Shown here piece by piece: positions 1 to 64,000 of a DNA stretch of 64,000 bases. Both the position numbers and the translations under genes were made by a program. Below the pieces are notes generated by a model, which saw nothing but the letters and a program-made list of their open reading frames with translations, searched no databases and had not been told where the DNA came from. Numbering within the stretch: the first letter of the stretch is position 1; each line of letters begins with the position of its first letter. Source of the DNA: Alphaproteobacteria bacterium (GTDB lineage Bacteria > Pseudomonadota > Alphaproteobacteria > Thalassobaculales > Thalassobaculaceae). Location: contig JAJEAR010000001.1 of assembly GCA_022822665.1 (NCBI GenBank), positions 1-64,000 on the forward strand, in the 5' to 3' direction.

Positions 1-124
1 GGAACAGCACTCATCAAGATGCCCGACAGCTGTCACCCCAATAGGGACAGCACAATGGGGAAAGAAGCACGGCGTGACCGCAGCTCCGTGCAAAACCGCC
101 CCTTACCGCCGGATTGACGCGGTT

Positions 125-511
125 CTATCTCGCCGCCGACAATCCCACGCTCAGGGTTTCGCCCTGCTCGACGGGCGGAGGCTTCATCCAGGCAATGCCG
201 CCCGCCTCGAATGTCACCTGCACGCACCCGGCCCGCAAGTGCAGGTTGTAGGAATTTCGGTCGCGGCCCAGCACCCAGGCCGTTCCGAGGGTCGGATGCC
301 CGGCAAACGGAAGCTCTCGGGTCGGAGTGAATATTCTCACCCGTGCCTCCCCGGAGCGTTCGTCCACGACAAACGAGGTCTCCGAGAAGTTCATCTCCAG
401 CGCGATGGCCTGCATTGCCGAGGCATCCAGGTGGCGTGCACCACGGACCACCGCCAGCTGGTTGCCTGACAACGGCGTCTCCGCAAAGACGTCGACGATC
501 GTACACTCCAT
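125..511 (-). pseudogene. Truncated PhzF-family protein (N-terminal half)
   Basis: This reads as the first domain of a PhzF-like isomerase/epimerase. Visible marks are the start TIVDVFAETPLSGNQLAVV, the segment NFSETSFV carrying the usual catalytic Glu, and FAGHPTLGTAW. Family members are about 260-300 residues with two similar domains. Here a TAG at 125-127 ends the frame after 128 residues, and the sequence beyond it shows no second domain in any frame before the window edge. I chose ATG at 511; GTG at 517 is possible. The gene is last in line behind the ABC-transporter operon and co-directional with it, so it may be co-transcribed, but no link to the pathway is evident. Most likely a truncated remnant. 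Confidence 0.6.
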
Positions 512-634
512 GGCCACCCCGCATTACCGGATTGATTCAAGTCGGTTCCTGTTGTCGGCAACCGGTTCGTTCCGGATGCAGGCGACGCGCAGTTCCCTCC
601 ACGCGTGACCGTTGCGGGTACCAGTGTGGCAGTG

Positions 635-1336
635 CTACGGCGCGAGGTAGCGTACCAGGTCCGGGTCGTCGCGGATCTCTGCCGAGGGACCGTCGAGCGC
701 CACGGTACCCCGGTCCATGACGTAGGCATGGTCGGCGACGCGCAGCGCCAGTTCCACGTGCTGTTCAACGATGACCAGGCTGATCTCGCGGGCGAGGCGC
801 TGCAGGCGCTCGGCGATCTCCTCGATCACCCCGACCCAGACACCCTCGGTGGGTTCGTCAAGCATGAGCAGCCTCGGCCGGCCCAGGATCGCCCGGCTGA
901 TGGCCAGCATCTTGCGTTCGCCACCGGACAGCGTGCCGGCCTGCTGACCCAGCCGCTCGGCAAGCTTTGGGAAAAAATCGAGCGCCATGTCGAGGCTGAC
1001 TGTTTCGGGCTGTGCCATGGTGCCGAGTGCAAGGTTCTCGCGAACGGTCAGCGATCCGAAGATCGCCTGCTCCTGCGGGACGTAACCGAGCCCCCGACGC
1101 ACCCGGTGCTCGGTGCCCTCGCCGGCGCACTCCTGGCCATCAAACTCGATGCTGCCGCCCATCGGCGTGATCTCGCCAACGAGCGTGTTCAGGAGCGTTG
1201 TCTTTCCCGCGCCGTTGCGCCCGAGAATGGCCACCGCGCCGATCCGAGGAGCGGTCATCGAGACATCGAACAGGACCTGGCTGCGGCCATAGCCCGCGGA
1301 AAGTGCGTCGACGCGGAGAAGCGGTTCGTCAGACAC
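635..1336 (-). CDS. Branched-chain/urea-type ABC transporter ATP-binding protein (LivF/UrtE class)
   Basis: One of the two cytoplasmic ATPases of a five-component importer of the branched-chain amino acid/urea/amide family. It has a Walker A GRNGAGKTT, Q-loop region GYVPQEQAIFGSLTVRENL, ABC signature LSGGERKM and Walker B LLMLDEPTEGV, then the H-loop in VIVEQHVE. The compact length of about 233 residues and the TVRENL/EQHVELAL pattern fit LivF/UrtE rather than LivG. I chose GTG at 1336, which overlaps the end of the upstream LivG-like gene by 8 bases, because the sequence before it in the same frame is not conserved and lies inside that gene. Last transporter gene of the minus-strand operon that begins at 5278. 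Confidence 0.9.
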   Translation of the reverse strand: MSDEPLLRVDALSAGYGRSQVLFDVSMTAPRIGAVAILGRNGAGKTTLLNTLVGEITPMGGSIEFDGQECAGEGTEHRVRRGLGYVPQEQAIFGSLTVRENLALGTMAQPETVSLDMALDFFPKLAERLGQQAGTLSGGERKMLAISRAILGRPRLLMLDEPTEGVWVGVIEEIAERLQRLAREISLVIVEQHVELALRVADHAYVMDRGTVALDGPSAEIRDDPDLVRYLAP

Positions 1337-2063
1337 GGGTTGTGTAGACCTCCTGAACCTTTGCCGAGCGTTCGATTTCCTCGACGGTGCCGTCATCCAG
1401 GATCCGGCCATTGTCCATGACCGTCAGCCGGTCACAGATCTCCTTGATGAAGTCGAGATCGTGCTCGACGATTACCATCGCACAGTGCGCGCGGATAGGA
1501 GCCAGCAATTCGCCGGTGGCCCGGCGTTCCTCCGGGCTCATCCCGCCGGTGGGCTCATCGAGCAGCAGGAGTTTCGGGCGTTGCGTCAACGCCATGGCGA
1601 TCTCGAGCCATTGCTGTTGCCCGTGGCTCAACTCGCCCGCCAGGTCGTCTGCCCGGTCGAGCAGCTGGAACCTGTCAAGCGTTTCGCTGATTTCTCCGTG
1701 CAGTGCTCGCCGCGAGTTCGACCTGAGAAGCCCCCAGATCGACCGGTGGGCCTGGAGCGCCAGCAGGACGTTGTCATAGACGCAGAGTTCCGGAAGCACG
1801 GCAGTGATCTGGAACTTGAGGCTCAGGCCGAGACGGGACCGCCGCGCCGGGCGCATGGTGGTGATATCGCGACCGTCAAACCGGATGCGTCCGTTGTCGG
1901 CAAAGTGGTCTCCGGCAATGGCCTTGAGCAGCGTGCTCTTGCCTGACCCGTTTGGCCCGATGAGTCCGTGAAAACTGTTGGACACGACCGAAAGGTCGAC
2001 ACCGTCGAGTGCCCTCAGCGCGCCGAACGTCTTTGCAACGCCCCTGACTTCAAGCAGTGCCAC
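1329..2063 (-). CDS. Branched-chain/urea-type ABC transporter ATP-binding protein (LivG/UrtD class)
   Basis: Second ATPase of the importer. Walker A GPNGSGKST, the LivG/UrtD-like insert around LGLSLKFQITAVLPEL, signature LSHGQQQWLEIA and Walker B LLLLDEPTGGMSPEE are all readable, with the switch His in VIVEHDLDFIKE. The SLKFQ..AVLPELCVYDN stretch is closer to the UrtD pattern than to classical LivG, which hints at urea or amide rather than amino acid transport. I chose GTG at 2063: a GGAGG lies five bases upstream, and the start overlaps the permease stop by 14 bases. This suggests translational coupling. Length is about 244 residues, normal for the family. Confidence 0.9.
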   Translation of the reverse strand: MALLEVRGVAKTFGALRALDGVDLSVVSNSFHGLIGPNGSGKSTLLKAIAGDHFADNGRIRFDGRDITTMRPARRSRLGLSLKFQITAVLPELCVYDNVLLALQAHRSIWGLLRSNSRRALHGEISETLDRFQLLDRADDLAGELSHGQQQWLEIAMALTQRPKLLLLDEPTGGMSPEERRATGELLAPIRAHCAMVIVEHDLDFIKEICDRLTVMDNGRILDDGTVEEIERSAKVQEVYTTRV

Positions 2064-3105
2064 CGGAACCTCCGTCGTCCGGTTTCGGGCGATCTCGCCA
2101 GGCATCCCTGATCAGGCCGAAGGTTCCGATGCGCTCGCGGGTCGAGATCAGGAAGCCCATGATCCCGGTGGGCCGGTAGGTCACGACGACGAGCATGATG
2201 GCCCCCAGCACAACCGGCCAGTAGGGCTTCAGTTCATCGATGTCGGACAGGTTGAAGGCGATCATCTCGATGGCGCCGACGCCCAGTACCGGGCCGAGCA
2301 GGGTTCCGACGCCACCGAACAGACCGTAGAGAACCGCGTAGGTCGATTGAACGATGCCGAGGTTGCCCGGGCCGATGAACCCTTCGTGGAAGGCGTAGAG
2401 TCCTCCCGCCAGCCCCGTGATCATGCCCGCGAAGGAAAACACCAGCGCCTTGAACCGCTGCACCCTGTACCCGAAGAAGGCGAGCCGTTCCTCGTTCTGG
2501 CGCATGCCCGCCAGCACCAGTCCGAACTGCGAGCGCACGATCCATCGGCTGGCAAGGTAGCAGGCGATCAGGAAGCCGAGGATGATGTAGTAGAAGGTTG
2601 GCCCCGGCTCGATCTCGTATGGGCCGACCTTCAGGAAGTCCCAGACCGAAATGCCGTTTGCGGCGCCGATCCACTGCCAGCCCGCGACCAGTCGTTCCGC
2701 CGCGTAGGACGCCGTCAGCGTGCCGAGCGCGACAAAGATGATCGTGGGCGTGCGCCTGCCGAGCAGAAGGAACCAGCTGATCAGGAACGCGCTGACCAGC
2801 CCGACCGCCATCGAGACCGGCACGATTCCCCAGATCTGGACAAAGCCCGCCTTGTTGGCCAACAGGGCCGATACATAACCGGCCATGCCGAAGAACAGGG
2901 CCTGGCCAAAGGTCATGATGCCCGAATACCCCCAGCAGAGATCGAAGCTGATGGCCAGGATCGCCAGCAACAGCATGCGGGAGGCGATGATGGTGTGGAA
3001 GTCGTTCGTGAGCAGGGGGACGAGCAGGAGCGCAACAAGCACGCCGACCTCGAGGATCGGCATGATCTTGCGCCGCTTGCGGAGCGGAGTGCCGGGCAGG
3101 GCCAT
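2050..3105 (-). CDS. Branched-chain/urea-type ABC transporter permease (LivM/UrtC class)
   Basis: Inner-membrane permease of about 351 residues with the LivM layout: a basic N-terminus, then multiple hydrophobic segments beginning near residue 17. The family signature FDLCWGYSGIMTFGQALFF lies near residues 54-72 and GLFGGVGTLLGPVLGVGAIE near the C-terminus. It pairs with the LivH-like protein at 4394-5278 to form the heterodimeric channel. A second possible start (Met15, before PILEVGVLVALLL) would remove the basic leader. The C-terminal tail after the last helix is hydrophilic. The gene sits between the substrate-binding protein and the two ATPases, so all components are on one transcript. 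Confidence 0.92.
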   Translation of the reverse strand: MALPGTPLRKRRKIMPILEVGVLVALLLVPLLTNDFHTIIASRMLLLAILAISFDLCWGYSGIMTFGQALFFGMAGYVSALLANKAGFVQIWGIVPVSMAVGLVSAFLISWFLLLGRRTPTIIFVALGTLTASYAAERLVAGWQWIGAANGISVWDFLKVGPYEIEPGPTFYYIILGFLIACYLASRWIVRSQFGLVLAGMRQNEERLAFFGYRVQRFKALVFSFAGMITGLAGGLYAFHEGFIGPGNLGIVQSTYAVLYGLFGGVGTLLGPVLGVGAIEMIAFNLSDIDELKPYWPVVLGAIMLVVVTYRPTGIMGFLISTRERIGTFGLIRDAWRDRPKPDDGGSGGTA

Positions 3106-3168
3106 CTAGTCAGGTCCGGGGCAGGACGGTCGCGGCTGCGGGACTGGCCCGCAGCCGCGTGCTCCTGT

Positions 3169-4392
3169 TCAACCGATGCATTCTTTTGGATCGACCGCCT
3201 GGTCTGCCTGGATGATGTTCCAGACACCGGACCTGGATTGCGCGATGTACATGTTCATCTCGCAGTGCCCGGATCCGGGAACCATCCGTGCGCCTCCACC
3301 CGGGCCCTGCTCGATCATGGCGTGGTCAATAGCGGCACTCGTCGCGTCGCGTGACAGGTCACCGTTCGTTTCGATCACGGCCGCCTCGTAGAACTTGATG
3401 CCCCGGTACATGCCGGTTGCCGCGGTTCCGGCCGTGAAGAGATACGGCGTATCCGGCCACATCTTGTTGTAGCCGGCGATGAGCTCGTGGGTGAACGGAT
3501 CATCGACGGTGTGGAACATGTCGACGCAGGAATAGACACCCTCGAGCTCGCGCGGGGCAACGTAGTTCACCGAGTTCTCGTCGTAGTAGACACAGCTGAG
3601 CGTGCCGCCCTTGTCATGATACCCGGCCTCGTACAGCTGCTTGGTGAATGCCTGCAGCCCCGGCGGGATGACGGTGTTGAAGACGTGGTCGACGCCATCC
3701 GACATGATCCTGGCGACCGTCGCCGAATACTCGAGCTGGTCGAGGGGGAAGTACTCCTCCATCACCACCTCGCCGCCATTCTCCTCGATCACGCGCCGCG
3801 CCCACTTGTTCAGAAGCTGCGGCCAGATGTAGTTTGCCGAAGGCATGGCGAACCGCTTCATGCCCTTTTCCTTGATCAGGTAGGGCAGCAACGCGCCGCA
3901 CTGCTGGAACGGCGTGGGACCCGTGCAGTAGAGATGCGGGGTGCACTCCTGGCCTTCGTAGAGCTGCGGGTAGATGTACAGCGTCTTGCCGCGTCGCACG
4001 ATCGGGTTCTTGATCGCCTCGCGCATGGCTGACGTGATGCCGCCCAGCACGACATCGACCTGCGCTTGCTGGATCAGGCGGCGGACATTGCCGACCGCGG
4101 TGCCGGGGTCGGACGCGGTATCCTCCAGGATCAGTTCGACCGGCCGTCCGAGGATGCCACCGGCGTCATTGATCTGCTTGACCGCGAACTGGGCGGTCTG
4201 CCAGTTCGAGTTGCCGCCCGGGGCGATTGCACCGGTGATGTCGGTGGCGATGCCCATCTTGATCGGGCCCGCCGCATGCGCCCAGTCGGGCGACAGCACC
4301 CAGGACGTTCCGACGGCGGTCCAACCCGCTGCCGCGAGCGCGCTGGTGCCGCGAAGAAAGGTGCGACGGGTCATGCCGCTGTGAATAGCCAT
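3169..4392 (-). CDS. Tat-exported ABC transporter substrate-binding protein (urea/amide type)
   Basis: Periplasmic receptor of the importer, about 407 residues. The N-terminus carries a twin-arginine signal (TRRTFLRGTSALAAAG) ending in an AHA-type cleavage site before AGPIKMGIATDITG, so export of a folded protein through Tat is expected. The body has the Peripla_BP_6 pattern: a first strand near GIATDITG, then NDAGGILGRPVELILED and the hinge region. The motif set is nearer to UrtA/FmdD/AmiC-like receptors than to LivJ, in keeping with the amidases and urease encoded divergently. A GGAGG lies upstream of the ATG within the end of the LivH-like gene. The exact ligand cannot be read from sequence; short amides, urea or ureido acids are the natural guesses. 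Confidence 0.88.
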   Translation of the reverse strand: MAIHSGMTRRTFLRGTSALAAAGWTAVGTSWVLSPDWAHAAGPIKMGIATDITGAIAPGGNSNWQTAQFAVKQINDAGGILGRPVELILEDTASDPGTAVGNVRRLIQQAQVDVVLGGITSAMREAIKNPIVRRGKTLYIYPQLYEGQECTPHLYCTGPTPFQQCGALLPYLIKEKGMKRFAMPSANYIWPQLLNKWARRVIEENGGEVVMEEYFPLDQLEYSATVARIMSDGVDHVFNTVIPPGLQAFTKQLYEAGYHDKGGTLSCVYYDENSVNYVAPRELEGVYSCVDMFHTVDDPFTHELIAGYNKMWPDTPYLFTAGTAATGMYRGIKFYEAAVIETNGDLSRDATSAAIDHAMIEQGPGGGARMVPGSGHCEMNMYIAQSRSGVWNIIQADQAVDPKECIG

Positions 4393-4393
4393 T

Positions 4394-5278
4394 CTACTTC
4401 CTCCCTGCGCTGATGAGGCCGTTCGGCCAGAATTTCACGATGATCAAGGCGGTGACGAAGACCAGAACCTCGGCGACGACGGGGCTGACCTGCTCGGCCA
4501 CGCCCGGAATCTCCCGCAGCCACTGGAAGCCGGGCACCATGGATCCGATCATCGCGCCACCGACGACCGGCCCGCTGAACGTACCGATGCCGCCCAGCAT
4601 GACCGAGAGGAACGCCTGCACCAGGAAACGCACGCCCAGGTCTGCGGAAAGCGAGAACAGGGGTACCATCAGTGCTCCGGCCAGACCGGCCAGGGCTGCT
4701 CCCATGGCAAAGGTCAGCGCGTAGAGGCGGGCGGTCGAGACACCCGACGCCCGCGCCAGCGCGGCGTTCTCCAGCGCGCCGCGGATCTGCAGGCCGGTGC
4801 GGCTGCGCGTCAGGAACATCCAGGCTCCGACCATCGTTGCGACGGTCGCGCAGATGATCACGGTCCGCCACACCGAAAAGCTGATCCCGCCCATCTGGAA
4901 CGCACCGGACAGCGGTTCCTCGATCGCGTAGTACTTTCCCCCGATCAGTCCGCGAACGATTTCGCGGATGATCAGCCCGATCGCATAGGTGGCAAGCATC
5001 GCGATGACGGGCTGGGCATACAATCGCCGGATCACGGTGCGCTCGACACCCGCGCCGAACGCTCCGACCACGAGCGGCGCCACCATCATGCCCAGCCAGA
5101 TCGGCAGACCCCATTCGCGGAACAGGAAGACCGTGTAGGCGCCGAGCAGGACGAATTCGCCATGGCCGAGGTTGAAGATCCCCATCAGGCTGGCAATGAC
5201 CGCAAGCCCTGAAACGACGAGAACCATGATCGATGCAAAGGCGGCAACGTCAAAGATCAGCTTGATTGCATCGTCCAT
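4394..5278 (-). CDS. Branched-chain/urea-type ABC transporter permease (LivH/UrtB class)
   Basis: First gene of the transporter operon, about 294 residues. It opens with MDDAIKLIFDVAAFASIMVL and the LivH signature GIFNLGHGEFVLLGAY, and ends in repeated hydrophobic helices with FLSVMLGGIGTFSGPVVGG. I placed the start at the ATG 5276-5278 because LivH family members begin just before this first helix and GGTGAGG lies upstream. The same frame stays open antisense to the amidase genes for another 2.8 kb, but that part is a shadow. The stop abuts the substrate-binding protein start. The gene diverges from the amidase/urease operon across a roughly 670-base spacer. Confidence 0.92.
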   Translation of the reverse strand: MDDAIKLIFDVAAFASIMVLVVSGLAVIASLMGIFNLGHGEFVLLGAYTVFLFREWGLPIWLGMMVAPLVVGAFGAGVERTVIRRLYAQPVIAMLATYAIGLIIREIVRGLIGGKYYAIEEPLSGAFQMGGISFSVWRTVIICATVATMVGAWMFLTRSRTGLQIRGALENAALARASGVSTARLYALTFAMGAALAGLAGALMVPLFSLSADLGVRFLVQAFLSVMLGGIGTFSGPVVGGAMIGSMVPGFQWLREIPGVAEQVSPVVAEVLVFVTALIIVKFWPNGLISAGRK

Positions 5279-5951
5279 ATGCGTGTGTACCTCACCGACC
5301 CGACGCGCCGCGCAGGTCCTTGCCAACACCACAATGCTGATCATGGAAGCCGCACACGTGCAAGTGACTCGTTGCGGCACTGCACAAACCGCGTGCCGTT
5401 TCAGAGCAGGTGCAGCGGATGACACCATTGTCACTGCCTGGCACCCTGTCACTTTCCTTGTTCTATACCTTATTGAATTAGATGGCCTATTTCCGGATCC
5501 AGTTCCGGCGTGGCCCCATGTTCCGTCAGGTTGAACGCGACCGGCCCGGTTCCCGTCGTCCGACACCCTTGCCGGTTGACCCCTGAACGTCAGGCGGTCC
5601 CGGAGCATGGTTTTGCGCAGTTCACAGAGGGCCTCGCCGCTACTCGCACGCAACCGGCCTGCGGGGGCCAGGCTTGGTTGCGACGCGTCGTGGATGGACC
5701 GGGAGAGCACCAGCTCCCCTGGTCCTGCACGGGCGTACCGCGCCTGTCGCTGCGGGACAAGCGGTCCTGACGGACACGGGTGTGGACGGGGACCTGCGCG
5801 CGTGCGCTTGCCGGCCTTGCCGGCGCCGATGTCGGGCATGTGGCGCACGGGACGGCAAGCCCGCCGCACTCTTTCCCGACCGGTCGGAAAACCCGCCAAG
5901 CTGGGGTATGGTACTGCAGACGCACGCGACACACCTGAAGGAGACTTCCAT
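5279..5951. promoter_or_regulatory. Divergent intergenic control region between transporter and amidase/urease operons
   Basis: Spacer of about 670 bases with no convincing gene. Both operons must start here. It contains a locally AT-rich patch (about 5455-5490) and a perfect short inverted repeat at 5420-5433, with another TGTCA at about 5446, in a position to bind a regulator controlling both directions. The far right part is GC-rich and open in several frames without family features. No regulator gene lies next to it. Confidence 0.4.
5420..5433. promoter_or_regulatory. Inverted repeat, candidate operator
   Basis: TGACA-CCAT-TGTCA, a perfect 5-bp palindrome with a 4-base spacer. A further TGTCA follows about a dozen bases on. 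The position between two divergent operons suits an operator for a dimeric regulator, but such a short palindrome can occur by chance and no regulator is encoded nearby. Confidence 0.3.
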
Positions 5952-6161
5952 ATGAGCGACTCCGTTCCCAAGCAGATCGAACCGTCAGAGTTGCTCGTAC
6001 TGGGCAGGACCGCGCGGCTGGAACTGACCTCCGAAAGGCGGGCAGTCGTCGCGCCCGCTCTCGACGGCATCCTGGGTCTTCTCGACGCGCTCGATGCTGT
6101 GGATCTCGGCGAGACCCCGCCGACCAATTCCTTCGATCCGCGATGGAGAGACCTGCCATGA
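5952..6161 (+). CDS. AtzG/GatC-like small amidase subunit
   Basis: A 69-residue protein beginning MSDSVPKQIEPSELLVLG and ending PPTNSFDPRWRDLP. It matches the architecture of AtzG, the small GatC-like partner of the amidase AtzE in cyanuric acid degradation: two short helices, then a Pro-rich extended tail with an F-x-P-x-W-like end that wraps the amidase. It has the expected length and overlaps the AtzE-like gene by the ATGA arrangement (6158-6161). GGAG lies ahead of the ATG (GAAGGAGACTTCCATATG). Such tiny subunits are often missed by annotation. By analogy it should be needed for folding or stability of the next gene product and have no catalysis of its own. Moderately sure, since short proteins give little signal. 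Confidence 0.75.
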   Translation: MSDSVPKQIEPSELLVLGRTARLELTSERRAVVAPALDGILGLLDALDAVDLGETPPTNSFDPRWRDLP

Positions 6162-7552
6162 CAGCGCTGACCGACATGAGCCTGCGCGATGTCGCGGCGA
6201 AGATCAGGTTGGGCGAGGTTTCGCCCGTTGATGTCACGCGGGAGTGCCTGGACCGGGCGGCAGCAACCGAACCCAGGCTGAATGCCTTCTCCTGCATCCT
6301 GGCTGACAGCGCAATGGCGGAGGCGAAGGCCGCCGAAGCCGAGATTTCCGCCGGCGCCTGGCGCGGCGAACTGCATGGCATCCCGGTCGGCATCAAGGAG
6401 CTCTACGACGTGGCGGGCGTGCCCACGACTTCCTCGTCGAAGGTCCGCGAGAACTGGAGCGCGCAGACCGACTCGGCGAGTGTCGCGCAGTTGCGCGAAG
6501 CCGGCGCCGTGATCCTTGGCAAGACCCACACACACGAGTTCGCCTACGGCATCTCGACGCCAGAGACGCGCAATCCGTGGAACACCGACTGTATTCCCGG
6601 GGGATCGTCGGGCGGCTCGGGCGCGTCGGTCGCGGTCGGCAGCACGTTCATGGCCATGGGATCGGACACCGGCGGGTCGATCCGTATTCCGGCCGCCGTG
6701 TGCGGAACCGTAGGGCTCAAGCCGACCTTCGGGCGGTGCAGCCGGGCCGGTGTCACCTCGCTGTCGTGGTCGCTTGACCATGTCGGTCCCCTGACGCGGA
6801 CGGTGGCCGATGCCGCGGTCTGCCTGAATGCGCTCGCAGGCTACGACCCGCGTGATCCGGGCAGCGTCGATATCCAGGCCGAGGACTACACCGCGGCACT
6901 GGGACAGGACGTCAGCGGCCTGCGTATCGGCGTTCCGACCAACTACTACTTCGACAGGTGCGACGCCGAGGTCGAAGCCGCCGTGCGGGCCGCCATCGAC
7001 CTGTTTGCCGCCGAAGGGGCGGTGATCTCGGATGTCGAGATCCCCTTTGCCGACCAGATCATGTCGGTCGAGTTCGCTCTGTGCCTGCCGGAAGCCAGCG
7101 AATACCACCGGTTGATGCTGCGCGATGACCCGGATCTCTACACCGAGGACGTGCGCACCTTCCTGGAGGCGGGCGAACTGGTGCCCGCGACCCGGTACAT
7201 CCAGGCCCTGCGCGTTCGCCAGCTGATGCAACGGGCCTGGGCAAAGGCCTATGAAGACATCGACCTGATCGTTGCGCCGGCCGTGCCATCGCCCGCCACG
7301 AGGGTCGGCCAGGAAACCGTGGACTGGGGCAACGGCGCCATCGAGCCGGTCACGCCGGTCTTCGTGCGGCTTTCCGCACCGGCCAATGTCACCGGCCTGC
7401 CGTCGATCGCCACTCCCTGCGGGTTTACCGAGGCCGGCCTGCCGGTTGCCTTCCAGGCCATTGCCCGGCCGTTCGGCGAGGCAACGTCGATCCGCCTTTG
7501 CGATGCGTATCAGCGCATGACCGACTGGGGCGAACGCCGTCCGGCGCTCTGA
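6158..7552 (+). CDS. AtzE-like amidase-signature hydrolase
   Basis: Amidase-signature enzyme of 464 residues. The Ser-cisSer-Lys triad is readable as Lys80 (HGIPVGIKEL), Ser151 (IPGGSSGGSGA) and nucleophile Ser174 (GSDTGGSIRIPA). Length and the presence of an AtzG-like partner directly upstream resemble AtzE (1-carboxybiuret hydrolase) more than GatA or generic amidases. I chose ATG 6158, which overlaps the upstream stop and has GGAGAG seven bases before it, over ATG 6143. Known AtzE acts on carboxybiuret, but no cyanuric acid hydrolase or AtzF-type allophanate hydrolase is present here. The real substrate is probably another amide or ureido compound delivered by the divergent ABC importer. 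Confidence 0.8.
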   Translation: MTALTDMSLRDVAAKIRLGEVSPVDVTRECLDRAAATEPRLNAFSCILADSAMAEAKAAEAEISAGAWRGELHGIPVGIKELYDVAGVPTTSSSKVRENWSAQTDSASVAQLREAGAVILGKTHTHEFAYGISTPETRNPWNTDCIPGGSSGGSGASVAVGSTFMAMGSDTGGSIRIPAAVCGTVGLKPTFGRCSRAGVTSLSWSLDHVGPLTRTVADAAVCLNALAGYDPRDPGSVDIQAEDYTAALGQDVSGLRIGVPTNYYFDRCDAEVEAAVRAAIDLFAAEGAVISDVEIPFADQIMSVEFALCLPEASEYHRLMLRDDPDLYTEDVRTFLEAGELVPATRYIQALRVRQLMQRAWAKAYEDIDLIVAPAVPSPATRVGQETVDWGNGAIEPVTPVFVRLSAPANVTGLPSIATPCGFTEAGLPVAFQAIARPFGEATSIRLCDAYQRMTDWGERRPAL

Positions 7553-7603
7553 AACCGCCAGGCGGGCACGCCTGGTCACGACAACACGGAAGGGACACGC
7601 ACC

Positions 7604-9118
7604 ATGGCGATCAAGAGGCCTACCACCACGCAGATGTCCGGGATCATCGAGAACCTGGGCATGTCGATGGACAGCAGGGAAGTCGATTTCTACCTGGAGA
7701 ACATGCAGGGCATCTTCGATCGCTACGACGCTCTGGACGAGATGCCCGACGAGATCCCGGCGGTCACCTGGCCCCGCACCCCCGGCCATCGCCCGCAACC
7801 CGAGGAGAATCCGTACAACGCCTGGTACTGGAAATCCGAGATCAGGGGCGCCCCCACGGGCAAGCTTGCGGGCAAGACGGTGGCCATCAAGGACAATGTC
7901 ATGGTTGCCGGCGTGCCGATGATGAACGGCGCCTCGACGCTCGAGGGCTTTGTTCCCGATGTCGACGCCACCATCGTCCAGCGCATACTGGACGCGGGCG
8001 GAACGATCCTCGGCAAGGCGACCTGCGAGTATTTCTGCCTGTCGGGAGGCAGTCACACGTCCAGTCCGGCACCGGTGGAAAACCCGCGCAAGCCCGGTTA
8101 CTCGGCCGGAGGATCGTCATCCGGTTCGGGCGCGCTGCTGGTGGCGAACGAGGTCGACCTGGCGATCGGCGGTGACCAGGGAGGCTCGATCCGCATGCCC
8201 GCCGCATATTGCGGGGTGTACGGCCTGAAACCGACCCATGGTCTTGTGCCCTATACCGGGGTGATGCCGATCGAGCTGACGATCGACCACACTGGCCCGA
8301 TGAGCCGGAACGTCGCCGACAATGCCCTGTTCCTCGAGGTCCTGGCCGGTGCGGACGGACTGGATCCCCGCCAGTACGACCCGCCGACGGCACCGTACAC
8401 CGAGGCACTGGGCGCGGGGGTGCAGGGCTTGAGGATCGCGGTTGTCAGGGAGGGCTTCGGGCACGAGAACTCCGAAGCCGACGTCGACGCGAAGGTCCGC
8501 GCCGCTGCCGGGAAGCTTGAGAGCCTGGGCGCCACGGTGACCGAGGTTTCGATCCCGATGCACAGCCAGGGCATCGTCGTCTGGACCCCCATCGCGCTGG
8601 AAGGCCTGCAGTGGCAGATGATGCAGGGGAACGGCTACGGCATGAACTACAAGGGGCTCTATTCCCCGACACTGATCGATGCCCATTCCGGCTGGCGGGC
8701 CAAGGCCGACGAGCTCTCCCAGACCCTGAAGATTTCAATGTTCGCGGGCCAGTACGGCATCGACGCCTACCGGGGACGGTACTACGCCAAGGCCCAGAAC
8801 ATCGCCCGGCGGCTGCGAGCAGCCTATGACGCCGTGCTGGCCGAGCATGACCTCCTGCTGATGCCGACCCTGCCGTTGAAGGCAACCAGGTTGCCAGGCC
8901 CCGATGACCCGCGCGAGGACACCTTTGCCCGGGCGTTCGAGATGCTCGCCAACACCGCTCCCTTCGACGTCACCGGTCACCCGGCCATGGCGGTGCCCTG
9001 CGGCATGTCCGACGGGCTGCCGGTGTCGATGATGCTGACAGGCAGGCATTTCGACGAGACGAGCATCTACCGTGCCGCGCACGCGTTCGAACAGTCGGGT
9101 GACTGGACGGCGATGTAG
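7604..9118 (+). CDS. Amidase, Rhodococcus AmdA/RhAmidase type
   Basis: A 504-residue amidase-signature enzyme with an extra N-terminal segment of about 80 residues before the core. The triad falls at Lys96 (KTVAIKDNV), Ser171 (SAGGSSSGSGA) and Ser195 (GGDQGGSIRMPA). These are the positions I recall for the amidase of nitrile-hydratase clusters in Rhodococcus (RhAmidase), so the two appear to align almost without gaps. Those enzymes convert varied amides to acid plus ammonia. No nitrile hydratase genes are in the window. A GGAAGGGA lies before the ATG. The stop is followed directly by the ureE reading frame, so this gene probably shares the urease transcript. Confidence 0.85.
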   Translation: MAIKRPTTTQMSGIIENLGMSMDSREVDFYLENMQGIFDRYDALDEMPDEIPAVTWPRTPGHRPQPEENPYNAWYWKSEIRGAPTGKLAGKTVAIKDNVMVAGVPMMNGASTLEGFVPDVDATIVQRILDAGGTILGKATCEYFCLSGGSHTSSPAPVENPRKPGYSAGGSSSGSGALLVANEVDLAIGGDQGGSIRMPAAYCGVYGLKPTHGLVPYTGVMPIELTIDHTGPMSRNVADNALFLEVLAGADGLDPRQYDPPTAPYTEALGAGVQGLRIAVVREGFGHENSEADVDAKVRAAAGKLESLGATVTEVSIPMHSQGIVVWTPIALEGLQWQMMQGNGYGMNYKGLYSPTLIDAHSGWRAKADELSQTLKISMFAGQYGIDAYRGRYYAKAQNIARRLRAAYDAVLAEHDLLLMPTLPLKATRLPGPDDPREDTFARAFEMLANTAPFDVTGHPAMAVPCGMSDGLPVSMMLTGRHFDETSIYRAAHAFEQSGDWTAM

Positions 9119-9151
9119 GTGCCGGGCGACGCGACATCGGGCGGAGGGCCG

Positions 9152-9607
9152 ATGGTGCTCTCTGCCGTGCTCGGCCGCACCGTCGAGCAACCGTGGCATG
9201 ACCGGGCCCATGCGTCCGAGGCAAGGGGTGCGCTGGAGACCGTGCGGATCGCGCGCGCCGACGCACCGCGCCGCCGGATGCGCCTGACAACGGACAGGGG
9301 AAGGGACGTGGCCCTTGCCCTGCCCCGCGATGCGGCGCTGGAGGACGGCGCTGTCCTGCATGCGGACGAGAGCCTGATGATCGTCGCCCGCATCGATGGC
9401 GGCCCGCGCCTGCGCCTGACACCGTCTGACGCCGCCTCCGGGCTCCGGCTCGGCTACTTCTGCGGCAATCTGCACTGGAAGGCCGACTTCTGCGGCGGCG
9501 CCATCGTCATTCACATGGACGGGCCGGAGGACGCCTACCGTGCCCGGCTGGCCGATGCGGAAGCGCTCTGCATTTTTTCGGTCGAACGCATGGAGGCCGG
9601 GCAGTGA
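9152..9607 (+). CDS. ureE: Urease accessory protein UreE
   Basis: Nickel metallochaperone for urease. Readable features are the N-terminal MVLSAVLGRTVEQPWHD, the peptide-binding-type segment RMRLTTDRGRDVALALPR, and LGYFCGNLHWKAD, which keeps the dimer-interface His of the GNxHWP motif. There is no His-rich C-terminal tail, so nickel storage is not expected. I chose ATG 9152, preceded closely by GGAGGG; a GTG directly after the amidase stop (9119) would add 11 residues. First urease gene in an unusual order (E-F-AB-C-G-D), overlapping ureF by GTGA. Confidence 0.85.
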   Translation: MVLSAVLGRTVEQPWHDRAHASEARGALETVRIARADAPRRRMRLTTDRGRDVALALPRDAALEDGAVLHADESLMIVARIDGGPRLRLTPSDAASGLRLGYFCGNLHWKADFCGGAIVIHMDGPEDAYRARLADAEALCIFSVERMEAGQ

Positions 9608-10254
9608 GCCTGGATACCCTGCGTGCCCTGCAGCTGGCCGACAGCGGCTTTCCGTCGGGCGCCTTCGCCTATTCATGGGGGATGGAGACCGCCGCGGAAA
9701 ACGGCCGGCTTGAGCGTGCGGGCTTCGGTTACTGGCTCGCCATCGAGATGCTCGGCCGCTGGGCGCAGTTCGACCGGGTCGTGCTGGCGGATGCCTATCG
9801 GGCCGATGACGAACTGGTCGTCGATGCCCGGACCGACCGTCTGTTCATTGCCGAACCGTTGCGGGTCCGGTCGGCGGAGGCCGGGCAGGCGTTTCTCTCG
9901 GCAACGGCGCGCCTGGGCGACCCCGTCGCAGTACGGCTCCGCGGGGCGGTGCTGGACGGGGAGGCCGCCGGGCACCTGCCGGTTGCCCAAGGCGCGGTGT
10001 TCCGGTCCATGGGACTTGACCTTGCTCCGGCACTGGCCGTCTCCGCCCACGCCGCGGCACAGGGACTGGCCGGCGCCGCGGTGCGACTGGGCCTTGTCGG
10101 AGCACTGGAAGCGCAGGGCATCCTGCGGCACCTGCAGCCGGAGCTGGCCCCTTTCACGGCCCCGCCGCCGCCCGGCGCGCTGCCCGGCAGCTTTGCCCCG
10201 ATCTCGGAAATCGCGATGATGCGCCCCGGCGACGGGCGGCTGTTTGCCAACTGA
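9604..10254 (+). CDS. ureF: Urease accessory protein UreF
   Basis: GTPase-regulating accessory protein that works with UreG and UreD to load nickel into apo-urease. It starts with the family hallmark LQLADSGFPSGAFAYSWGMETA and has an all-helical composition; length 216 residues is normal. The C-terminus includes SFAPISEIAMMRPGDGRLFAN, where UreF proteins contact UreG. The GTG start overlaps the ureE stop (GTGA), so the two are translationally coupled. Confidence 0.9.
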   Translation: MSLDTLRALQLADSGFPSGAFAYSWGMETAAENGRLERAGFGYWLAIEMLGRWAQFDRVVLADAYRADDELVVDARTDRLFIAEPLRVRSAEAGQAFLSATARLGDPVAVRLRGAVLDGEAAGHLPVAQGAVFRSMGLDLAPALAVSAHAAAQGLAGAAVRLGLVGALEAQGILRHLQPELAPFTAPPPPGALPGSFAPISEIAMMRPGDGRLFAN

Positions 10255-10264
10255 AGAGACACCC

Positions 10265-10960
10265 ATGAACCTGACCCCGACCGAAATGGACCGACTGGTC
10301 ATCTTCCAGGCGGCCGAACTCGCGCGGCGATATCGAAGTGAAGGCGTGCGCCTGTCGCTGCCCGAGGCCAATGCCCTCATCGCCGACGAAATCCTGCTGG
10401 CGGCCCGGAAGGGGCTGGACCACCCGGCGCTGGTTTCGCTGGGCGGAACGATCCTGACGGCAGAGGAGGTCGAGGCGGGCGTGCCGGACATGCTGCGGAT
10501 GGTCTCGGTCGAGGTCTCGATGGCCGAGGGCACCAAGCTGGTGACGGTCTTCGACCCGATCCCTCCGGGGCCCCGTGCGGCGCCTGCCCCGGGCGAGGTC
10601 ATTGCGCAAGCGGGAGAGATCGAGCTCAACGCCGGGCGCGAGGGCGTCGAGATCGACGTGCTGAACACCGGCGACCGGTCCATCCAGGTCCGGAGCCATG
10701 CCCATTTCTTCGAGGTCAACAGGGCGCTGCGGTTCGACCGGAGAAGGGCCTGGGGCATGCGGCTGGACCGCCCCTCAGGCGGCGGGGAACGCTTCGACCC
10801 CGGGATCGGCCGGCGCGTGCGCCTCGTGCCCTATGCCGGGACGCGCGACATCCACGGGTTTGCCGGTCTGGCCGAGGGCCGGGCGGATGACCCGGCCACA
10901 CGGGAGGCCGCGTTCCGGCGCGCCAGGGATCGCGGGTATCTGGAGGAGGACGCGTCTTGA
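10265..10960 (+). CDS. ureAB: Urease gamma-beta fusion subunit
   Basis: Fused small subunits of urease, 231 residues. Residues 1-100 are the gamma domain (MNLTPTEMDRLVIFQAAELARR ends before the 20th; LSLPEANALIADEIL; VPDMLRMVSVE). After a Pro/Gly linker, residues about 113-225 form the beta domain (GEIELNAGR, VRSHAHFFEVNRALRFDR). Such fusions are known in Helicobacter and some alphaproteobacteria. I took ATG 10265, preceded by GAAGAGAC, rather than the upstream in-frame start. It overlaps the possible TTG start of ureC. The beta domain keeps the SHxHFFEVN motif that contacts UreC. Confidence 0.9.
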   Translation: MNLTPTEMDRLVIFQAAELARRYRSEGVRLSLPEANALIADEILLAARKGLDHPALVSLGGTILTAEEVEAGVPDMLRMVSVEVSMAEGTKLVTVFDPIPPGPRAAPAPGEVIAQAGEIELNAGREGVEIDVLNTGDRSIQVRSHAHFFEVNRALRFDRRRAWGMRLDRPSGGGERFDPGIGRRVRLVPYAGTRDIHGFAGLAEGRADDPATREAAFRRARDRGYLEEDAS

Positions 10961-12660
10961 AAATGGACCGCGGCCAGTACGCGCGCCTCTACGGGCCGAC
11001 CACCGGCGACATGATCTGCCTGGGAGACACGTCCCTGCTGGCGGAGGTCGAACGCGACCACACCCATCCCGGCGACGAACTGACCACCGGGGCCGGCAAG
11101 GTCATGCGCGACGGCGAGGGGTTCCGCACGCGGGGCACCGATGCCGAACGGGCCCTGGACCTGGTCGTGCACAACGCGGTGATCGTCGATCCGGTGCTGG
11201 GGATCATCAAGGCCGACATCGGCGTTCGCCGCGGGCGCATCGTGGGTGTCGGAAAGGCCGGGAACCCGGAGATCATGGCCGGTGTCACGCCCGGTCTGGA
11301 TACCGGACCCAACACGACGATCATGCATGGCGACCGGTTGATCGTGACCCCCGGCGTGATCGAGGCGCACGCGCATTTCCTGTCACCCCAACAGGCGTAC
11401 CATGCGCTGGCCGGGGGCTGCACCACCATGATCGGGATGAGCCCCGGGCCACATTTCGACGTGTCCTGCTCGGGCCCGCATACCCTTGGCCGGCTGATCC
11501 AGGCCTGTGACGAGTATCCGCTCAATTTCGGGTTCCTGGGGCGCGGAAGCTCGAACACCGGCGCGGTGGCGGAGAGTGTTGCGGGCGGCGCGCTCGGGGT
11601 GAAGATCCACGAGGACTTCGGGGCCTCGCCGGCCGTGATCGACGGGTGCCTGCGCGCCGCGGATGCGGCGGATTTCTCGGTCCACATCCACACCGATACC
11701 ATCAACGAGTTCGGGTTCTACGAGGACACCATGGCCGCCGTCGCCGGCCGGACCATTCACATGTACCACACCGAGGGTGCGGGCGGCGGTCATGCGCCCG
11801 ACATCCTCGCCGTGAACGGTTTCGCCAACGTGCTGCCGTCCTCGACCAACCCCACCAACCCCTTCACGCCGGCGGCACTGGAGGAAGGGGTGCCGATGAC
11901 CATGCTGGCCCACGCGATGAGCTACGAGTTGCCGGAGGACGTGGCCTTTGCGGAGGCGCGCATCCGTCCGCAGACCATGGTCGCGGAGGACTTCCTGCAC
12001 GACATGGGTGCGATCTCGATCTTCGCGACCGACACCCAGGGCATGGGCCGGCTGGCCGAGAACGCGACCAAGGCGTTCCAGCTGGCATCGATCATGAAGG
12101 ACCGGACCGGTCGCCTGGCCGAGGAGAAAACGGCCCGAGCCGACAATGAACGCATCCTGCGCTACATGGCCAAGCTGACCATCAACCCTGCGATCGCGGC
12201 CGGAATCGATGCGCATGTGGGCTCGATCGAGCCCGGCAAGATGGCCGACCTGGTGTTCTGGCGCCGCGACCATTTCGCCGCCAAGCCGCAGATGGTGGTC
12301 AAGTCCGGTGAAATCGTCTGGTCAGTCATGGGCGACGGCAATGGCAGCTTCATCGGGGCCGAACCGCTTCTGCACCGGCCGATGTGGGGCGCGCTGGGGA
12401 CCGTGAAGCACCGCCTCGGCGCAACCTTCGCCAGCCGGCTTGCCGTCGACAACGACGTTGCCGGCCGCCTGGGTGTGCAGAAGGAGATCCTGCCGATCAC
12501 CTCGGTCCGGTCCCTTGGCAAGTCCGACATGATCCGCAACCGCGCCTGTCCCGACATTGCGGTCGATCCGGCCACCTTCGAGGTTCGCGCCGATGGTGTG
12601 CTGCTGCAGGCCGAACCCGCAACCCGCGTGCCGCTGGCACGCAGCCATTTCCTGCGATGA
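10957..12660 (+). CDS. ureC: Urease alpha subunit, divergent UreC
   Basis: Catalytic subunit, 567 residues, an amidohydrolase with a dinickel centre. The metal ligands are all visible: HAHF pair ([13 protein letters not shown]), the carbamylated Lys in GVKIHEDFG, the His of [11 protein letters not shown] and [14 protein letters not shown], and the Asp of [11 protein letters not shown]. The flap keeps the catalytic His ([19 protein letters not shown]) but the usual Cys before it is Ala and the next His is also Ala. The normally conserved GTGPA..TTCTPGPW stretch is replaced by a shorter [16 protein letters not shown]. So the enzyme is probably active but divergent, perhaps with altered substrate choice. 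GGAGGAGGA favours the TTG at 10957; ATG 10963 is the alternative. Confidence 0.88.
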
Positions 12661-13262
12661 CCGCCGCCCGCGTGGGCATAGGCGGGCCCGTGGGCTCGGG
12701 CAAGACGGCGCTGATCGAGCGCCTTCTGGAGATCTTCGCCGAAGAGGGCGTGGAAGCCGCCGTCATCACCAACGACCTGGTCACTGACGAAGACGCGGAA
12801 CGCCTGCGCCGCGGCGGGCGCCTGCCACCCGAGCGGATTCTTGCCGTGCAGGCCGGTGCCTGCCCGCACACGGTGATCCGCGAGGACCCGACACCGAACC
12901 TGGCCGCCGCAGACCGGCTGGACCGGCAGTTTCCCGAGCTGGACCTGGTTCTGCTGGAGAGCGGCGGGGACAACCTGGCCTCGACCTTCTCGCTCGACCT
13001 GGTCGACTGGTGGATGTTCGTGATTGACGTCTCCGGCGGCGACGACATTCCCCGCAAGCGTGGACCGGGCGTGGTCAAAAGCGACCTGCTGGTGATCAAC
13101 AAGATCGATCTGGCCCCGCATGTCGGTGTCGACCTTGAAAGGATGTTCGACGAGGCAACGCGGGTCCGTGGCAACGCCCCGGTCCTGGGCACGAACTGCC
13201 GCGCGGGCCAGGGTATCGGCGCGGTGGCCGCACGGATCAGGGACGCCGTGCTGTTCCGGTGA
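12657..13262 (+). CDS. ureG: Urease accessory GTPase UreG
   Basis: SIMIBI-class GTPase that powers nickel insertion, 201 residues. It has the P-loop [15 protein letters not shown], the Mg/metal-switch segment [11 protein letters not shown], the nickel-binding Cys-Pro-His motif ([13 protein letters not shown]), [11 protein letters not shown] as Walker B, and the guanine-specificity NKID in [14 protein letters not shown]. No His-rich N-terminal stretch is present. The ATG overlaps the ureC stop (ATGA). All motifs expected for a functional UreG are intact, which supports the neighbouring divergent UreC being matured with nickel. Confidence 0.95.
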
Positions 13263-14086
13263 ACACGCCGCCCGAGCCGGGCCCGTCCACCTCATCGGGC
13301 GCACTGTCCATGGACCTGGCCATCGGTCTGGGGGCGGACGGGCGCAGCCGTCTCGCGTCTCGCCGGGTTTCCTTCCCCTGGTCCCTGGGCCGCGGATACC
13401 CCGGACCGCCCGGGTCACCGGTCACGCTGATCCCCCAGGTTGCCGGGGCCGGCCTGCTGGCGGGCGACCGGATCGGGCAGCGCATTCGCGTCGAGGACGG
13501 CGCGGCACTGCATCTCGAGAGTGCAGGGGCGATGCTGACCTACGGGACGCCGGGCGGACAGGGCAGCGTTTCGGACTGGTCGATTGATCTGGGGCACGGG
13601 TCGCGGGCGGTGCTGCTCTCGGAACCATACGTGTTGCTCGACAATGCGAACCTGACCCTTCGACAGACGTTCACGCTCCCGCGAGCCTCGACACTGGTTT
13701 CCTGCGAGGGCGTCTGCGCAGCCTCGACGGGGAGGCGGTGCTGGAAATCCGAGACTGTCGTCCGGCGCCCCGACGGCACGACCCTGTTCGAGGACCGTCA
13801 GCAGGTGACCGGAGAGCTGCTGGCCCGGCTCGCCGATATGCCCGGCACCTGGACATCGTTCGGCACGGTGATGGTCCTCTCGGAAGACCCGGACGGCGCG
13901 CTGGGGATCATGACGTCGACGGCGGACAGGCTGGACGACGGCACCTGGACAGGTATCGCGCCGACGCGTGCCGGCGCCGGCGTGTGCGCGCGTGTGGCCG
14001 CCGGGAGCGGCCAGCAGCTTCGCACGGCCCTTCGCAGCCTCGCGCAGGCCGCGTCACGGATCGGCGGTGGGCGCGCCACCGGTTGA
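13259..14086 (+). CDS. ureD: Urease accessory protein UreD (UreH)
   Basis: Scaffold protein for nickel delivery to UreC, 275 residues, beta-rich. The central family block is readable: [50 protein letters not shown]. UreD is the least conserved urease accessory protein, so the position as last gene of the operon and the coupled GTG start (GTGA with ureG) add weight. After it the coding density drops, marking the end of the nitrogen locus. Confidence 0.82.
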
Positions 14087-14454
14087 AGTGCAACGCTGCC
14101 GGTTCTCCCTATCTGCGCGCAGGTGCTGCCGGCGGAGTCATCGGGCTGGCCAGACGAGCCCTGCCCGGTTTTTAGCCGGTTCTTTTCGGGGTGGAATTTC
14201 ATAACTAACAGAATTCGTTGATTAATATCAGATGAATCGGACGGGATGGGAGCCGCATTTCAAGACCAGTCATCAAACCGAATACGATTTTTTTTCAAAG
14301 TGAGGTCTCTTGCTGACGGATCGCGGCGGCAGATTACCATTTTGAGTCGAAACCGGGGTATCGGTTCGGTCGTAGCGTGGAAGTCTGCCCAAGAAGAGAC
14401 TGAGCATGTCCTCTACCCGACCGAATGAGGGCGTCCGAGATGTCAGTGGCGATG
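14087..14454. other. Non-coding stretch after the urease operon
   Basis: About 370 bases without a supportable gene. A weak CCGG...CCGG hairpin followed by a T-rich run near 14168-14188 could act as a terminator for the urease operon, but the stem is only four pairs. The patch 14190-14340 is clearly AT-richer than its surroundings and marks the start of the mosaic accessory region. Confidence 0.35.
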
Positions 14455-15227
14455 CTAGTGCCGGGGCGGGTCCTGCATCGTGATAATACGACGGGCGGCG
14501 TCGGAATCGTGAGCGATCTCTGCGGCTCTGTGGATGCTGGTCTTGATGGCCTCGTCGAGGAATCGAGTTTCGTCGCGCGATAGGTCGTCGTGAGCGCCCT
14601 GTGCCTTTCTGACACCCGCACCGCCCTTGGTCGCGGTCAACTGGCCGATCCGTCGGAGGACTTGTTCGTCAATACCGTAGCGTTTCGCCGCTGCCTTGCG
14701 GGCGTCTCGGCGCTGTCCCGTCGAGATCTCGAGGACCGTTAGGCAGAAATGGGCCATCGTCGTCAGATGCTCGCGATCGCCGCGATAGCCCAGGCATCGA
14801 TCGAACATGCTGCGGACGTCGGGGTTATCGCAAGACCGCATGTCGGTGGTGCGGGATAGCGTCGCTTTTGCAATTGCACGTAGCCGGAACTCGTCGCATG
14901 AAGGCGAATGGGTCTGGGCCGCAAGAACGTCTGTCCGATGGATGGGTCGAGGTCCTCGATGTCCGCGACATCGAAGTGGAGCCTGAAGCTCTCGGGACCG
15001 CGCGCAATGCCCGCCTCAAACTCCCAAGCGTCGATGTATCTCGCGACTGCGTGACGAGCATCCGATTCGGTTGCGCAGTGCGCTTTCATGGTGAAGCAAA
15101 CGTTCCGGTCGTTGATGACGACATCGAAGGATGGTTCCTCAAGAGAAAGCGGTTTCGCTTGGGAGTAGTCGACCGATGGGCCGTGCTCGACGACGAAGTG
15201 GAGCGCCTTTACGCGGGGATAGGTCAT
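14455..15227 (-). pseudogene. Hypothetical protein interrupted by a frameshift
   Basis: Two overlapping minus-strand frames read as one protein. The first runs from ATG 15227 (MTYPRVKALHFVVEHG) through a beta-rich stretch (FDVVINDRNVCFTMKAHCA) to LQKRRYPAPP. The second picks up with RSCDNPDVRSMFDRC and continues through a helical part to IITMQDPPRH. The break lies at about 14840-14870, where a single-base change would join them. I do not recognise the family. Both halves have the composition of real protein. The gene may be a decayed insertion-era passenger, or intact with a sequencing error. Confidence 0.5.
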
Positions 15228-15731
15228 GGCGGCGGGGACCGTATCACATCTCCTTTTGGAGGCCACACTGCGCACGGTCAGGGGACAATCCGTGCGAAAC
15301 CGGGGTGCCTGGCAAGACTGCCCCATCGGAACAGGCGGCGTATCCCGGATGGTTACGGCGCACCTGCCGGACGACAGATTCCACGGCCTGGTTGAATGGA
15401 CACCAACAGCCGAGCGCTAGGCCGAGACAACGAACCTCTTGCGCATGGCGGCTTGCACGAGTGCGTCCGATCCTGATTGCGGCTTAGCCGCTGGTTTGCG
15501 ATCATTGCGCCTGAGAGACGGCAGTAAGGTCGGACCAGCAACGGCATTGGCGCTTAGACTACAAGTTTGATAGACAACAGCGTGCGTGAGTTGGCAGGAT
15601 CAAGGCAGGGACGGCGATCAGCTACTCAGTCGTCAACTCGCTCAGAGGTGGACAACTTGCGGCTGTTGCAATTGGCAGGACCAGAGCGCAAACGTTATTG
15701 ATGCAAGCGGTTCGATTGTATGGACGTGTTC
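15228..15731. other. Stretch with no recognisable gene
   Basis: Roughly 500 bases between the frameshifted hypothetical gene and the insertion sequence. Short frames exist on both strands but none has a family signature or a believable start. Probably eroded DNA from earlier insertions. Confidence 0.4.
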
Positions 15732-16828
15732 TAGTGCGATGTCCCGCAAATACGTGCAGATAATCGTTCGAGTTTGGCAAAGATCGAGTCGGCCGTGGCG
15801 GCCCAGACGAACCGGGTGGCGTTGGCGTTGTGCTGTTCGATGAAAGCTTCGATCGTCTTGACGAGCTGGGGCACGTTTTCGAACGAGCCGCGCTTGACGG
15901 CACGTTGGCTGATGAGTCCGAACCAGCGTTCCACCTGGTTGAGCCATGACGCCGAGGTGGGGGTGAAGTGGAGATGGTAGCGGGGTCGTTTGGCGAGTCA
16001 GGCTCGCACCTTGGGATGCTTGTGGGTGGCATCGTTGTCGACGACGAGATGGAGGTCGAGTTCGGCGGGCGTCTCCCGATCAATGAGGCGCAGGAAGGCG
16101 AGGAACTCCAGATGACCATGCCGCCTGGAGCAGGTGCCGAGCACCTTGCCGGTGGCCACGTCGAGAGCCGCGAACAGGGTGGTTGTCCCGTGCCGGACGT
16201 AGTCATGGGTGTGGCCTTCGACGTAGCCCAGCCCCATCGGCAGCGTGGGTTGGGTCCGGTCGAGCGCCTAGATCTGGCTTTTTTCATCGACACACAGCAC
16301 CATCGCGTTGTCCGGGGGGTTGAGGTACAGCCCCGTGATGTCACGCACCTTCTCGACGAAGAACGGATCGTTCGACAGCTTGAAGGTCTCGCTGCGGTGC
16401 GGCTTGACGCCAAACAGCGAGAATCAGCGCTGCACGGTACTTTTCGAGACACCCTCGGCCTCGGCCATCAGGCGCACGCTCCAGGCGTTCGCATGGTCGG
16501 GCCTGTCCTGCAGGGCACGGGTGATGAGCCCCGCCACCTTCTCGTCATCGTAGGTCCGGGGCCGTCCGGGGCGCAGCTCGTCGTACAGGCCCTCGACGCC
16601 GCGTTCGAGGAAGCGGCGGTGCTACTTGTTGACCGCCGCCGGCGATGCTCCCACCCGGGCCGCCACATCGGCGTTGGTCCGGCCCTCGGCACAGGAGACG
16701 CTGATGCGGGCGCGCAGCGCCAGTGCATGCGGCATGGACGATGAATTGGTCAACGCCGCCACCTGACTGCGTTGCTCGTCGCTGAGGACCAGGGGTGCAA
16801 GCTGGCGACCGCGTGGCATGAGTGACAC
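15731..16828 (-). pseudogene. IS630-family transposase with four nonsense codons
   Basis: One continuous frame encodes an IS630 transposase: an N-terminal helix-turn-helix (TNADVAARVGASPAAVNK), a linker (GLYDELRPGRPRTYDDEK), and a DDE catalytic domain with [25 protein letters not shown] and the final Glu region QVERWFGLISQRAVKRG. In-frame stops occur at 16622-16624, 16424-16426, 16268-16270 and 15998-16000. By comparison with the family, three replace Trp (TGG to TAG/TGA) and one replaces Gln (CAG to TAG), so all are C:G to T:A transitions. There are no frameshifts. The protein cannot be made, so the element is immobile unless helped in trans. Confidence 0.85.
15734..15759. repeat. Left terminal inverted repeat of the IS630-like element
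   Basis: Begins GTGCGATGTCCCGC and continues AAATACGTGCAG. It pairs imperfectly with 16858-16883. The TAG stop of the transposase frame uses the flanking TA. Confidence 0.75.
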
Positions 16829-16857
16829 TCCTCGCTGGGGATCAGGAGGTCACTATA

Positions 16858-16883
16858 GTTCACGTATTAACGAGACACAACAC
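16858..16883. repeat. Right terminal inverted repeat of the IS630-like element
   Basis: On the minus strand it begins GTGTTGTGTCTCG and continues TTAATACGTGAAC. The TA immediately outside (16884-16885) matches the TA outside the left end. Confidence 0.75.
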
Positions 16884-16901
16884 TAGGGGTAGGTACACAA
16901 T

Positions 16902-17783
16902 ATGGGATTAGCAGATTGGTTCAGGGGCTTTTGTTACAACATTCAGGTAAAGGATGGAGGAACGATATCCACCCGTTACAAGGCGATCACCCGTCGACTC
17001 AACACTGACTTCTGGAGCACTACATCTGATACTTCTCACAGTCTTTACGTAGGTTCCTACGGTCGAAACACGGCTATTGCGGGATTTAGCGATTTGGACA
17101 TGGTGTTTGAATTGCCTGCGGATCTCTACTATCGATATGATAAGCATAGTGGCAATGGCCAATCAGCGTTACTCCAGGCCGTTCGGGCTTCGATGCAAAG
17201 AACCTACTCAAACTCAAACATTGGTGGCGATGGACAAGTTGTTGTTGTCAGTTTCACGGATGGAATAACGTTTGAAGTCGTGCCCGTATTTTCAAATAAT
17301 TCCGGTACATTTACTTTCCCCGACACTAATGGTGGTGGGTCTTGGAAGACAACAAATCCGAGGCCAGAAATTAGAGCTATGCAAACAAGAAACGCATTGT
17401 GCAACGGAAATCTCATTCCTCTTTGTAGAATGATGCGCGCATGGAAGAGAGAGTGGAATGTGCCAATTGGAGGATTGCTGGTAGATACTCTAGCTTATCA
17501 ATTCATTGATGGCTGGAAATACAAGGATAAGTCATATTTTTACTATGATTATATGTGTCGGGATTTTTTTCTGTTCATGAAGAATCAAGGTCGAAATCAA
17601 ACTTATTGGAAAGCTCCAGGCAGCGGACAATTCGTATTTGGAAAGGACTTATTCCAATGGAAAGCTGGGAGATGCTACAACATTGCTCTTGAAGCCATCG
17701 AGTATGAGACAGCAGACCCAAAGCGAGAATGGTCGGCTAAACAGAAATGGAGGGAGATCTTTGGCAATTCATTCCCCGGATAG
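16902..17783 (+). CDS. CBASS CD-NTase (SMODS-domain cyclic oligonucleotide synthase)
   Basis: Nucleotidyltransferase of 293 residues of the cGAS/DncV-like (SMODS) class, which makes a cyclic nucleotide signal on phage infection. The active site is clear: GSYGRNT at 51-57, then SDLDM with Asp64 and Asp66. The third carboxylate position is Glu125 (ITFEVVPVF) where many relatives have Asp. The block GGGSWKTTNPRPEI is typical of the branch that pairs with SLATT proteins. The gene is strikingly AT-rich compared with everything around it, a sign of recent transfer. It overlaps the effector gene by 23 bases. No Cap2/Cap3 genes are present, so this is a minimal type I arrangement. Confidence 0.88.
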   Translation: MGLADWFRGFCYNIQVKDGGTISTRYKAITRRLNTDFWSTTSDTSHSLYVGSYGRNTAIAGFSDLDMVFELPADLYYRYDKHSGNGQSALLQAVRASMQRTYSNSNIGGDGQVVVVSFTDGITFEVVPVFSNNSGTFTFPDTNGGGSWKTTNPRPEIRAMQTRNALCNGNLIPLCRMMRAWKREWNVPIGGLLVDTLAYQFIDGWKYKDKSYFYYDYMCRDFFLFMKNQGRNQTYWKAPGSGQFVFGKDLFQWKAGRCYNIALEAIEYETADPKREWSAKQKWREIFGNSFPG

Positions 17784-18360
17784 TGAGGCCACAGACCCGC
17801 GAGCGGTACTAGAAGGTCAACTGAGAGAGTGCTTCGGTCGTGTGGTTTATTCCCACAAGACTCACGAAAAGTGCGCCGACATTCTTTTGTCGAGATTGTC
17901 TAGAATTAAGGTGTGGCAAATAGCACTGTCTGCAATCACGACTGCTGGATGTATTGCGGTAGTGTTCGGAGTTGGAAAAGTTGGGGCTCTTGTTAGCTTA
18001 CTTGTATCGACTACCTTGCTGGCAATTAACATGTACATCAAAGAGTATGATCTGGGAGAAATAGCACAAAGGCACCGACAAGCAGCGGCAGATCTTTGGA
18101 AAGTACGGGAGAAGTATTTATCCCTTATCACAGATTTGATAATTGGAGAGGAATCCATTCAAAAGCTGCAAGTGGAACGCGACAATCTTCTCGAGGACCT
18201 GCATGCGGTCTATTCTGGCGCTCCTAGCACAACCTATAGTGCATACAGGAAAGCTCAAGAGGCACTGAAGAATCTTGAGGACATGACGTTTTCTGATGAC
18301 GAAATAGATGCTTTCTTGCCAAGAGATCTCAAAAAAACAAGAGTTAGAACTACGCCGTGA
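17761..18360 (+). CDS. CBASS effector, SLATT-domain two-TM membrane protein
   Basis: A 199-residue protein with a hydrophilic N-terminus, two transmembrane helices (about 52-70 IALSAITTAGCIAVVFG and 75-93 GALVSLLVSTTLLAIN) and a long helical C-terminal half. This is the SLATT (SMODS- and SLOG-associating 2TM) layout, probably the SLATT_5-like group. Such proteins are thought to form pores when they bind the cyclic nucleotide and kill the infected cell. No ATG is available in frame. TTG 17761 is favoured because GGAGGGAG (17749-17756) sits just before it inside the CD-NTase gene. AT-rich like its partner, so the two moved together. Confidence 0.82.
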   Translation: MAIHSPDSEATDPRAVLEGQLRECFGRVVYSHKTHEKCADILLSRLSRIKVWQIALSAITTAGCIAVVFGVGKVGALVSLLVSTTLLAINMYIKEYDLGEIAQRHRQAAADLWKVREKYLSLITDLIIGEESIQKLQVERDNLLEDLHAVYSGAPSTTYSAYRKAQEALKNLEDMTFSDDEIDAFLPRDLKKTRVRTTP

Positions 18361-18695
18361 TTTCATTGACGAGCGCTTCTGCTCTATCGGGGGTTTTTGA
18401 GTTCGCTGGGGATGACTCGTCCTCTTTGACAAAAGGCTATTAGACGGTGTTGATGTAGACATCGACGATTCCGCTGACCACCCGGGTGGCGGTCAGGGTG
18501 CCGGACGTGTGCGCCTCCGTATACCGAGGCGGGTTCGCCGGGTGGCCCGGTCCACCCACCGTGTGTCCCGGCCGCAAAGCCGGGGTGGTCGTTGTGTAAA
18601 GTCTCACGGTGGAACGCAACGGCCCGGCCTCTTTCCCGAGTCTCCGGGCATCTCGATGGATTGACCAGTATTCCGGTTCTGCGGGTGCCGGAGCG
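18361..18695. other. Junction between CBASS and SNF2 remnant
   Basis: Base composition changes from AT-rich to GC-rich at about 18440. A minus-strand frame ending at 18440 has a protein-like end (SGTLTATRVVSGIVDVYINTV in part) that may be the C-terminal scrap of an older gene, but I cannot name it. No promoter for the downstream helicase fragment is evident. Confidence 0.3.
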
Positions 18696-19538
18696 ATGAG
18701 CGCGGACCGGGTCATCAATTTCGAGAAGCACGGCGACCGTGTCCGGCAGCGGCTGCTCGCGGCCCGGGTGAAGCCGTTCCTGATGCGGCGTACCAAGGAA
18801 GAGGTCGCTCCGGAGCTGCCGGAAAGGACGGTGATCGACAAGACGATCCGGCTCGAAGGCGCCCAGGCCGCGCTCTACGAGAGCATCCGGACGACCATGG
18901 ACAGGCAGGTCCGAGAGGCGATCGCCGCAAAAGGTATTTCGGCATCGCAGGTGGCGATATTCGAGGCTCTGCTGAGGCTGCGCCAGGTCTGCTGCGATTC
19001 GGGACTGGTGAAGCTCGACGCCGCCCGAAAGGTGACAGCGAGCGCCAAGCGGGCGCGCCTTCTCGCGCTGCAGGAGGATCTGGTCGCCGAGGGGCGCAAG
19101 GTGCTGGTCTTCTCCCAGTTCGTGGAAATACTGCGGCTGATCGAGCGAGACGTCGCGGCGCGCGGCTGGGGCTACGCCATTCTGCACGGTTCGACGAAGG
19201 ACCGGGACGCCCAGGTCGAAGCCTTCCAGTCCGGCGGCCTGCCCCTGTTCCTGGCGAGCCTGAAGGCCGGCGGCACCGGCCTCAACCTCACGGCCGCCGA
19301 CACGGTGATCGTCTACGATCCCTGGTGGAACCCGGCTGCGGAGCACCAGGCTATGGACCGGACGCACCGGATCGGCCAGGACAAGCCGGTGTTCGTGCAT
19401 CGCCTGATCGCGGAGAATACCGTCGAGGCCGCCATACAGCGCAAGCAGGCGCAGGCGGACGCGCTGTTCGAGGGCACGGGCCGGCGGCCGCTGGGACTGA
19501 CGGACGAGGATATCGATGCGCTGTTCGGGGCGGGATAA
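18696..19538 (+). pseudogene. SNF2-family helicase, C-terminal half only
   Basis: Only the second RecA-like lobe of a bacterial SNF2/RapA-like helicase remains. Visible are the bridge region RVKPFLMRRTKEEVAPELPE, LRLRQVCCDSGLV, and motifs IV-VI: VLVFSQFVEILRLIE, LASLKAGGTGLNLTAADTV and AMDRTHRIGQDKPVFVHR. Motifs I-III (Walker A, DExx box), which fill the first several hundred residues in full-length proteins, are absent upstream. The left edge coincides with the end of the AT-rich CBASS insert, so arrival of that DNA probably removed the 5' part. ATG 18696 could allow translation of the fragment, but it cannot be a helicase. Confidence 0.8.
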
Positions 19539-19604
19539 TCCGGCTCTTAAACGGGCCGAAGGACGCGGCAGAACGGTGTTGAAGAGACAGGATGCGGGGC
19601 GGCA

Positions 19605-19982
19605 TTGACGGAGCGGCGCTGGCAGGACATCAGGAAGGAGCAGTGCGAGGCGGCCGGATCGATCCGGGTCCGACACGGCGTCGGGCCGGCCTTCGAGTAC
19701 GCGGTCGGTGAGAAGTTGCTGACCTTCGCGGGGGCGGCGGAGGAACACCCGGAGTTCGCACGGGCGCTGCCGCGGTTCGTCTCTGAGCTCAGACGCATGT
19801 TCACGCCGGAGGAAATCGAGGAGCATCTGGCGCGGATCGAGCGCGAGCGTCTCCAGCGCGACATGGACGCGATGGACGTCTACGACCCGGAGCTGGACGA
19901 CCTTGACGCCTCGGCTGCCGAGGGGCGCCGCTTCGAGTTCGTCAAGGAGCTGCTCACCGCTCCGGCGCTCGGGACGTCTTGA
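19605..19982 (+). CDS. Hypothetical protein
   Basis: A 125-residue acidic protein starting from TTG 19605 (MTERRWQDIRKEQCEAAGSI). It is rich in charged helices (FTPEEIEEHLARIERERLQR) and ends FVKELLTAPALGTS. No known domain recognised. It lies between the SNF2 fragment and the RecD2-like gene and overlaps the latter by four bases, so it is likely co-transcribed with it. Role unknown. Confidence 0.55.
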   Translation: MTERRWQDIRKEQCEAAGSIRVRHGVGPAFEYAVGEKLLTFAGAAEEHPEFARALPRFVSELRRMFTPEEIEEHLARIERERLQRDMDAMDVYDPELDDLDASAAEGRRFEFVKELLTAPALGTS

Positions 19983-22105
19983 AACCCGCTGCCGTCCGGC
20001 AGGCGGGGTCGCCGGACCGGGAGGTCCTGGCCGGGCTGGTCGAGCGCGTCACCTTCCACAACCCGGAGAACGGCTTCTGCGTGCTGCGGACCCGGGCGCG
20101 GGGCCATCGCGAGCTGGTCACCGTGGTCGGCCATGCCGCCATGGTGGCGCCCGGAGAATGGATCACCGCCTCGGGCGAATGGGTCAACGACCGCACCCAC
20201 GGGCAGCAGTTCAAGGCGCGCTTCATCCGGACCGCGGAACCGTCCTCGGTGGAGGGCATCGAGAAGTATCTGGGTTCGGGCATAATCCGGGGCATCGGTC
20301 CGGTCTACGCCCGCAAGCTGGTCCGGGCGTTCGGGGAAAAGGTCTTCGACGTGATCGAGGCCGAACCGGAACGGCTGCGCGAGGTGACGGGGATTGGGAA
20401 GGTGCGGGCGAAACGCATCACCGACGCCCGGGCGGAACAGAAGGTCGTCCGCGAGATCATGGTGTTCCTGCACAACCATGGCGTCGGTATGGCGCGGGCG
20501 GTGCGGATATTCAGGACCTACGGCGCCGACGCCGTCGAGGTCATGACGAAGAACACTTACCGGCTCGCGCGCGACATCCGCGGCATCGGGTTCGTGACGG
20601 CCGATGCCATTGCCATGAGGCTCGGCATCGAGAAGACCGCCATGGTCTGGGTGCGGGCTGGCATCGGCTACGCGCTCTCAGAAGCAATGGACGAGGGCCA
20701 TTGCGGCCTGCCGGAAGAGGAGCTGGGTCCGCTCGCGGCGAAGCTCCTGGAGGTGCCGGACGAGCTGATTCGTGCGGCGCTCGACCTGGAGCTGGCCGAC
20801 GGCGCGGTGGTCGCCGACAGCGTGGAGGAGACCCCCTGCATATTCCTCGGTGGCCTCTACCGGGCCGAGCGCTCGATCGCGACAAGGCTTCTGGAGATAT
20901 CGGCCGGCAAGCGGTCTTGGCCCTGGATCGACCCGGACAAGGCGCTGCCCTGGGTGGCGGAAAGAACCGGGCTTGCACTGACGCCCGGCCAGGCCGATGC
21001 CGTCCGGACGGCGCTCGCCTCGAAGGTCTCGGTGATTACCGTGGGTCCGGGCGTCGGCAAAACGACGATCGTCAATGCGATCCTGCGCATTCTGTCGGTC
21101 AGGGACATCGATATCCTGCTGTGCGCGCCGACCGGGCGGGCGGCGAAGCGGATGAGCGAGGCGACCGGCTTCGAGGCGAAGACCATCCACCGCCTGCTCG
21201 AGGTCGATCCCAGGACCGGCGGGTTCAAGCGCGACGGCGAAAACCCTCTCTCCTGCGATCTGCTGGTGGTCGACGAGACGTCGATGGTGGACGTGATGCT
21301 GATGCGGGCGCTCATGGCGGCGGTCCCCGACGAAGCGGCGCTGCTCGTCGTGGGCGACGTCGATCAGCTTCCATCGGTGGGGCCGGGCCAGGTCCTGGCC
21401 GATATCATCGCCTCGGGCGGGGTGCCTGTGGTGCGGCTGACCGAGGTGATCCGCCAGGCGGCGCGGAGCCGGATCGTCACTGCCGCTTACGGCATCAACC
21501 GGGGCGCCATCCCCGACCTCTTCCGGCCGGAGGGCGAGAGCGACTTCTATTTCGTTTGGGCCGAGGACCCCGAGACGGCGGCGGAGCGGATCGTGGAGCT
21601 GGTGAAGACCCGCATCCCGAAACGGTTCGGGTTCGACGCCATCGGGGACATCCAGGTGTTGTGCCCGATAAACCGGGGCGGCGTGGGCGCCCGCTCGCTC
21701 AACATCGAGCTCCAGGAGTCGCTCAATCCGGCCGGCGAGCGCAAGGTTGAGCGTTTTGGCTGGACCTTCGCGCCGGGCGACAAGGTGATGCAGATCGAGA
21801 ACGACTACGACAAGGAGGTCTACAACGGCGATATCGGGCATGTGGCCGATGTGGACCCGGAGGCTGGCGAGCTGACCGTGCGCTTCGAGGGGCGCGACCT
21901 TCTATACGGATTCGACGAACTCCACGCGCTGGTGCCGGCCTATGCCGCGACAGTCCACAAGAGCCAGGGCTCGGAGTATCCGGCGGTGGTGATCCCGGTG
22001 CGCAACGCCTCCGGGCGCCGGCGGTGGTCGAAGCTGGACGAGTGGCTAGCTGGAGCCACGGACGGAGTCGAAGCCGCGGCGGCCGGATGCGCGCCGTGTC
22101 CATAG
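19979..22105 (+). CDS. RecD2-like DNA helicase with apparent in-frame loss of motif VI
   Basis: Superfamily 1B helicase of the RecD2 type, 708 residues. It has an N-terminal OB/HhH region (GIGPVYARKLVRAFG, RGIGFVTADAIAMRLG), Walker A GPGVGKTT (356-363), LLVVDETSMVD, LLVVGDVDQLPSVGPGQVL, and VPAYAATVHKSQGSEYPAVV. Normally about 40 residues with motif VI (a YTxVTRGKxLVVLVG-type block) follow, then a basic end of the RRRWxKLxEWL kind. Here PAVVIPV runs straight into RNASGRRRWSKLDEWLAG, so the segment between seems deleted in frame. Motif VI carries an arginine needed for ATP turnover, so helicase activity is doubtful. The tail after EWLAG overlaps the methyltransferase start. Confidence 0.82.
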   Translation: MKPAAVRQAGSPDREVLAGLVERVTFHNPENGFCVLRTRARGHRELVTVVGHAAMVAPGEWITASGEWVNDRTHGQQFKARFIRTAEPSSVEGIEKYLGSGIIRGIGPVYARKLVRAFGEKVFDVIEAEPERLREVTGIGKVRAKRITDARAEQKVVREIMVFLHNHGVGMARAVRIFRTYGADAVEVMTKNTYRLARDIRGIGFVTADAIAMRLGIEKTAMVWVRAGIGYALSEAMDEGHCGLPEEELGPLAAKLLEVPDELIRAALDLELADGAVVADSVEETPCIFLGGLYRAERSIATRLLEISAGKRSWPWIDPDKALPWVAERTGLALTPGQADAVRTALASKVSVITVGPGVGKTTIVNAILRILSVRDIDILLCAPTGRAAKRMSEATGFEAKTIHRLLEVDPRTGGFKRDGENPLSCDLLVVDETSMVDVMLMRALMAAVPDEAALLVVGDVDQLPSVGPGQVLADIIASGGVPVVRLTEVIRQAARSRIVTAAYGINRGAIPDLFRPEGESDFYFVWAEDPETAAERIVELVKTRIPKRFGFDAIGDIQVLCPINRGGVGARSLNIELQESLNPAGERKVERFGWTFAPGDKVMQIENDYDKEVYNGDIGHVADVDPEAGELTVRFEGRDLLYGFDELHALVPAYAATVHKSQGSEYPAVVIPVRNASGRRRWSKLDEWLAGATDGVEAAAAGCAPCP

Positions 22106-22899
22106 ATGACGTCATGTACGAGATATTCGGCCCGCTGTCGCAAGGCGCTCCGGGAAACGACGCTTCGACGCTGCGCGCTCTGGATGCGGTGCCGTGCCGG
22201 GATACCCTTCGGCGAGTGCTCGATCTGGGTGCCGGCCACGGACGGACGACCTTCGCCCTGGCGCGGGCGCTTCCGGATGCCCGCATTACGGCGGTCGAGA
22301 TCCATGAGCCCTTCGTCGAGCGGATCGCCGAACGCGCCCGCACGTCAGGCCTTGCGCACGGCGTCCATGCGGTGTGTGGGGACATGGCGAAGATCGATGT
22401 TGCCGCGGGGAGTGTCGACCTGATCTGGGCCGAAGGCTCGATCTACGTTGTGGGCATGGAGCAGGCGCTCGTCATGGGGCGGCCATGGCTTCGTCCGGGC
22501 GGTTGCCTCGCGTTCAGAGACTTCGTTCGGTGGACCGGGGATCTTTCGGAGGAGGCCCGCGCGTTCTGGGCGGTCGAATATCCGGATACGGCATCCGAAG
22601 CGGAGATCCGTTCGCGCGCGGAAGCCGCCGGCTACCGAGTCGTCCGCAACTTCCGGATGCCGAGGAATGCGCACGAGGCCTATTACGCCCCGCTGGAGGC
22701 GCGCATGGCCGAGCTTGCGGGGAGCGCCGACGCGGAAATTCTGAATGCGCACGAGGACATTCGAACGGAAATCGACATCGTCCGACGCTACCGCGAAGAG
22801 GCAGGCTACACGTTCTTCATTCTTCAGCGCGAGGGCAGTCGTGCCCGGATTGCCGGCGACAACGGGCCGGGTTCGGTGGGTTGGGCGGCAAGTCGGTAA
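22087..22899 (+). CDS. Class I SAM-dependent methyltransferase
   Basis: About 270 residues with a Rossmann-type methyltransferase core: VLDLGAGHGRTTFALA (SAM-binding motif I), ITAVEIHEPF as the acidic end of strand 2, CGDMAKID, and a product-release region MGRPWLRPGGCLAFRDFV. The substrate is not evident; the YYAPLEARM segment and the C-terminal helices are typical of small-molecule methyltransferases rather than DNA methylases, since no NPPY/DPPY motif is present. The start is unsure: ATG 22087 overlaps the RecD2 tail, and ATG 22114 begins MYEIFGPLSQGAPG. Confidence 0.7.
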   Translation: MRAVSIDDVMYEIFGPLSQGAPGNDASTLRALDAVPCRDTLRRVLDLGAGHGRTTFALARALPDARITAVEIHEPFVERIAERARTSGLAHGVHAVCGDMAKIDVAAGSVDLIWAEGSIYVVGMEQALVMGRPWLRPGGCLAFRDFVRWTGDLSEEARAFWAVEYPDTASEAEIRSRAEAAGYRVVRNFRMPRNAHEAYYAPLEARMAELAGSADAEILNAHEDIRTEIDIVRRYREEAGYTFFILQREGSRARIAGDNGPGSVGWAASR

Positions 22900-23146
22900 G
22901 GAGGGCTGAGCCGCCGGGGGCGGTCAGGAGACGATCGGGCTGCCCGGTCGGAAACAGGCTACCGGATGCCGCGCGGAACGAAGCGACACGCTGCTCAACC
23001 GCGACGAAGGGGCCGCAAGCCTGTGCGCCATCTCGGACCCGCGCCAGCGCCGCCGCCGAGAGGAGCGCCGCGATCGGGGCGCCTCTTGCGGCTCAGTGCA
23101 TCGAACCGCCGAAGCGCTCGGGCGGCGTATCGGCGGCGCCGGCGGT
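22900..23146. other. GC-rich spacer with no supported gene
   Basis: About 250 very GC-rich bases with open frames on several strands but no recognisable protein. It separates the plus-strand methyltransferase from the convergent cold-shock cluster. Confidence 0.3.
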
Positions 23147-23374
23147 TCAGTCGAGCAGCTGGCGCAGGGCGGCGAGATCGGCGTGCTGCAGGAACACCGC
23201 CATGCGCGGCGACGCCAGCTCCTCGCCGGACGTCCGCCGGCCTTCCGCAAATGTGATCTTCGCGCCGCCCGGCAGCGGAGACACGAAACCCTTGTTCGCG
23301 AAAACCGCCGGGGTTTCGGCAATCCGGGCTTCCTCCTCTGCAGACGCCGACTGTGGCGCGTCTGGTTCGTTCAT
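23147..23374 (-). CDS. Small hypothetical protein downstream of cold-shock genes
   Basis: A 75-residue protein starting MNEPDAPQSASAEEEARI and ending FLQHADLAALRQLLD. A central segment (VSPLPGGAKITFAEGRRT) looks like a small beta element. It follows the single cold-shock gene by about 40 bases on the same strand, so it is probably on the same transcript. Family not recognised. Confidence 0.45.
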   Translation of the reverse strand: MNEPDAPQSASAEEEARIAETPAVFANKGFVSPLPGGAKITFAEGRRTSGEELASPRMAVFLQHADLAALRQLLD

Positions 23375-23414
23375 GCGTTTCCCCAATACGGCATTGCCCC
23401 GGTGCCCGGCCGGT

Positions 23415-23621
23415 TCAGAGCGGCTCGATCTCTGTCGCCTGGAGGCCGCGCGGCACGGTTTCCGCCCGGACGAAGACGCGCTGGCCCGGCGCCAGGTCGG
23501 ACATGCCGGAGCGGAACACGATGCTGGAATGCACGAACACCTCACGGCCGCCTTGGTCCGACACGACGAAGCCGAACCCCCGCGCGGGGTCGAAGAACTT
23601 GACCGTCACGGGCAGCTCCAC
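23415..23621 (-). CDS. CspA-family cold-shock protein
   Basis: Single cold-shock domain of 68 residues: VTVKFFDPARGFGFVV carries the RNP-1 type aromatic motif and DQGGREVFVHSS the RNP-2 type motif. It binds single-stranded RNA/DNA as a chaperone. It starts with GTG (MELPVTVK), directly after or overlapping the upstream double-domain gene once that gene's frameshift is corrected. Compared with standard CspA, RNP-1 is slightly altered (GFGFV is kept). Confidence 0.85.
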   Translation of the reverse strand: MELPVTVKFFDPARGFGFVVSDQGGREVFVHSSIVFRSGMSDLAPGQRVFVRAETVPRGLQATEIEPL

Positions 23622-24192
23622 GACGGCGGATCGACGGAGAGGATGCGCGAGACCTGGGGCCTCTGTCGCCGGGCGCGATCTCGCAGGTCACGACGGCGCC
23701 CTGGGGCAGCATATTCCGGCCGGACGCCTCGACGGCGCTGATGTGGCAGAACACGTCCGGCGAGCCGTCCTCGGGCTCAAGGAAACCGTATCCCTTCATC
23801 GGCGTGAACCATTTGACCAGCGCCGTGATCCGGCGCGCGGGGCCGGGTTCGGCAGCGCGGCTCTGGCCGGTGCCGGTGCCGGGTCCGGCGGCCATGCGGC
23901 CGTTGCCGGCGACCGGGGCGAAAGACGCCGCCTGGGGCGATGCCGAGGAAAAGTCGACGGCGAGAATCCGCGAGACCTCGGGCCCGCGCCTGCCCTGAAC
24001 GATCTCACATCGGACCGTCGCTCCGGCGAGAAGCGTATCGAGCCCGACCGCGGCCAGGGCGGTGTCGCGGCAGTAGATGTCCGGCGAGCTGTCTTCGGGA
24101 ACGAGGAAACCGTAAGCCTTTGCCGGGTTGTACCATTTGACCGTCGCGGAAATGCGCGCGCCGGCGCCGGGGTTCGAATATGGCCAGTTCAT
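23542..24192 (-). CDS. Tandem cold-shock-domain protein with a C-run frameshift
   Basis: Two cold-shock domains in one protein. The first, residues about 14-80, has TVKWYNPAKAYGFLVPED and DIYCRDTALAA. The second, about 123-178, has ALVKWFTPMKGYGFLEPED and DVFCHISAV. The domains are joined by a Gly/Ala/Pro linker. The first domain ends RRGPEVSRILAVDF. In the second the matching codons are shifted by one base after DRGP at a run of four C near 23665. One extra C would restore QVSRILSVDPPSWSCP and a stop at 23606-23608, which overlaps the next csp start. As read, the frame runs on to 23542 in Arg-rich sequence. This is either a sequencing error or a recent mutation; the first domain is unaffected. 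Confidence 0.75.
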   Translation of the reverse strand: MNWPYSNPGAGARISATVKWYNPAKAYGFLVPEDSSPDIYCRDTALAAVGLDTLLAGATVRCEIVQGRRGPEVSRILAVDFSSASPQAASFAPVAGNGRMAAGPGTGTGQSRAAEPGPARRITALVKWFTPMKGYGFLEPEDGSPDVFCHISAVEASGRNMLPQGAVVTCEIAPGDRGPRSRASSPSIRRRGAARDGQVLRPRAGVRLRRVGPRRP

Positions 24193-24325
24193 GCCGAATG
24201 GCTTTTCCCTTGGGGCGGAAGTTCGTATCGATGGGCCTTTCTAACGCCCGCACCCAAGGGGGTGAAGGTATTTGGGCGCCGAAAACGAATTAGATCGTGC
24301 GAGCGGGAGGACAGGGAGGCAGGTC

Positions 24326-25018
24326 ATGACCCGAAGGCCGGGAAGTGGCAAGACCCCGCGGCAGGTGCCGGGCGCGACCTCCCCCGGTTCCGGTATCGAA
24401 CGCGAGGCGACAACGCCCGAGATCGCGCTGCCGGCCGACCTGGGCCGGTCCCTGCGCCTGCTGGACGACGCCCAGCTCGACCGGTTGGCGGAGGCGGTGA
24501 CCGACGAGGTCCGGCGGCGCGGACGCAGTATGCCGCGCAAGCAAACGGCGAATACGGGATCGCCAAGGCCCACTGTGGCGAAGGAGGCGTGCGCGAGGCC
24601 CGACAAGCTGGAGCGGGCCTCCACGGTGACCGCGGGACAGGAACGGTTGATCCTCGCAGCCTTCGATGCCGGTCTCAGGCCCGCGGCGATCGCGAAGGAG
24701 TTCCGGGTCTCGCGGTCGACCGTGCAGCATGTTATCACCCACGCGAAACGCGACCGCCGCAGGATGGAGCGAAAGATGGTCGAGGGCTACGGGCGGACAG
24801 ACAGGCCCAGGAAGTTGAACGCACGCGCTTCCGACGCGATGACCGGCGCGGACGCCCTACCGGCCGCTCATTGGCAAGGATCGAGGCGACGCCCCGCGTT
24901 CGGGACGCCCGACAGGCATGGGATCAGGCGTCGTGACGAAACACGCAGAAACGTGTGCGTGACAAGAAATGACAACTTACCCGTATCAACAAAGTCATAT
25001 TTGGCAAGAAGTCGATGA
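24326..25018 (+). CDS. Helix-turn-helix protein, resolvase-type HTH
   Basis: About 230 residues. The middle has a Hin/resolvase-like DNA-binding helix-turn-helix: RLILAAFDAGLRPAAIAK then EFRVSRSTVQHVITH. Before it is a conserved-looking helix (LRLLDDAQLDRLAEAVTDE). No catalytic serine recombinase domain is present. GGAGG lies eight bases before ATG 24326. The last 70 or so residues are low-complexity basic and may be read-through beyond the true domain. Probably a small DNA-binding protein of the accessory region; target unknown. Confidence 0.5.
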   Translation: MTRRPGSGKTPRQVPGATSPGSGIEREATTPEIALPADLGRSLRLLDDAQLDRLAEAVTDEVRRRGRSMPRKQTANTGSPRPTVAKEACARPDKLERASTVTAGQERLILAAFDAGLRPAAIAKEFRVSRSTVQHVITHAKRDRRRMERKMVEGYGRTDRPRKLNARASDAMTGADALPAAHWQGSRRRPAFGTPDRHGIRRRDETRRNVCVTRNDNLPVSTKSYLARSR

Positions 25019-25243
25019 ACCGAGAAGTCGGGGGCAATTCTGACCGGTGAGTCTACAGAAGCAACCGTTTGTGGAAATGACGGACAAGTCGCTCTGTGCC
25101 CTTCACATGTCACTAGCGCAGCAGCGGGAAAACCGACTCACGGGAATACAGATGGAAAGAGACACGACCGGAATAATCGCCAAATCAAGCCGAGAGACTG
25201 TCCGAATGGGCGAAACCATCTCACTCGCGCGGGGAACTAAGTG

Positions 25244-27682
25244 ATGAAGGTCGAAAGGCTTTTCTGGGACCTCTACAAGGGGTCGGTCGAGGAGGATGTA
25301 CACAAGGTCCTTGAGCGATACGGCCTGGGTACGGATCCGACATACTGGCGTCCGTACGGTCAGAACGAGAGCAACTTCGGAGTTGTGGAGAATCAGCAGT
25401 CCTCGCCGATTCCGGCGTTGATCGAGAAAATTACCAACGGGATCGATGCTATTCTGATGCGCGCCTGCATAGAACATGGGATCGACCCCCGTTCGGAGGA
25501 GGCACCGCGCTCGATCGACGAGGCGCTGGACCGCTTCTTCCCCGACCACAAAAACTGGGACCTCCGGCGAGAGAGGCGCGAGCTTGCCGAGCGGCTCCAG
25601 ATTCTCGCCGACGGCCCTCGTATGGAAACCTCGCTCGTGATCTATGACGATGGCGAAGGTCAAGCCCCGAAGGATTTCGAGAAGACCTTCCTGTCGCTGT
25701 TGCAAGGCAACAAAAACGACATCCATTTCGTGCAGGGCAAATACAATATGGGCGGTGCTGGCGCGGTCGTGTTCTGCGGCCGTCGGCGTTACCAGCTCAT
25801 AGTGTCGAAGCGGTTCAACGGTAGCGGCGAACTCGGGTTCACGCTTGTTCGCCGTCATCCCCTGACAGCTGATGAAGAAAGACGCAAGAAGGCCACCTGG
25901 TACGAGTATCTGATCATCGAAGGGGAGATCCCGGCCTTTACCTGCGGGGCGTTGGATCTGGGCCTCCATAACCGCAAATTTACGACAGGCACTGCCATCA
26001 AGCTGTATTCCTACGATCTGCCGTCAGGGTCGCGGTCGGTCATCTCGCGCGACCTGAACCAGAGCATCAACGAGTATCTCTTCAACCCCGCGCTTCCGGT
26101 CTTCACTATCGACACTCCGAAGCGATACCCGGACGACCGCAACCTCGAGCGCGACTTGTACGGGCTCAAGCGGCGCCTTGAGGAAGATGGCAGCCGATAT
26201 GTGGATCAGTTTTTTTCCGACGATGTGGTCGATCAGGAGATCGGGCGGGTCAGGGTGACCTGTTATGTATTCAAGCCACGGGAAGAAAAGCGCACTGTCA
26301 AGGAAACCCGCGACACGATCAGGCGAGAGTTCTTCAAGAACAATATGTCCGTTCTATTTTCGGTCAACGGTCAGGTTCACGGGCACTACACATCCGAGTT
26401 CATCACGCGGTCGCTAAAATTTCCGCTACTGAGGGATTACCTTCTGTTCCATGTGGATTGCGCCGAGCTTCACACCGAGTTCCGCAATGAGCTTTTCATG
26501 GCCTCGCGCGACCGTCTCAAGGACGGCGCGGAGTCCCGAGACCTTCGGCGCAGACTCGCCCATCTTTTGGCCAATGGGCGCCTGAAGGAGATCCACAAGG
26601 AGCGGAAGGCGTCCATCACGGTAGAAAGTGGCGATGCCGAAGAGCTTCTGCGCAACCTTACGCGGAATCTTCCCATCCGCGACGAACTAGCGGACCTGCT
26701 CGGCCAGACCTTCAAGCTCAGTGACAAGCGGGACGGTAAGCGGAAGGAAAAGGCGCGGGAGGTTTCGCGCACAGATTCTCGTGAGGAGCCGGCGTTCTCT
26801 CCGAAACGGTATCCGAGTTACTTCAAGATCAACGCCAAGCCGGTCAATGGTGAAGTGTATCCGATGGTACAGGTGCCGATCGGGGGCGAGAGGACGATCA
26901 GGTTCTCCACCGATGTTGAAGACCAGTATTTCGACAGGGTGCAGGATGCAGGAGAGCTGCAGATCGGCCTGCTGGAGCAGGGCTCCAATGAGTCCGATGA
27001 AGGAGACGATCCAGGCCAACCCCGGGACGTCGAGACTGTTCTCAACGTGGTCAAGTCGAGCCCTCAAGATGGTACGATTCGGGTCGTAATGAAGCCGACA
27101 GGGGAGGTGAAGGTCGGCGACGCCATCAAGCTTCAAGCTTCTCTGTCCAGCCCGGAGCGATCACTTGAGCAGATATTTATGGTTCGGATCGGGGCGCCGG
27201 AAAAGAAAAAAACTGACCCCAAGAAGGGTGACCGGCCCGACACACGGCTCGGCCTGCCCCAGTTGCACATGGTCTACAAGGATGAGAGCCGAGGCAAACC
27301 GACATGGGACAGCCTGGAGGAGACCGGCGTCTCAATGAACCATGACGTAGTCGTGTATCCTTTGGTCGAGGGCGACACGCTGAGCGCGGTTTATATCAAC
27401 ATGGACAGCAATGCCTTGTTGTCTCACCGTTCGAAGCTGACCAAAGAGGAGGCGATTGCTACCGCCGAAAAACGATATGTCTCCGCGGTCTACTTCCACA
27501 CCTTGTTTCTCTACACGATCACGAAGAACCGCAAATTCGGGATCGTTCAGCGGAAAGAGGAGGAGGCCGACGAAGAAAGCGTCGAAGTCACCGACTACAT
27601 TTCAGACCTGTTTGGGACCTTCTACGCACAGTTTCTGCTAAATTTCGATACGCAAGAGCTGATCGCTGCCCTAGAGGCGTGA
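25244..27682 (+). CDS. Large GHKL-ATPase protein, candidate defence effector
   Basis: An 812-residue protein with an N-terminal GHKL (Hsp90/gyrase/MutL-like) ATPase: the N-box IEKITNGIDAILMR, the Bergerat DxGxG motif in VIYDDGEGQAP, and a glycine lid YNMGGAGAVVF. A middle part resembles MutL/MORC-type transducer regions, and a beta-rich C-terminal part starts near YFKINAKPVNGEVYPMVQ. Such ATPases recur in bacterial defence islands, for instance beside Z1/AIPR restriction-like systems. Here it converges on the phosphorothioation operon with a gap of only 44 bases. ATG 25244 is preferred over GTG 25241. No nuclease motif is visible, so if it restricts phage DNA it may need a partner. Confidence 0.75.
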   Translation: MKVERLFWDLYKGSVEEDVHKVLERYGLGTDPTYWRPYGQNESNFGVVENQQSSPIPALIEKITNGIDAILMRACIEHGIDPRSEEAPRSIDEALDRFFPDHKNWDLRRERRELAERLQILADGPRMETSLVIYDDGEGQAPKDFEKTFLSLLQGNKNDIHFVQGKYNMGGAGAVVFCGRRRYQLIVSKRFNGSGELGFTLVRRHPLTADEERRKKATWYEYLIIEGEIPAFTCGALDLGLHNRKFTTGTAIKLYSYDLPSGSRSVISRDLNQSINEYLFNPALPVFTIDTPKRYPDDRNLERDLYGLKRRLEEDGSRYVDQFFSDDVVDQEIGRVRVTCYVFKPREEKRTVKETRDTIRREFFKNNMSVLFSVNGQVHGHYTSEFITRSLKFPLLRDYLLFHVDCAELHTEFRNELFMASRDRLKDGAESRDLRRRLAHLLANGRLKEIHKERKASITVESGDAEELLRNLTRNLPIRDELADLLGQTFKLSDKRDGKRKEKAREVSRTDSREEPAFSPKRYPSYFKINAKPVNGEVYPMVQVPIGGERTIRFSTDVEDQYFDRVQDAGELQIGLLEQGSNESDEGDDPGQPRDVETVLNVVKSSPQDGTIRVVMKPTGEVKVGDAIKLQASLSSPERSLEQIFMVRIGAPEKKKTDPKKGDRPDTRLGLPQLHMVYKDESRGKPTWDSLEETGVSMNHDVVVYPLVEGDTLSAVYINMDSNALLSHRSKLTKEEAIATAEKRYVSAVYFHTLFLYTITKNRKFGIVQRKEEEADEESVEVTDYISDLFGTFYAQFLLNFDTQELIAALEA

Positions 27683-27726
27683 TTTTGGTATACAGTGCAT
27701 ACTGGAACGACACTTATGCATTGTTG

Positions 27727-28116
27727 TTACTTGCAGACTGCATATATTGCGGCTACGGTCGACATCACTGCCCCCATGTTTACCAGACAAATCAATGCGG
27801 TAATCGTGGACGGCGAAGGGTCTTTCTTGAGAGTGACCTTCAGTTCACCGTCCATTTTGTTGATGTTATCAATATAGGCATTGAAGGCGAGTCTAAAGCG
27901 GTGCATGACGATCCAGAAGCAGAGGCAACAGGCAGCAGCAAACAAGAAAACGCCCGCAGAAATGAATTTTTCCTCCGCCATGTAGTTTACTGAAAAAAAG
28001 CAGAGTGCGCCGATAATTGTAGAAAACAAAGGTGGAAGTTTGTATAGAATGTCGTTCATTCTTCCAAAGTGAGCATACTGCTGCTGGTATTTGTCGATGA
28101 TTGAGATTTCGGTCAT
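27727..28116 (-). CDS. Small three-helix membrane protein in the ssp operon
   Basis: A 129-residue protein with an N-terminal amphipathic part (MTEISIIDKYQQQYAHFGRM), then hydrophobic helices at about 29-48 (LPPLFSTIIGALCFFSV), 52-72 (ISAGVFLFAAACCLCFWIVM) and 105-127 (TALICLVNMGAVMSTVAAIYAV). A short polar loop between helices 2 and 3 carries FNAYIDNINKMDGELKV. The shape resembles small SLATT-like or similar membrane effectors seen beside sensor genes in defence islands. It starts 17 bases after the sspD stop on the same strand, so it is the last gene of that operon. I know of no SspABCD component with this shape. It may be an effector that acts on the membrane. Confidence 0.65.
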   Translation of the reverse strand: MTEISIIDKYQQQYAHFGRMNDILYKLPPLFSTIIGALCFFSVNYMAEEKFISAGVFLFAAACCLCFWIVMHRFRLAFNAYIDNINKMDGELKVTLKKDPSPSTITALICLVNMGAVMSTVAAIYAVCK

Positions 28117-28133
28117 CAGGATTCACCCGAGAA

Positions 28134-28973
28134 CTACTTGTGGCAGATTATACACGAAGCGGCGACTTCGGCGGCGCCGTAGGCTTGGTCGATTTCGAAC
28201 TCTTCCAATCCTGCCCTTAAGGCGTTTTGCGGTCGCCGGGCTCTCTGACGTGCGAGGCGGGCCTCGTAGTCGGCCTCGATCTCCGCGACACGCTGAGGCC
28301 GCTCTAGTTCGGCTAGAGATTCACGGTCACTCCAGGTAAAGGGCGAACCGTTTTCCAACGCGGTCTTCTCGTATCGCTTGGCCTCCTCGAACGCATCGGG
28401 ATGCTCACGCATCAGCCGGACCCATTCGATCTTCTGCTGGTAAAAGCAGAAGGTGCAACCGCTCCTTGAGCGCCACCGGTAGTAGGTCGGCAGGCCAAGC
28501 CCCGAGGACTCAAGTAATTCGAGCACGGCAGCCTTGTCGAGCCCGTGTTCCCGCAAAGGGAACCGGATTTGCAAATTCGGATGAGTTGCGTGCATTCCTA
28601 TGCGCTCTGGCTCGTCCGCACGGATCGCCACATAGCTCACCACACGCTTCCCGGCGTTCAAGTCATCCCGAATCCACCGCTCGAGGGGGCGGAGCTTGAG
28701 TTGCCGAGTACACCAGCGCGTGCGTGGAGATGGCAAGAAATTGCGATATTCCCGCAGCCAGAAATCAAAGTCGCGTTCAGGATTGAGATATGCAATCGAT
28801 CTTCCGAGGAAGCCTTCGATCCGTCCAAGAAAGTCATAGACCTCGGGCAGTTCCTTGCCCGTATCGGTGAAGAAATACCCGACGTCTAGCTCCGGGTATG
28901 TCTGCCGCATGAACACTGCCAGTGCTGCACTGTCCCGGCCTCCCGATAGTCCCAAAACGTGCCTCTCCGTCAT
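28134..28973 (-). CDS. sspD: SspD-like phosphorothioation ATP pyrophosphatase (PAPS-reductase family)
   Basis: A 279-residue DndC/PAPS-reductase-type enzyme. SGGRDS at 10-15 is the pyrophosphatase P-loop that adenylates the substrate. Cysteines Cys88 (RWCTRQLK), Cys173 and Cys176 (SGCTFCFYQQ), with a further pair near the C-terminus (SCIICHK), could hold an iron-sulfur cluster. With SspA supplying sulfur, this class installs sulfur in place of a non-bridging backbone oxygen in DNA. The ATG overlaps the sspC stop (ATGA). The neighbours (cysteine desulfurase, DUF4007 protein, large P-loop ATPase) point to the SspABCD single-strand system rather than to Dnd, since DndD and DndE are missing. Confidence 0.8.
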   Translation of the reverse strand: MTERHVLGLSGGRDSAALAVFMRQTYPELDVGYFFTDTGKELPEVYDFLGRIEGFLGRSIAYLNPERDFDFWLREYRNFLPSPRTRWCTRQLKLRPLERWIRDDLNAGKRVVSYVAIRADEPERIGMHATHPNLQIRFPLREHGLDKAAVLELLESSGLGLPTYYRWRSRSGCTFCFYQQKIEWVRLMREHPDAFEEAKRYEKTALENGSPFTWSDRESLAELERPQRVAEIEADYEARLARQRARRPQNALRAGLEEFEIDQAYGAAEVAASCIICHK

Positions 28974-31900
28974 GAGGCGATCACCTCTCGCGTATCGGTC
29001 TCGTCAATATCTACCGCTCGGAGCCCGGCCTCGGCGAGTGCCGCCAGAAGTAGGTCACCGTTCAATCCGAACTCTTTGAGCATGGCGATGATCTTCTCGG
29101 CCAGCTCGCCTACCTCGACGCGCTCTGCTTCCGGCAAGTTGAAACTCCGAATTAGAGTTCGTTCCGCCTCACCGGTCCCGAACACCACGGCCATGGCGTG
29201 TTGCGTCGGTTCTCGACCCTGCACGCGTACCAGCATTTCCGCTTGCCGGAAACGCAGAGCCAGCTCTCCCAGCTCCAACGCCGCCTGATTGGGTTCCATG
29301 TCGGACCAGTCACGCGCCGGTTTGTGGACGACGAGCCCTGCGATCGACTCCATATGCTCCTGGCAGCCGTCGAATTCGGCAATACGTGTGACGAAGGCTT
29401 CAAGCCGAAGATCCCCGCTCACCCCGGATAGGACGCGCGCACGATGGCGCAATTCGTCGAGACCGCGGCCCCTATCTCCCAAGGCGTTCAACATTCGATC
29501 ACGCAGGTCGTCCAACATACTCTTGTAAGCGTGTGCTAGCTCGGCGAGCGCCTCGGAGATCGCGGCCCCGGCGGGATCGCCCCCGGAACGGGTTGCGACT
29601 TCAGGCAGATCCAAAAAGAGAGTCCGATGCGGGTCGCTCGCGTTCAGCAAGACCCGCCTTACCCCCTTCGCCGTCTTGGAGAGCGAAGATGTTCGTCGCG
29701 TCCAAGCAGGAAGCCGGAACGCGAACTCGACCAACGCACGAGCGACCGCCAGGGGCTCCGTTACGGGCGTTATCCCCGTAATGTTGCCCACAGTCCGGGC
29801 GAGTTCATTCATGAGCTGCACGTCGTCCGCTTGGGGAACGACGAAACGCAAAGAAATCTGTCCTTCGTCCTGTAGCAGCCGATCCGCCACGAAGTCATTG
29901 ACGTTCGGCTGAAATACACCTTCCGCGTAGACTGCCACCGATGATTGGTGTGCGAGGATGAAGGCCATGGCTAGGATGGGAAGCAGACCGCGCCGGACGC
30001 CGTACGGAGGCGCCGTCCATGTTGCATAGAGCACTGATAGAGATACAGGCGCTTCCACGGTCTTCAGAATTTCTTCAGCTTTCCGCCACATTGGAAGGAA
30101 GGTCCGGCCGAGATGACCGCGCCCGTCAGGCGCCTTGAAACCTAGCCCGTTCTTGGTTCGACCGTGTAAACCGGCCGCTTCCAGAATGGTGCTGTAGAGC
30201 CCCCGTTCAGCCGGGTAACCCTCGATCCCCAAATACTCTGCGATACCTTGGCCTACCATCGCGTGAAGAAGCTGTCGGACGGCGGCTTGGCTGTTGCTGG
30301 ACGGCTTTTCGCGGTTGACCAACTCGCTACGTATGACCGGCGCCTTCGGGAAGGTGTCGTCGGCGAGGCGTGAGGCGAGCCGCGCCAATGTCGGGACGTT
30401 TAACTTGTGATGAGGCGTTCCGCGTACATACCAGGTTGCCTGCTCGAAAGAGGCTTTAAGTTCCTCTTCCAAGAGCGAACTCACCGCAGCAATCCGGGCT
30501 GAAATTTCCCGCCGTGCCACCCGGTCACCTTCCAGCTCGGGTCGGTTCGTGCGCACTGATTCTAATGCTACCAGTTCGCCCCCAAGCTCGCGAATAAGCC
30601 CTGGATTGCGGGGCATGCCAACGACGACGGGCCAATCCGCGGCCTGTTCCGAGAGGAGGCGGCACATTTCTTCGGCCTTCTGCCGAGTTTGGTCTCCGTT
30701 GGGGATTGCCATCAGGAAAATGCCTGATGATCCGCTCCGCGGCTCGAAGGAGCGGACAGCCGTGGACGTGTCGCCGATTGCAACCAGATCCGTCTCGAAC
30801 CACCGGAGTGTCCCGGTCCGGTAATAGTGTTCCTTCGCCAACAAAGGTCGTAGGTCCGCCAGGCGTGCGAGTCGGTTGAGGTTCAGGCCCGATGCGCTTG
30901 CTATCGCGGCTTCGACGGCTTCCGCGATGTCGAAGTCGCTTCCGTCATAAATTGCCCACGCATCCAGATGTTTCCGGAAGATGACGACTGACCAGATCTC
31001 TAGATCTTCGAGTGCCTCGTCGACAAGATTTCCGGCCACGTCGTGGAGGCTGGCACGAAGGACCGCCCGCTCGGGCACCAGACCGGAGCCGTTGCGGAAC
31101 AAATCTATGAGGGCGATGGTTTTCGCCAGCCGGACATGCAGCGCTGACCCCCTGGCCTCGCATCGCTCAACCGCTTCGGCGCCCTGGGCCCAGCGGTGTC
31201 CGTCAGGGGACGCGAGAATTGTCGGCTCTAAATTGATTCTCAAATATTCCCAAAGCCGAGCGGGGTCGTAAGTCTCTTCGTGATCAACTGGAACCGCGCG
31301 GAGGAACTCTTGAAAGCCCTCGGGCTCGCTTGATCCAAGGAAGCCGAAAATGCTTCGTTCGTTCTGACCGAACTTGCGTCGGGATAGTGGCCCTAGAAGG
31401 GTGGTTGTCACAGGATGAAGCGGCCAGCACCTGTCGAGCCGTGCTGCCAGGTCATCAGGACTCCCGGGTCGCCGGCGCCGAAGGGCGTCAGCTACATGTA
31501 TTGCAACCTGCATGCTGTCCGGATGCTCGCTCTCAGAGAGGATCGCCCGTCCGATCAGGTCGATGACTTCGTCGATAGCCGTGACGATCGGAATATCGAC
31601 GAAGCGGCCCTGGACCTTGGCCCACTCATCTTGCACGTCCCGACCGAGCCGCGAAGCGTATTGCTCGAACGCCTGATGCAAGATACCGACAACGACCAGT
31701 CGTCCCTCACTTCGGGCTGCGGCCTCTGCCAACTCCTGGAAGAAGTGAATATCCGTTCCTTCGGCAGCTGTGCCCTCAAGCAGTTTGCCCATCTCGTCGA
31801 GAAGGACGAGCACGCCTCCCTTCGGACGCGCAGCCGCTTCGGTACGGAGCCGCTGAATCACGTCGCGGCCGGACTTATCAGCCTTGCGGCGTCTCGTCTT

Positions 31901-32320
31901 GGCGGTGCCTCTCTCCGAAGCCACCGCTACGGCGAGAGCTTCGCGAAGATTTTCGATCGGATCGCCGCGCCGACCGACCAAGGGGACTACGAGCCAAGCC
32001 TCTTTCTCGAAAGGAAAGGCCCTGCGGAGATCGGGCAGGTCTGCGAGCAGCGAACGGGCATAGGCTTGAAGCTTCGTGTCGGCGCTGATCGAAGCGCATA
32101 GCGCCAGCGCGAGGCTCGACTTGCCGCCGCCGTAGGGACCGGTCCAGGTAAAGGCCCCTTGTTCCGTCTCCACCATGAATCTGGACATGGTTTCCAGCGC
32201 GACCTTGCTGGTGCCGTGGCAGACGAAGCCGTCGAGGGCGCCAGCCCGCCCCAGATCCGTGTCCACCCGTACCGAACGCTGAAACCGGCGCGCAACGCTC
32301 ACGCAATCGGAGAGCATCAT
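28970..32320 (-). CDS. sspC: SspC-like large P-loop ATPase
   Basis: An ATPase of about 1116 residues. Walker A GPYGGGKSS is at about 61-69 (after MVETEQGAFTW) and Walker B VLVLLDEMGKLLEG at about 170-183. The rest is long and mostly helical without a nuclease motif I can see. Size, position between a DUF4007 gene and a PAPS-reductase gene, and the early Walker A fit SspC, the motor of single-strand phosphorothioation; some BREX BrxC proteins share this general plan. I chose ATG 32320, one base after the sspB stop; an upstream in-frame ATG at 32353 lies within sspB. Tight packing suggests a protein complex made in fixed proportion. Confidence 0.75.
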   Translation of the reverse strand: MMLSDCVSVARRFQRSVRVDTDLGRAGALDGFVCHGTSKVALETMSRFMVETEQGAFTWTGPYGGGKSSLALALCASISADTKLQAYARSLLADLPDLRRAFPFEKEAWLVVPLVGRRGDPIENLREALAVAVASERGTAKTRRRKADKSGRDVIQRLRTEAAARPKGGVLVLLDEMGKLLEGTAAEGTDIHFFQELAEAAARSEGRLVVVGILHQAFEQYASRLGRDVQDEWAKVQGRFVDIPIVTAIDEVIDLIGRAILSESEHPDSMQVAIHVADALRRRRPGSPDDLAARLDRCWPLHPVTTTLLGPLSRRKFGQNERSIFGFLGSSEPEGFQEFLRAVPVDHEETYDPARLWEYLRINLEPTILASPDGHRWAQGAEAVERCEARGSALHVRLAKTIALIDLFRNGSGLVPERAVLRASLHDVAGNLVDEALEDLEIWSVVIFRKHLDAWAIYDGSDFDIAEAVEAAIASASGLNLNRLARLADLRPLLAKEHYYRTGTLRWFETDLVAIGDTSTAVRSFEPRSGSSGIFLMAIPNGDQTRQKAEEMCRLLSEQAADWPVVVGMPRNPGLIRELGGELVALESVRTNRPELEGDRVARREISARIAAVSSLLEEELKASFEQATWYVRGTPHHKLNVPTLARLASRLADDTFPKAPVIRSELVNREKPSSNSQAAVRQLLHAMVGQGIAEYLGIEGYPAERGLYSTILEAAGLHGRTKNGLGFKAPDGRGHLGRTFLPMWRKAEEILKTVEAPVSLSVLYATWTAPPYGVRRGLLPILAMAFILAHQSSVAVYAEGVFQPNVNDFVADRLLQDEGQISLRFVVPQADDVQLMNELARTVGNITGITPVTEPLAVARALVEFAFRLPAWTRRTSSLSKTAKGVRRVLLNASDPHRTLFLDLPEVATRSGGDPAGAAISEALAELAHAYKSMLDDLRDRMLNALGDRGRGLDELRHRARVLSGVSGDLRLEAFVTRIAEFDGCQEHMESIAGLVVHKPARDWSDMEPNQAALELGELALRFRQAEMLVRVQGREPTQHAMAVVFGTGEAERTLIRSFNLPEAERVEVGELAEKIIAMLKEFGLNGDLLLAALAEAGLRAVDIDETDTREVIAS

Positions 32321-32321
32321 G

Positions 32322-33269
32322 TCAGGCAGCCCTTCGCCGTTTGTCGACCACATAGGCCAAGTCGAGCAATGTCAATGGTTTTACGGTTTCGATCCGCCGG
32401 GCGACGTTGCGCACTCCGGCCGTATCAGACCAGGCGAAGTGCCCGTGAGAACTGTCGTCGATGCGTGCGAGACGCTCGATCAGGGACGACTCGTCGAGCT
32501 TGAATACGCGCCCCGGAGAGCCGGGTTCGTAAGCCAATGTCTCGACAGCGATGGTACTCTGTCCAGGTGCGTGCGCGTCCCAAAACCGGGCAAGCGCGAA
32601 TAGGAAGACCCCGTCCGGCAGGTTCGGTTTCGGACCGCGTCGAAACTCGAAGGACTTGGTGCTCACGGGGCGGACCAAACCTAGTTCCGCAAGAACCGGT
32701 TCCATGCTGTCCTCTGAGAATCTGGAGTCGGCTCGGGGAACGTAGCTTCTGATGAAGCATTCGACATCCCGCCTGATCGTCGCCGGCGATGTCCGTTGCC
32801 ACCGCCGCTCTTCACACAATTCAAGGATTGGCTTGGCGATTGCCTCGCGGTCGAAGGTCTGGGCGGAGAAATGATTGAAGGCGTAGTACCAGGTTGTTGT
32901 CCGTGCGGGCGTCCCGGCGATCAACCATTGCATCAGCCATGTTGTCGCCGAGGCTTCCATGAACGGATCGCGGCCGGTTTGACTATCGAACAGAAACGTT
33001 CCGATTTCGGTTGGGCGGTATTTGTTGCCTTCCTCCTTGATTATCTCGCAAGCAATCGCCCAGTGTCGGATGGACGTGACCATGTTCTTTCCGACACCAA
33101 ATGTAATAATCGCGGTAGGGTCGGAGAATATTCCTTTAGGAGCGCCACGCTTGTATTTGGCAACGGCGTCATAAGCCTTCCGTAGCCACAGGTGACGGAG
33201 CGGGAAGGTCTCGTGTCCCGAAAATTGTTGGTCCTTGAAGTCGGGTTCTCTGAGAGGGCCGCGTAGCAT
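32322..33269 (-). CDS. sspB: SspB-like DUF4007 protein
   Basis: A 315-residue protein of the DUF4007 family, recognised from FSGHETFPLRHLWLRKAYDA at the N-terminus, IITFGVGKNMVTSIRHWA and WYYAFNHFSAQTFDR. In characterised SspABCD systems SspB is reported to nick DNA so that sulfur can be inserted in one strand. The gene lies in the operon between the cysteine desulfurase gene and the ATPase, the order seen for sspA-B-C-D. It is separated from sspA by about 87 bases, the only real gap in the operon, which could hold an extra promoter or processing site. Confidence 0.78.
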   Translation of the reverse strand: MLRGPLREPDFKDQQFSGHETFPLRHLWLRKAYDAVAKYKRGAPKGIFSDPTAIITFGVGKNMVTSIRHWAIACEIIKEEGNKYRPTEIGTFLFDSQTGRDPFMEASATTWLMQWLIAGTPARTTTWYYAFNHFSAQTFDREAIAKPILELCEERRWQRTSPATIRRDVECFIRSYVPRADSRFSEDSMEPVLAELGLVRPVSTKSFEFRRGPKPNLPDGVFLFALARFWDAHAPGQSTIAVETLAYEPGSPGRVFKLDESSLIERLARIDDSSHGHFAWSDTAGVRNVARRIETVKPLTLLDLAYVVDKRRRAA

Positions 33270-33356
33270 GGAGTTTCTCCTACTGGACGAGTCGCCCAGG
33301 TGCAGGACAACGCCGGGTCATGCCATGTCGGATCGCACCTATCATCCACATGCGGA

Positions 33357-34517
33357 TCAGCCAACGGCGAAGGTTTGATGAATACGGCTTGCTTTGTCGG
33401 CAAGAAGAATGGCGGCCCGTTCCACGTCGTCCATGGACGTGAACCGGCCGAATCCGAAGCGAATTGAACTGTTAGCTTCTTCCAGCGAAAGGCCGAGGGC
33501 CAGAAGCACGTATGATGGCTCGATCAATCCCGCATTACAGGCCGAGCCTGTTGAGGCGGCGATCTCGCCCTGAACGGACGCTAGTAGCGAATCGGCATCG
33601 CTGCCTGGGAAGAGGATGTTCAGGTTGTGCGGCAGGCGATGGACCGTGTCACCGTTGATTACGGTGTCCGGCAGATGCGATGACAGGATGGACCAGAAGG
33701 TATCGCGTAGAGCCTCGGAGTGAGCCCGATCCCGCGCGAGCTCGGTACAAGCGATTCGGCAAGCCTCGCCCAAACCGGCGCACAAGAACGGAGCGACCGT
33801 ACCGGCCCTCAATCCCTGCTGCTGTGCTCCCCCGATTGCGAGGGGTGCGAGTTGGGTAGGGCAGTGTCGGGAGATATAGAGCGCACCAATCCCCTTCGGC
33901 CCGTAGATCTTGTGACCCGACAGGCTGAGCAGATCGACATTGAGCGTGGCAACATTGATGGGAAGCTTGCCTGCTGCCTGTGCCGCATCAGTATGGAGCA
34001 TGATCCCGTGTTTGCGGCACAAGGCCCCGATCTCCGCGATCGGCTGTACTGTCCCGATTTCGTTGTTTACCATCATTACCGAGACGAGGATCGTCTCGTC
34101 TGTTAGTGCCGCCTCCAAAGCTGATAGATCCACCAAGCCGCTCCGGTCTACGGGAATCACGTCTACAGCGAAGCCCGAATTGCGGAGGGACAGCGCTGTA
34201 TTGAGTACGCATTTGTGTTCGATCGTCGTGGTCACGATGTGAATACCACGGCGTTCATCGCTTCGCGCGATGCCTTGAATCGCCAAATTATTGGCTTCAG
34301 TTGCGCCGGAGGTGAAGATGATTTCGCCGGCGTCTGCACCGATGAGGTCGGCCACATTCCTTGCCGCCTCATCCACCGCCTCGGCTGCCTCCCAGCCGAA
34401 GACGTGCTCCGAGTGTGGGTTGCCGAACCTGGCGTCGAGATAGGGCAGCATCGCGCCGCGAACCCGAGGGTCGAGCGGCGTCGTGGCCTGATAGTCGAGG
34501 TAAATGGGCTCTCTCAT
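33357..34517 (-). CDS. sspA: SspA/DndA-like cysteine desulfurase
   Basis: A pyridoxal-phosphate enzyme of 386 residues that takes sulfur from cysteine as a persulfide. It opens with IYLDYQATTPLDPRV, has TSGATEANNLAI and HTDAAQAAGKLP for cofactor contacts, the PLP Lys203 in LSLSGHKIYGPKGIG, and the persulfide Cys327 in ASTGSACNAG. The usual GGGQExGLRSGT is GGAQQQGLRAGT, a mild variation. Co-direction with sspBCD and absence of IscU/Suf genes indicate a role in DNA phosphorothioation. Its ATG overlaps the stop of the upstream RHH gene (ATGA). Confidence 0.85.
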   Translation of the reverse strand: MREPIYLDYQATTPLDPRVRGAMLPYLDARFGNPHSEHVFGWEAAEAVDEAARNVADLIGADAGEIIFTSGATEANNLAIQGIARSDERRGIHIVTTTIEHKCVLNTALSLRNSGFAVDVIPVDRSGLVDLSALEAALTDETILVSVMMVNNEIGTVQPIAEIGALCRKHGIMLHTDAAQAAGKLPINVATLNVDLLSLSGHKIYGPKGIGALYISRHCPTQLAPLAIGGAQQQGLRAGTVAPFLCAGLGEACRIACTELARDRAHSEALRDTFWSILSSHLPDTVINGDTVHRLPHNLNILFPGSDADSLLASVQGEIAASTGSACNAGLIEPSYVLLALGLSLEEANSSIRFGFGRFTSMDDVERAAILLADKASRIHQTFAVG

Positions 34518-34735
34518 GTCGACCTTAGATGCTCGCCGCCGCTGCCTCGCTGCAACGGCAGCTCAGGTTGGTCGTCTGTTTCTTGCCGCTCGATAAATTC
34601 GGCGATTGCCTTGCGCACCACCCAGACCAACGACACGTCATGCCTGTCGGCCAGCCGGGAGAGTTTTGCGTGGCTCGCCGGATCCATGCCGACGGACAAC
34701 CGAACAGGCGTTCTCCGGCCCCTAGGACGTGCCAT
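34514..34735 (-). CDS. Ribbon-helix-helix DNA-binding protein, likely ssp operon regulator
   Basis: A small protein of about 73 residues with a CopG/Arc-type ribbon-helix-helix: a beta strand RTPVRLSVGMDPASHAKL, then helices LADRHDVSLVWVVRKAI and FIERQE. Basic start MARPRGRRTP. I chose ATG 34735 with AAGGA upstream; an in-frame start at 34768 would add 11 residues. It is the first gene of the ssp operon and is translationally coupled to sspA, which makes it a candidate autoregulator of the phosphorothioation genes, though some RHH proteins are antitoxins or DNA-architecture factors. Confidence 0.6.
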   Translation of the reverse strand: MARPRGRRTPVRLSVGMDPASHAKLSRLADRHDVSLVWVVRKAIAEFIERQETDDQPELPLQRGSGGEHLRST

Positions 34736-34821
34736 CCACAATTCCTTTCTTGCACCATTATGCACCACTAAACCGCAATCTCAAGGGGGCATTCTCGAGG
34801 TCACTAGTTCGGCACTGCAAA

Positions 34822-35103
34822 GTCAGGAAAACGAAGATCATCAATGCGCTCCTGCACACCCTGTCGGCCAAGAACGTCGAGATCCTAGTGTGCTCCGACC
34901 AAGTGCGCCGCGAAACGGGTGAGCAATGCGAGCGGCTATGGGGCGAAAAAGATCGACCGCCTGCACGAGGTCGATACCAGGAGCCGGTGAATTCAAGCGC
35001 GAACGCAAGAACCAGCTCGCTTGCGGCCTGCTGGTGGCCGACGAAACGTCGATGGCCGATGTCCTGCTCATGCGGCCGCTGTTGGCGGCGGTGCCCAAGG
35101 GGG
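34822..35103 (+). pseudogene. Decayed recD2 fragment
   Basis: Read in shifting frames, this stretch matches the central part of the RecD2-like protein encoded at 19979. RKTKIINALLHTLSAKNVEI lines up with GKTTIVNAILRILSVRDIDI around Walker A. After frame changes, NQLACGLLVADETSMADVLL lines up with NPLSCDLLVVDETSMVDVML around Walker B. The Walker A glycines are already lost and at least two frameshifts are needed. It covers only about 95 residues. It lies at the right border of the island, in the same orientation as the larger copy. Confidence 0.7.
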
Positions 35104-35172
35104 GGCGATGTCAACGCCGGGGCCGCATGGCGAGAATGCCGATCTCCGGCGCCTGAATGGGAAAGTCCGGCC

Positions 35173-36357
35173 CTAGAACAGGTGACCGCTGCGGTGTGCC
35201 TTGGCCTGCAGGTAGGCCTCGTTGTGCTTGTTCGACGGGAAGACATGCGAGACCCGTTCGACCACCGTGACACCGGACGCCTCGAGCTGGCCGACCTTGT
35301 CGGGGTTGTTGGTCATCAGGCGGACCGACCCGATCCCGAGCCGTCGCAGGATCTCTGCCGCCGGCAGATAGATCCGTTCGTCGGCGTCGAACCCGAGCAG
35401 TTCGTTGGCGTCGATGGTGTCGAGCCCCAGGTCCTGGAGCCGGTATGCCCGCAGCTTGTTGATCAGGCCGATGCCGCGGCCTTCCTGGGCCAGGTAGACC
35501 AGGACACCGCTGCCCTCGCCGGCGATCGTCCTGATGGCGCCACGCAGCTGCTCGCCGCAGTCACACCGCAGGCTTCCCAGCAGGTCTCCGGTCAGGCACT
35601 GGGAATGCAGCCTGACCAGGACCGGAGCGGTGAGGTCGGGCTCCCCGATCACGATCGCGACATGTTCCTCGCCTCCGTCGAGAGGGCGGAACGCTATCAG
35701 GGTGGTATTCTCGGCGTCGGCGAGCGGAACCTCGGCAGAGACCGATTGCACCAGCCGCCCGGCGCGCAGTCGCGGGAACACCCTCACGTGGTCGCTCTCG
35801 ACCAGCACCAGGCCGGAATCACGGCTCCAGTGCGCAACGCGATCGACGTCACGCGCCGCCGGCCGCGCAAACATCACGGCCGGCAGAAGGCGGGCGAGCT
35901 TTGCCACCTCGACCGCGACCTGAACCAGTCCGCCTTCGCGTTCCGGGATCAGCGAGAGCTCCTGCATGGTGTATGCCGTCGACTCGTGACTGTCCGCCGG
36001 AAACGTCGGATCGACGATGCGGTGCACCAGATCCGGGTCGGCGCCGGTCGGAATGATCAGGCTCTGGACATCTGCGTTGCTGAAGTTCTGCCTGATGGCG
36101 GCAACCCTCTGGCGGGTGACGGCGACCGTCGGCTCGGAGCCGGTCAGGCGTTGCAGCAGGCGCATGCTGCCGGCAGTCACCATTTCCGCGGCCTGGACCA
36201 GGACTGCCGCGTGGTGCTCGGTGTCGCGGATCACCACCAGGCCGCCGCGTCGAAGTTCCGAGATTGCCCGCTCCACGGCGATCTGGGCCGGGGACGGCAG
36301 GGCGGCGGACCGGAGGTTATCCGAAAGGACTTTGGCGGCGGTGGACATGGATGCCAT
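35173..36357 (-). CDS. ribA: GTP cyclohydrolase II with RibB-like N-terminal domain
   Basis: Riboflavin pathway enzyme, about 394 residues. The C-terminal half is RibA: zinc cysteines in LHSQCLTGDLLGSLRCDCGE, YLAQEGRGIGLINKLRAY and the end AHRSGHLF. The N-terminal half (AISELRRGGLVVIRDTEHH) resembles a decayed DHBP-synthase (RibB) domain that lacks the acidic residues of active RibB, as in a number of alphaproteobacterial RibA proteins. So it probably performs only the GTP to diaminohydroxypyrimidine step. Starts at ATG 36357 (or 36348); the longer upstream frame is not conserved. First core gene right of the accessory island. Confidence 0.85.
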   Translation of the reverse strand: MASMSTAAKVLSDNLRSAALPSPAQIAVERAISELRRGGLVVIRDTEHHAAVLVQAAEMVTAGSMRLLQRLTGSEPTVAVTRQRVAAIRQNFSNADVQSLIIPTGADPDLVHRIVDPTFPADSHESTAYTMQELSLIPEREGGLVQVAVEVAKLARLLPAVMFARPAARDVDRVAHWSRDSGLVLVESDHVRVFPRLRAGRLVQSVSAEVPLADAENTTLIAFRPLDGGEEHVAIVIGEPDLTAPVLVRLHSQCLTGDLLGSLRCDCGEQLRGAIRTIAGEGSGVLVYLAQEGRGIGLINKLRAYRLQDLGLDTIDANELLGFDADERIYLPAAEILRRLGIGSVRLMTNNPDKVGQLEASGVTVVERVSHVFPSNKHNEAYLQAKAHRSGHLF

Positions 36358-36458
36358 GAACACCAACGCGAACGGACGGTCAAGTGCTTGCAGCCTGCCG
36401 TCTTCCCGGGGCAGTCTCCCGGCTGTGGCCGTCCAGTGCCGGAGGAGTGAACCGGTCC

Positions 36459-37331
36459 ATGCCTGCAGACACCGTGGTACGCGGTCTTGACCGCGAGACG
36501 CTTGACCGCGAGTACGACAACCGCCGCAAGGTTCCCGACGCCGCGGATGCGCTGGAGCGCTGGCACCGCCTCGGGGCGGATGCTCGCCGGTCGATGAGTG
36601 TTCGTCTCGACGTCCCCTACGGACCCGACGAGCGGCATCGCTACGATGTCTTTCCCGCTGCAACGCCGGGTGCACCGGTGCTCGCCTTCATTCACGGGGG
36701 GTACTGGAGGTCGCAGGACCGTACAATCGGTCATTTCCTCGCACCGTTCTACGTCGCAGCCGGCGTGACCTTCGTTGCGGTCGGCTACCGGCTCTGTCCC
36801 GGTGTCACCCTGGCGGAACTTGTCGGAGACGTGCGGCGTGCGATCGACCGGATCAATGTCAGGGAACAGGAACCGGGATCGCGTGGCCTGTTCGTGGCCG
36901 GCCACTCGGCGGGGGGCCACCTGGCGGCGCTGATGTGCGGTCCGGGCGGTCCCGGGCGCGAAGTGGTCCGGGGCGGGTGTTCGATCAGCGGTCTGCACGA
37001 CCTTGAACCGATCCGTCTCGGCGGGCTCAACGACAGTCTCGGGTTCACTGCCGCGGACTGCGTCGAGCTCAGTCCGCTGGCCCTGGTACGCGACCGGGCC
37101 CATGCGGGCTCGGACCTGCCGCCGCTGATCGTGGCGGTCGGCAGCGAGGAAGGGCGCGAGTACCACTACCAGCGCGACGCGCTGGTCGACGCCCTGCGGG
37201 CGGCAGGCCAGCCGGTGAGCGTGGTCGAGGCTGCCGGCGCCAACCATTTCACGGCGTGCGAGGCCCTCGCCGACCCGGCGCACGCGCTGTCGGACGCGAT
37301 GCTGCGTCTGATCCTCTCCCCGGCGTTCTGA
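36459..37331 (+). CDS. Alpha/beta hydrolase, kynurenine-formamidase-like
   Basis: A 290-residue hydrolase. FIHGGYWRSQD is the oxyanion-hole HGGxW motif typical of arylformamidase/BD-FAE-type esterases. GHSAGGH holds the nucleophilic Ser, and AGANHFTACE near the C-terminus supplies the catalytic His. Substrate not decidable from sequence; no kynurenine pathway genes are nearby. GGAGGAG lies before ATG 36459. The next gene starts two bases after its stop, so they may be co-transcribed. Confidence 0.75.
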   Translation: MPADTVVRGLDRETLDREYDNRRKVPDAADALERWHRLGADARRSMSVRLDVPYGPDERHRYDVFPAATPGAPVLAFIHGGYWRSQDRTIGHFLAPFYVAAGVTFVAVGYRLCPGVTLAELVGDVRRAIDRINVREQEPGSRGLFVAGHSAGGHLAALMCGPGGPGREVVRGGCSISGLHDLEPIRLGGLNDSLGFTAADCVELSPLALVRDRAHAGSDLPPLIVAVGSEEGREYHYQRDALVDALRAAGQPVSVVEAAGANHFTACEALADPAHALSDAMLRLILSPAF

Positions 37332-37333
37332 CG

Positions 37334-38011
37334 ATGGCCGGCTCGCATGCGGGCGCGCTGCGCATCCTGCTGGCGAGCCGCGACGCGACGCTGCAGGCAT
37401 TGCTGCTCGAGCAGTTTCATGCCTACGGCGACCACGAGCTGGCCGTGAGCGCGACGGGCACGGGGCTCGCGGCCGCCGCGGAACAGCGCTGCGATCTGGT
37501 GCTGGTCGATGATGACCTCGACGACATGGACGGGTCCGAGCTGTGCCGGGAATTGCGCCGCCGCGAGATCCCGGTGATCGCGCTCGTCGGCAGCGAGGTC
37601 GACGCACGCGGCATGCGCGGGCACGGTGCCGCTGACGCGGTCGTGAAACCGTTCAGGTTCGACGATCTCGACGCGCGGATCGAGGACCTGCTTGCGGCCG
37701 ACACACGTAGCGCGATCCGGATTGGCGGCTACAGCTTCGCTCCCGGCCTGAAGGCGCTGTTTGCCATCGGGTCCGGCAAGAGGGTGCCGCTGACCGAGAA
37801 GGAAACCCGGATCCTGCACTACCTCTACCGTGCACGCGGCGAACCGGTCAGTCGCGAGACCCTGCTTGCCGAGGTCTGGGAGCACACCGCGCAACTCGAG
37901 ACCCACACGCTGGAAACACATATCTACCGGTTGCGCCGCAAGATCGAGACCAACCCCGACCGGCCGAAGGTCCTGGTGACGGGACCGGGCGGGTACAGCC
38001 TGGTGCCCTGA
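37334..38011 (+). CDS. OmpR-type response regulator with degenerate acidic pocket
   Basis: A 225-residue protein with an N-terminal receiver domain and a C-terminal winged helix (KETRILHYLYRARGEPVSRE; HIYRLRRKIETNPDRPKVL). The phospho-acceptor is likely Asp59 in LVLVDDDLDDMDG and the conserved Lys is in VVKPFRF. The acidic pair after strand 1 that binds magnesium is missing (ILLASRDA instead of a VDDD-type sequence). No histidine kinase is adjacent. So phosphorylation may be weak or absent, and the protein an orphan or atypical regulator. Confidence 0.8.
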   Translation: MAGSHAGALRILLASRDATLQALLLEQFHAYGDHELAVSATGTGLAAAAEQRCDLVLVDDDLDDMDGSELCRELRRREIPVIALVGSEVDARGMRGHGAADAVVKPFRFDDLDARIEDLLAADTRSAIRIGGYSFAPGLKALFAIGSGKRVPLTEKETRILHYLYRARGEPVSRETLLAEVWEHTAQLETHTLETHIYRLRRKIETNPDRPKVLVTGPGGYSLVP

Positions 38012-38101
38012 CCGGCACGGGGAACTTGACGCCACCGACCGGCGCAGGAAACCTTGCCGGCATACCGGAGTCGCACGGAAGGTCGTGAACGGGAATCGCC
38101 A

Positions 38102-38917
38102 GTGTCGGATCACACCGACTTCTACGTGAAGTTCTGGGGCGTGCGCGGCAGCACCGCCTGCCCCGGCTCCGATCACCTGCGCTACGGCGGCAACACAGCC
38201 TGTCTCGAGATCCGTTGCGGCGAGCGCCTGTTGATCCTGGATGCCGGTACCGGCATCCGGCAGCTCGGCGCACAGCAGCCCCGGTCGGCCGAGATCCTGT
38301 TCACCCACGGACACATCGACCACATCTGCGGCATGCCCTTCTTCGCGCCGGCCTACCAGCCAGGCAACCGGTTCCGGGTCTGGTCGGCGGAGAACCGCGC
38401 GGAGGTGGCGCTTGCTGCCCTGATGTCGTCGCCGCTCTTCCCGGTGTCGCCGGAGATGTTCGGCGCCGAGATCGAGTTCAAGGGGTTCGACCCCGGGGCG
38501 ACGGTGGAGCCCGGTCCCGGCATCGTGGTTGCAACCGCGCCGCTGAACCATCCGCAGGAAGCGGTCGGCTACCGGGTTTCCCACGCCGGACGGTCGATCT
38601 GCTACGTGACCGACACCGAACACCGGGTCGGAGAGCCCGATGCCCGGGTGCTGGAGCTGATCGCCGGAGCGGACCTCGTGATCTACGACAGCACCTATAC
38701 CGACGAGGAATACCCGGACCACGTGGGATGGGGCCACTCGACGTGGCAGGAGGGGGTCAGGCTGTGCGAGGCGGCAGGTGCCGGTCACCTGGTCCTGTTT
38801 CACCATGATCCGTCCCGCAACGATGCCGCGCTCGATGCGATCGGCGCCGAGGCCCACAGCCGGCGACCGGGAACCGTGGTCGCCCGCGAGGGCATGGTCC
38901 TGGTGCCGGGTGCCTGA
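38102..38917 (+). CDS. MBL-fold metallohydrolase
   Basis: A 271-residue metallo-beta-lactamase-fold enzyme. The metal motif HxHxDH is FTHGHIDHICGMPFF. Further ligands are in TAPLNHPQEAVGY, ICYVTDTEH and LFHHDPSRND. The N-terminus FWGVRGSTACPGSDHLRYGG is typical of a group of cyclic-nucleotide-phosphodiesterase-like or RNase Z-related proteins. GTG 38102 is chosen since no ATG lies near the conserved start. Exact substrate unknown. Confidence 0.8.
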   Translation: MSDHTDFYVKFWGVRGSTACPGSDHLRYGGNTACLEIRCGERLLILDAGTGIRQLGAQQPRSAEILFTHGHIDHICGMPFFAPAYQPGNRFRVWSAENRAEVALAALMSSPLFPVSPEMFGAEIEFKGFDPGATVEPGPGIVVATAPLNHPQEAVGYRVSHAGRSICYVTDTEHRVGEPDARVLELIAGADLVIYDSTYTDEEYPDHVGWGHSTWQEGVRLCEAAGAGHLVLFHHDPSRNDAALDAIGAEAHSRRPGTVVAREGMVLVPGA

Positions 38918-38922
38918 CGACG

Positions 38923-39753
38923 GTGCGTTTGCGGACTGTCCGCGACGGGCTGTACACGGTGCTGGGAATAGCCCGGCGCGGGTATTTCATCCCCCATCGT
39001 CACGCCGCGAGGCTGGCGCCGGACCGGCGGCCCTACCGCTGGATCGAAGAGCGGTTCGAGGGCTGTCGCGAGGGCGAGTTTGCCCGCGTACTCGAGGCTG
39101 TCGCCGGCTTCCGTGACGAACTGGAGGCCATCGGCGGACCGCCGCCGGAGCCACGCTGGCAGCAGGACTGGTTCCCGGGACTGGATGCGGCGGTGCTCTA
39201 CACCCTCGTGCGCAGCCGCAGGCCGCGGCGCGTGTTCGAGATCGGGTCCGGCCACTCGACCCGGTTCCTGGTCAGGGCGATCCGGGACGAGGCGATAGCG
39301 GTCGAAATCACCTGTTGTGATCCCGCACCGCGCGCCGATATCGCCTCGCTGCCGCTCAGGCTGATCCGTACGCCGGTCCAGCAGCTTGCCGACGCCGACA
39401 TCCCCGAACTCGGCCCCGGTGACATGATGCTGGTCGACTCGAGCCACCTGCTGTTTCCGGGAAGCGACGTGGACTGGGTGCTGAACCGGTTGCTGCCATC
39501 CCTGCCCTCCGGGGTGCTGATGCAGTTCCACGACATGTTCCTGCCTGACCCCTACCCGGAAGACTGGAGCTGGCGCGGCTATGCCGAGCAGCAGGCGATC
39601 GCGGTGCTGCTGCAGTCAGGCCGAGTGCGGCCGCTGTTCTCCAGCCACTACGTGCGGACCCGCGGAACCGGCATGCTCGATGCTGTCGGACTGTCCCGGT
39701 TTCCCGATGCGTACGGTGCGCCGGAATCCAGCCTGTGGCTCGAACTGGCATGA
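38923..39753 (+). CDS. Class I SAM-dependent methyltransferase-like protein
   Basis: A 276-residue protein with a motif I of VFEIGSGHSTRFLVRA and later GDMMLVDSSHLLFPGSDVD, the pattern of the Methyltransf_24-type domains often found in glycan or polysaccharide loci. GTG start five bases after the MBL gene stop. No polysaccharide genes are nearby. The C-terminus SSLWLEL is typical for this group. Substrate unknown. Confidence 0.7.
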   Translation: MRLRTVRDGLYTVLGIARRGYFIPHRHAARLAPDRRPYRWIEERFEGCREGEFARVLEAVAGFRDELEAIGGPPPEPRWQQDWFPGLDAAVLYTLVRSRRPRRVFEIGSGHSTRFLVRAIRDEAIAVEITCCDPAPRADIASLPLRLIRTPVQQLADADIPELGPGDMMLVDSSHLLFPGSDVDWVLNRLLPSLPSGVLMQFHDMFLPDPYPEDWSWRGYAEQQAIAVLLQSGRVRPLFSSHYVRTRGTGMLDAVGLSRFPDAYGAPESSLWLELA

Positions 39754-39758
39754 CCGCC

Positions 39759-39832
39759 TGGCTGGGGCGGCAGGGATCGAACCTGCGATCGCGGGATCAA
39801 AACCCGCTGCCTTACCGCTTGGCTACGCCCCA
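39759..39832 (-). tRNA. tRNA-Gln (UUG)
   Basis: Minus-strand cloverleaf: acceptor TGGGGCG pairs with CGCCCCA, D-arm region TAGCCAAGCGGTAAGGC, anticodon stem GCGGG/CCCGC around loop TTTTGAT giving anticodon TTG, and T-arm GCAGGTTCGATCCCTGC. The discriminator G is followed by an encoded CCA (39759-39761). Confidence 0.92.
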
Positions 39833-40163
39833 GCACCGGAGCGCGAGACTAGCTACAACCCGGCCCGGCCGCAACATGCGCCGGACCCGCAGACCGGCAC
39901 GCCGCCGGCCGGTTCGGGCAGCCCGTGCCGGGTGAATGGCGGCGTCGTTCCTGTGCAAGCGGCGAGCCGATCCCTGTTCCGGCCGCACTCGCGCCGGGCG
40001 AGTGGACGTCCCGGCGGCGCCACTACGAGGTTGGCCCCGACAGGCCTGCTGCGCTTTCCGGCGCGAGCGGCAGAAGAGACCGATCGGGGACAGCGTGACT
40101 GCCATCAGGGTATCCCGGTGAGTGGATTGACGCTCGGCGTGCGAAATTCCTAGAGTCCGCACC
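39833..40163. other. Spacer between tRNA-Gln and hrcA
   Basis: About 330 bases, divergent promoters expected. No CIRCE-type inverted repeat (TTAGCACTC...GAGTGCTAA) is seen upstream of hrcA, and no gene is supportable. Confidence 0.4.
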
Positions 40164-41213
40164 ATGGACCATACCGGCATTCTCAGCCTCAGCCAGCGCT
40201 CGCGCGAGGTCTTCCGGCACATCGTCGACAGTTTCGTCGAGACCGGGGAGCCGATCGGGTCCCGCACGCTGTCGCGACGGATGGGACAGGGGTTGTCACC
40301 GGCCACCGTGCGCAACGTCATGGCCGATCTCGAGGAAGCGGGACTGCTGTTCGCGCCGCACGTGTCCGCTGGCCGGCTTCCGACCGATCTCGGACTGCGG
40401 ATCTTCGTCGACGCCCTGCTCGAGATCGGTGGCGACCTGACGCGGGAGGAGCGCGAGAGCATTGACGGAAAGTGTGCGGCCACGGGACGCAGCTTCTCCG
40501 AGGTCATGGAGGAGACCGGTGCCGCACTTGCGGGTCTGACCGAATGTGCGGGACTGGTGATCTCGCCCAAGACCGATGCGCCGCTGCGCCAGATCGAGTT
40601 CCTGGCGCTGAATGGCGGCAAGGCCCTGGTGGTAATGGTGACCGACGGGGGAATGGTGGAGAACCGGGTGATCGACCTGCCCGCGGGCCTGCCACCGTCG
40701 GCCCTCGCGCAGGCGGCCAACTACATCAATTCCCACCTGGCGAACGCGACGATGCAGGAGGCCCGCTTCCGGATCCAGACCGAGATCGCCGAACACCGCA
40801 CCGAGCTTGATGCCCTGACCGGCAAGCTGGTGAGCGAAGGGATCGCGTTGTGGGCTGGCGGCGCTCCCGGGGGATCGCTGATCCTGCGCGGCCAGTCCAA
40901 GCTGCTGAATGACGTGCATGCGCTCGAGGACCTCGAACGCATCCGGCAGCTGTTCGAGACCCTGGAACGCCGTGAAAACCTGCTGCAGCTGCTTGAGGCG
41001 ACCGGGGACGCGGACGGGGTGCAGATCTTCATCGGCTCGGAGAACATGCTGTTCCGCAACTCGGGCTGCTCGATGATTATCGCGCCCTACCACGACCAGA
41101 ACCGGCGGGTCGTGGGCGCACTCGGGGTCATCGGGCCGACCCGGATGAACTATGCCCGCATCATTCCGATGGTTGATTACACCTCGAAACTGCTGGGCCG
41201 GCTTCTGGACTGA
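40164..41213 (+). CDS. hrcA: Heat-inducible transcription repressor HrcA
   Basis: A 349-residue repressor of heat-shock genes that binds CIRCE operators and is folded by GroE. N-terminal winged helix: EVFRHIVDSFVETGEPIGSR, SPATVRNVMADLEEAGLL, HVSAGRLPTDLGLR. Central and C-terminal parts contain SEVMEETGAALAGLT and the closing RMNYARIIPMVDYTSKLL. All landmarks are normal. It converges on dnaJ, with 20 bases between the stops. groESL is not in the window. Confidence 0.95.
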   Translation: MDHTGILSLSQRSREVFRHIVDSFVETGEPIGSRTLSRRMGQGLSPATVRNVMADLEEAGLLFAPHVSAGRLPTDLGLRIFVDALLEIGGDLTREERESIDGKCAATGRSFSEVMEETGAALAGLTECAGLVISPKTDAPLRQIEFLALNGGKALVVMVTDGGMVENRVIDLPAGLPPSALAQAANYINSHLANATMQEARFRIQTEIAEHRTELDALTGKLVSEGIALWAGGAPGGSLILRGQSKLLNDVHALEDLERIRQLFETLERRENLLQLLEATGDADGVQIFIGSENMLFRNSGCSMIIAPYHDQNRRVVGALGVIGPTRMNYARIIPMVDYTSKLLGRLLD

Positions 41214-41233
41214 GCCGGCCTGGGAGTTCCCGT

Positions 41234-42361
41234 TCAGTCGCGAAGGTCTTCCCAGATCGACTTCCAGCGGTCGAAGAATCCGGCCGACTTCGGGCTGGTC
41301 GACTTGCTCTGGTCGCGGGAGAACTGCTCGAGCAGCTGCTTCTGGTGCTGGGTCAGGTTGACCGGGGTCTCGACCACGACGTCGACATGAAAGTCGCCGC
41401 GAACCGACGAGCGCAGCTGGCTCATGCCCTTGCCGCGCAGACGGTACCGGGTTCCGGTCTGGGTTCCCGGAGCGATGGTGACGCGGACCGGCGGCCCGTC
41501 CAGGGTCGGAACCTCGATGGCTCCGCCGAGCGCCGCCGTGGTCATGGATACAGGGACCTCGCAGAAGACGGTGGAACCGTCGCGCCGGAAGAAGGGATGC
41601 TCGTCGATCGACAGGAAGATGTAGAGATCTCCCGGTGGCGCACCCCGTACGCCGGCCTCGCCCTCACCCGACAGCCTGATGCGCGTTCCGTCCTCCACAC
41701 CGGCCGGAATGGTAACCGAGAGCGAGCGGTTTTTCCTGATCCGGCCGCTGCCGTGGCAGCTCTCGCACGGATTCTCGATCACCATCCCCTGGCCGCCGCA
41801 GGCGGCGCAGGTGCGCTCGACGGTGAAGAACCCCTGTTGTGCCCGCACCCGGCCGCGTCCGCGACAGGTGCTGCATGTGACCGGGTGCGAACCCGGCTGC
41901 GCTCCGCTGCCCGAACAGGCCTCGCACGTGATGCTGCCGGGGATGGAGACATTCGCCTTGCGACCGCGGAATGCCTCCTCGAGCGTGATCGACATGTCGA
42001 ACCGCAGGTCGGCCCCGCGCTGGCTGGCCGATCCGCCGCGACGTCCGCCCATGAAATCGCCGAAGACCTCGTCGAAGATATCGGCGAACCCGGCCCCGGC
42101 GAACCCGGCTCCGGCCGGTCCCGCGCCCATCCCGCCTTCGAAGGCATCGTGACCGAACCGGTCATAGGCCGCCCGCTTTTGCGGATCCTTCAGGACGTCG
42201 TAGGCCTCGTTGATGCCCTTGAACCGCTGTTCGGCAGTGGTGTCGTCGGGATTGCGGTCAGGATGAAAGCGCAGGGCCAGCTTGCGGTAGGCCGACTTCA
42301 GAGTGGCATCGTCGGCATTCCGGTCGACACCCAGCGTTTCGTAGTAGTCCTGTCGTGCCAT
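41234..42361 (-). CDS. dnaJ: Chaperone DnaJ
   Basis: Hsp40 co-chaperone of DnaK, about 375 residues. J domain with the HPD triad ([13 protein letters not shown]), Gly-rich region ([16 protein letters not shown]), and a zinc-binding domain with four CxxCxGxG-type repeats ([42 protein letters not shown]). The C-terminal peptide-binding domain is intact. ATG 42361 gives the usual [12 protein letters not shown] start. Downstream of dnaK on the same strand with about 100 bases between, so the pair is an operon. Confidence 0.97.
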
Positions 42362-42463
42362 GTCAGCTGCCACCCCTGCGCAGGCGGGTCTGGCTGCGCG
42401 TCAGCGGGCGGGGAGCCCGTACCCGGTCGCGCTCCCCATCCCGCAATACGATGGAATATCCGG

Positions 42464-44386
<1,923 letters not shown>

Positions 44387-44475
44387 TGAAGCCTCTCGCC
44401 TGCGGCAAACGCACACGGCCCCTCAGGGCACCGCGAACGTTCCCGTCTTGTCAGTGTTCGATGAATCTGGAATGG

Positions 44476-44504
44476 ATATGGTTGTTGTCGGAAACGGCTT
44501 CAAG
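44476..44504 (-). promoter_or_regulatory. Possible heat-shock (sigma32-type) promoter for dnaK
   Basis: On the minus strand CTTGAA (44499-44504) is followed after 17 bases by CCATAT (44476-44481), about 90 bases before the dnaK start. The boxes resemble RpoH promoters, but the spacing is slightly long for the alphaproteobacterial consensus. Confidence 0.35.
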
Positions 44505-44584
44505 CCTCCGGTTGCACAAAATTGTGAACCGCACGGGCATGCCGGCCGCCTCGGCTTGCCCGCCGTCACGGGAGCTCCCGCGCC

Positions 44585-45589
44585 GTGATCATTTCCGCGA
44601 GTTACCGCTGCGACATTCCCGCCTTCTACTCGCGCTGGTTTTCGAACCGGCTCGATGCCGGGTGGTGCGAGGTCCGCAATCCATGGTCGGGGAAGATTTC
44701 CCGGCTGGCGCTCGACGCCCGGGCGGTGACCGGATTCGTGTTCTGGACGCGCCGCGCGGCACCGTTCATGGCGGTCCTGCAGCGGTTGCGGGACAGGGGC
44801 ACGCCGTTCGTCGTCCAGTTCACCATCACCGGCTATCCGCGTGACCTCGAGCCGGGCGTCGTCGAGTGGCGTCGCGCCGTCGATGACCTGCACGAGATCG
44901 CGAACCGGTTCGGTCCCCGCGTGCCGGTGTGGCGCTACGACCCGGTGATCGAGACCGCACGGACACCGGCGGCGTTTCACGTCGAGCAGGTGTCGATGCT
45001 GTCCGAGCGGCTGACCGGGGCCAGCGATGAGGTGGTGCTGTCGTTCGCCCACATCTATGCCAAGACCAGGCGGTCGCTGGAGCGGCTGGTTCCAGAGTGG
45101 CGTGACCCGCCGGCGCACGAAAAGCGGGCACTGCTCCGGCGTCTCGGCCAGGTCGCGAGCACAAACGGTCTGCGACCCACGGTCTGCGCCCAGCCGGATC
45201 TCGTCACCTCGCCGCTCGTGCCCGCGGCGTGTATCGACGCCGACCGGCTTGCCGCCGTCGCAGGCCGGCCGGTGCGGGTGCGCCAGAAGGGCAACCGGCC
45301 CGGATGCCTGTGTGCGGAATCACGCGATATCGGGGCCTATGACAGTTGCATCCAGGGTTGTGTCTATTGCTACGCGGTCCGTTCCCGGGCCGCGGCGCGC
45401 CGTCGCATGCAGCGGCACGACCCGGAGTGTCCGGTGCTGATCCCGCAACCGGGTCAGCCGTCCGCGTCTTCGCCCGCCGTATCTTCCTCTTCCCCCGGCG
45501 TTTCCTCCCCGGTCGCCTCTGCCGGCGGGGGAGGATCCTTGGCGACGCCGACCATCGCGGCCCGCAGCAGCCGATCGCCCAGGACGTAA
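44585..45589 (+). CDS. DUF1848 family protein
   Basis: Protein of the DUF1848 family, up to 334 residues from GTG 44585 (MIISASYRCDIPAFYSRWF). It has VFWTRRAAPFMAVLQRL and the cysteine motif CIQGCVYCYAVRS, with CLCAESRD just before, the pattern that suggests an iron-sulfur cluster as in radical-SAM-like proteins. Function in the family is unknown. The recognisable part ends near residue 290; the last part, rich in Ser and Pro, lies antisense over the grpE end, with about 136 bases of overlap. Confidence 0.8.
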   Translation: MIISASYRCDIPAFYSRWFSNRLDAGWCEVRNPWSGKISRLALDARAVTGFVFWTRRAAPFMAVLQRLRDRGTPFVVQFTITGYPRDLEPGVVEWRRAVDDLHEIANRFGPRVPVWRYDPVIETARTPAAFHVEQVSMLSERLTGASDEVVLSFAHIYAKTRRSLERLVPEWRDPPAHEKRALLRRLGQVASTNGLRPTVCAQPDLVTSPLVPAACIDADRLAAVAGRPVRVRQKGNRPGCLCAESRDIGAYDSCIQGCVYCYAVRSRAAARRRMQRHDPECPVLIPQPGQPSASSPAVSSSSPGVSSPVASAGGGGSLATPTIAARSSRSPRT

Positions 45590-46179
45590 CCCGGCTGCAG
45601 CACCTGGACGACGGTTCCCGCCTCCTGGCCCGAGTCGGCGACCTCGAACATGGCCTGGTGCAGGTTGTAGTCGAACTTCTCGCCGGCGGGATCCACGCGA
45701 CTGATGCCGTTCTTCTCCATGGCGGCAAGCAGGTCGCGTTCGGTCATTTCGACCCCGACCACCATGTTGCGGACCCACTCGTCCGCATCCTCCAGGTTGT
45801 CAGGTGTCGACTCCAGTGCGCGGCGCAGGTTGTCGGCGGTACTCAGCAGGTCGCGCGCAAAGGCCGCAATGCCGAACCTGCGGGTCTGTTCCTTCTCCCG
45901 TTCGGTTCGCTTGCGCAGGTTCTCCTGCTCGGCAACGGCGCGCAACAACTGGTCCCTGAGCGCCAGGACCTGGGATGCCAGTTCGGCCTCCCTGTCGACT
46001 TCCGGCTCCTGGACCTCCACATCGGCGGCGTCCGCCTCAGCGGTGTCCGGGTCGACCTCGGGATCCGATGACGCGGGCCCGGCTTCTTCGTCCCCGGCGG
46101 GATCAACCGTCTCGTCGGCCTCCTCCGGGACCGGCTGGTCGACCTGGCCGGGTTCTTCCTCTTCGTGACTCCTGGACAT
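45454..46179 (-). CDS. grpE: Nucleotide exchange factor GrpE
   Basis: Exchange factor for DnaK, about 241 residues. A long acidic N-terminus (EEEEPGQVDQPVPEEADE) is followed by a coiled coil (ALRDQLLRAVAEQENLRKR) and the conserved beta-rich end (GISRVDPAGEKFDYNLHQAM; VVQVLQPGYVLGDRLLRAA). The C-terminus is again very acidic, which is unusual in extent. ATG 46179 (MSRSHEEEE) is chosen; the upstream frame is not conserved. Its 3' end overlaps the tail of the convergent DUF1848 gene. Confidence 0.95.
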   Translation of the reverse strand: MSRSHEEEEPGQVDQPVPEEADETVDPAGDEEAGPASSDPEVDPDTAEADAADVEVQEPEVDREAELASQVLALRDQLLRAVAEQENLRKRTEREKEQTRRFGIAAFARDLLSTADNLRRALESTPDNLEDADEWVRNMVVGVEMTERDLLAAMEKNGISRVDPAGEKFDYNLHQAMFEVADSGQEAGTVVQVLQPGYVLGDRLLRAAMVGVAKDPPPPAEATGEETPGEEEDTAGEDADG

Positions 46180-46411
46180 GGTTCCTTCTGCCGCTTGCCT
46201 GTGCCTGACAGTCACACATGTAGGGGGTTGCCGGAAATTTGCAATCGCGCCGTTTCCGAACCCGGCCGGCATGCGGGCGTTTTCCGGTCGGCTCACAGCC
46301 GTCGTCGTCAGTTCGGCCCGCCGGCACCGGGGCGTACGGGCCGGCTGATTGTCCGCGATGCTGCGGTGCGGTAGCATGTGGTGCCGGGACTCCTTACGGG
46401 AATGGCAGCTC

Positions 46412-46735
46412 ATGGTCGGCGGATCACGCATCGGCAGCATCGTCACAGCGATCGTCACCACGCCGGTCACTCTCGCGGTGATCCTCTTTGCGGTGTCCAA
46501 TCGCCACCCGGCCGAACTGCGACTGTGGCCCCTGGCCGGATCGGCAGAGGTTCCCCTCTACCTCGTGGGGCTTGCGACCATGCTGATCGGGTTCCTGTTC
46601 GGAGCCGCCGTGGCCTGGTTGGGTGCCGGAACGGCCCGCGCCCGCGCCCGGACGGCGGAACGGGATCTGCGCGCGCTGCGGACCAGTCTGCCTGCTGCCG
46701 GGCCGGACGGCGGCAGGACACGTGGTGCGGGCTGA
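46412..46735 (+). CDS. LapA-domain (DUF1049) membrane protein
   Basis: A 107-residue protein with two transmembrane helices (about IGSIVTAIVTTPVTLAVIL and LYLVGLATMLIGFLFGAAV) and a short basic cytoplasmic tail (ARARARTAERDLRAL). This matches the LapA/DUF1049 layout, where the protein assists lipopolysaccharide assembly. In alphaproteobacteria it commonly sits between ihfB and pyrF/trpF, and here it precedes trpF directly. ATG 46412 begins MVGGSRIGS. Confidence 0.75.
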   Translation: MVGGSRIGSIVTAIVTTPVTLAVILFAVSNRHPAELRLWPLAGSAEVPLYLVGLATMLIGFLFGAAVAWLGAGTARARARTAERDLRALRTSLPAAGPDGGRTRGAG

Positions 46736-46740
46736 GCGTC

Positions 46741-47382
46741 ATGAGCTCCGGATTTCAGATCAAGATATGCGGATTGAACACCCCCGAGGCGGTGCTGGCG
46801 GCGCGCGGAGCGAGTCACCACGGATTCGTGTTCTACCCCCCGTCCCCGCGCTCGGTCTCGCCGCGACGCGCCGGGGAACTGGCAAGGGACGCAACCGCGC
46901 GCCGGGTTGCGGTCGTGGTCGATCCGGACGACGGGCTGGTCGAATCGATTCTCGAGTTCCTCGCCCCTGACTTCCTCCAGCTGCACGGACGCGAGACCCC
47001 CGATCGGGCCGTTGACCTCGCTGACCGCTACGGGGTCGGCATCATGAAGGCGCTGCGCGTCGCCGCTCCGGTCGACGTGCAGGCAGCCCGCATTTGGGAC
47101 GGGGCTGCCGATGCCCTGCTGTTCGATGCCCCACCGCCGGCCGACGCCACCCGGCCCGGCGGCAACGGAGCGTCGTTCGACTGGACCCTGCTCGCGGGCT
47201 TCGACAGCCCATGTCCCTGGTTCCTGTCAGGCGGACTGGATGCCGCGAGCGTGCGCGGTGCGCTCGAGACCGTGTCGCCGGACGGCGTCGACGTCTCCTC
47301 GGGCGTGGAAGATGCTCCGGGTGTGAAGAACCCGGACCGGATCAGGGCCTTCATCGCCACGGTGCACGATCACCGCGCCTGA
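46741..47382 (+). CDS. trpF: Phosphoribosylanthranilate isomerase
   Basis: Tryptophan biosynthesis, third step. 213-residue TIM barrel starting FQIKICGLNTPEAVLAA with catalytic Cys in KICG. GFVFYPPSPRSVSP, DFLQLHGRETPD, LLFDAPPPADATRPGGNG with the catalytic Asp, and GVDVSSGVEDAPGVKNPDRI are all standard. It precedes trpB and trpA on the same strand. Confidence 0.95.
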   Translation: MSSGFQIKICGLNTPEAVLAARGASHHGFVFYPPSPRSVSPRRAGELARDATARRVAVVVDPDDGLVESILEFLAPDFLQLHGRETPDRAVDLADRYGVGIMKALRVAAPVDVQAARIWDGAADALLFDAPPPADATRPGGNGASFDWTLLAGFDSPCPWFLSGGLDAASVRGALETVSPDGVDVSSGVEDAPGVKNPDRIRAFIATVHDHRA

Positions 47383-47463
47383 TCCGCCGCTGGCCGCGCT
47401 TGCGTCGCCGCCGGCACATCCGCATTATGCGCCCGACCTAGCCCCGGTGCCGACGGAGTGAGC

Positions 47464-48690
47464 ATGCCGGCAACAGCTGCGACCAATACCTTCCGTGCCG
47501 GGCCGGACGAGGACGGACATTTCGGCAGTTTCGGCGGCCGGTACGTCGCCGAGACCCTGATGCCGCTGATCCTCGACGTCGAGGCGGCGTGGTCGCAGGC
47601 GCGGTCCGACCCGGATTTCTGGTCCGAACTCAGATCCTATCATGTCCAGTACATCGGACGGCCCAGCCCGCTCTACCTTGCGAGCCGGCTGACCGAGCAT
47701 TTCGGCGGTGCCCGGCTGTACTTCAAGCGTGACGAGCTGAACCATACCGGTGCGCACAAGATCAACAACGTCATGGGACAGGCGCTGCTCGCGAGGCGCA
47801 TGGGCAAGACCAGGATCATTGCCGAGACCGGTGCCGGCCAGCACGGGGTCGCGACCGCCACCGCATGCGCGCTGTTCGACATGGAGTGCGAGGTCTTCAT
47901 GGGCGCGGAGGATGTCGAGCGGCAACGGCCGAACGTCGACCGGATGCGCCTGCTCGGAGCCAAGGTTCATCCGGTGACATCCGGATCCGCCACGCTCAAG
48001 GACGCCATGAACGAGGCCCTGCGTTACTGGGTGTCCACGGCGGAGACGCACTTCTACATCATCGGAACGGTGGCGGGCCCGCATCCGTACCCGCAGATGG
48101 TGCGGGACTTCCAGAGCGTGATCGGCGAGGAGACCCGCGAACAGATGCTTCGCGCCGAGGGGCGCCTGCCGGACACCCTGGTCGCCTGCATCGGCGGCGG
48201 GTCGAACGCCATGGGACTGTTCTACCCGTTCCTCGACGAACCGGAGATTACGATCTACGGGGTCGAGGCAGCGGGACACGGTATCGATACCGACGCGCAC
48301 GCGGCCTCGATCGCCGGCGGCAGGCCCGGTGTGCTGCACGGCAACCGGACCTACCTGCTGCAGGACGATGACGGGCAGATCACCGAGGCGCACTCGATCT
48401 CTGCGGGTCTCGACTATCCGGGCATCGGCCCGGAGCACTCCTGGCTGCACGAGACCGGACGGGTGCAGTATGTCAGTGCCACCGACACCGCGGCGCTGGA
48501 GGCCTTTGCACTGTGCTCCAGGCTAGAAGGCATCATCCCGGCCCTGGAACCGAGCCATGCGCTCGCGTTCCTTGCCACCATCATCGGCGATCTGCCGAAG
48601 GACCACCTGGTGGTGATGAACATGTGCGGGCGCGGTGACAAGGATCTCGAGGCGGTGCTGCCGCGGCTTGACGCCATGGGGTTGCTGTGA
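47464..48690 (+). CDS. trpB: Tryptophan synthase beta chain
   Basis: PLP enzyme of about 408 residues joining indole and serine. [18 protein letters not shown], the PLP Lys in [33 protein letters not shown], and [13 protein letters not shown] are intact. ATG 47464 has GGAG five bases upstream; GTG 47458 is possible. Overlaps trpA by GTGA, so the two subunits are made together. Confidence 0.97.
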
Positions 48691-49514
48691 GCGACCGGCT
48701 TTCCCGGATGTTCGCTCGCTGTGCGGCGGAGAACCGGGCGGCGCTCGGCATCTTCATCACAGCGTCGGACCCGGACGTCGACACCTCGCAGGCCATCCTG
48801 GACCACCTCCCCGGTGCCGGCGCCGACATGATCGAGTTCGGCATGCCGTTTTCCGATCCGATGGCCGACGGTCCGGCGATCCAGGCATCGAGTCAGCGGG
48901 CGCTTCGGGCCGGGGGCTCGCTGGCGCGCACCGTGGGCATGGTCCGCAGGTTCCGCGACCGTGACGGGACCACCCCGGTGGTGCTGATGGGGTACTACAA
49001 CCCGATCTACAGCTACGGTGTCGCCCGGTTCCTCGACGAGGCGGCGGTAGCGGGGGTGGACGGCCTGATCGTGGTCGATCTGCCGCCGGAGGAAGATGAG
49101 GAGCTGTGCCTGCCGGCAACCAGGGCCGGCCTGCCGTTCGTTCGCCTTGCGGCCCCGACAACAAGGGATTCTCGCCTGCCCGCGGTGCTGCGCAACGCGT
49201 CGGGCTTCATCTACCATGTCTCCATTACCGGGATCACCGGCACCCGGGCGGTTCCGACCGACCTGGTTCGCGATGCGGTCGCGCGGCTGAAGGCCCATAC
49301 CGACCTGCCGGTGGGGGTCGGCTTCGGGATCAGGACCCCGGAACAGGCGGCCGCGGTGGCCCGGGTCGCCGATGCCGCAATTGTCGGCTCGGCCGTGGTC
49401 ACCGCCATCGCCGAGTCCCTGGACGCCGATGGCAGGGCCGGCGAGCGTACCGTTCCCGCCGTGCTGGAACTGGTCGGGTCGCTGGCTGGCGGTGTGCGCG
49501 ACGCGCGTCGGTGA
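48687..49514 (+). CDS. trpA: Tryptophan synthase alpha chain
   Basis: TIM-barrel subunit, 275 residues, that releases indole and channels it to TrpB. The catalytic Glu is in [17 protein letters not shown] and the catalytic Asp in [30 protein letters not shown] and [12 protein letters not shown] bind the phosphate. GTG start overlaps the trpB stop. Confidence 0.97.
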
Positions 49515-49527
49515 GAGGAGGCGAACC

Positions 49528-50409
49528 GTGAACTGGATCACCAACTCCGTCCTGCCCAAGATCAAGGCCCTGGTTCAGCAGAGCGAGGCTCCGGAAAACC
49601 TGTGGGCCAAGTGTGCCGAGTGCGACGAGATGATCTTCCACCGTCAGCTCGCGGAGAACCTGCAGGTCTGCCCGCACTGCGGCCATCACCGCCGGCTTGG
49701 CGTGACCGAGCGTCTCGAGATGCTGTTTGACGACGGGCAGTCCACCAGGATCGAACTGCCGCAGCCGAACAGCCCCGACCCGCTGAAGTTCCGGGACCGC
49801 AAGCGCTACGGTGACCGGCTGCGCGAGGCGCAGGCCAAGACCGGAAACCAGGATGCCATTGTGGTGGCGCATGGGACCATGGACGGGCACCCGGTGGTCG
49901 CGGCGGTGTTCGCCTTCGAGTTCATGGGCGGCTCGATGGGCGTTGCGGTCGGCGATGCCCTGATCCGGGCCGCGGAAGCCGCCCTGGAGCACGAGGCGCC
50001 GCTGATCGTGTTCCCGTCATCCGGAGGTGCCCGGATGCAGGAGGGAATCCTCTCGCTGATGCAGATGCCGCGGACCGTCATCGCGGTGGACATGGTCAAG
50101 GATGCGGGGCTGCCGTACATCGTGGTGCTGACCAATCCGACCACGGGGGGAGTGACCGCGTCCTTCGCCATGCTGGGTGACATTCACCTGGCCGAGCCGG
50201 GTGCGATCATCGGCTTTGCCGGTCAGCGGGTGATCGAGGAGACCATCCACGAGCGGCTGCCGGAAGGATTCCAGCGCTCGGAGTACCTGCTCGAGCACGG
50301 CATGGTCGACATGGTGGTTCCGCGTCACGAGCTGCGCGACACCCTGGTCCGGCTGCTCGACCTCATCAGACGCCCCGGAACGCTTGCCACTCGACTGGAC
50401 GCTGCCTGA
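49528..50409 (+). CDS. accD: Acetyl-CoA carboxylase carboxyltransferase subunit beta
   Basis: Fatty-acid synthesis. 293 residues with the N-terminal zinc ribbon ([10 protein letters not shown] and [10 protein letters not shown]) and the crotonase-like core: [46 protein letters not shown] and [19 protein letters not shown] 49528 preceded by GGAGG. Downstream of trpA with 13 bases between, as is usual in alphaproteobacteria. Confidence 0.97.
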
Positions 50410-50413
50410 ACCC

Positions 50414-51709
50414 ATGGACGATGCGGCCATCCTGGCGCGGCTGGCCGAGCTGCATCCCCGGGTGATGGACCTGTCGCTCGGGCGGCTGGAACGCCTGCTT
50501 GCGCGGCTCGACAACCCGCAGCACCGCCTGCCCCCGGTGGTCCATGTCGCGGGGACCAACGGCAAGGGTTCGACCATTGCCATGCTGGGCGCGATCCAGC
50601 GCGCCGCGGGGCGGACGGTCCATGTCTACACCTCGCCTCATCTCGTCCGGTTGAGCGAGCGCTACGTGGTTGCCGACCGGGAGATCGATCCCGATCACCT
50701 CATGGAACTGCTAGCACGGTGCGAACAGGCCAACCGGGGAGAGAGCATCACCCAGTTCGAGATCATGACGGCAGCCGCGATGCTGGCCTTCGCCGAAACC
50801 CCGGCCGACCTGCTGCTGCTCGAGGTCGGCCTTGGCGGCCGGTTTGATGCCACCAACGTGATCGACCGGCCCGCGCTCTCGGTCATCACCCCGGTCTCGC
50901 TCGATCACCAGCACTTCCTGGGTGACACCCTCGCCGCCATCGCCTTCGAAAAGGCCGGGATCCTGAAGCCCGGCGTGCCGGCGGTCATCGCGGCCCAGCA
51001 CGCCGACGCGCTTGAGGTCATCATGGCGCGTGCGGAGGGGTGCATCGCCCCGACGGCACTCCAGGGCAGGGACTGGTCGGCCGAGGCCGTCGACGACGGT
51101 CTCCTGTTCCGTGGTCAGGGCCGATGCCTGCGCCTTCCGCGCCCGGTGTTGCGCGGCGGGCACCAGATTGGCAATGCCGGTACCGCAATCGCAGCCGCCC
51201 TGCTGCTCGGGCGGCAGTTCCCGGTGGATGAGGGCGCACTTGCGCAGGGTCTTGCGGGCGCGGTCTGGCCTGCACGCCTTCAGCGGCTTTCCCTCGGACC
51301 GATTTGCGAGGCCCTGCCGGCGGGAGCCGAACTCTGGGTCGACGGCGGCCACAATGCCGATGCGGGTCGTGTCATCGCCGCGGAGCTTGCCACGTGGCGC
51401 CGGGTTCGGCCGTCGCGATCGATCGGCCTGGTTTTCGGCGGTCTCGATACCCGCGCGCCGGAGGCGTACCTGGCGCATTTTTGCGGACATGCCGACGCGG
51501 TGCGCACGGTGGCCATCCCCGGCGAAGCCCATTCGATACCGGCGAGCAGGGGGGCAGAGGCGGGTCGTTCGGTCGGTCTTGCCTGCGAGGCGTCACCCGA
51601 CGTGGCTGGTGCGGTGCAGGCCCTGGTGCGCGAACTCGGTCCCGACACGACGGTCATGATATGCGGATCGCTCTATCTGGCCGGCAGCGTGCTCGCAGAC
51701 CACGGCTGA
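50414..51709 (+). CDS. folC: Folylpolyglutamate/dihydrofolate synthase
   Basis: Adds glutamate to folates (and makes dihydrofolate). 431 residues with the P-loop HVAGTNGKGSTIAMLGAI, VYTSPHLVRLSERY, DLLLLEVGLGGRFDATNV and WVDGGHNADAGRVI. ATG 50414 chosen; TTG 50384 would overlap accD. Normal core neighbour of accD. Confidence 0.95.
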   Translation: MDDAAILARLAELHPRVMDLSLGRLERLLARLDNPQHRLPPVVHVAGTNGKGSTIAMLGAIQRAAGRTVHVYTSPHLVRLSERYVVADREIDPDHLMELLARCEQANRGESITQFEIMTAAAMLAFAETPADLLLLEVGLGGRFDATNVIDRPALSVITPVSLDHQHFLGDTLAAIAFEKAGILKPGVPAVIAAQHADALEVIMARAEGCIAPTALQGRDWSAEAVDDGLLFRGQGRCLRLPRPVLRGGHQIGNAGTAIAAALLLGRQFPVDEGALAQGLAGAVWPARLQRLSLGPICEALPAGAELWVDGGHNADAGRVIAAELATWRRVRPSRSIGLVFGGLDTRAPEAYLAHFCGHADAVRTVAIPGEAHSIPASRGAEAGRSVGLACEASPDVAGAVQALVRELGPDTTVMICGSLYLAGSVLADHG

Positions 51710-51756
51710 CGCCTCCATTCCTGCAAGCGCGCGGGCGAAGCCCGGTGGCGTGCCGG

Positions 51757-52083
51757 TCATTCCTCGAGCGCGTGGGCAACCCATTCGGTCAGCTTTTGCT
51801 CGGACAGCGCCCCGACCCGGGTCGCAGCCACCTCGCCTTCACGAAACAGCATCAGGGTCGGGATGCCGCGAATGCCGTAGTTCGCCGGGGTCTGCGGATT
51901 GTCATCGACATTGACCTTGGCGACCGTCAGTCGGTCCCCCATGGAGTCGGCGATGGCCTCGAGCGCCGGCGCGATGGCCTTGCACGGCCCGCACCATTCG
52001 GCCCAGAAATCAACCAGCACAGGCTTGTCGGCCTGCAGGACATCGGTGGCGAAACTGTTGTCCGAAACTGGGACTGTGGCCAT
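51757..52083 (-). CDS. trxA: Thioredoxin
   Basis: A 108-residue thioredoxin with the redox site [18 protein letters not shown], the cis-Pro loop [15 protein letters not shown] and the end [11 protein letters not shown] 52083 gives the standard length. In related genomes addA lies directly upstream on the same strand; here about 8.8 kb of accessory DNA separates them, so trxA has probably gained its own promoter. Confidence 0.96.
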
Positions 52084-52471
52084 GAGTGCATCTCCTGACG
52101 GGTAAGGGTTCGTGCCGGCGCCCCGGTCGCCGGATCCACGCAGGCTAGCGCCGATGGCCCGCGAAGTCATGAGCGTTTTGCCAGCCCGCGCCAGCCGGTC
52201 CCTTGCGGTGGAAAACGCTGCGTGTCCTGTCCCGTTGCGGTCCGGAATCGGGGAAACCCGACCGGACTGGGCGGCCGTTGCCTGCCCGTCGATGAAGGCC
52301 CAACGCGCCTTTTGTTCCGGACACTCCCGGTATCGGTGACCCGAAGACCGGCTCCGACGGCTGGCGAAGGCGATGAACCGGGATCCTGGCCGGGGGCTTG
52401 CAGTCGGCGCGGTGACTTCCCATTCTGCCAAGGCTGCGGTCGCGGCACGGCCGCATGGCCTGGAGGGAAGA
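52084..52471. other. Junction region upstream of trxA
   Basis: About 390 bases at the left edge of the trxA-addA insertion. It should hold the trxA promoter (minus strand) and the promoter of the coiled-coil gene (plus strand). No gene or clear repeat recognised. Confidence 0.35.
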
Positions 52472-54406
52472 GTGGCGCAATCGACATCTGACGCTTCCGC
52501 CCTGTCTGACGGGAGAGGGCGGCCGCCGGAGCGAGCGATATTGCCGGAGTTTGCGACGCCGGACTGGCTCCGGGAAAACCATCACCTGATGCGGGCCGAC
52601 CTGCGCAAGCTGGCGATGTGGCTTGCAGACGAGTACGCCGACTGGCCCACGGAGGCCGACGGGACCGACGACGTGGTGTTCTGGCGTACGGTACACCGTT
52701 ATGCGCAGCGCTGGACGTGGTTCCTGTGGCTGTTCGAGAAGCAGATCGTGAAGATCTTCGGCCGGGTGAAGGGCAGCCGCAAGCAGCTTGGGACACGGGT
52801 CCGGAAAAGAGTCGGCGATCGGGCGCGATCATTGCGGCCTTCGGTTGCCGACAGCGGCGAGTTGTCGCTTCTCGAAGATCTGGAGACCCTGTGGGGAGCC
52901 CACGAGCACGATCTGGTGGCGCAGTGTGTATGGGTGCTGTCATGCCTCACGGAACCGGAAGGCCGCGTGATGATGATGCGGTGGCTAGGAAAGGAGGAGA
53001 TCAACGATCTGATCGGTGCTGCTGTGCGCCGGGTCCGAGTCGATCTGAATCCGGAGCGCGACGATCTGCGCGAAAGGCTGGTCCACACTCCTGCCGGGCC
53101 TGAACTGGAAGCACTGGCGGCGCGGGCGGAGCCCGTGTGCGAGGTGGTGCGAAAGGAAATGGAGGAGGCGTGGTCGCTCGCAAGGAGGTTTGTCGCGGCG
53201 CACGACGACTACCGCGAGGTGGAGGATGAACTGTCATGCCAGTTGTACGACCTCGGCTGTTTGCTCGAGAGCCTTAACGGGCTGGAAGATGCGAAGGACG
53301 AGGCGATTGCACGATGCCGGCACGGGATGTTGCGGGCAGTGCTGCAGGAGGCGCTGGATGCGGTGCCGCAGACGCGGTTCGCAGACGTTGCGGACGCTCT
53401 GGGGGATCAGGTCGCAGGATTGCTGACAGATGCGGCACTGCCTCTGGTCATTCCGGATCCCGAGTGGGATCGATGCCGTGAGCTGGCAGAGCGGTTCCGC
53501 GCGGAAGTCGTGGAACCGGGGGAACGGGAACGGGCTCTTCAGGCAGCATCGCTTCGTTACGCGGAGACCCCGAGCGCGGCAAACCTGGAGACCTTGCAGG
53601 CCGCTGCCGAAGCCGTGAAGGCACAAGCCCCTTCGAACGAACCGGCTGGGACGCTGTTCTTAATCGAGGCTTGCCTCCACGACCTCGTGGTGAGATTCGG
53701 TGCGGTGGCGGAACTGCGCGAATATCACGAGATGCTCTCCGCGCCGGAAACGAGGGAACGGGAACGGACAGCGTCCGACCAGATCGCCGAATTGAATGCG
53801 GCCGTGCAGGAAGCGGAGGAAAGGGCTGCAACGCTGTTGCAGACAGTGGAGGACACCAGAGAGGAAAACGCGGTCCTGCGGCGCGAAAAGCACCGGTTGC
53901 AGCAGCGGCTCGCGATACTGGAGGGGACCCCACCAGTTCCGGGTCGGGACGACGATGTCGTGCTTCCTCCGCAAACCTACACCGAGCTTCCGGACTGGAC
54001 CGAGCGGCATTTCGCCGGGAGGGTCGCGCTGGCCGGCCGCGCCCTCAGGTCGCTCAAGGGTGCGGAGTTCGAGGATGTGGAACTGGTCGGCCGGGCCATC
54101 GGACTGCTCGGCGGATCCTACTGGCTTATGAAGACGGAGGGCGGCAGGGACCGGCGCGAGGCCTTCGATGGCGAGTTGCGTGCGCTGCGGCTCCTCGAGA
54201 CACCCAGTCTGAGCCGCGACCGCCAGGGCAAGGCGCGTGACGATTTCAGCGTGGAATGGAACGGCCGCAGGCTGACGCTCGACCGGCATCTGAAGACCTC
54301 CTCAAGAACCCGCGACCCGAAATACTGCTTCCGTCTGTATTTCGCGTGGGACGAGGCTGACAGTCAGGTCGTGATCGGCCACCTTCCCGGACACATGAAG
54401 ACGTAG
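52472..54406 (+). CDS. Large coiled-coil protein of unknown function
   Basis: A 644-residue soluble protein, mostly helical. A segment around residues 430-485 ([20 protein letters not shown], then [13 protein letters not shown]) is a clear coiled coil. The C-terminal 150 residues look like a separate domain that ends in a compact beta pattern ([20 protein letters not shown], then LPGHMKT) somewhat like the last strands of RelE/HigB-type folds. GTG 52472 is strongly supported by GGAGG five bases ahead; the 33 upstream codons are not protein-like. I do not recognise the family. It sits alone in an accessory insertion with ATPases and nuclease remnants, so a defence or toxin role is possible but unproven. 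Confidence 0.6.
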
Positions 54407-54432
54407 GGAATTGCCTGCGATCAATTTTCGGA

Positions 54433-54766
54433 ACCCCCGCCAGTAGCAGGGCAGCAACAGCGGGTCCCGCTACGACGCCTGGTACGCCGGCATGCTGTAC
54501 GCCTGTTTCCGGGCCATCGGACCGGACCTCCGGATGGAGGAGTCTTCCAGCCGGGGTCGGGCGGACATGGTGGGGCGGCACGGCAACCAAGTGTGCGTTT
54601 TCGAATTCAAGATGACCGAAACGATGTTGCCCGATGGGCCATCGAATGGACAGGTGAGCGCGGGTCTGACGACAGGTACCGGAACGGAAAGGAACCGATC
54701 CATCTGATTGGCGTGGCCATCACCAGGGACGGGAGCCCGGCAGCGGTGAAGGTGGTCTCAACCTGA
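54433..54766 (+). pseudogene. Decayed PD-(D/E)XK nuclease-domain fragment (DUF1703-like)
   Basis: The stretch SRYDAWYAGMLYACFRAIGP and RADMVGRHGNQVCVFEFKM matches the C-terminal nuclease-like domain (PD_DEXK_9) of AAA-ATPase/DUF1703 proteins: Asp in RADM and the ExK of FEFK form the site. A little further, in another frame, NGKEPIHLIGVAITRDGSPA matches the domain's last strand. The N-terminal ATPase is absent and a frameshift separates the two parts, so this is a remnant. Confidence 0.6.
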
Positions 54767-54850
54767 TTTCGCCGTCACGCCGGAACGCGCAGGGAAAGCG
54801 ATGAACCAGCAGCCCGCCCTCGCGTTGCCGCGGAGGCGGGAGCACTGCCT

Positions 54851-56188
54851 CTATCCCGTGAACTGTCGCTTCAGCCCCTGCCAGGTACCCGGATAGTCGC
54901 GCTGGAGACCGGCTCCTGTCATGGCGTGATCGGTCACCCGGTAGGGGTGGCGGCTTTCGAGCATGAAACTGATGCCGTCGTCGACACGCTGGGGTGACAG
55001 ATCATGGGTGCTTGCCGCTTCGAAGATCTCGGGCGCCGGCCCGTGCGGGATCATGCAGTTGTGCAGGCTGGCGCCGCCGGGCAGGAAGCCCTTGGGCCTG
55101 GCGTCGTAGGCGCCGTAGAGCAGCCCCATGAACTCGCTCATCGTGTTGACGTGGTACCAGGGCGGCCGGAAGGTGTCCTGCCCGACCAACCAGCGAGGAG
55201 CAAAGGCGACGAGGTCGGCGTTGGCGACGCCCGGCGTGTCGGAGCGAGAGGTCAGCACGGTGAAGATCGACGGGTCCGGATGGTCGAAGCTGATCGATCC
55301 GAACACGTTGAAGGTGCGCAGGTCGTATCTGCAGGGGGCGTGGTTGCCGTGCCAGGCGACAACGTCGAGGGGCGAATGGCCGAGCATGCAGGCGTGGAAG
55401 GCGCCGCCGGTTTTCAGCACCAGTTCGAACTCGCCGGCGATATCCTCGTACGCGGCCTGCGGATAGAGGAAGTCCCGCGGATTTGCGAGGCCGTTGGCAC
55501 CGATCGGGCCGAGGTCCGGCAATTCGAACGGCGCACCGTAATTCTCGCACAGATAGCCGCGCGAGGGGCCGTCCGGCAGATCGACGGCGATCTTGATACC
55601 GCGGGGGATTACCGCCAGGTCGCCGGGCGTCAGGTCCAGGATGCCGCACTCGGTGCGCAGGCGCACACTCCCGGCCGCTGGCAGCAGCACCATCTCGGCG
55701 TCGGCATTCTTGAAGTAGCGTCGGTCCATCGGGGCATTGGCGCAATACAGGTGGACGGCCAGGCCGCTTCCAGCACCCATGTCGCCGTTCCAGACATAGC
55801 TCGCCATGCCGTCGAGAAAGTCGACGGGTGCGTGCGGCTCCGGTTGGGGCGACCATCGGCACTGGGTATGCGGAAAGCTGCCGTCATCTGATGGCGCGGT
55901 CAGCCAGAGCGGCAGGTCGATCCGGCGCCACTCGCCCTGGGACACAACCGACGGCACGATGCGGTAGAACCAGGTCCGCCGGTTCTGCGCGCGCGGCGCG
56001 GTGAAGGCGGTGCCGCTGATCTGCTCGGCATACAGGCCGTAGGCGGGCCGTTGCGGTGAATTGCGGCCAACCGGCAGGGCTCCGGGCAGGGCTTCGGTGG
56101 CATGCTCGTTGCCGAAGCCGGACATCATGCCGGTTGCGGCGCTGTCGGTCCCGGATGCTGGCGGTCGGGCAGAAGGGTGCTCGTTCAT
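54851..56188 (-). CDS. hmgA: Homogentisate 1,2-dioxygenase
   Basis: Iron enzyme that opens the ring of homogentisate in tyrosine/phenylalanine breakdown. 445 residues, standard length. SGFGNEHATEALPGALPVG is the classical N-terminal signature, and iron ligands lie in PPWYHVNTMSEFMGLLYG and GGASLHNCMIPHGP. No other genes of the pathway (maiA, fahA, hppD) are nearby. Its presence here as a lone metabolic gene among accessory elements is odd, but the sequence looks intact. Confidence 0.95.
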   Translation of the reverse strand: MNEHPSARPPASGTDSAATGMMSGFGNEHATEALPGALPVGRNSPQRPAYGLYAEQISGTAFTAPRAQNRRTWFYRIVPSVVSQGEWRRIDLPLWLTAPSDDGSFPHTQCRWSPQPEPHAPVDFLDGMASYVWNGDMGAGSGLAVHLYCANAPMDRRYFKNADAEMVLLPAAGSVRLRTECGILDLTPGDLAVIPRGIKIAVDLPDGPSRGYLCENYGAPFELPDLGPIGANGLANPRDFLYPQAAYEDIAGEFELVLKTGGAFHACMLGHSPLDVVAWHGNHAPCRYDLRTFNVFGSISFDHPDPSIFTVLTSRSDTPGVANADLVAFAPRWLVGQDTFRPPWYHVNTMSEFMGLLYGAYDARPKGFLPGGASLHNCMIPHGPAPEIFEAASTHDLSPQRVDDGISFMLESRHPYRVTDHAMTGAGLQRDYPGTWQGLKRQFTG

Positions 56189-56536
56189 GGCCCAGGTCCG
56201 TCACTGACGTTTTGCCGGAGCCTATACGACTTTGACGTGGCCCGGGAGTCGTCACATGCGCGAACCGGCTGCCAGGCCGTGCCGCACCGGGACAACCTTC
56301 CGGGACCTGGCCGGCACCGCATCTGCGAACTCAATGGACGTGTGCGGTGCCTGTATGTCCCGTGCGGTCAAGGGTCCTGTGCGGAACCGCGGCCGTGCGT
56401 TCCCCCCTGTGACAGAACGCACGAGGAACGATACTTCTGGTCTCCGCCCTGGCCGGCAGCTGGGTGGTGGCCTTGAGCGCTGCCAGATCGGACTGCCGTG
56501 CGCCAGATGGGCTCGCCGGACAGTTTCACGACACAC
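56189..56536. other. Spacer between hmgA and the ATPase cassette
   Basis: About 350 bases with no supportable gene. The hmgA promoter should lie here on the minus strand. Composition turns sharply AT-rich at about 56530, where the cassette promoter begins. Confidence 0.4.
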
Positions 56537-56564
56537 TTGACGTACAACATGTTTGATGTATAAT
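56537..56564 (+). promoter_or_regulatory. Near-consensus sigma70 promoter of the ATPase/STAND cassette
   Basis: TTGACG (56537-56542), 16 bases, TATAAT (56559-56564). This is an almost perfect housekeeping promoter in an AT-rich island inside GC-rich DNA, about 40 bases before the first cassette gene. Confidence 0.75.
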
Positions 56565-56588
56565 ATATCATACAACAGATTTGATTTA
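56543..56588 (+). repeat. Direct repeats overlapping the cassette promoter
   Basis: Two 18-base copies, TACAACATGTTTGATGTA at 56543-56560 and TACAACAGATTTGATTTA at 56571-56588, agree at 15 of 18 positions and start 28 bases apart. A third TACAACA begins at 56586. They cover the -10 box and the likely transcription start, so they look like binding sites for a repressor. Confidence 0.6.
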
Positions 56589-56606
56589 CAACAAAAAGCG
56601 ACGAAA

Positions 56607-57836
56607 ATGATACCCATCCCCGAATTCTACACCGGAGCGCCCGTCGACCCGGTCGACCTCAGGTTTCGCGAAGCGTTTCTGGCCGATCTGTGGCGAACGC
56701 TCCGCACCGGACACGTGGTGCTCACCGCCCCTCGGCGGACCGGCAAGACCAGCGTCATGAACCACTTGTGCGACCATCCAGAGCACGGGTTCTCGGTGGT
56801 TTCGATCAACGTGCAGGAGCTGGCTCACCCGGCCGACTTCTTCCTGACGCTGCTCGACGCACTCCATGATGCGCACCCGGTCTTGGTGCGTGATCGTCTC
56901 GCTGCAGGATGGGAAATGGTCCGGAGCGCACTGGGAAGGGTTGAGGCTGTCGATGTCGGTGGCTTCAAGCTGGCGCTGCGCGAAAGCGATCCCGACTGGC
57001 GCGAAAACTGGCGTCAACATGGTGACACGCTTCTCGCGCGAGCTCGTGATACCCGGGACCCAATTCTGTTCGTCGTCGACGAGTTTCCCGACATGCTGCT
57101 CAACCTGTCCCGGGAAAACGAAGCACTGTTGCGCGGGTTCCTCGCCTGGTTTCGCGCCCAGAGACAGAACCCGTCGCCGGCACGGGATCCTGTTCGCTGG
57201 CTGATTGGCGGGTCGGTGAACCTGGCCGGCACGCTCGACACTCTTGGACTGGTGGACCTGATCAACGACCTGGAAGACGTTTCTTTGCCCCCTCTCACCG
57301 AAAGGGACATCCAGGTCTTCGTGAACGAGATGCTGAGCGGGCGGGAAGTCCCCTTTGACGACGAGGTGCCACAACGGCTGATCACCCGGCTGGGCCGTCC
57401 CATTCCGCTCTTCATGCAGATGGCAACCCAGGAACTCTACCAGTTGTGGAAACGCGAGCAGCGCGCCCTCGTCGCAGAGGATGTCGATGCCGTCTTCGCA
57501 ACGCTGATCGTCGGTTCCGGCGCCCGAACGAGGTTGCAGCACTTTCATTCGAGGATCAGGCAGTACTACGCGGAGCCCAAACGCTCGCTCGCCTATTCTC
57601 TGCTCGGACAGATCAGCCTGAGCGGATCCGGTCTCGGGCGTTCAACCCTGTTTCAGGAGACGGAACGAGCGCTGGCGGACCTCGGTATCGCGCTCCCGCC
57701 GTTTGAGCGCAGGCAGACATTCAACCAGCTGTTGCTGGATCTGGAGCACGATTTCTACGTCGTCGAGGTCGAGGAGGGGGTGTACGATTTCGCGAGGGGT
57801 GTCCTGAAGTCATGGTGGAGAAAGCACCATGTCTGA
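56607..57836 (+). CDS. AAA/STAND-like ATPase, first gene of a two-gene cassette
   Basis: A 409-residue ATPase of the archaeal-type ATPase_2/orc1-like group. Walker A APRRTGKTS (41-49) follows LRTGHVVLT; Walker B ILFVVDEFPDML (153-164); sensor region VRWLIGGSVNLAGTLD; then a winged-helix-like C-terminal half (RSTLFQETERALADLG; YDFARGVLKSWWRK). The start MIPIPEFYTGAPVDP resembles ATPases that act on DNA or as signal switches. It overlaps the STAND gene by eight bases, so both proteins are made together. No partner of known function is nearby. Role unknown; defence or regulation. Confidence 0.7.
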   Translation: MIPIPEFYTGAPVDPVDLRFREAFLADLWRTLRTGHVVLTAPRRTGKTSVMNHLCDHPEHGFSVVSINVQELAHPADFFLTLLDALHDAHPVLVRDRLAAGWEMVRSALGRVEAVDVGGFKLALRESDPDWRENWRQHGDTLLARARDTRDPILFVVDEFPDMLLNLSRENEALLRGFLAWFRAQRQNPSPARDPVRWLIGGSVNLAGTLDTLGLVDLINDLEDVSLPPLTERDIQVFVNEMLSGREVPFDDEVPQRLITRLGRPIPLFMQMATQELYQLWKREQRALVAEDVDAVFATLIVGSGARTRLQHFHSRIRQYYAEPKRSLAYSLLGQISLSGSGLGRSTLFQETERALADLGIALPPFERRQTFNQLLLDLEHDFYVVEVEEGVYDFARGVLKSWWRKHHV

Positions 57837-60432
57837 GCCGGCTCCCTCCTCACGTGTCGGGCTGTACCGATCCGGGGTCACCAGCGCAGAGCGCCTGCGC
57901 TACACCGGCGTCTCGCGCCAACACCTGCTCGATAACACCATCGAATCCCTGCGCGGCTCGGTGAACAGGAAGTCCAAGAACCACCGGCTGTTCATCGGTC
58001 CGCGCGGGATCGGCAAGACCCACCTGCTTTCGTGCATCGAGGACGCCGTTCAATCGGACGCAGCGCTTGGTGAAAGGGTGGTGGTCGTGCGGTTCCCGGA
58101 GGAATCGAACCGGACGCTGTCCTTCGCTGATTTCCTGATTGGCATATGCGGGATACTCAAGGAAATCCTCGAAGACGAGCCTCTGTGGCAGGAACTGTTC
58201 GCCGCGGTGGAGATCGAAGAGGATGACGCCCGGGTCGCCGACACCCTGGTGCCCGCGATCCGTGAAGAGAACCGCAAGCGGGGCCGGACTCTGGTCGTGA
58301 TGCTCGAGAACCTTGGCGAGGTGCTCGGTCGGCAGATCCGCAAGCGGAACGACATCGCCGCCCTGCGCACGTTTCTCATGTCAGACAACGGTTGCCTGTT
58401 GCTGGGAACCGCACCGCTCCACTTTGACGGGATCACCGATGTCGAACAGCCGTTCTACGACTTTTTCGACATTCAGATACTGGAAGCCCTGAGCTTCGAG
58501 GAGACGGTAGAGGTCATTCGACTGAACCTCGAGTGGGAAGAGCGCACGGCAATTCTGGAGTCGCTGGAGGGCATGCGACCCCGGCTGCACGCGCTCTACC
58601 GCATGACGGGAGGAAATCCGCGGCTGACGATGATGCTCTACGAACTCATCGCCCACGAATCGGTCACCGGCGTGCAGGATCAGTTCCATCTGCTGCTCGA
58701 CCGGGTTTCGCCATTCTACCAAAGCAGGTTGAACGACCTGCCGCCCGGCCAGCGTGCATTGCTGGAATGCCTGGCGAGCATGCGTGATCGGGAGAAGACA
58801 CCGGCTGCCATTGCCGCCCGGATGCGCATGAGCCAGCAGGAGACGTCGTCGCTGCTCAAGCGCCTCTCCGATGCCCGCTACGTCCGTGCCGTACAACATC
58901 CACGGGACGGACGTTCGCGCCTCTATGTAATTCGTGAAGGGTTCTTTGACATATGGCTCGCGATGGCTCTCTCCCGCGGTGCCCGTCGGCGCATGCCGTT
59001 TCTGCTCGAGTTCTTCAGCCTCTTCCATCCGAGCATCGAAGCCCGTGATGAGAAGCGCCGCGAGTTGCGCGCAAGGTTGCTCGAAGACGGCAATGTGGAT
59101 GCGGAGAGGGCTCTCGACTACCTGAGCGAAGTCGGCGACGAAGGAGAGCGGGCGCGGGCGAAATTCGACATGGCGGGGATATTCGCCCGCCACGGGGCGG
59201 CCGAACAGGCGGCGAGCTATGTGCTCGAGGCCATGCCTCTGGCGCCAGACGACGTGAGCCAGTCGATTTGCCGCATGGTTGCGAACACGCCGTCCACTCC
59301 TGTCTATCTTTCCGAACTGGAGGAAATGATCGCGGCCTGGAAGCTGCACCGTAGCGGTGAATTCGAGGCGTTTGCGTCTCGGCTCGCGGAGATGGGGAAG
59401 GGTCTGACTTTGGACAGCTTCTCCGAGACGAGGCTCGAATTCTTGCGTGATACTCTGGAGAGTTTGGACACCCCTGAGGACCGGATTGCGCAGCGATTGA
59501 GAATTGCAGACGTGCTTACGGACCTCGCACGATGGGACGCATCAGAGGATCAGCTGCGCCATGCGCTGACCGAGGCAGAGGAGATCGCGCATCCGCAATT
59601 GATCGCATCTGCGTTAAACGACCTGGGGCAACTGCTGGAGGGTACCAACCGGGTGGCCGAGGCGGAGCCGCTGATGCGGCGCGCGCTGGAGATCGTCGAG
59701 GCGGAACTCGGCCCGCAAGCCCCTCCTGTGGTGAGCTACCTGAACAACCTGGCGATGCTGCTGTTTGCAACCAGCCGCTTCGAGGATGCTGAGTTGCTGC
59801 TGCGGCGCGCACTTGAGATCGCCGAGGGAGGCTCCGGTGAGCAGCACCCCAGCGTGGCAACCTGCCTGAACAGCCTTGCAATACTGCTGCGTGCCACCGA
59901 CCAACCCGAAAAGGCCGAACCGCTGTTGCGTCGCGCGCTGGCGGTCGCCGAGGCGAAGGTTGGCCCGCAGCACCCGAGCATGGCAACGCGCTTGAGTAAC
60001 CTTGCTACCGTGCTCCAGGACATCAACCAGACGGAAGAAGCCGAGCCACTGGTGAGACGGGCGCTGGCGATCGCCGAGATGGCCTTCGGCACGCAACATC
60101 CGACAGTGGCGATCCACATGAACAACCTAGCTGCTCTGCTGCGAAACACGAATCGATTGCAGGAAGCCGAACCGCTGATGCGGAGGGCGCTCGAGATTGA
60201 GCGGGCCGCTTACGGTGATCAACACCCCGCCGTGGCGACCAGTCTGAACAATCTGTCGCTGATGTTAATCGACGCTCACCGGCTGAAAGAGGCCGAGCCG
60301 CTGATGCGGCGATCTCTCGAGATTTACGAGGAGTTCGCCCGGCAGACCGGGCATCAGCATCCACTGTTCGGATGGACAAAGGCAAACGTCAAGGCGCTCA
60401 GGGATACCTTGGGGCCCAACGGACCGGGTTAG
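57829..60432 (+). CDS. STAND NTPase with C-terminal TPR repeats
   Basis: An 867-residue signal-transduction ATPase. Walker A FIGPRGIGKTHLL (55-67), Walker B-like LVVMLENLGEV (156-166, with LEN where DE is common), then MTGGNPRLTMMLYELIA (as in other STAND proteins) and a winged helix (about 305-370: LPPGQRALLECLASMRD, SSLLKRLSDARYVR). Residues about 588-840 are six kinesin-light-chain-like TPR repeats of 42 residues. The plan, sensor repeats plus NTPase, is that of Avs-like and other STAND sensors, but no effector domain is visible; the effector function might come from the partner ATPase at 56607-57836. Confidence 0.78.
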   Translation: MSEPAPSSRVGLYRSGVTSAERLRYTGVSRQHLLDNTIESLRGSVNRKSKNHRLFIGPRGIGKTHLLSCIEDAVQSDAALGERVVVVRFPEESNRTLSFADFLIGICGILKEILEDEPLWQELFAAVEIEEDDARVADTLVPAIREENRKRGRTLVVMLENLGEVLGRQIRKRNDIAALRTFLMSDNGCLLLGTAPLHFDGITDVEQPFYDFFDIQILEALSFEETVEVIRLNLEWEERTAILESLEGMRPRLHALYRMTGGNPRLTMMLYELIAHESVTGVQDQFHLLLDRVSPFYQSRLNDLPPGQRALLECLASMRDREKTPAAIAARMRMSQQETSSLLKRLSDARYVRAVQHPRDGRSRLYVIREGFFDIWLAMALSRGARRRMPFLLEFFSLFHPSIEARDEKRRELRARLLEDGNVDAERALDYLSEVGDEGERARAKFDMAGIFARHGAAEQAASYVLEAMPLAPDDVSQSICRMVANTPSTPVYLSELEEMIAAWKLHRSGEFEAFASRLAEMGKGLTLDSFSETRLEFLRDTLESLDTPEDRIAQRLRIADVLTDLARWDASEDQLRHALTEAEEIAHPQLIASALNDLGQLLEGTNRVAEAEPLMRRALEIVEAELGPQAPPVVSYLNNLAMLLFATSRFEDAELLLRRALEIAEGGSGEQHPSVATCLNSLAILLRATDQPEKAEPLLRRALAVAEAKVGPQHPSMATRLSNLATVLQDINQTEEAEPLVRRALAIAEMAFGTQHPTVAIHMNNLAALLRNTNRLQEAEPLMRRALEIERAAYGDQHPAVATSLNNLSLMLIDAHRLKEAEPLMRRSLEIYEEFARQTGHQHPLFGWTKANVKALRDTLGPNGPG
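59590..60345 (+). repeat. Six tandem 42-residue TPR repeats (coding)
   Basis: A 126-base unit is repeated six times within the STAND gene. Each encodes a variant of xxxxLNNLAxLL...xxxxAEPLxRRALEI(A/V)E, followed by G-x-Q-H-P. The copies differ by many substitutions, so they are an old protein-level repeat and not a recent DNA duplication. Confidence 0.8.
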
Positions 60433-60599
60433 TCCACGAAGCGCGCCGCGTCTGGGGGATAGCGACCGGAGTGTAGACATCTGTGGATCGAAAGGTGTTG
60501 CCTCGCAAATGAAACGGTGCGGAATCGACGGGGAGTCAGGCTTTGCTCACCTGCCGCCATCGGAGATGTCCCTCGGCACCTTGAGCGATGTGTCAACTC

Positions 60600-60905
60600 C
60601 ACCTTGTTCGCGACTTCCGGTGGAGTAAACAACGGATTGCAGGGCGATCCGAGATGCACGCTCCCAGCGTGCTCTCTGAAAAGCGCCGGATCAGCGGTCA
60701 CCCTCAACGGCTCGCCCACGCTCGGCGCCAGCAACGTGTACTCGTGATGGCCCATCGGCTGGACCTCAACTCCCGGCGGCGTCAAGTCTCTCAGCCCGAC
60801 AACCCTCTCCAGGCCCTCCGTCATGACGATCGACGGTAATCGAGCCTGCACGGCCAGGGGGTTCCGGAAAACGGCGTCGATTTCGAGATGTCGATTGCGG
60901 ACCTG
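60600..60905 (-). pseudogene. Helicase-like C-terminal remnant beside addA
   Basis: A minus-strand frame just past the addA stop has a protein-like stretch (NRHLEIDAVFRNPLAVQARL; LRVTADPALFREHAGSVHLG; SPCNPLF) reminiscent of C-terminal segments of SNF2/DEAD-type helicases. It lacks start and domain context, and after about 60600 it loses protein character. Low certainty. It marks the right-hand edge of the accessory insertion. The remaining 60433-60599 bases show nothing recognisable. Confidence 0.3.
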
Positions 60906-60908
60906 CGG

Positions 60909-63900
60909 TCACTGCCGGTCGAGCAGGTCTGCGGGCAGGTCCATCAGCTCCGGGGTCTCGGTCCACAGCAGGGCGCAGCGCACCTCCCGGTCGGGATGAA
61001 TGTCCCGCAGCAGCCGGCGATAGCAAGCCATCTGGTAGAGATATGCGGCAGGCACCGCCCCGATGCTGCGGGGCGGCCGGCTGTTCGACTTGTAGTCGAC
61101 CACCAGCACCTGGTGTGCAGTGACGACCATCCGGTCGATCCGTCCCGAGATCGTTGCCCAGCCCGTTGAAGTTTCCAGCGTGCCCGTGATCGGAACCTCG
61201 GCGCGGGAGTCCGGCCCGAACAGGAGCGCGTGTTCCGGTGCGTCGAGGACCTCGAGCACCCGGCGAACCAGGTCATCATGTCCGTCGAGATCCGGTGCCC
61301 GGCGTCCGAGAAATGCCCGGGCGGCATCGGCCCTGCGGTCGGTTGGCAGCGACGGGAGCCGCTGCAGCAGATCATGGATAAGCAGGCCCCGCCTGAACCG
61401 GCGGGTATCGCCATCGTCGAACGGCGATGTCGTGGTTCCGTCCGCCCGGGACGGGGCCACCCGGCGCGTGATGCGGATACCCGGTGGCGGCCGGCGCAGG
61501 TGGTCCGGCAACGGCCTCCTGGCAACGGGGTCCGGCTCCGGGCGGTCGGGCTTGTCGGGATCGACGGCCTGCGCCGCGTCAAGCCGCAGTCCGGTCTCGG
61601 TCGGCCTCGCTTCCGCCCGCACCATGCCGGTCTCGACCATCCTGTGCCATGAATCGTCGGGGATTTTCCTGGTGGGTTGCCAGCCGCATACCACCAGCCG
61701 GTCCTCGGCCCTCGTCATGGCGACGTAGAGCAGTCTCCGGTACTCCCGGTCCCGGTCGCTGTTCGCCCGGGCGCGCTCACCGGCGATCAGGTCGGTGTCG
61801 CAGTCCGCCCTCGGGGACCAGACCGGCACCTCGATGCCGCCGGGGCCGGGCACCCAGTAGAGTGCCGGGGACTGGCGGGGGACCCTGGTCGTGTCGGGCA
61901 GGAACACGACCGGCGCCTGCAGGCCCTTCGATCCGTGGACGGTCATGATGCGCACCTCGCCGCCGGAGGAGGTCTCGAGATCGCGCTTCAGCTCCGTGTC
62001 GTCGGACACGATCATGTCGAGAAACCCCTGGAGCGAGGGAACATGTGTCCGCCCGTAGGCAAGCGCCTGGGCCAGGAACTCGTCGATCGGGTCCGCGGCC
62101 TCGGGCCCGAGCCGTTCGAGCAGTGCCTGCCGTCCCCCTTCCGCCAGAAGTGCGCCGTAGAACTCGTGCGGCGGCATGGTTCCGGCGCGCTCGAGGCAGG
62201 TGTGCAGCAACCGGCACGACGCCGCCCACGCCGGGTCCTCGTCGCGCCGGGCATTCAGTTCCGCCCACAGCGTCCGGCGTTCCCGCGCGTGACAGAGATC
62301 ATAGAGTTCATCCTCGGTAAACCCGGCGAATGGTCCCTTGAGCACGGTCGCAAGCGTGAGGTCGTCGGCCGGCAGCAGCAGGAACTGTCCGAGCGCGACC
62401 AGGTCCTTCACTGCCATCTGGTCGGACAGCATCATCCGGTCGACACCGGCCACCGCGATGCCCAGTTGCTTGAGCGCCCCGGTGAGCACCGGTGCAAGCG
62501 GCCGGCGGCTGCGCAGCAGGACCATGATGTCGCCGGGACGGATCGGCCGTCCGCGTGACTCGAGACTCTCGCCTCTGTCGAGCCAGTCGCGAATGCACCG
62601 GGCAATCTCGTGGGCAAGCAGCACCTCGGATCTCGGCTGCACCTGCCGGCTGACCGGCAGCGTCCATTCCCGGGAACCGGGGTCGCGCTCCTGCTTTCCG
62701 GTCGCTTTCCACCACTCCACCGACCCGCCCTGGCTCGAGCGCCACGCCCGGTGCTGCAGCGGGAGCAGGTCACCGCCGGGGTCGCGTTCGCGAACCCCGT
62801 CTCCGGCGCTTTCCTCCGCAAAGGTTGCGTCGACGGCCTTCAGAACCGGTGCGGTGGAGCGGAACGAGATGTCGAGCGGAACCGACGCCCATCGGGCGCC
62901 GGCTCCATTAACCCGGTCCCGATAGCCGTTGCGCGCCTCGAGAAACCGTTCCGGCTCGGCGCCCTGGAATCCGAAGATCGACTGCTTGACGTCACCCACG
63001 GCGAAGACCGTCCGCACCGTGTCGGACTGGCCGCCACCGGTTTCCTCGACGGCGAAGAACTCGTCGGTGAGACGTTCGATGATCTGCCACTGTTCCCGGC
63101 TGGTGTCCTGGGCCTCGTCCACCAGCACGTGATCGATGCCGCCGTCGAGACGGTAGAGAACCCAGGGCGCCACCCCCGGCTGCGACAGCAGGTCCAGCGT
63201 CGCGAGCACGAGATCGTGGAAATCGACCGCGTAGCGCCGGCGTTTCTCCCGGGCGTAGGCATCGAGAATTGCGCAGGCAACCCGGACCAGTTCCGTGCTG
63301 TGGATCGCGAGCCACGCTGCCCGGCAGAACTGCGTGGTCCGCAGCATCCGGAGGGCTTCGTCCTGCATGGCTTCGAGCGCCCCGGGGTCCCCGCGACTGA
63401 TCGTGACCGGCAGCAGTGACTTCCGTATTTCTCCCTGTGCGGTGAGAAAGAGCGCGCGGTACGCATCGAAGGTGCGGAGCCGTTCTTCGGTGTCGGCGGC
63501 AAGCCAGCGCCCGAGTACCCCGGCTTTCCTCGCCTGTGCCTCGCTGCCGCTTGCCAGCGCATCCGCAACCCGGCGCAGGGTGCCGGGGCGTGCCGGGCCC
63601 GCGTGCGCGGCATCGCGCAGGACATCGTCCACGGTCTGACCGTGCCTGGCGCCGAGCGCCTCGTGGATGGCCCGTTCGAGGTCCTCCACGCCGCCATGGT
63701 GCGCGAGTGCCGCGCCAACCCGGCCCCGCCCGGCGAGCAGGTCGGCCAGCAGCTGGTGCAGGGTTGCCTCGTTCAGGTGCTGGCCCAGGCTGGTCAGGGT
63801 CCGGTCCATCAACGGGTCCGCGGTCCGGATCACCCGGTCGCGGGCAAGCCGCATCAACTCGCCCGCGGTTCTCTCTTCAAGAACCTCGAACTGCGGCGGC

Positions 63901-64000
63901 AGTCCGGCCTCCAGCGGGAACCGTCTCAGCACGGAGCCGCAAAACGCGTGGATCGTCTGCACGTTGAGCTGTCCTGGCGCATCGAGGACAACGGCGAACA
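60909..64000 (-). CDS. addA: Double-strand break repair helicase AddA (5' end outside window)
   Basis: UvrD-type helicase-nuclease subunit of AddAB, which processes double-strand breaks and degrades foreign linear DNA. About 1030 codons are in the window; the frame stays open through the window edge, where in-frame FAVVLDAPGQLN precedes VQTIHAFCGSVLRRFP. Visible: HVLVDEAQDTSREQWQII, VFAVGDVKQSIFGFQGAEP, MTVHGSKGLQAPVVFLPD, YVAMTRAEDRLVVCG, and the PD-(D/E)XK nuclease strand VLVVDYKSNSR near the end. The N-terminal Walker A lies outside. No frameshift is seen. Confidence 0.93.
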   Translation of the reverse strand, partial: FAVVLDAPGQLNVQTIHAFCGSVLRRFPLEAGLPPQFEVLEERTAGELMRLARDRVIRTADPLMDRTLTSLGQHLNEATLHQLLADLLAGRGRVGAALAHHGGVEDLERAIHEALGARHGQTVDDVLRDAAHAGPARPGTLRRVADALASGSEAQARKAGVLGRWLAADTEERLRTFDAYRALFLTAQGEIRKSLLPVTISRGDPGALEAMQDEALRMLRTTQFCRAAWLAIHSTELVRVACAILDAYAREKRRRYAVDFHDLVLATLDLLSQPGVAPWVLYRLDGGIDHVLVDEAQDTSREQWQIIERLTDEFFAVEETGGGQSDTVRTVFAVGDVKQSIFGFQGAEPERFLEARNGYRDRVNGAGARWASVPLDISFRSTAPVLKAVDATFAEESAGDGVRERDPGGDLLPLQHRAWRSSQGGSVEWWKATGKQERDPGSREWTLPVSRQVQPRSEVLLAHEIARCIRDWLDRGESLESRGRPIRPGDIMVLLRSRRPLAPVLTGALKQLGIAVAGVDRMMLSDQMAVKDLVALGQFLLLPADDLTLATVLKGPFAGFTEDELYDLCHARERRTLWAELNARRDEDPAWAASCRLLHTCLERAGTMPPHEFYGALLAEGGRQALLERLGPEAADPIDEFLAQALAYGRTHVPSLQGFLDMIVSDDTELKRDLETSSGGEVRIMTVHGSKGLQAPVVFLPDTTRVPRQSPALYWVPGPGGIEVPVWSPRADCDTDLIAGERARANSDRDREYRRLLYVAMTRAEDRLVVCGWQPTRKIPDDSWHRMVETGMVRAEARPTETGLRLDAAQAVDPDKPDRPEPDPVARRPLPDHLRRPPPGIRITRRVAPSRADGTTTSPFDDGDTRRFRRGLLIHDLLQRLPSLPTDRRADAARAFLGRRAPDLDGHDDLVRRVLEVLDAPEHALLFGPDSRAEVPITGTLETSTGWATISGRIDRMVVTAHQVLVVDYKSNSRPPRSIGAVPAAYLYQMACYRRLLRDIHPDREVRCALLWTETPELMDLPADLLDRQ

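Follow-up and report, generated by a model that had tools for sequence, protein, structure and literature searches.

In the AtzG-AtzE pair of Pseudomonas sp. ADP, the 1-carboxybiuret hydrolase encoded on plasmid pADP-1, a small gene of the GatC family lies directly upstream of an amidase derived from GatA, and AtzE was reported to be insoluble without AtzG (PMC6219798, accessible in part). The accessible text of that paper, published in 2018, already places atzG-atzE-atzH clusters outside cyanuric acid catabolism, among them pairs without atzD or atzF, some of which have ABC importers and amidases as neighbours. GatC and GatA of the tRNA amidotransferase GatCAB show the same gene pairing, with a small subunit of like fold and an amidase-signature partner. 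Five-gene importers of the Urt type next to formamidase or aliphatic amidase genes have been read as amide importers, and in the excerpts available the hydrolases concerned are of the AmiE and FmdA types, not an amidase-signature pair (PMC3098086, PMC13209695). GatA-derived amidases also figure in the organic nitrogen use of ammonia-oxidising archaea, where GatA-like amidohydrolases lie beside biuH; these enzymes differ in that a biuret hydrolase is adjacent, and the accessible text mentions no GatC-like partner (PMC12625717).

Here we describe a gene pair of this general kind in a 64,000-nucleotide stretch of an alphaproteobacterial genome, hereafter the window. A 69-residue ORF on the plus strand (5952-6161), preceded by the Shine-Dalgarno sequence AAGGAG at 5938-5943, 8 nt before its ATG, overlaps the gene of a 464-residue amidase-signature enzyme, AmidA (6158-7552, plus strand), exactly as an earlier note on this DNA had reported. 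The overlap is an ATGA at 6158 that joins the stop of the small ORF to the amidase start, and it was also found in loci L072-L075. AmidA has an in-frame alternative start at 6143, the ATG at 6158 being the likelier one; the note's coordinates agree with either.

When the window's 69-residue protein was used as the sole phmmer query against 8,763 six-frame open stretches from 39 loci, 27 matches were obtained at E<=1, and all 27 lay immediately 5' of the orthologous amidase, with stops from -39 to +6 nt relative to the start of the amidase match. The loci had been chosen via two motifs of the amidase, one of the GKTHTH and one of the EFAYGIxT type, and not via the small ORF; 71 stretches matched, a relative was encoded in 39, several of these lie on short contigs, and L072, L076 and L093 resemble genomes G001, G314 and G262. 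Because the loci were found by amidase motifs, every count out of 39 given here refers to a non-random sample into which THTHEF is partly built. A leave-one-out profile placed the small ORF upstream of amidA in 29 of the 39 loci at E<=0.01, and the only further profile matches at E<=1 were three, beside other amidases of L094, L096 and L097. No profile match was obtained in ten loci (L080, L099-L102, L104, L105 and L107-L109); at L080 the amidase match starts 138 nt from the contig end. The small ORF's dN/dS (NG86) was 0.06 against L072, 0.11 against L073, where dS is saturated at 2.2, and 0.14 for L076-L079, the corresponding YN00 values being 0.10, 0.31 and 0.20; L074-L075 gave no ratio (dS 0). 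For comparison, NG86 ratios of the amidase were 0.05 and 0.07. A tblastn search of the plasmid collection with the small protein gave no match at E<=1, and the gene is annotated as hypothetical or left unannotated in the plasmid records read; being so short and diverged, the protein has to be searched for at the level of ORFs. The placement upstream of amidA by phmmer and profile, together with dN/dS, rules out a chance ORF and identifies a real conserved protein that looks to be under purifying selection. The gatC-like/amidase gene pair is therefore real, and its proposal, which had been staked on conservation of the small ORF in homologous loci, stands (27 of 27 by phmmer, 29 of 39 by profile).

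We compared the small protein with the GatC and AtzG families. As a single sequence it scored below the GatC cut-offs (20.9 versus 47.1 bits in NCBIfam; 16.9 versus 23 in Pfam). From 28 small ORFs selected, two 50-residue Nocardioides ORFs (L098 and L102) were set aside, and the other 26 together with the window form a 27-row alignment (A2), from which a profile was built; rows of A2 often terminate in a GETPPxxxFDxRW-like motif. Against GatC chains of the PDB this profile gave E-values of 9.4e-6, 2e-4, 4.1e-4 and 4.5e-4, with a fifth chain at 0.16. The predicted model of the 69-residue protein (pLDDT 81, pTM 0.55) returned GatC chains at all of Foldseek ranks 1-8, with weak E-values, the best being 0.032. 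Profile and predicted fold both place the protein in the GatC fold family. On the AtzG side, no AtzG-like Pfam match was listed at E<=10, and hhalign of the small family with AtzG of pADP-1 was collinear and weak (E 1e-3, probability 22%); the family matches GatC better than AtzG. Hence, of the label "GatC/AtzG-like" used in the earlier note, the first half is borne out by the A2 profile and the second is not demonstrable, and "GatC-like" is the name that profile and model support. Weak Pfam matches of the small protein, and of the N-terminus of the second amidase described below, were disregarded.

Many amidase-signature enzymes act alone, and the profile finds no small ORF in ten of the 39 loci, so one might suppose it to be a conserved regulatory or vestigial element next to a self-sufficient AmidA. 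We consider this highly unlikely: small ORF and amidase have dN/dS values of similar magnitude, the small ORF's place just upstream is conserved, its profile and fold match are of the GatC type, and in the pADP-1 system the amidase is insoluble when its small partner is missing (PMC6219798, accessible in part).

AmidA scored 388.2 bits against the amidase-signature model PF01425 (cut-off 27), which makes it a member of that family. Its Lys80, Ser150/151 and Ser174 align with residues of AtzE and of the genome's GatA, and we take these to be the positions of the Ser-cisSer-Lys catalytic triad, retained as in AtzE. The best-scoring NCBIfam model for AmidA is an AtzE one, yet AmidA stays under the AtzE cut-offs (TIGR02715, 332.6 versus 425.75; PRK09201, 348.5 versus 461) and is 36.7% identical to AtzE; its identity to the second amidase is about 32%. 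In a tree of 63 rows, for which 62 of 120 amidase ORFs were chosen by hand and added to the window, AmidA fell in a 26-row clade (SH-aLRT 95) with AtzE and the genome's GatA outside it; AtzE is represented by one sequence, and its long branch joins that of GatA, also long, a case in which the tree program warns of possible false joining. A six-row alignment (A4) has THTHEFAYG in four clade members and NMDEFA in AtzE and GatA; most loci were found by the THTHEF motif, and plasmid loci L116 and L137 were found without it. Since AmidA is below the AtzE cut-off and AtzE lies outside its clade, we do not file it as AtzE. The earlier designation "AtzE-like amidase" therefore holds in so far as AmidA is a GatA-derived amidase, and fails for AtzE proper.

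A true AtzE of the cyanuric acid pathway was rejected on the cut-offs, the tree and the lack of any AtzD-family match in the genome, a family that was also silent in every control genome. No AtzE over the cut-off was found in the genome either, in agreement with the note's placement of the pair outside that pathway. A barbiturase/ureidomalonate route was likewise set aside, with no AtzD/barbiturase-family match in the genome and the controls equally silent. Among the genes read at 635-14086 none was named atzD, atzH or atzF, and in having no atzH alongside the window pair differs from the clusters in the accessible part of PMC6219798, which it resembles in its importer and amidase neighbours. 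The genome's one AtzH-like match, on contig C52, stands beside an amidase, and because that amidase is only 30.8% identical to AtzE we do not read C52 as a second AtzGEH. Both proteins of the window pair are related to GatC and GatA, which could suggest that they form a further GatCA module for the tRNA amidotransferase. This we reject, giving it next to no chance: AmidA reaches 304.9 against the GatA cut-off of 481.1 (TIGR00132), contig C15 of the same genome carries a GatA that does exceed it (552.1 bits) and has just upstream an ORF that by eye looks like GatC, and the genes read next to the window pair include none named gatB.

Directly downstream of amidA lies a second amidase gene, unmentioned in the earlier note, which had correctly given an ABC importer and a urease as the flanks. 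It encodes AmidB (7604-9118, plus strand; 504 residues), an enzyme of the PRK07235 type (814.7 versus a cut-off of 545) whose closest structure by sequence is the amidase of Rhodococcus sp. N-771 (PDB 3a1k, 500 bits; also 3a1i). The model of the 69-residue protein aligned with residues 2-67 of the N-771 amidase over 63 residues (rmsd 5.3) at Z 5.0-5.1, a modest score for a small helical protein that could reflect a common arrangement, and this alignment ranked next to those with GatC chains. With hhalign, the small family and the N-terminus of AmidB were collinear (E 4e-4, probability 34%, weak alone). On the fold match as its main support, and on the collinear profiles, the operon probably holds two kinds of amidase: in one the GatC-like subunit is a protein of its own, in the other a GatC-like part is fused as the N-terminal domain, as in the N-771 type. 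Neither this fused sister domain nor a link to nitrile hydratase is described in the accessible part of PMC6219798.

The pair and amidB are flanked by importer genes on the minus strand (635-5278) and by a urease operon on the plus strand (9119-14086). The importer runs divergently from the amidase operon and comprises a putative UrtB-like permease of 294 residues (4394-5278), homologs of which lie beside amidA elsewhere, a UrtA-like substrate-binding protein (3169-4392), a UrtC-like permease (2050-3105) and the UrtD-like (1329-2105) and UrtE-like (635-1411) ATPases. The latter four score under their family cut-offs: 198.5 versus the urea-specific 492.75 for the binding protein (TIGR03407), 146.7 versus 296.2 for UrtC (TIGR03408), 250.3 versus 304.1 for UrtD (TIGR03411) and 223.4 versus 285.8 for UrtE (TIGR03410). 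No binding protein anywhere in the genome exceeds the TIGR03407 cut-off, and for this reason we infer that the importer may serve urea and amides alike. It shares with the published formamidase and aliphatic amidase clusters the five-gene importer beside amide hydrolases. The urease operon consists of ureE (9119-9607; Pfam UreE_N), ureF (9604-10254; Pfam UreF), a fused gamma/beta gene ureAB (10244-10960; NF009671, 295.7 versus a cut-off of 243), ureC for the alpha subunit (10957-12660; Pfam), the accessory GTPase gene ureG (12657-13262; the Pfam scan begins at 12639, and the start was set by eye at the ATG of MTAARV) and ureD (13259-14086; Pfam UreD), ureE, ureF and ureD encoding accessory proteins. 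The ureC product is the only full-length urease-alpha match in the genome, a partial match of 42 positions on contig C40 also passing the cut-off.

At the far end of the importer, a scar on the minus strand (527-595) preserves the N-terminal codons of a nitrilase-superfamily gene. In L073 such a gene follows urtE; in the window and in the sister locus L072 the first nitrilase codons alone follow urtE, and then comes a gene that looks PhzF-like by eye. By tblastn the scar gave 2e-6 in L072, and in the window 0.001 when the target was the first 3 kb (a 6.5 kb target in all) and 0.012 against the whole window. Elsewhere in the genome, on contig C73 (L050), a 67% identical nitrilase-type gene stands directly after a further amidase and an importer that is more distant.

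The wider clade was compared by its neighbourhoods. Of the 39 loci, 16 had one or more importer genes with 50% or greater identity to the window's, four had AmidB beside amidA, seven (counting L073 itself) had a nitrilase-superfamily gene sharing 60% or more identity with the L073 one, and two had urease beside amidA. The two urease loci are L072, whose genus is that of the window, and L073, from a MAG labelled Marinibacterium. Of the setting described in the earlier note, then, the importer recurs and the urease seldom does. In L082 the amidase beside the importer is over the indoleacetamide-hydrolase cut-off (587.6 versus 532). Genes of nitrile hydratase (NHase), beta, alpha and accessory, directly adjoin the gatC-amidA pair at six loci: L086 (Pseudomonas oleovorans), L094 and L095 (Pseudonocardia), L116 and L137 (plasmids of R. 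pyridinivorans) and L138 (an R. opacus plasmid, unannotated). At a seventh, L097 (Pseudonocardia), NHase lies 2.7 kb off on the other strand, beside another amidase. Among plasmid relatives of at least 49% identity, the surroundings of H1, H2, H3, H5, H6 and H8 (of 11 listed) were read, and NHase was directly beside the pair in three of these six, the R. pyridinivorans and R. opacus plasmids just named, and absent beside the other three. The more distant plasmid relatives H13, H14 and H16 (43-44% identity) had no NHase nearby; H14, on a Corynebacterium plasmid, adjoins an AmiS/UreI-type transporter gene, and the small ORF upstream of its amidase is not in the profile list.

In the window itself no nitrile hydratase was matched over 64 kb (best E 0.35). 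NHase alpha of this genome maps to a different contig, and the part of that contig which was read contains no relative of AmidA. Of 13 genomes that have the pair, 12 contain NHase alpha, which adds little since the gene is frequent across the class (142 of 385), and the comparison is confounded by class, genome size and the choice of genomes. In the closest relatives of the window, genes for importer and nitrilase, not NHase, adjoin the pair, and substrates may therefore differ within the clade. Collectively, these neighbourhoods point to amides, some of them nitrile-derived.

The note had suggested a natural ureido or amide compound as substrate, and the NHase genes beside clade members favour the amide. 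The ureido option would have AmidA and its small subunit attack a compound of the oxalurate, biuret or acylurea kind and so release urea for the urease of the operon. The window lends itself to this: urease genes follow downstream in the same operon and include the genome's only full-length alpha gene, the importer resembles UrtABCDE, the top NCBIfam model of AmidA is of the AtzE type, and L073 repeats the arrangement with urease included. The wider clade fits less well, with urease at two of 39 loci against 16 for the importer and NHase recurring at six. Furthermore, AmidA misses the AtzE cut-off, it has THTHEF (a motif partly built into the sampling) where AtzE and GatA have NMDEF, and no AtzH or AtzF was named among the genes read at the locus. 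We regard hydrolysis of a ureido compound as unlikely, and retain it because the urease sits in the operon.

Taken together, we favour, with a probability of roughly 0.7, a two-subunit amide hydrolase for nitrogen scavenging, in which the GatC-like protein is structural, encoded in an amide/nitrile cassette. The small gene and amidA would encode one enzyme, made of the GatA-derived hydrolase AmidA and a GatC-like non-catalytic subunit. Coupled translation would supply the small subunit, which may clasp AmidA in the way that GatC holds GatA and AtzG holds AtzE; complex formation is suggested by the precedents of GatCAB and of AtzEG, where AtzE depends on AtzG for solubility. The importer, of an amide/urea type, would bring in amides and perhaps urea, and AmidA, by its putative Ser-cisSer-Lys triad, would hydrolyse an amide, imported or made from a nitrile, with release of carboxylate and ammonia. 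AmidB, with its GatC-like domain fused at the N-terminus, would likewise hydrolyse amides to carboxylate and ammonia. Ancestrally the cassette may have included a nitrilase-superfamily enzyme, and in the window's lineage the urease could use urea from the same importer or from ureido substrates.

A broader reading, which we offer as a tentative possibility, is that a guild of operons for nitrile and amide degradation in Pseudomonadota and Actinomycetota makes an obligate two-subunit amidase with an overlooked GatC-like subunit of about 65 residues, and that the N-771 amidase carries this very subunit as its fused N-terminal domain, the window operon holding both forms side by side. In the open-licence literature nothing was found on a GatC-like subunit of amidases linked to NHase, nor on the nitrile/amide link or such a split/fused pair. 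Both parts of the acetamiprid amidase AceAB are reportedly needed. AceAB of Pigmentiphaga sp. D-2 is named in the accessible part of PMC10608976, and the two-letter gene name, by which we liken it to the present pair, suggests a two-gene amidase. It is a possible precedent, and its small part, if GatC-like, could reduce the novelty of the present case.

If this is right, NHase-linked amidases of the clade should be expressed together with their small subunit, which could explain cases in which the amidase by itself works poorly or not at all. The window would then offer a testable pair, split and fused, of the same subunit within one operon, and descent from GatCA would extend beyond one herbicide enzyme to ordinary scavenging of nitrogen from amides and nitriles.

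Beyond the urtE-like ATPase gene of the window importer, only the truncated beginning of a nitrilase-superfamily gene was found on the minus strand (527-595), and a like remnant follows urtE in the sister locus of the same genus, L072 (around 4330-4450). In L073, from a MAG labelled Marinibacterium, the nitrilase-superfamily gene is intact (2246-3127). By eye, a PhzF-like gene comes next after the remnant in both the window and L072; the window ORF, also recognized by eye (125-517, minus), looks shorter than its L072 counterpart, 304 aa at 3485-4399. Downstream of the window's urease operon (15731-16237, minus, and 17001-18000), ORFs judged transposase-like by eye are present and GC falls to 0.447.

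The window's own genome carries a second, diverged cassette (L050, contig C73, 27000-41725). Its Urt-like importer is 30-39% identical to that of the window, its amidase shares 44% identity with AmidA, the window amidase, and is accompanied by a weak GatC-like ORF (E 0.043), and its nitrilase-type gene is 67% identical to the L073 counterpart. Elsewhere in this genome (contig C52, about 4570-6235), an AtzH-like gene adjoins an amidase with only 31% identity to AtzE.

At L086 (9690-13353) and L084, the gatC, amidase and nitrile hydratase (NHase) genes of P. oleovorans are flanked by related ORFs of 975-988 aa, which by eye look like transposases. An Aquabacterium MAG contig matches the gatC-amidase stretch at 99.9% identity, which suggests recent transfer or contamination. 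In Pseudonocardia, NHase clusters include a second amidase, 42% identical, directly beside NHase (L094, 13518-14870; L097, 3723-5117), each with its own GatC-like profile match close by.

Within the same class and family, further amidase-signature genes preceded directly by a small GatC-like ORF were seen in L064-L070 and, by eye, L051-L061; such inspection adds further pairs beyond the profile count. In L062 (genome G314), an N-carbamoylputrescine amidase gene (10801-11703; 445.2 against a cut-off of 410.25) adjoins the cassette. With the profile (E<=0.01), a GatC-like small ORF was detected directly upstream of amidase-signature genes in 9 of the 22 loci L050-L071, among which L062 and L063 are orthologs. 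The pairing of an amidase with an upstream GatC-like ORF looks general.
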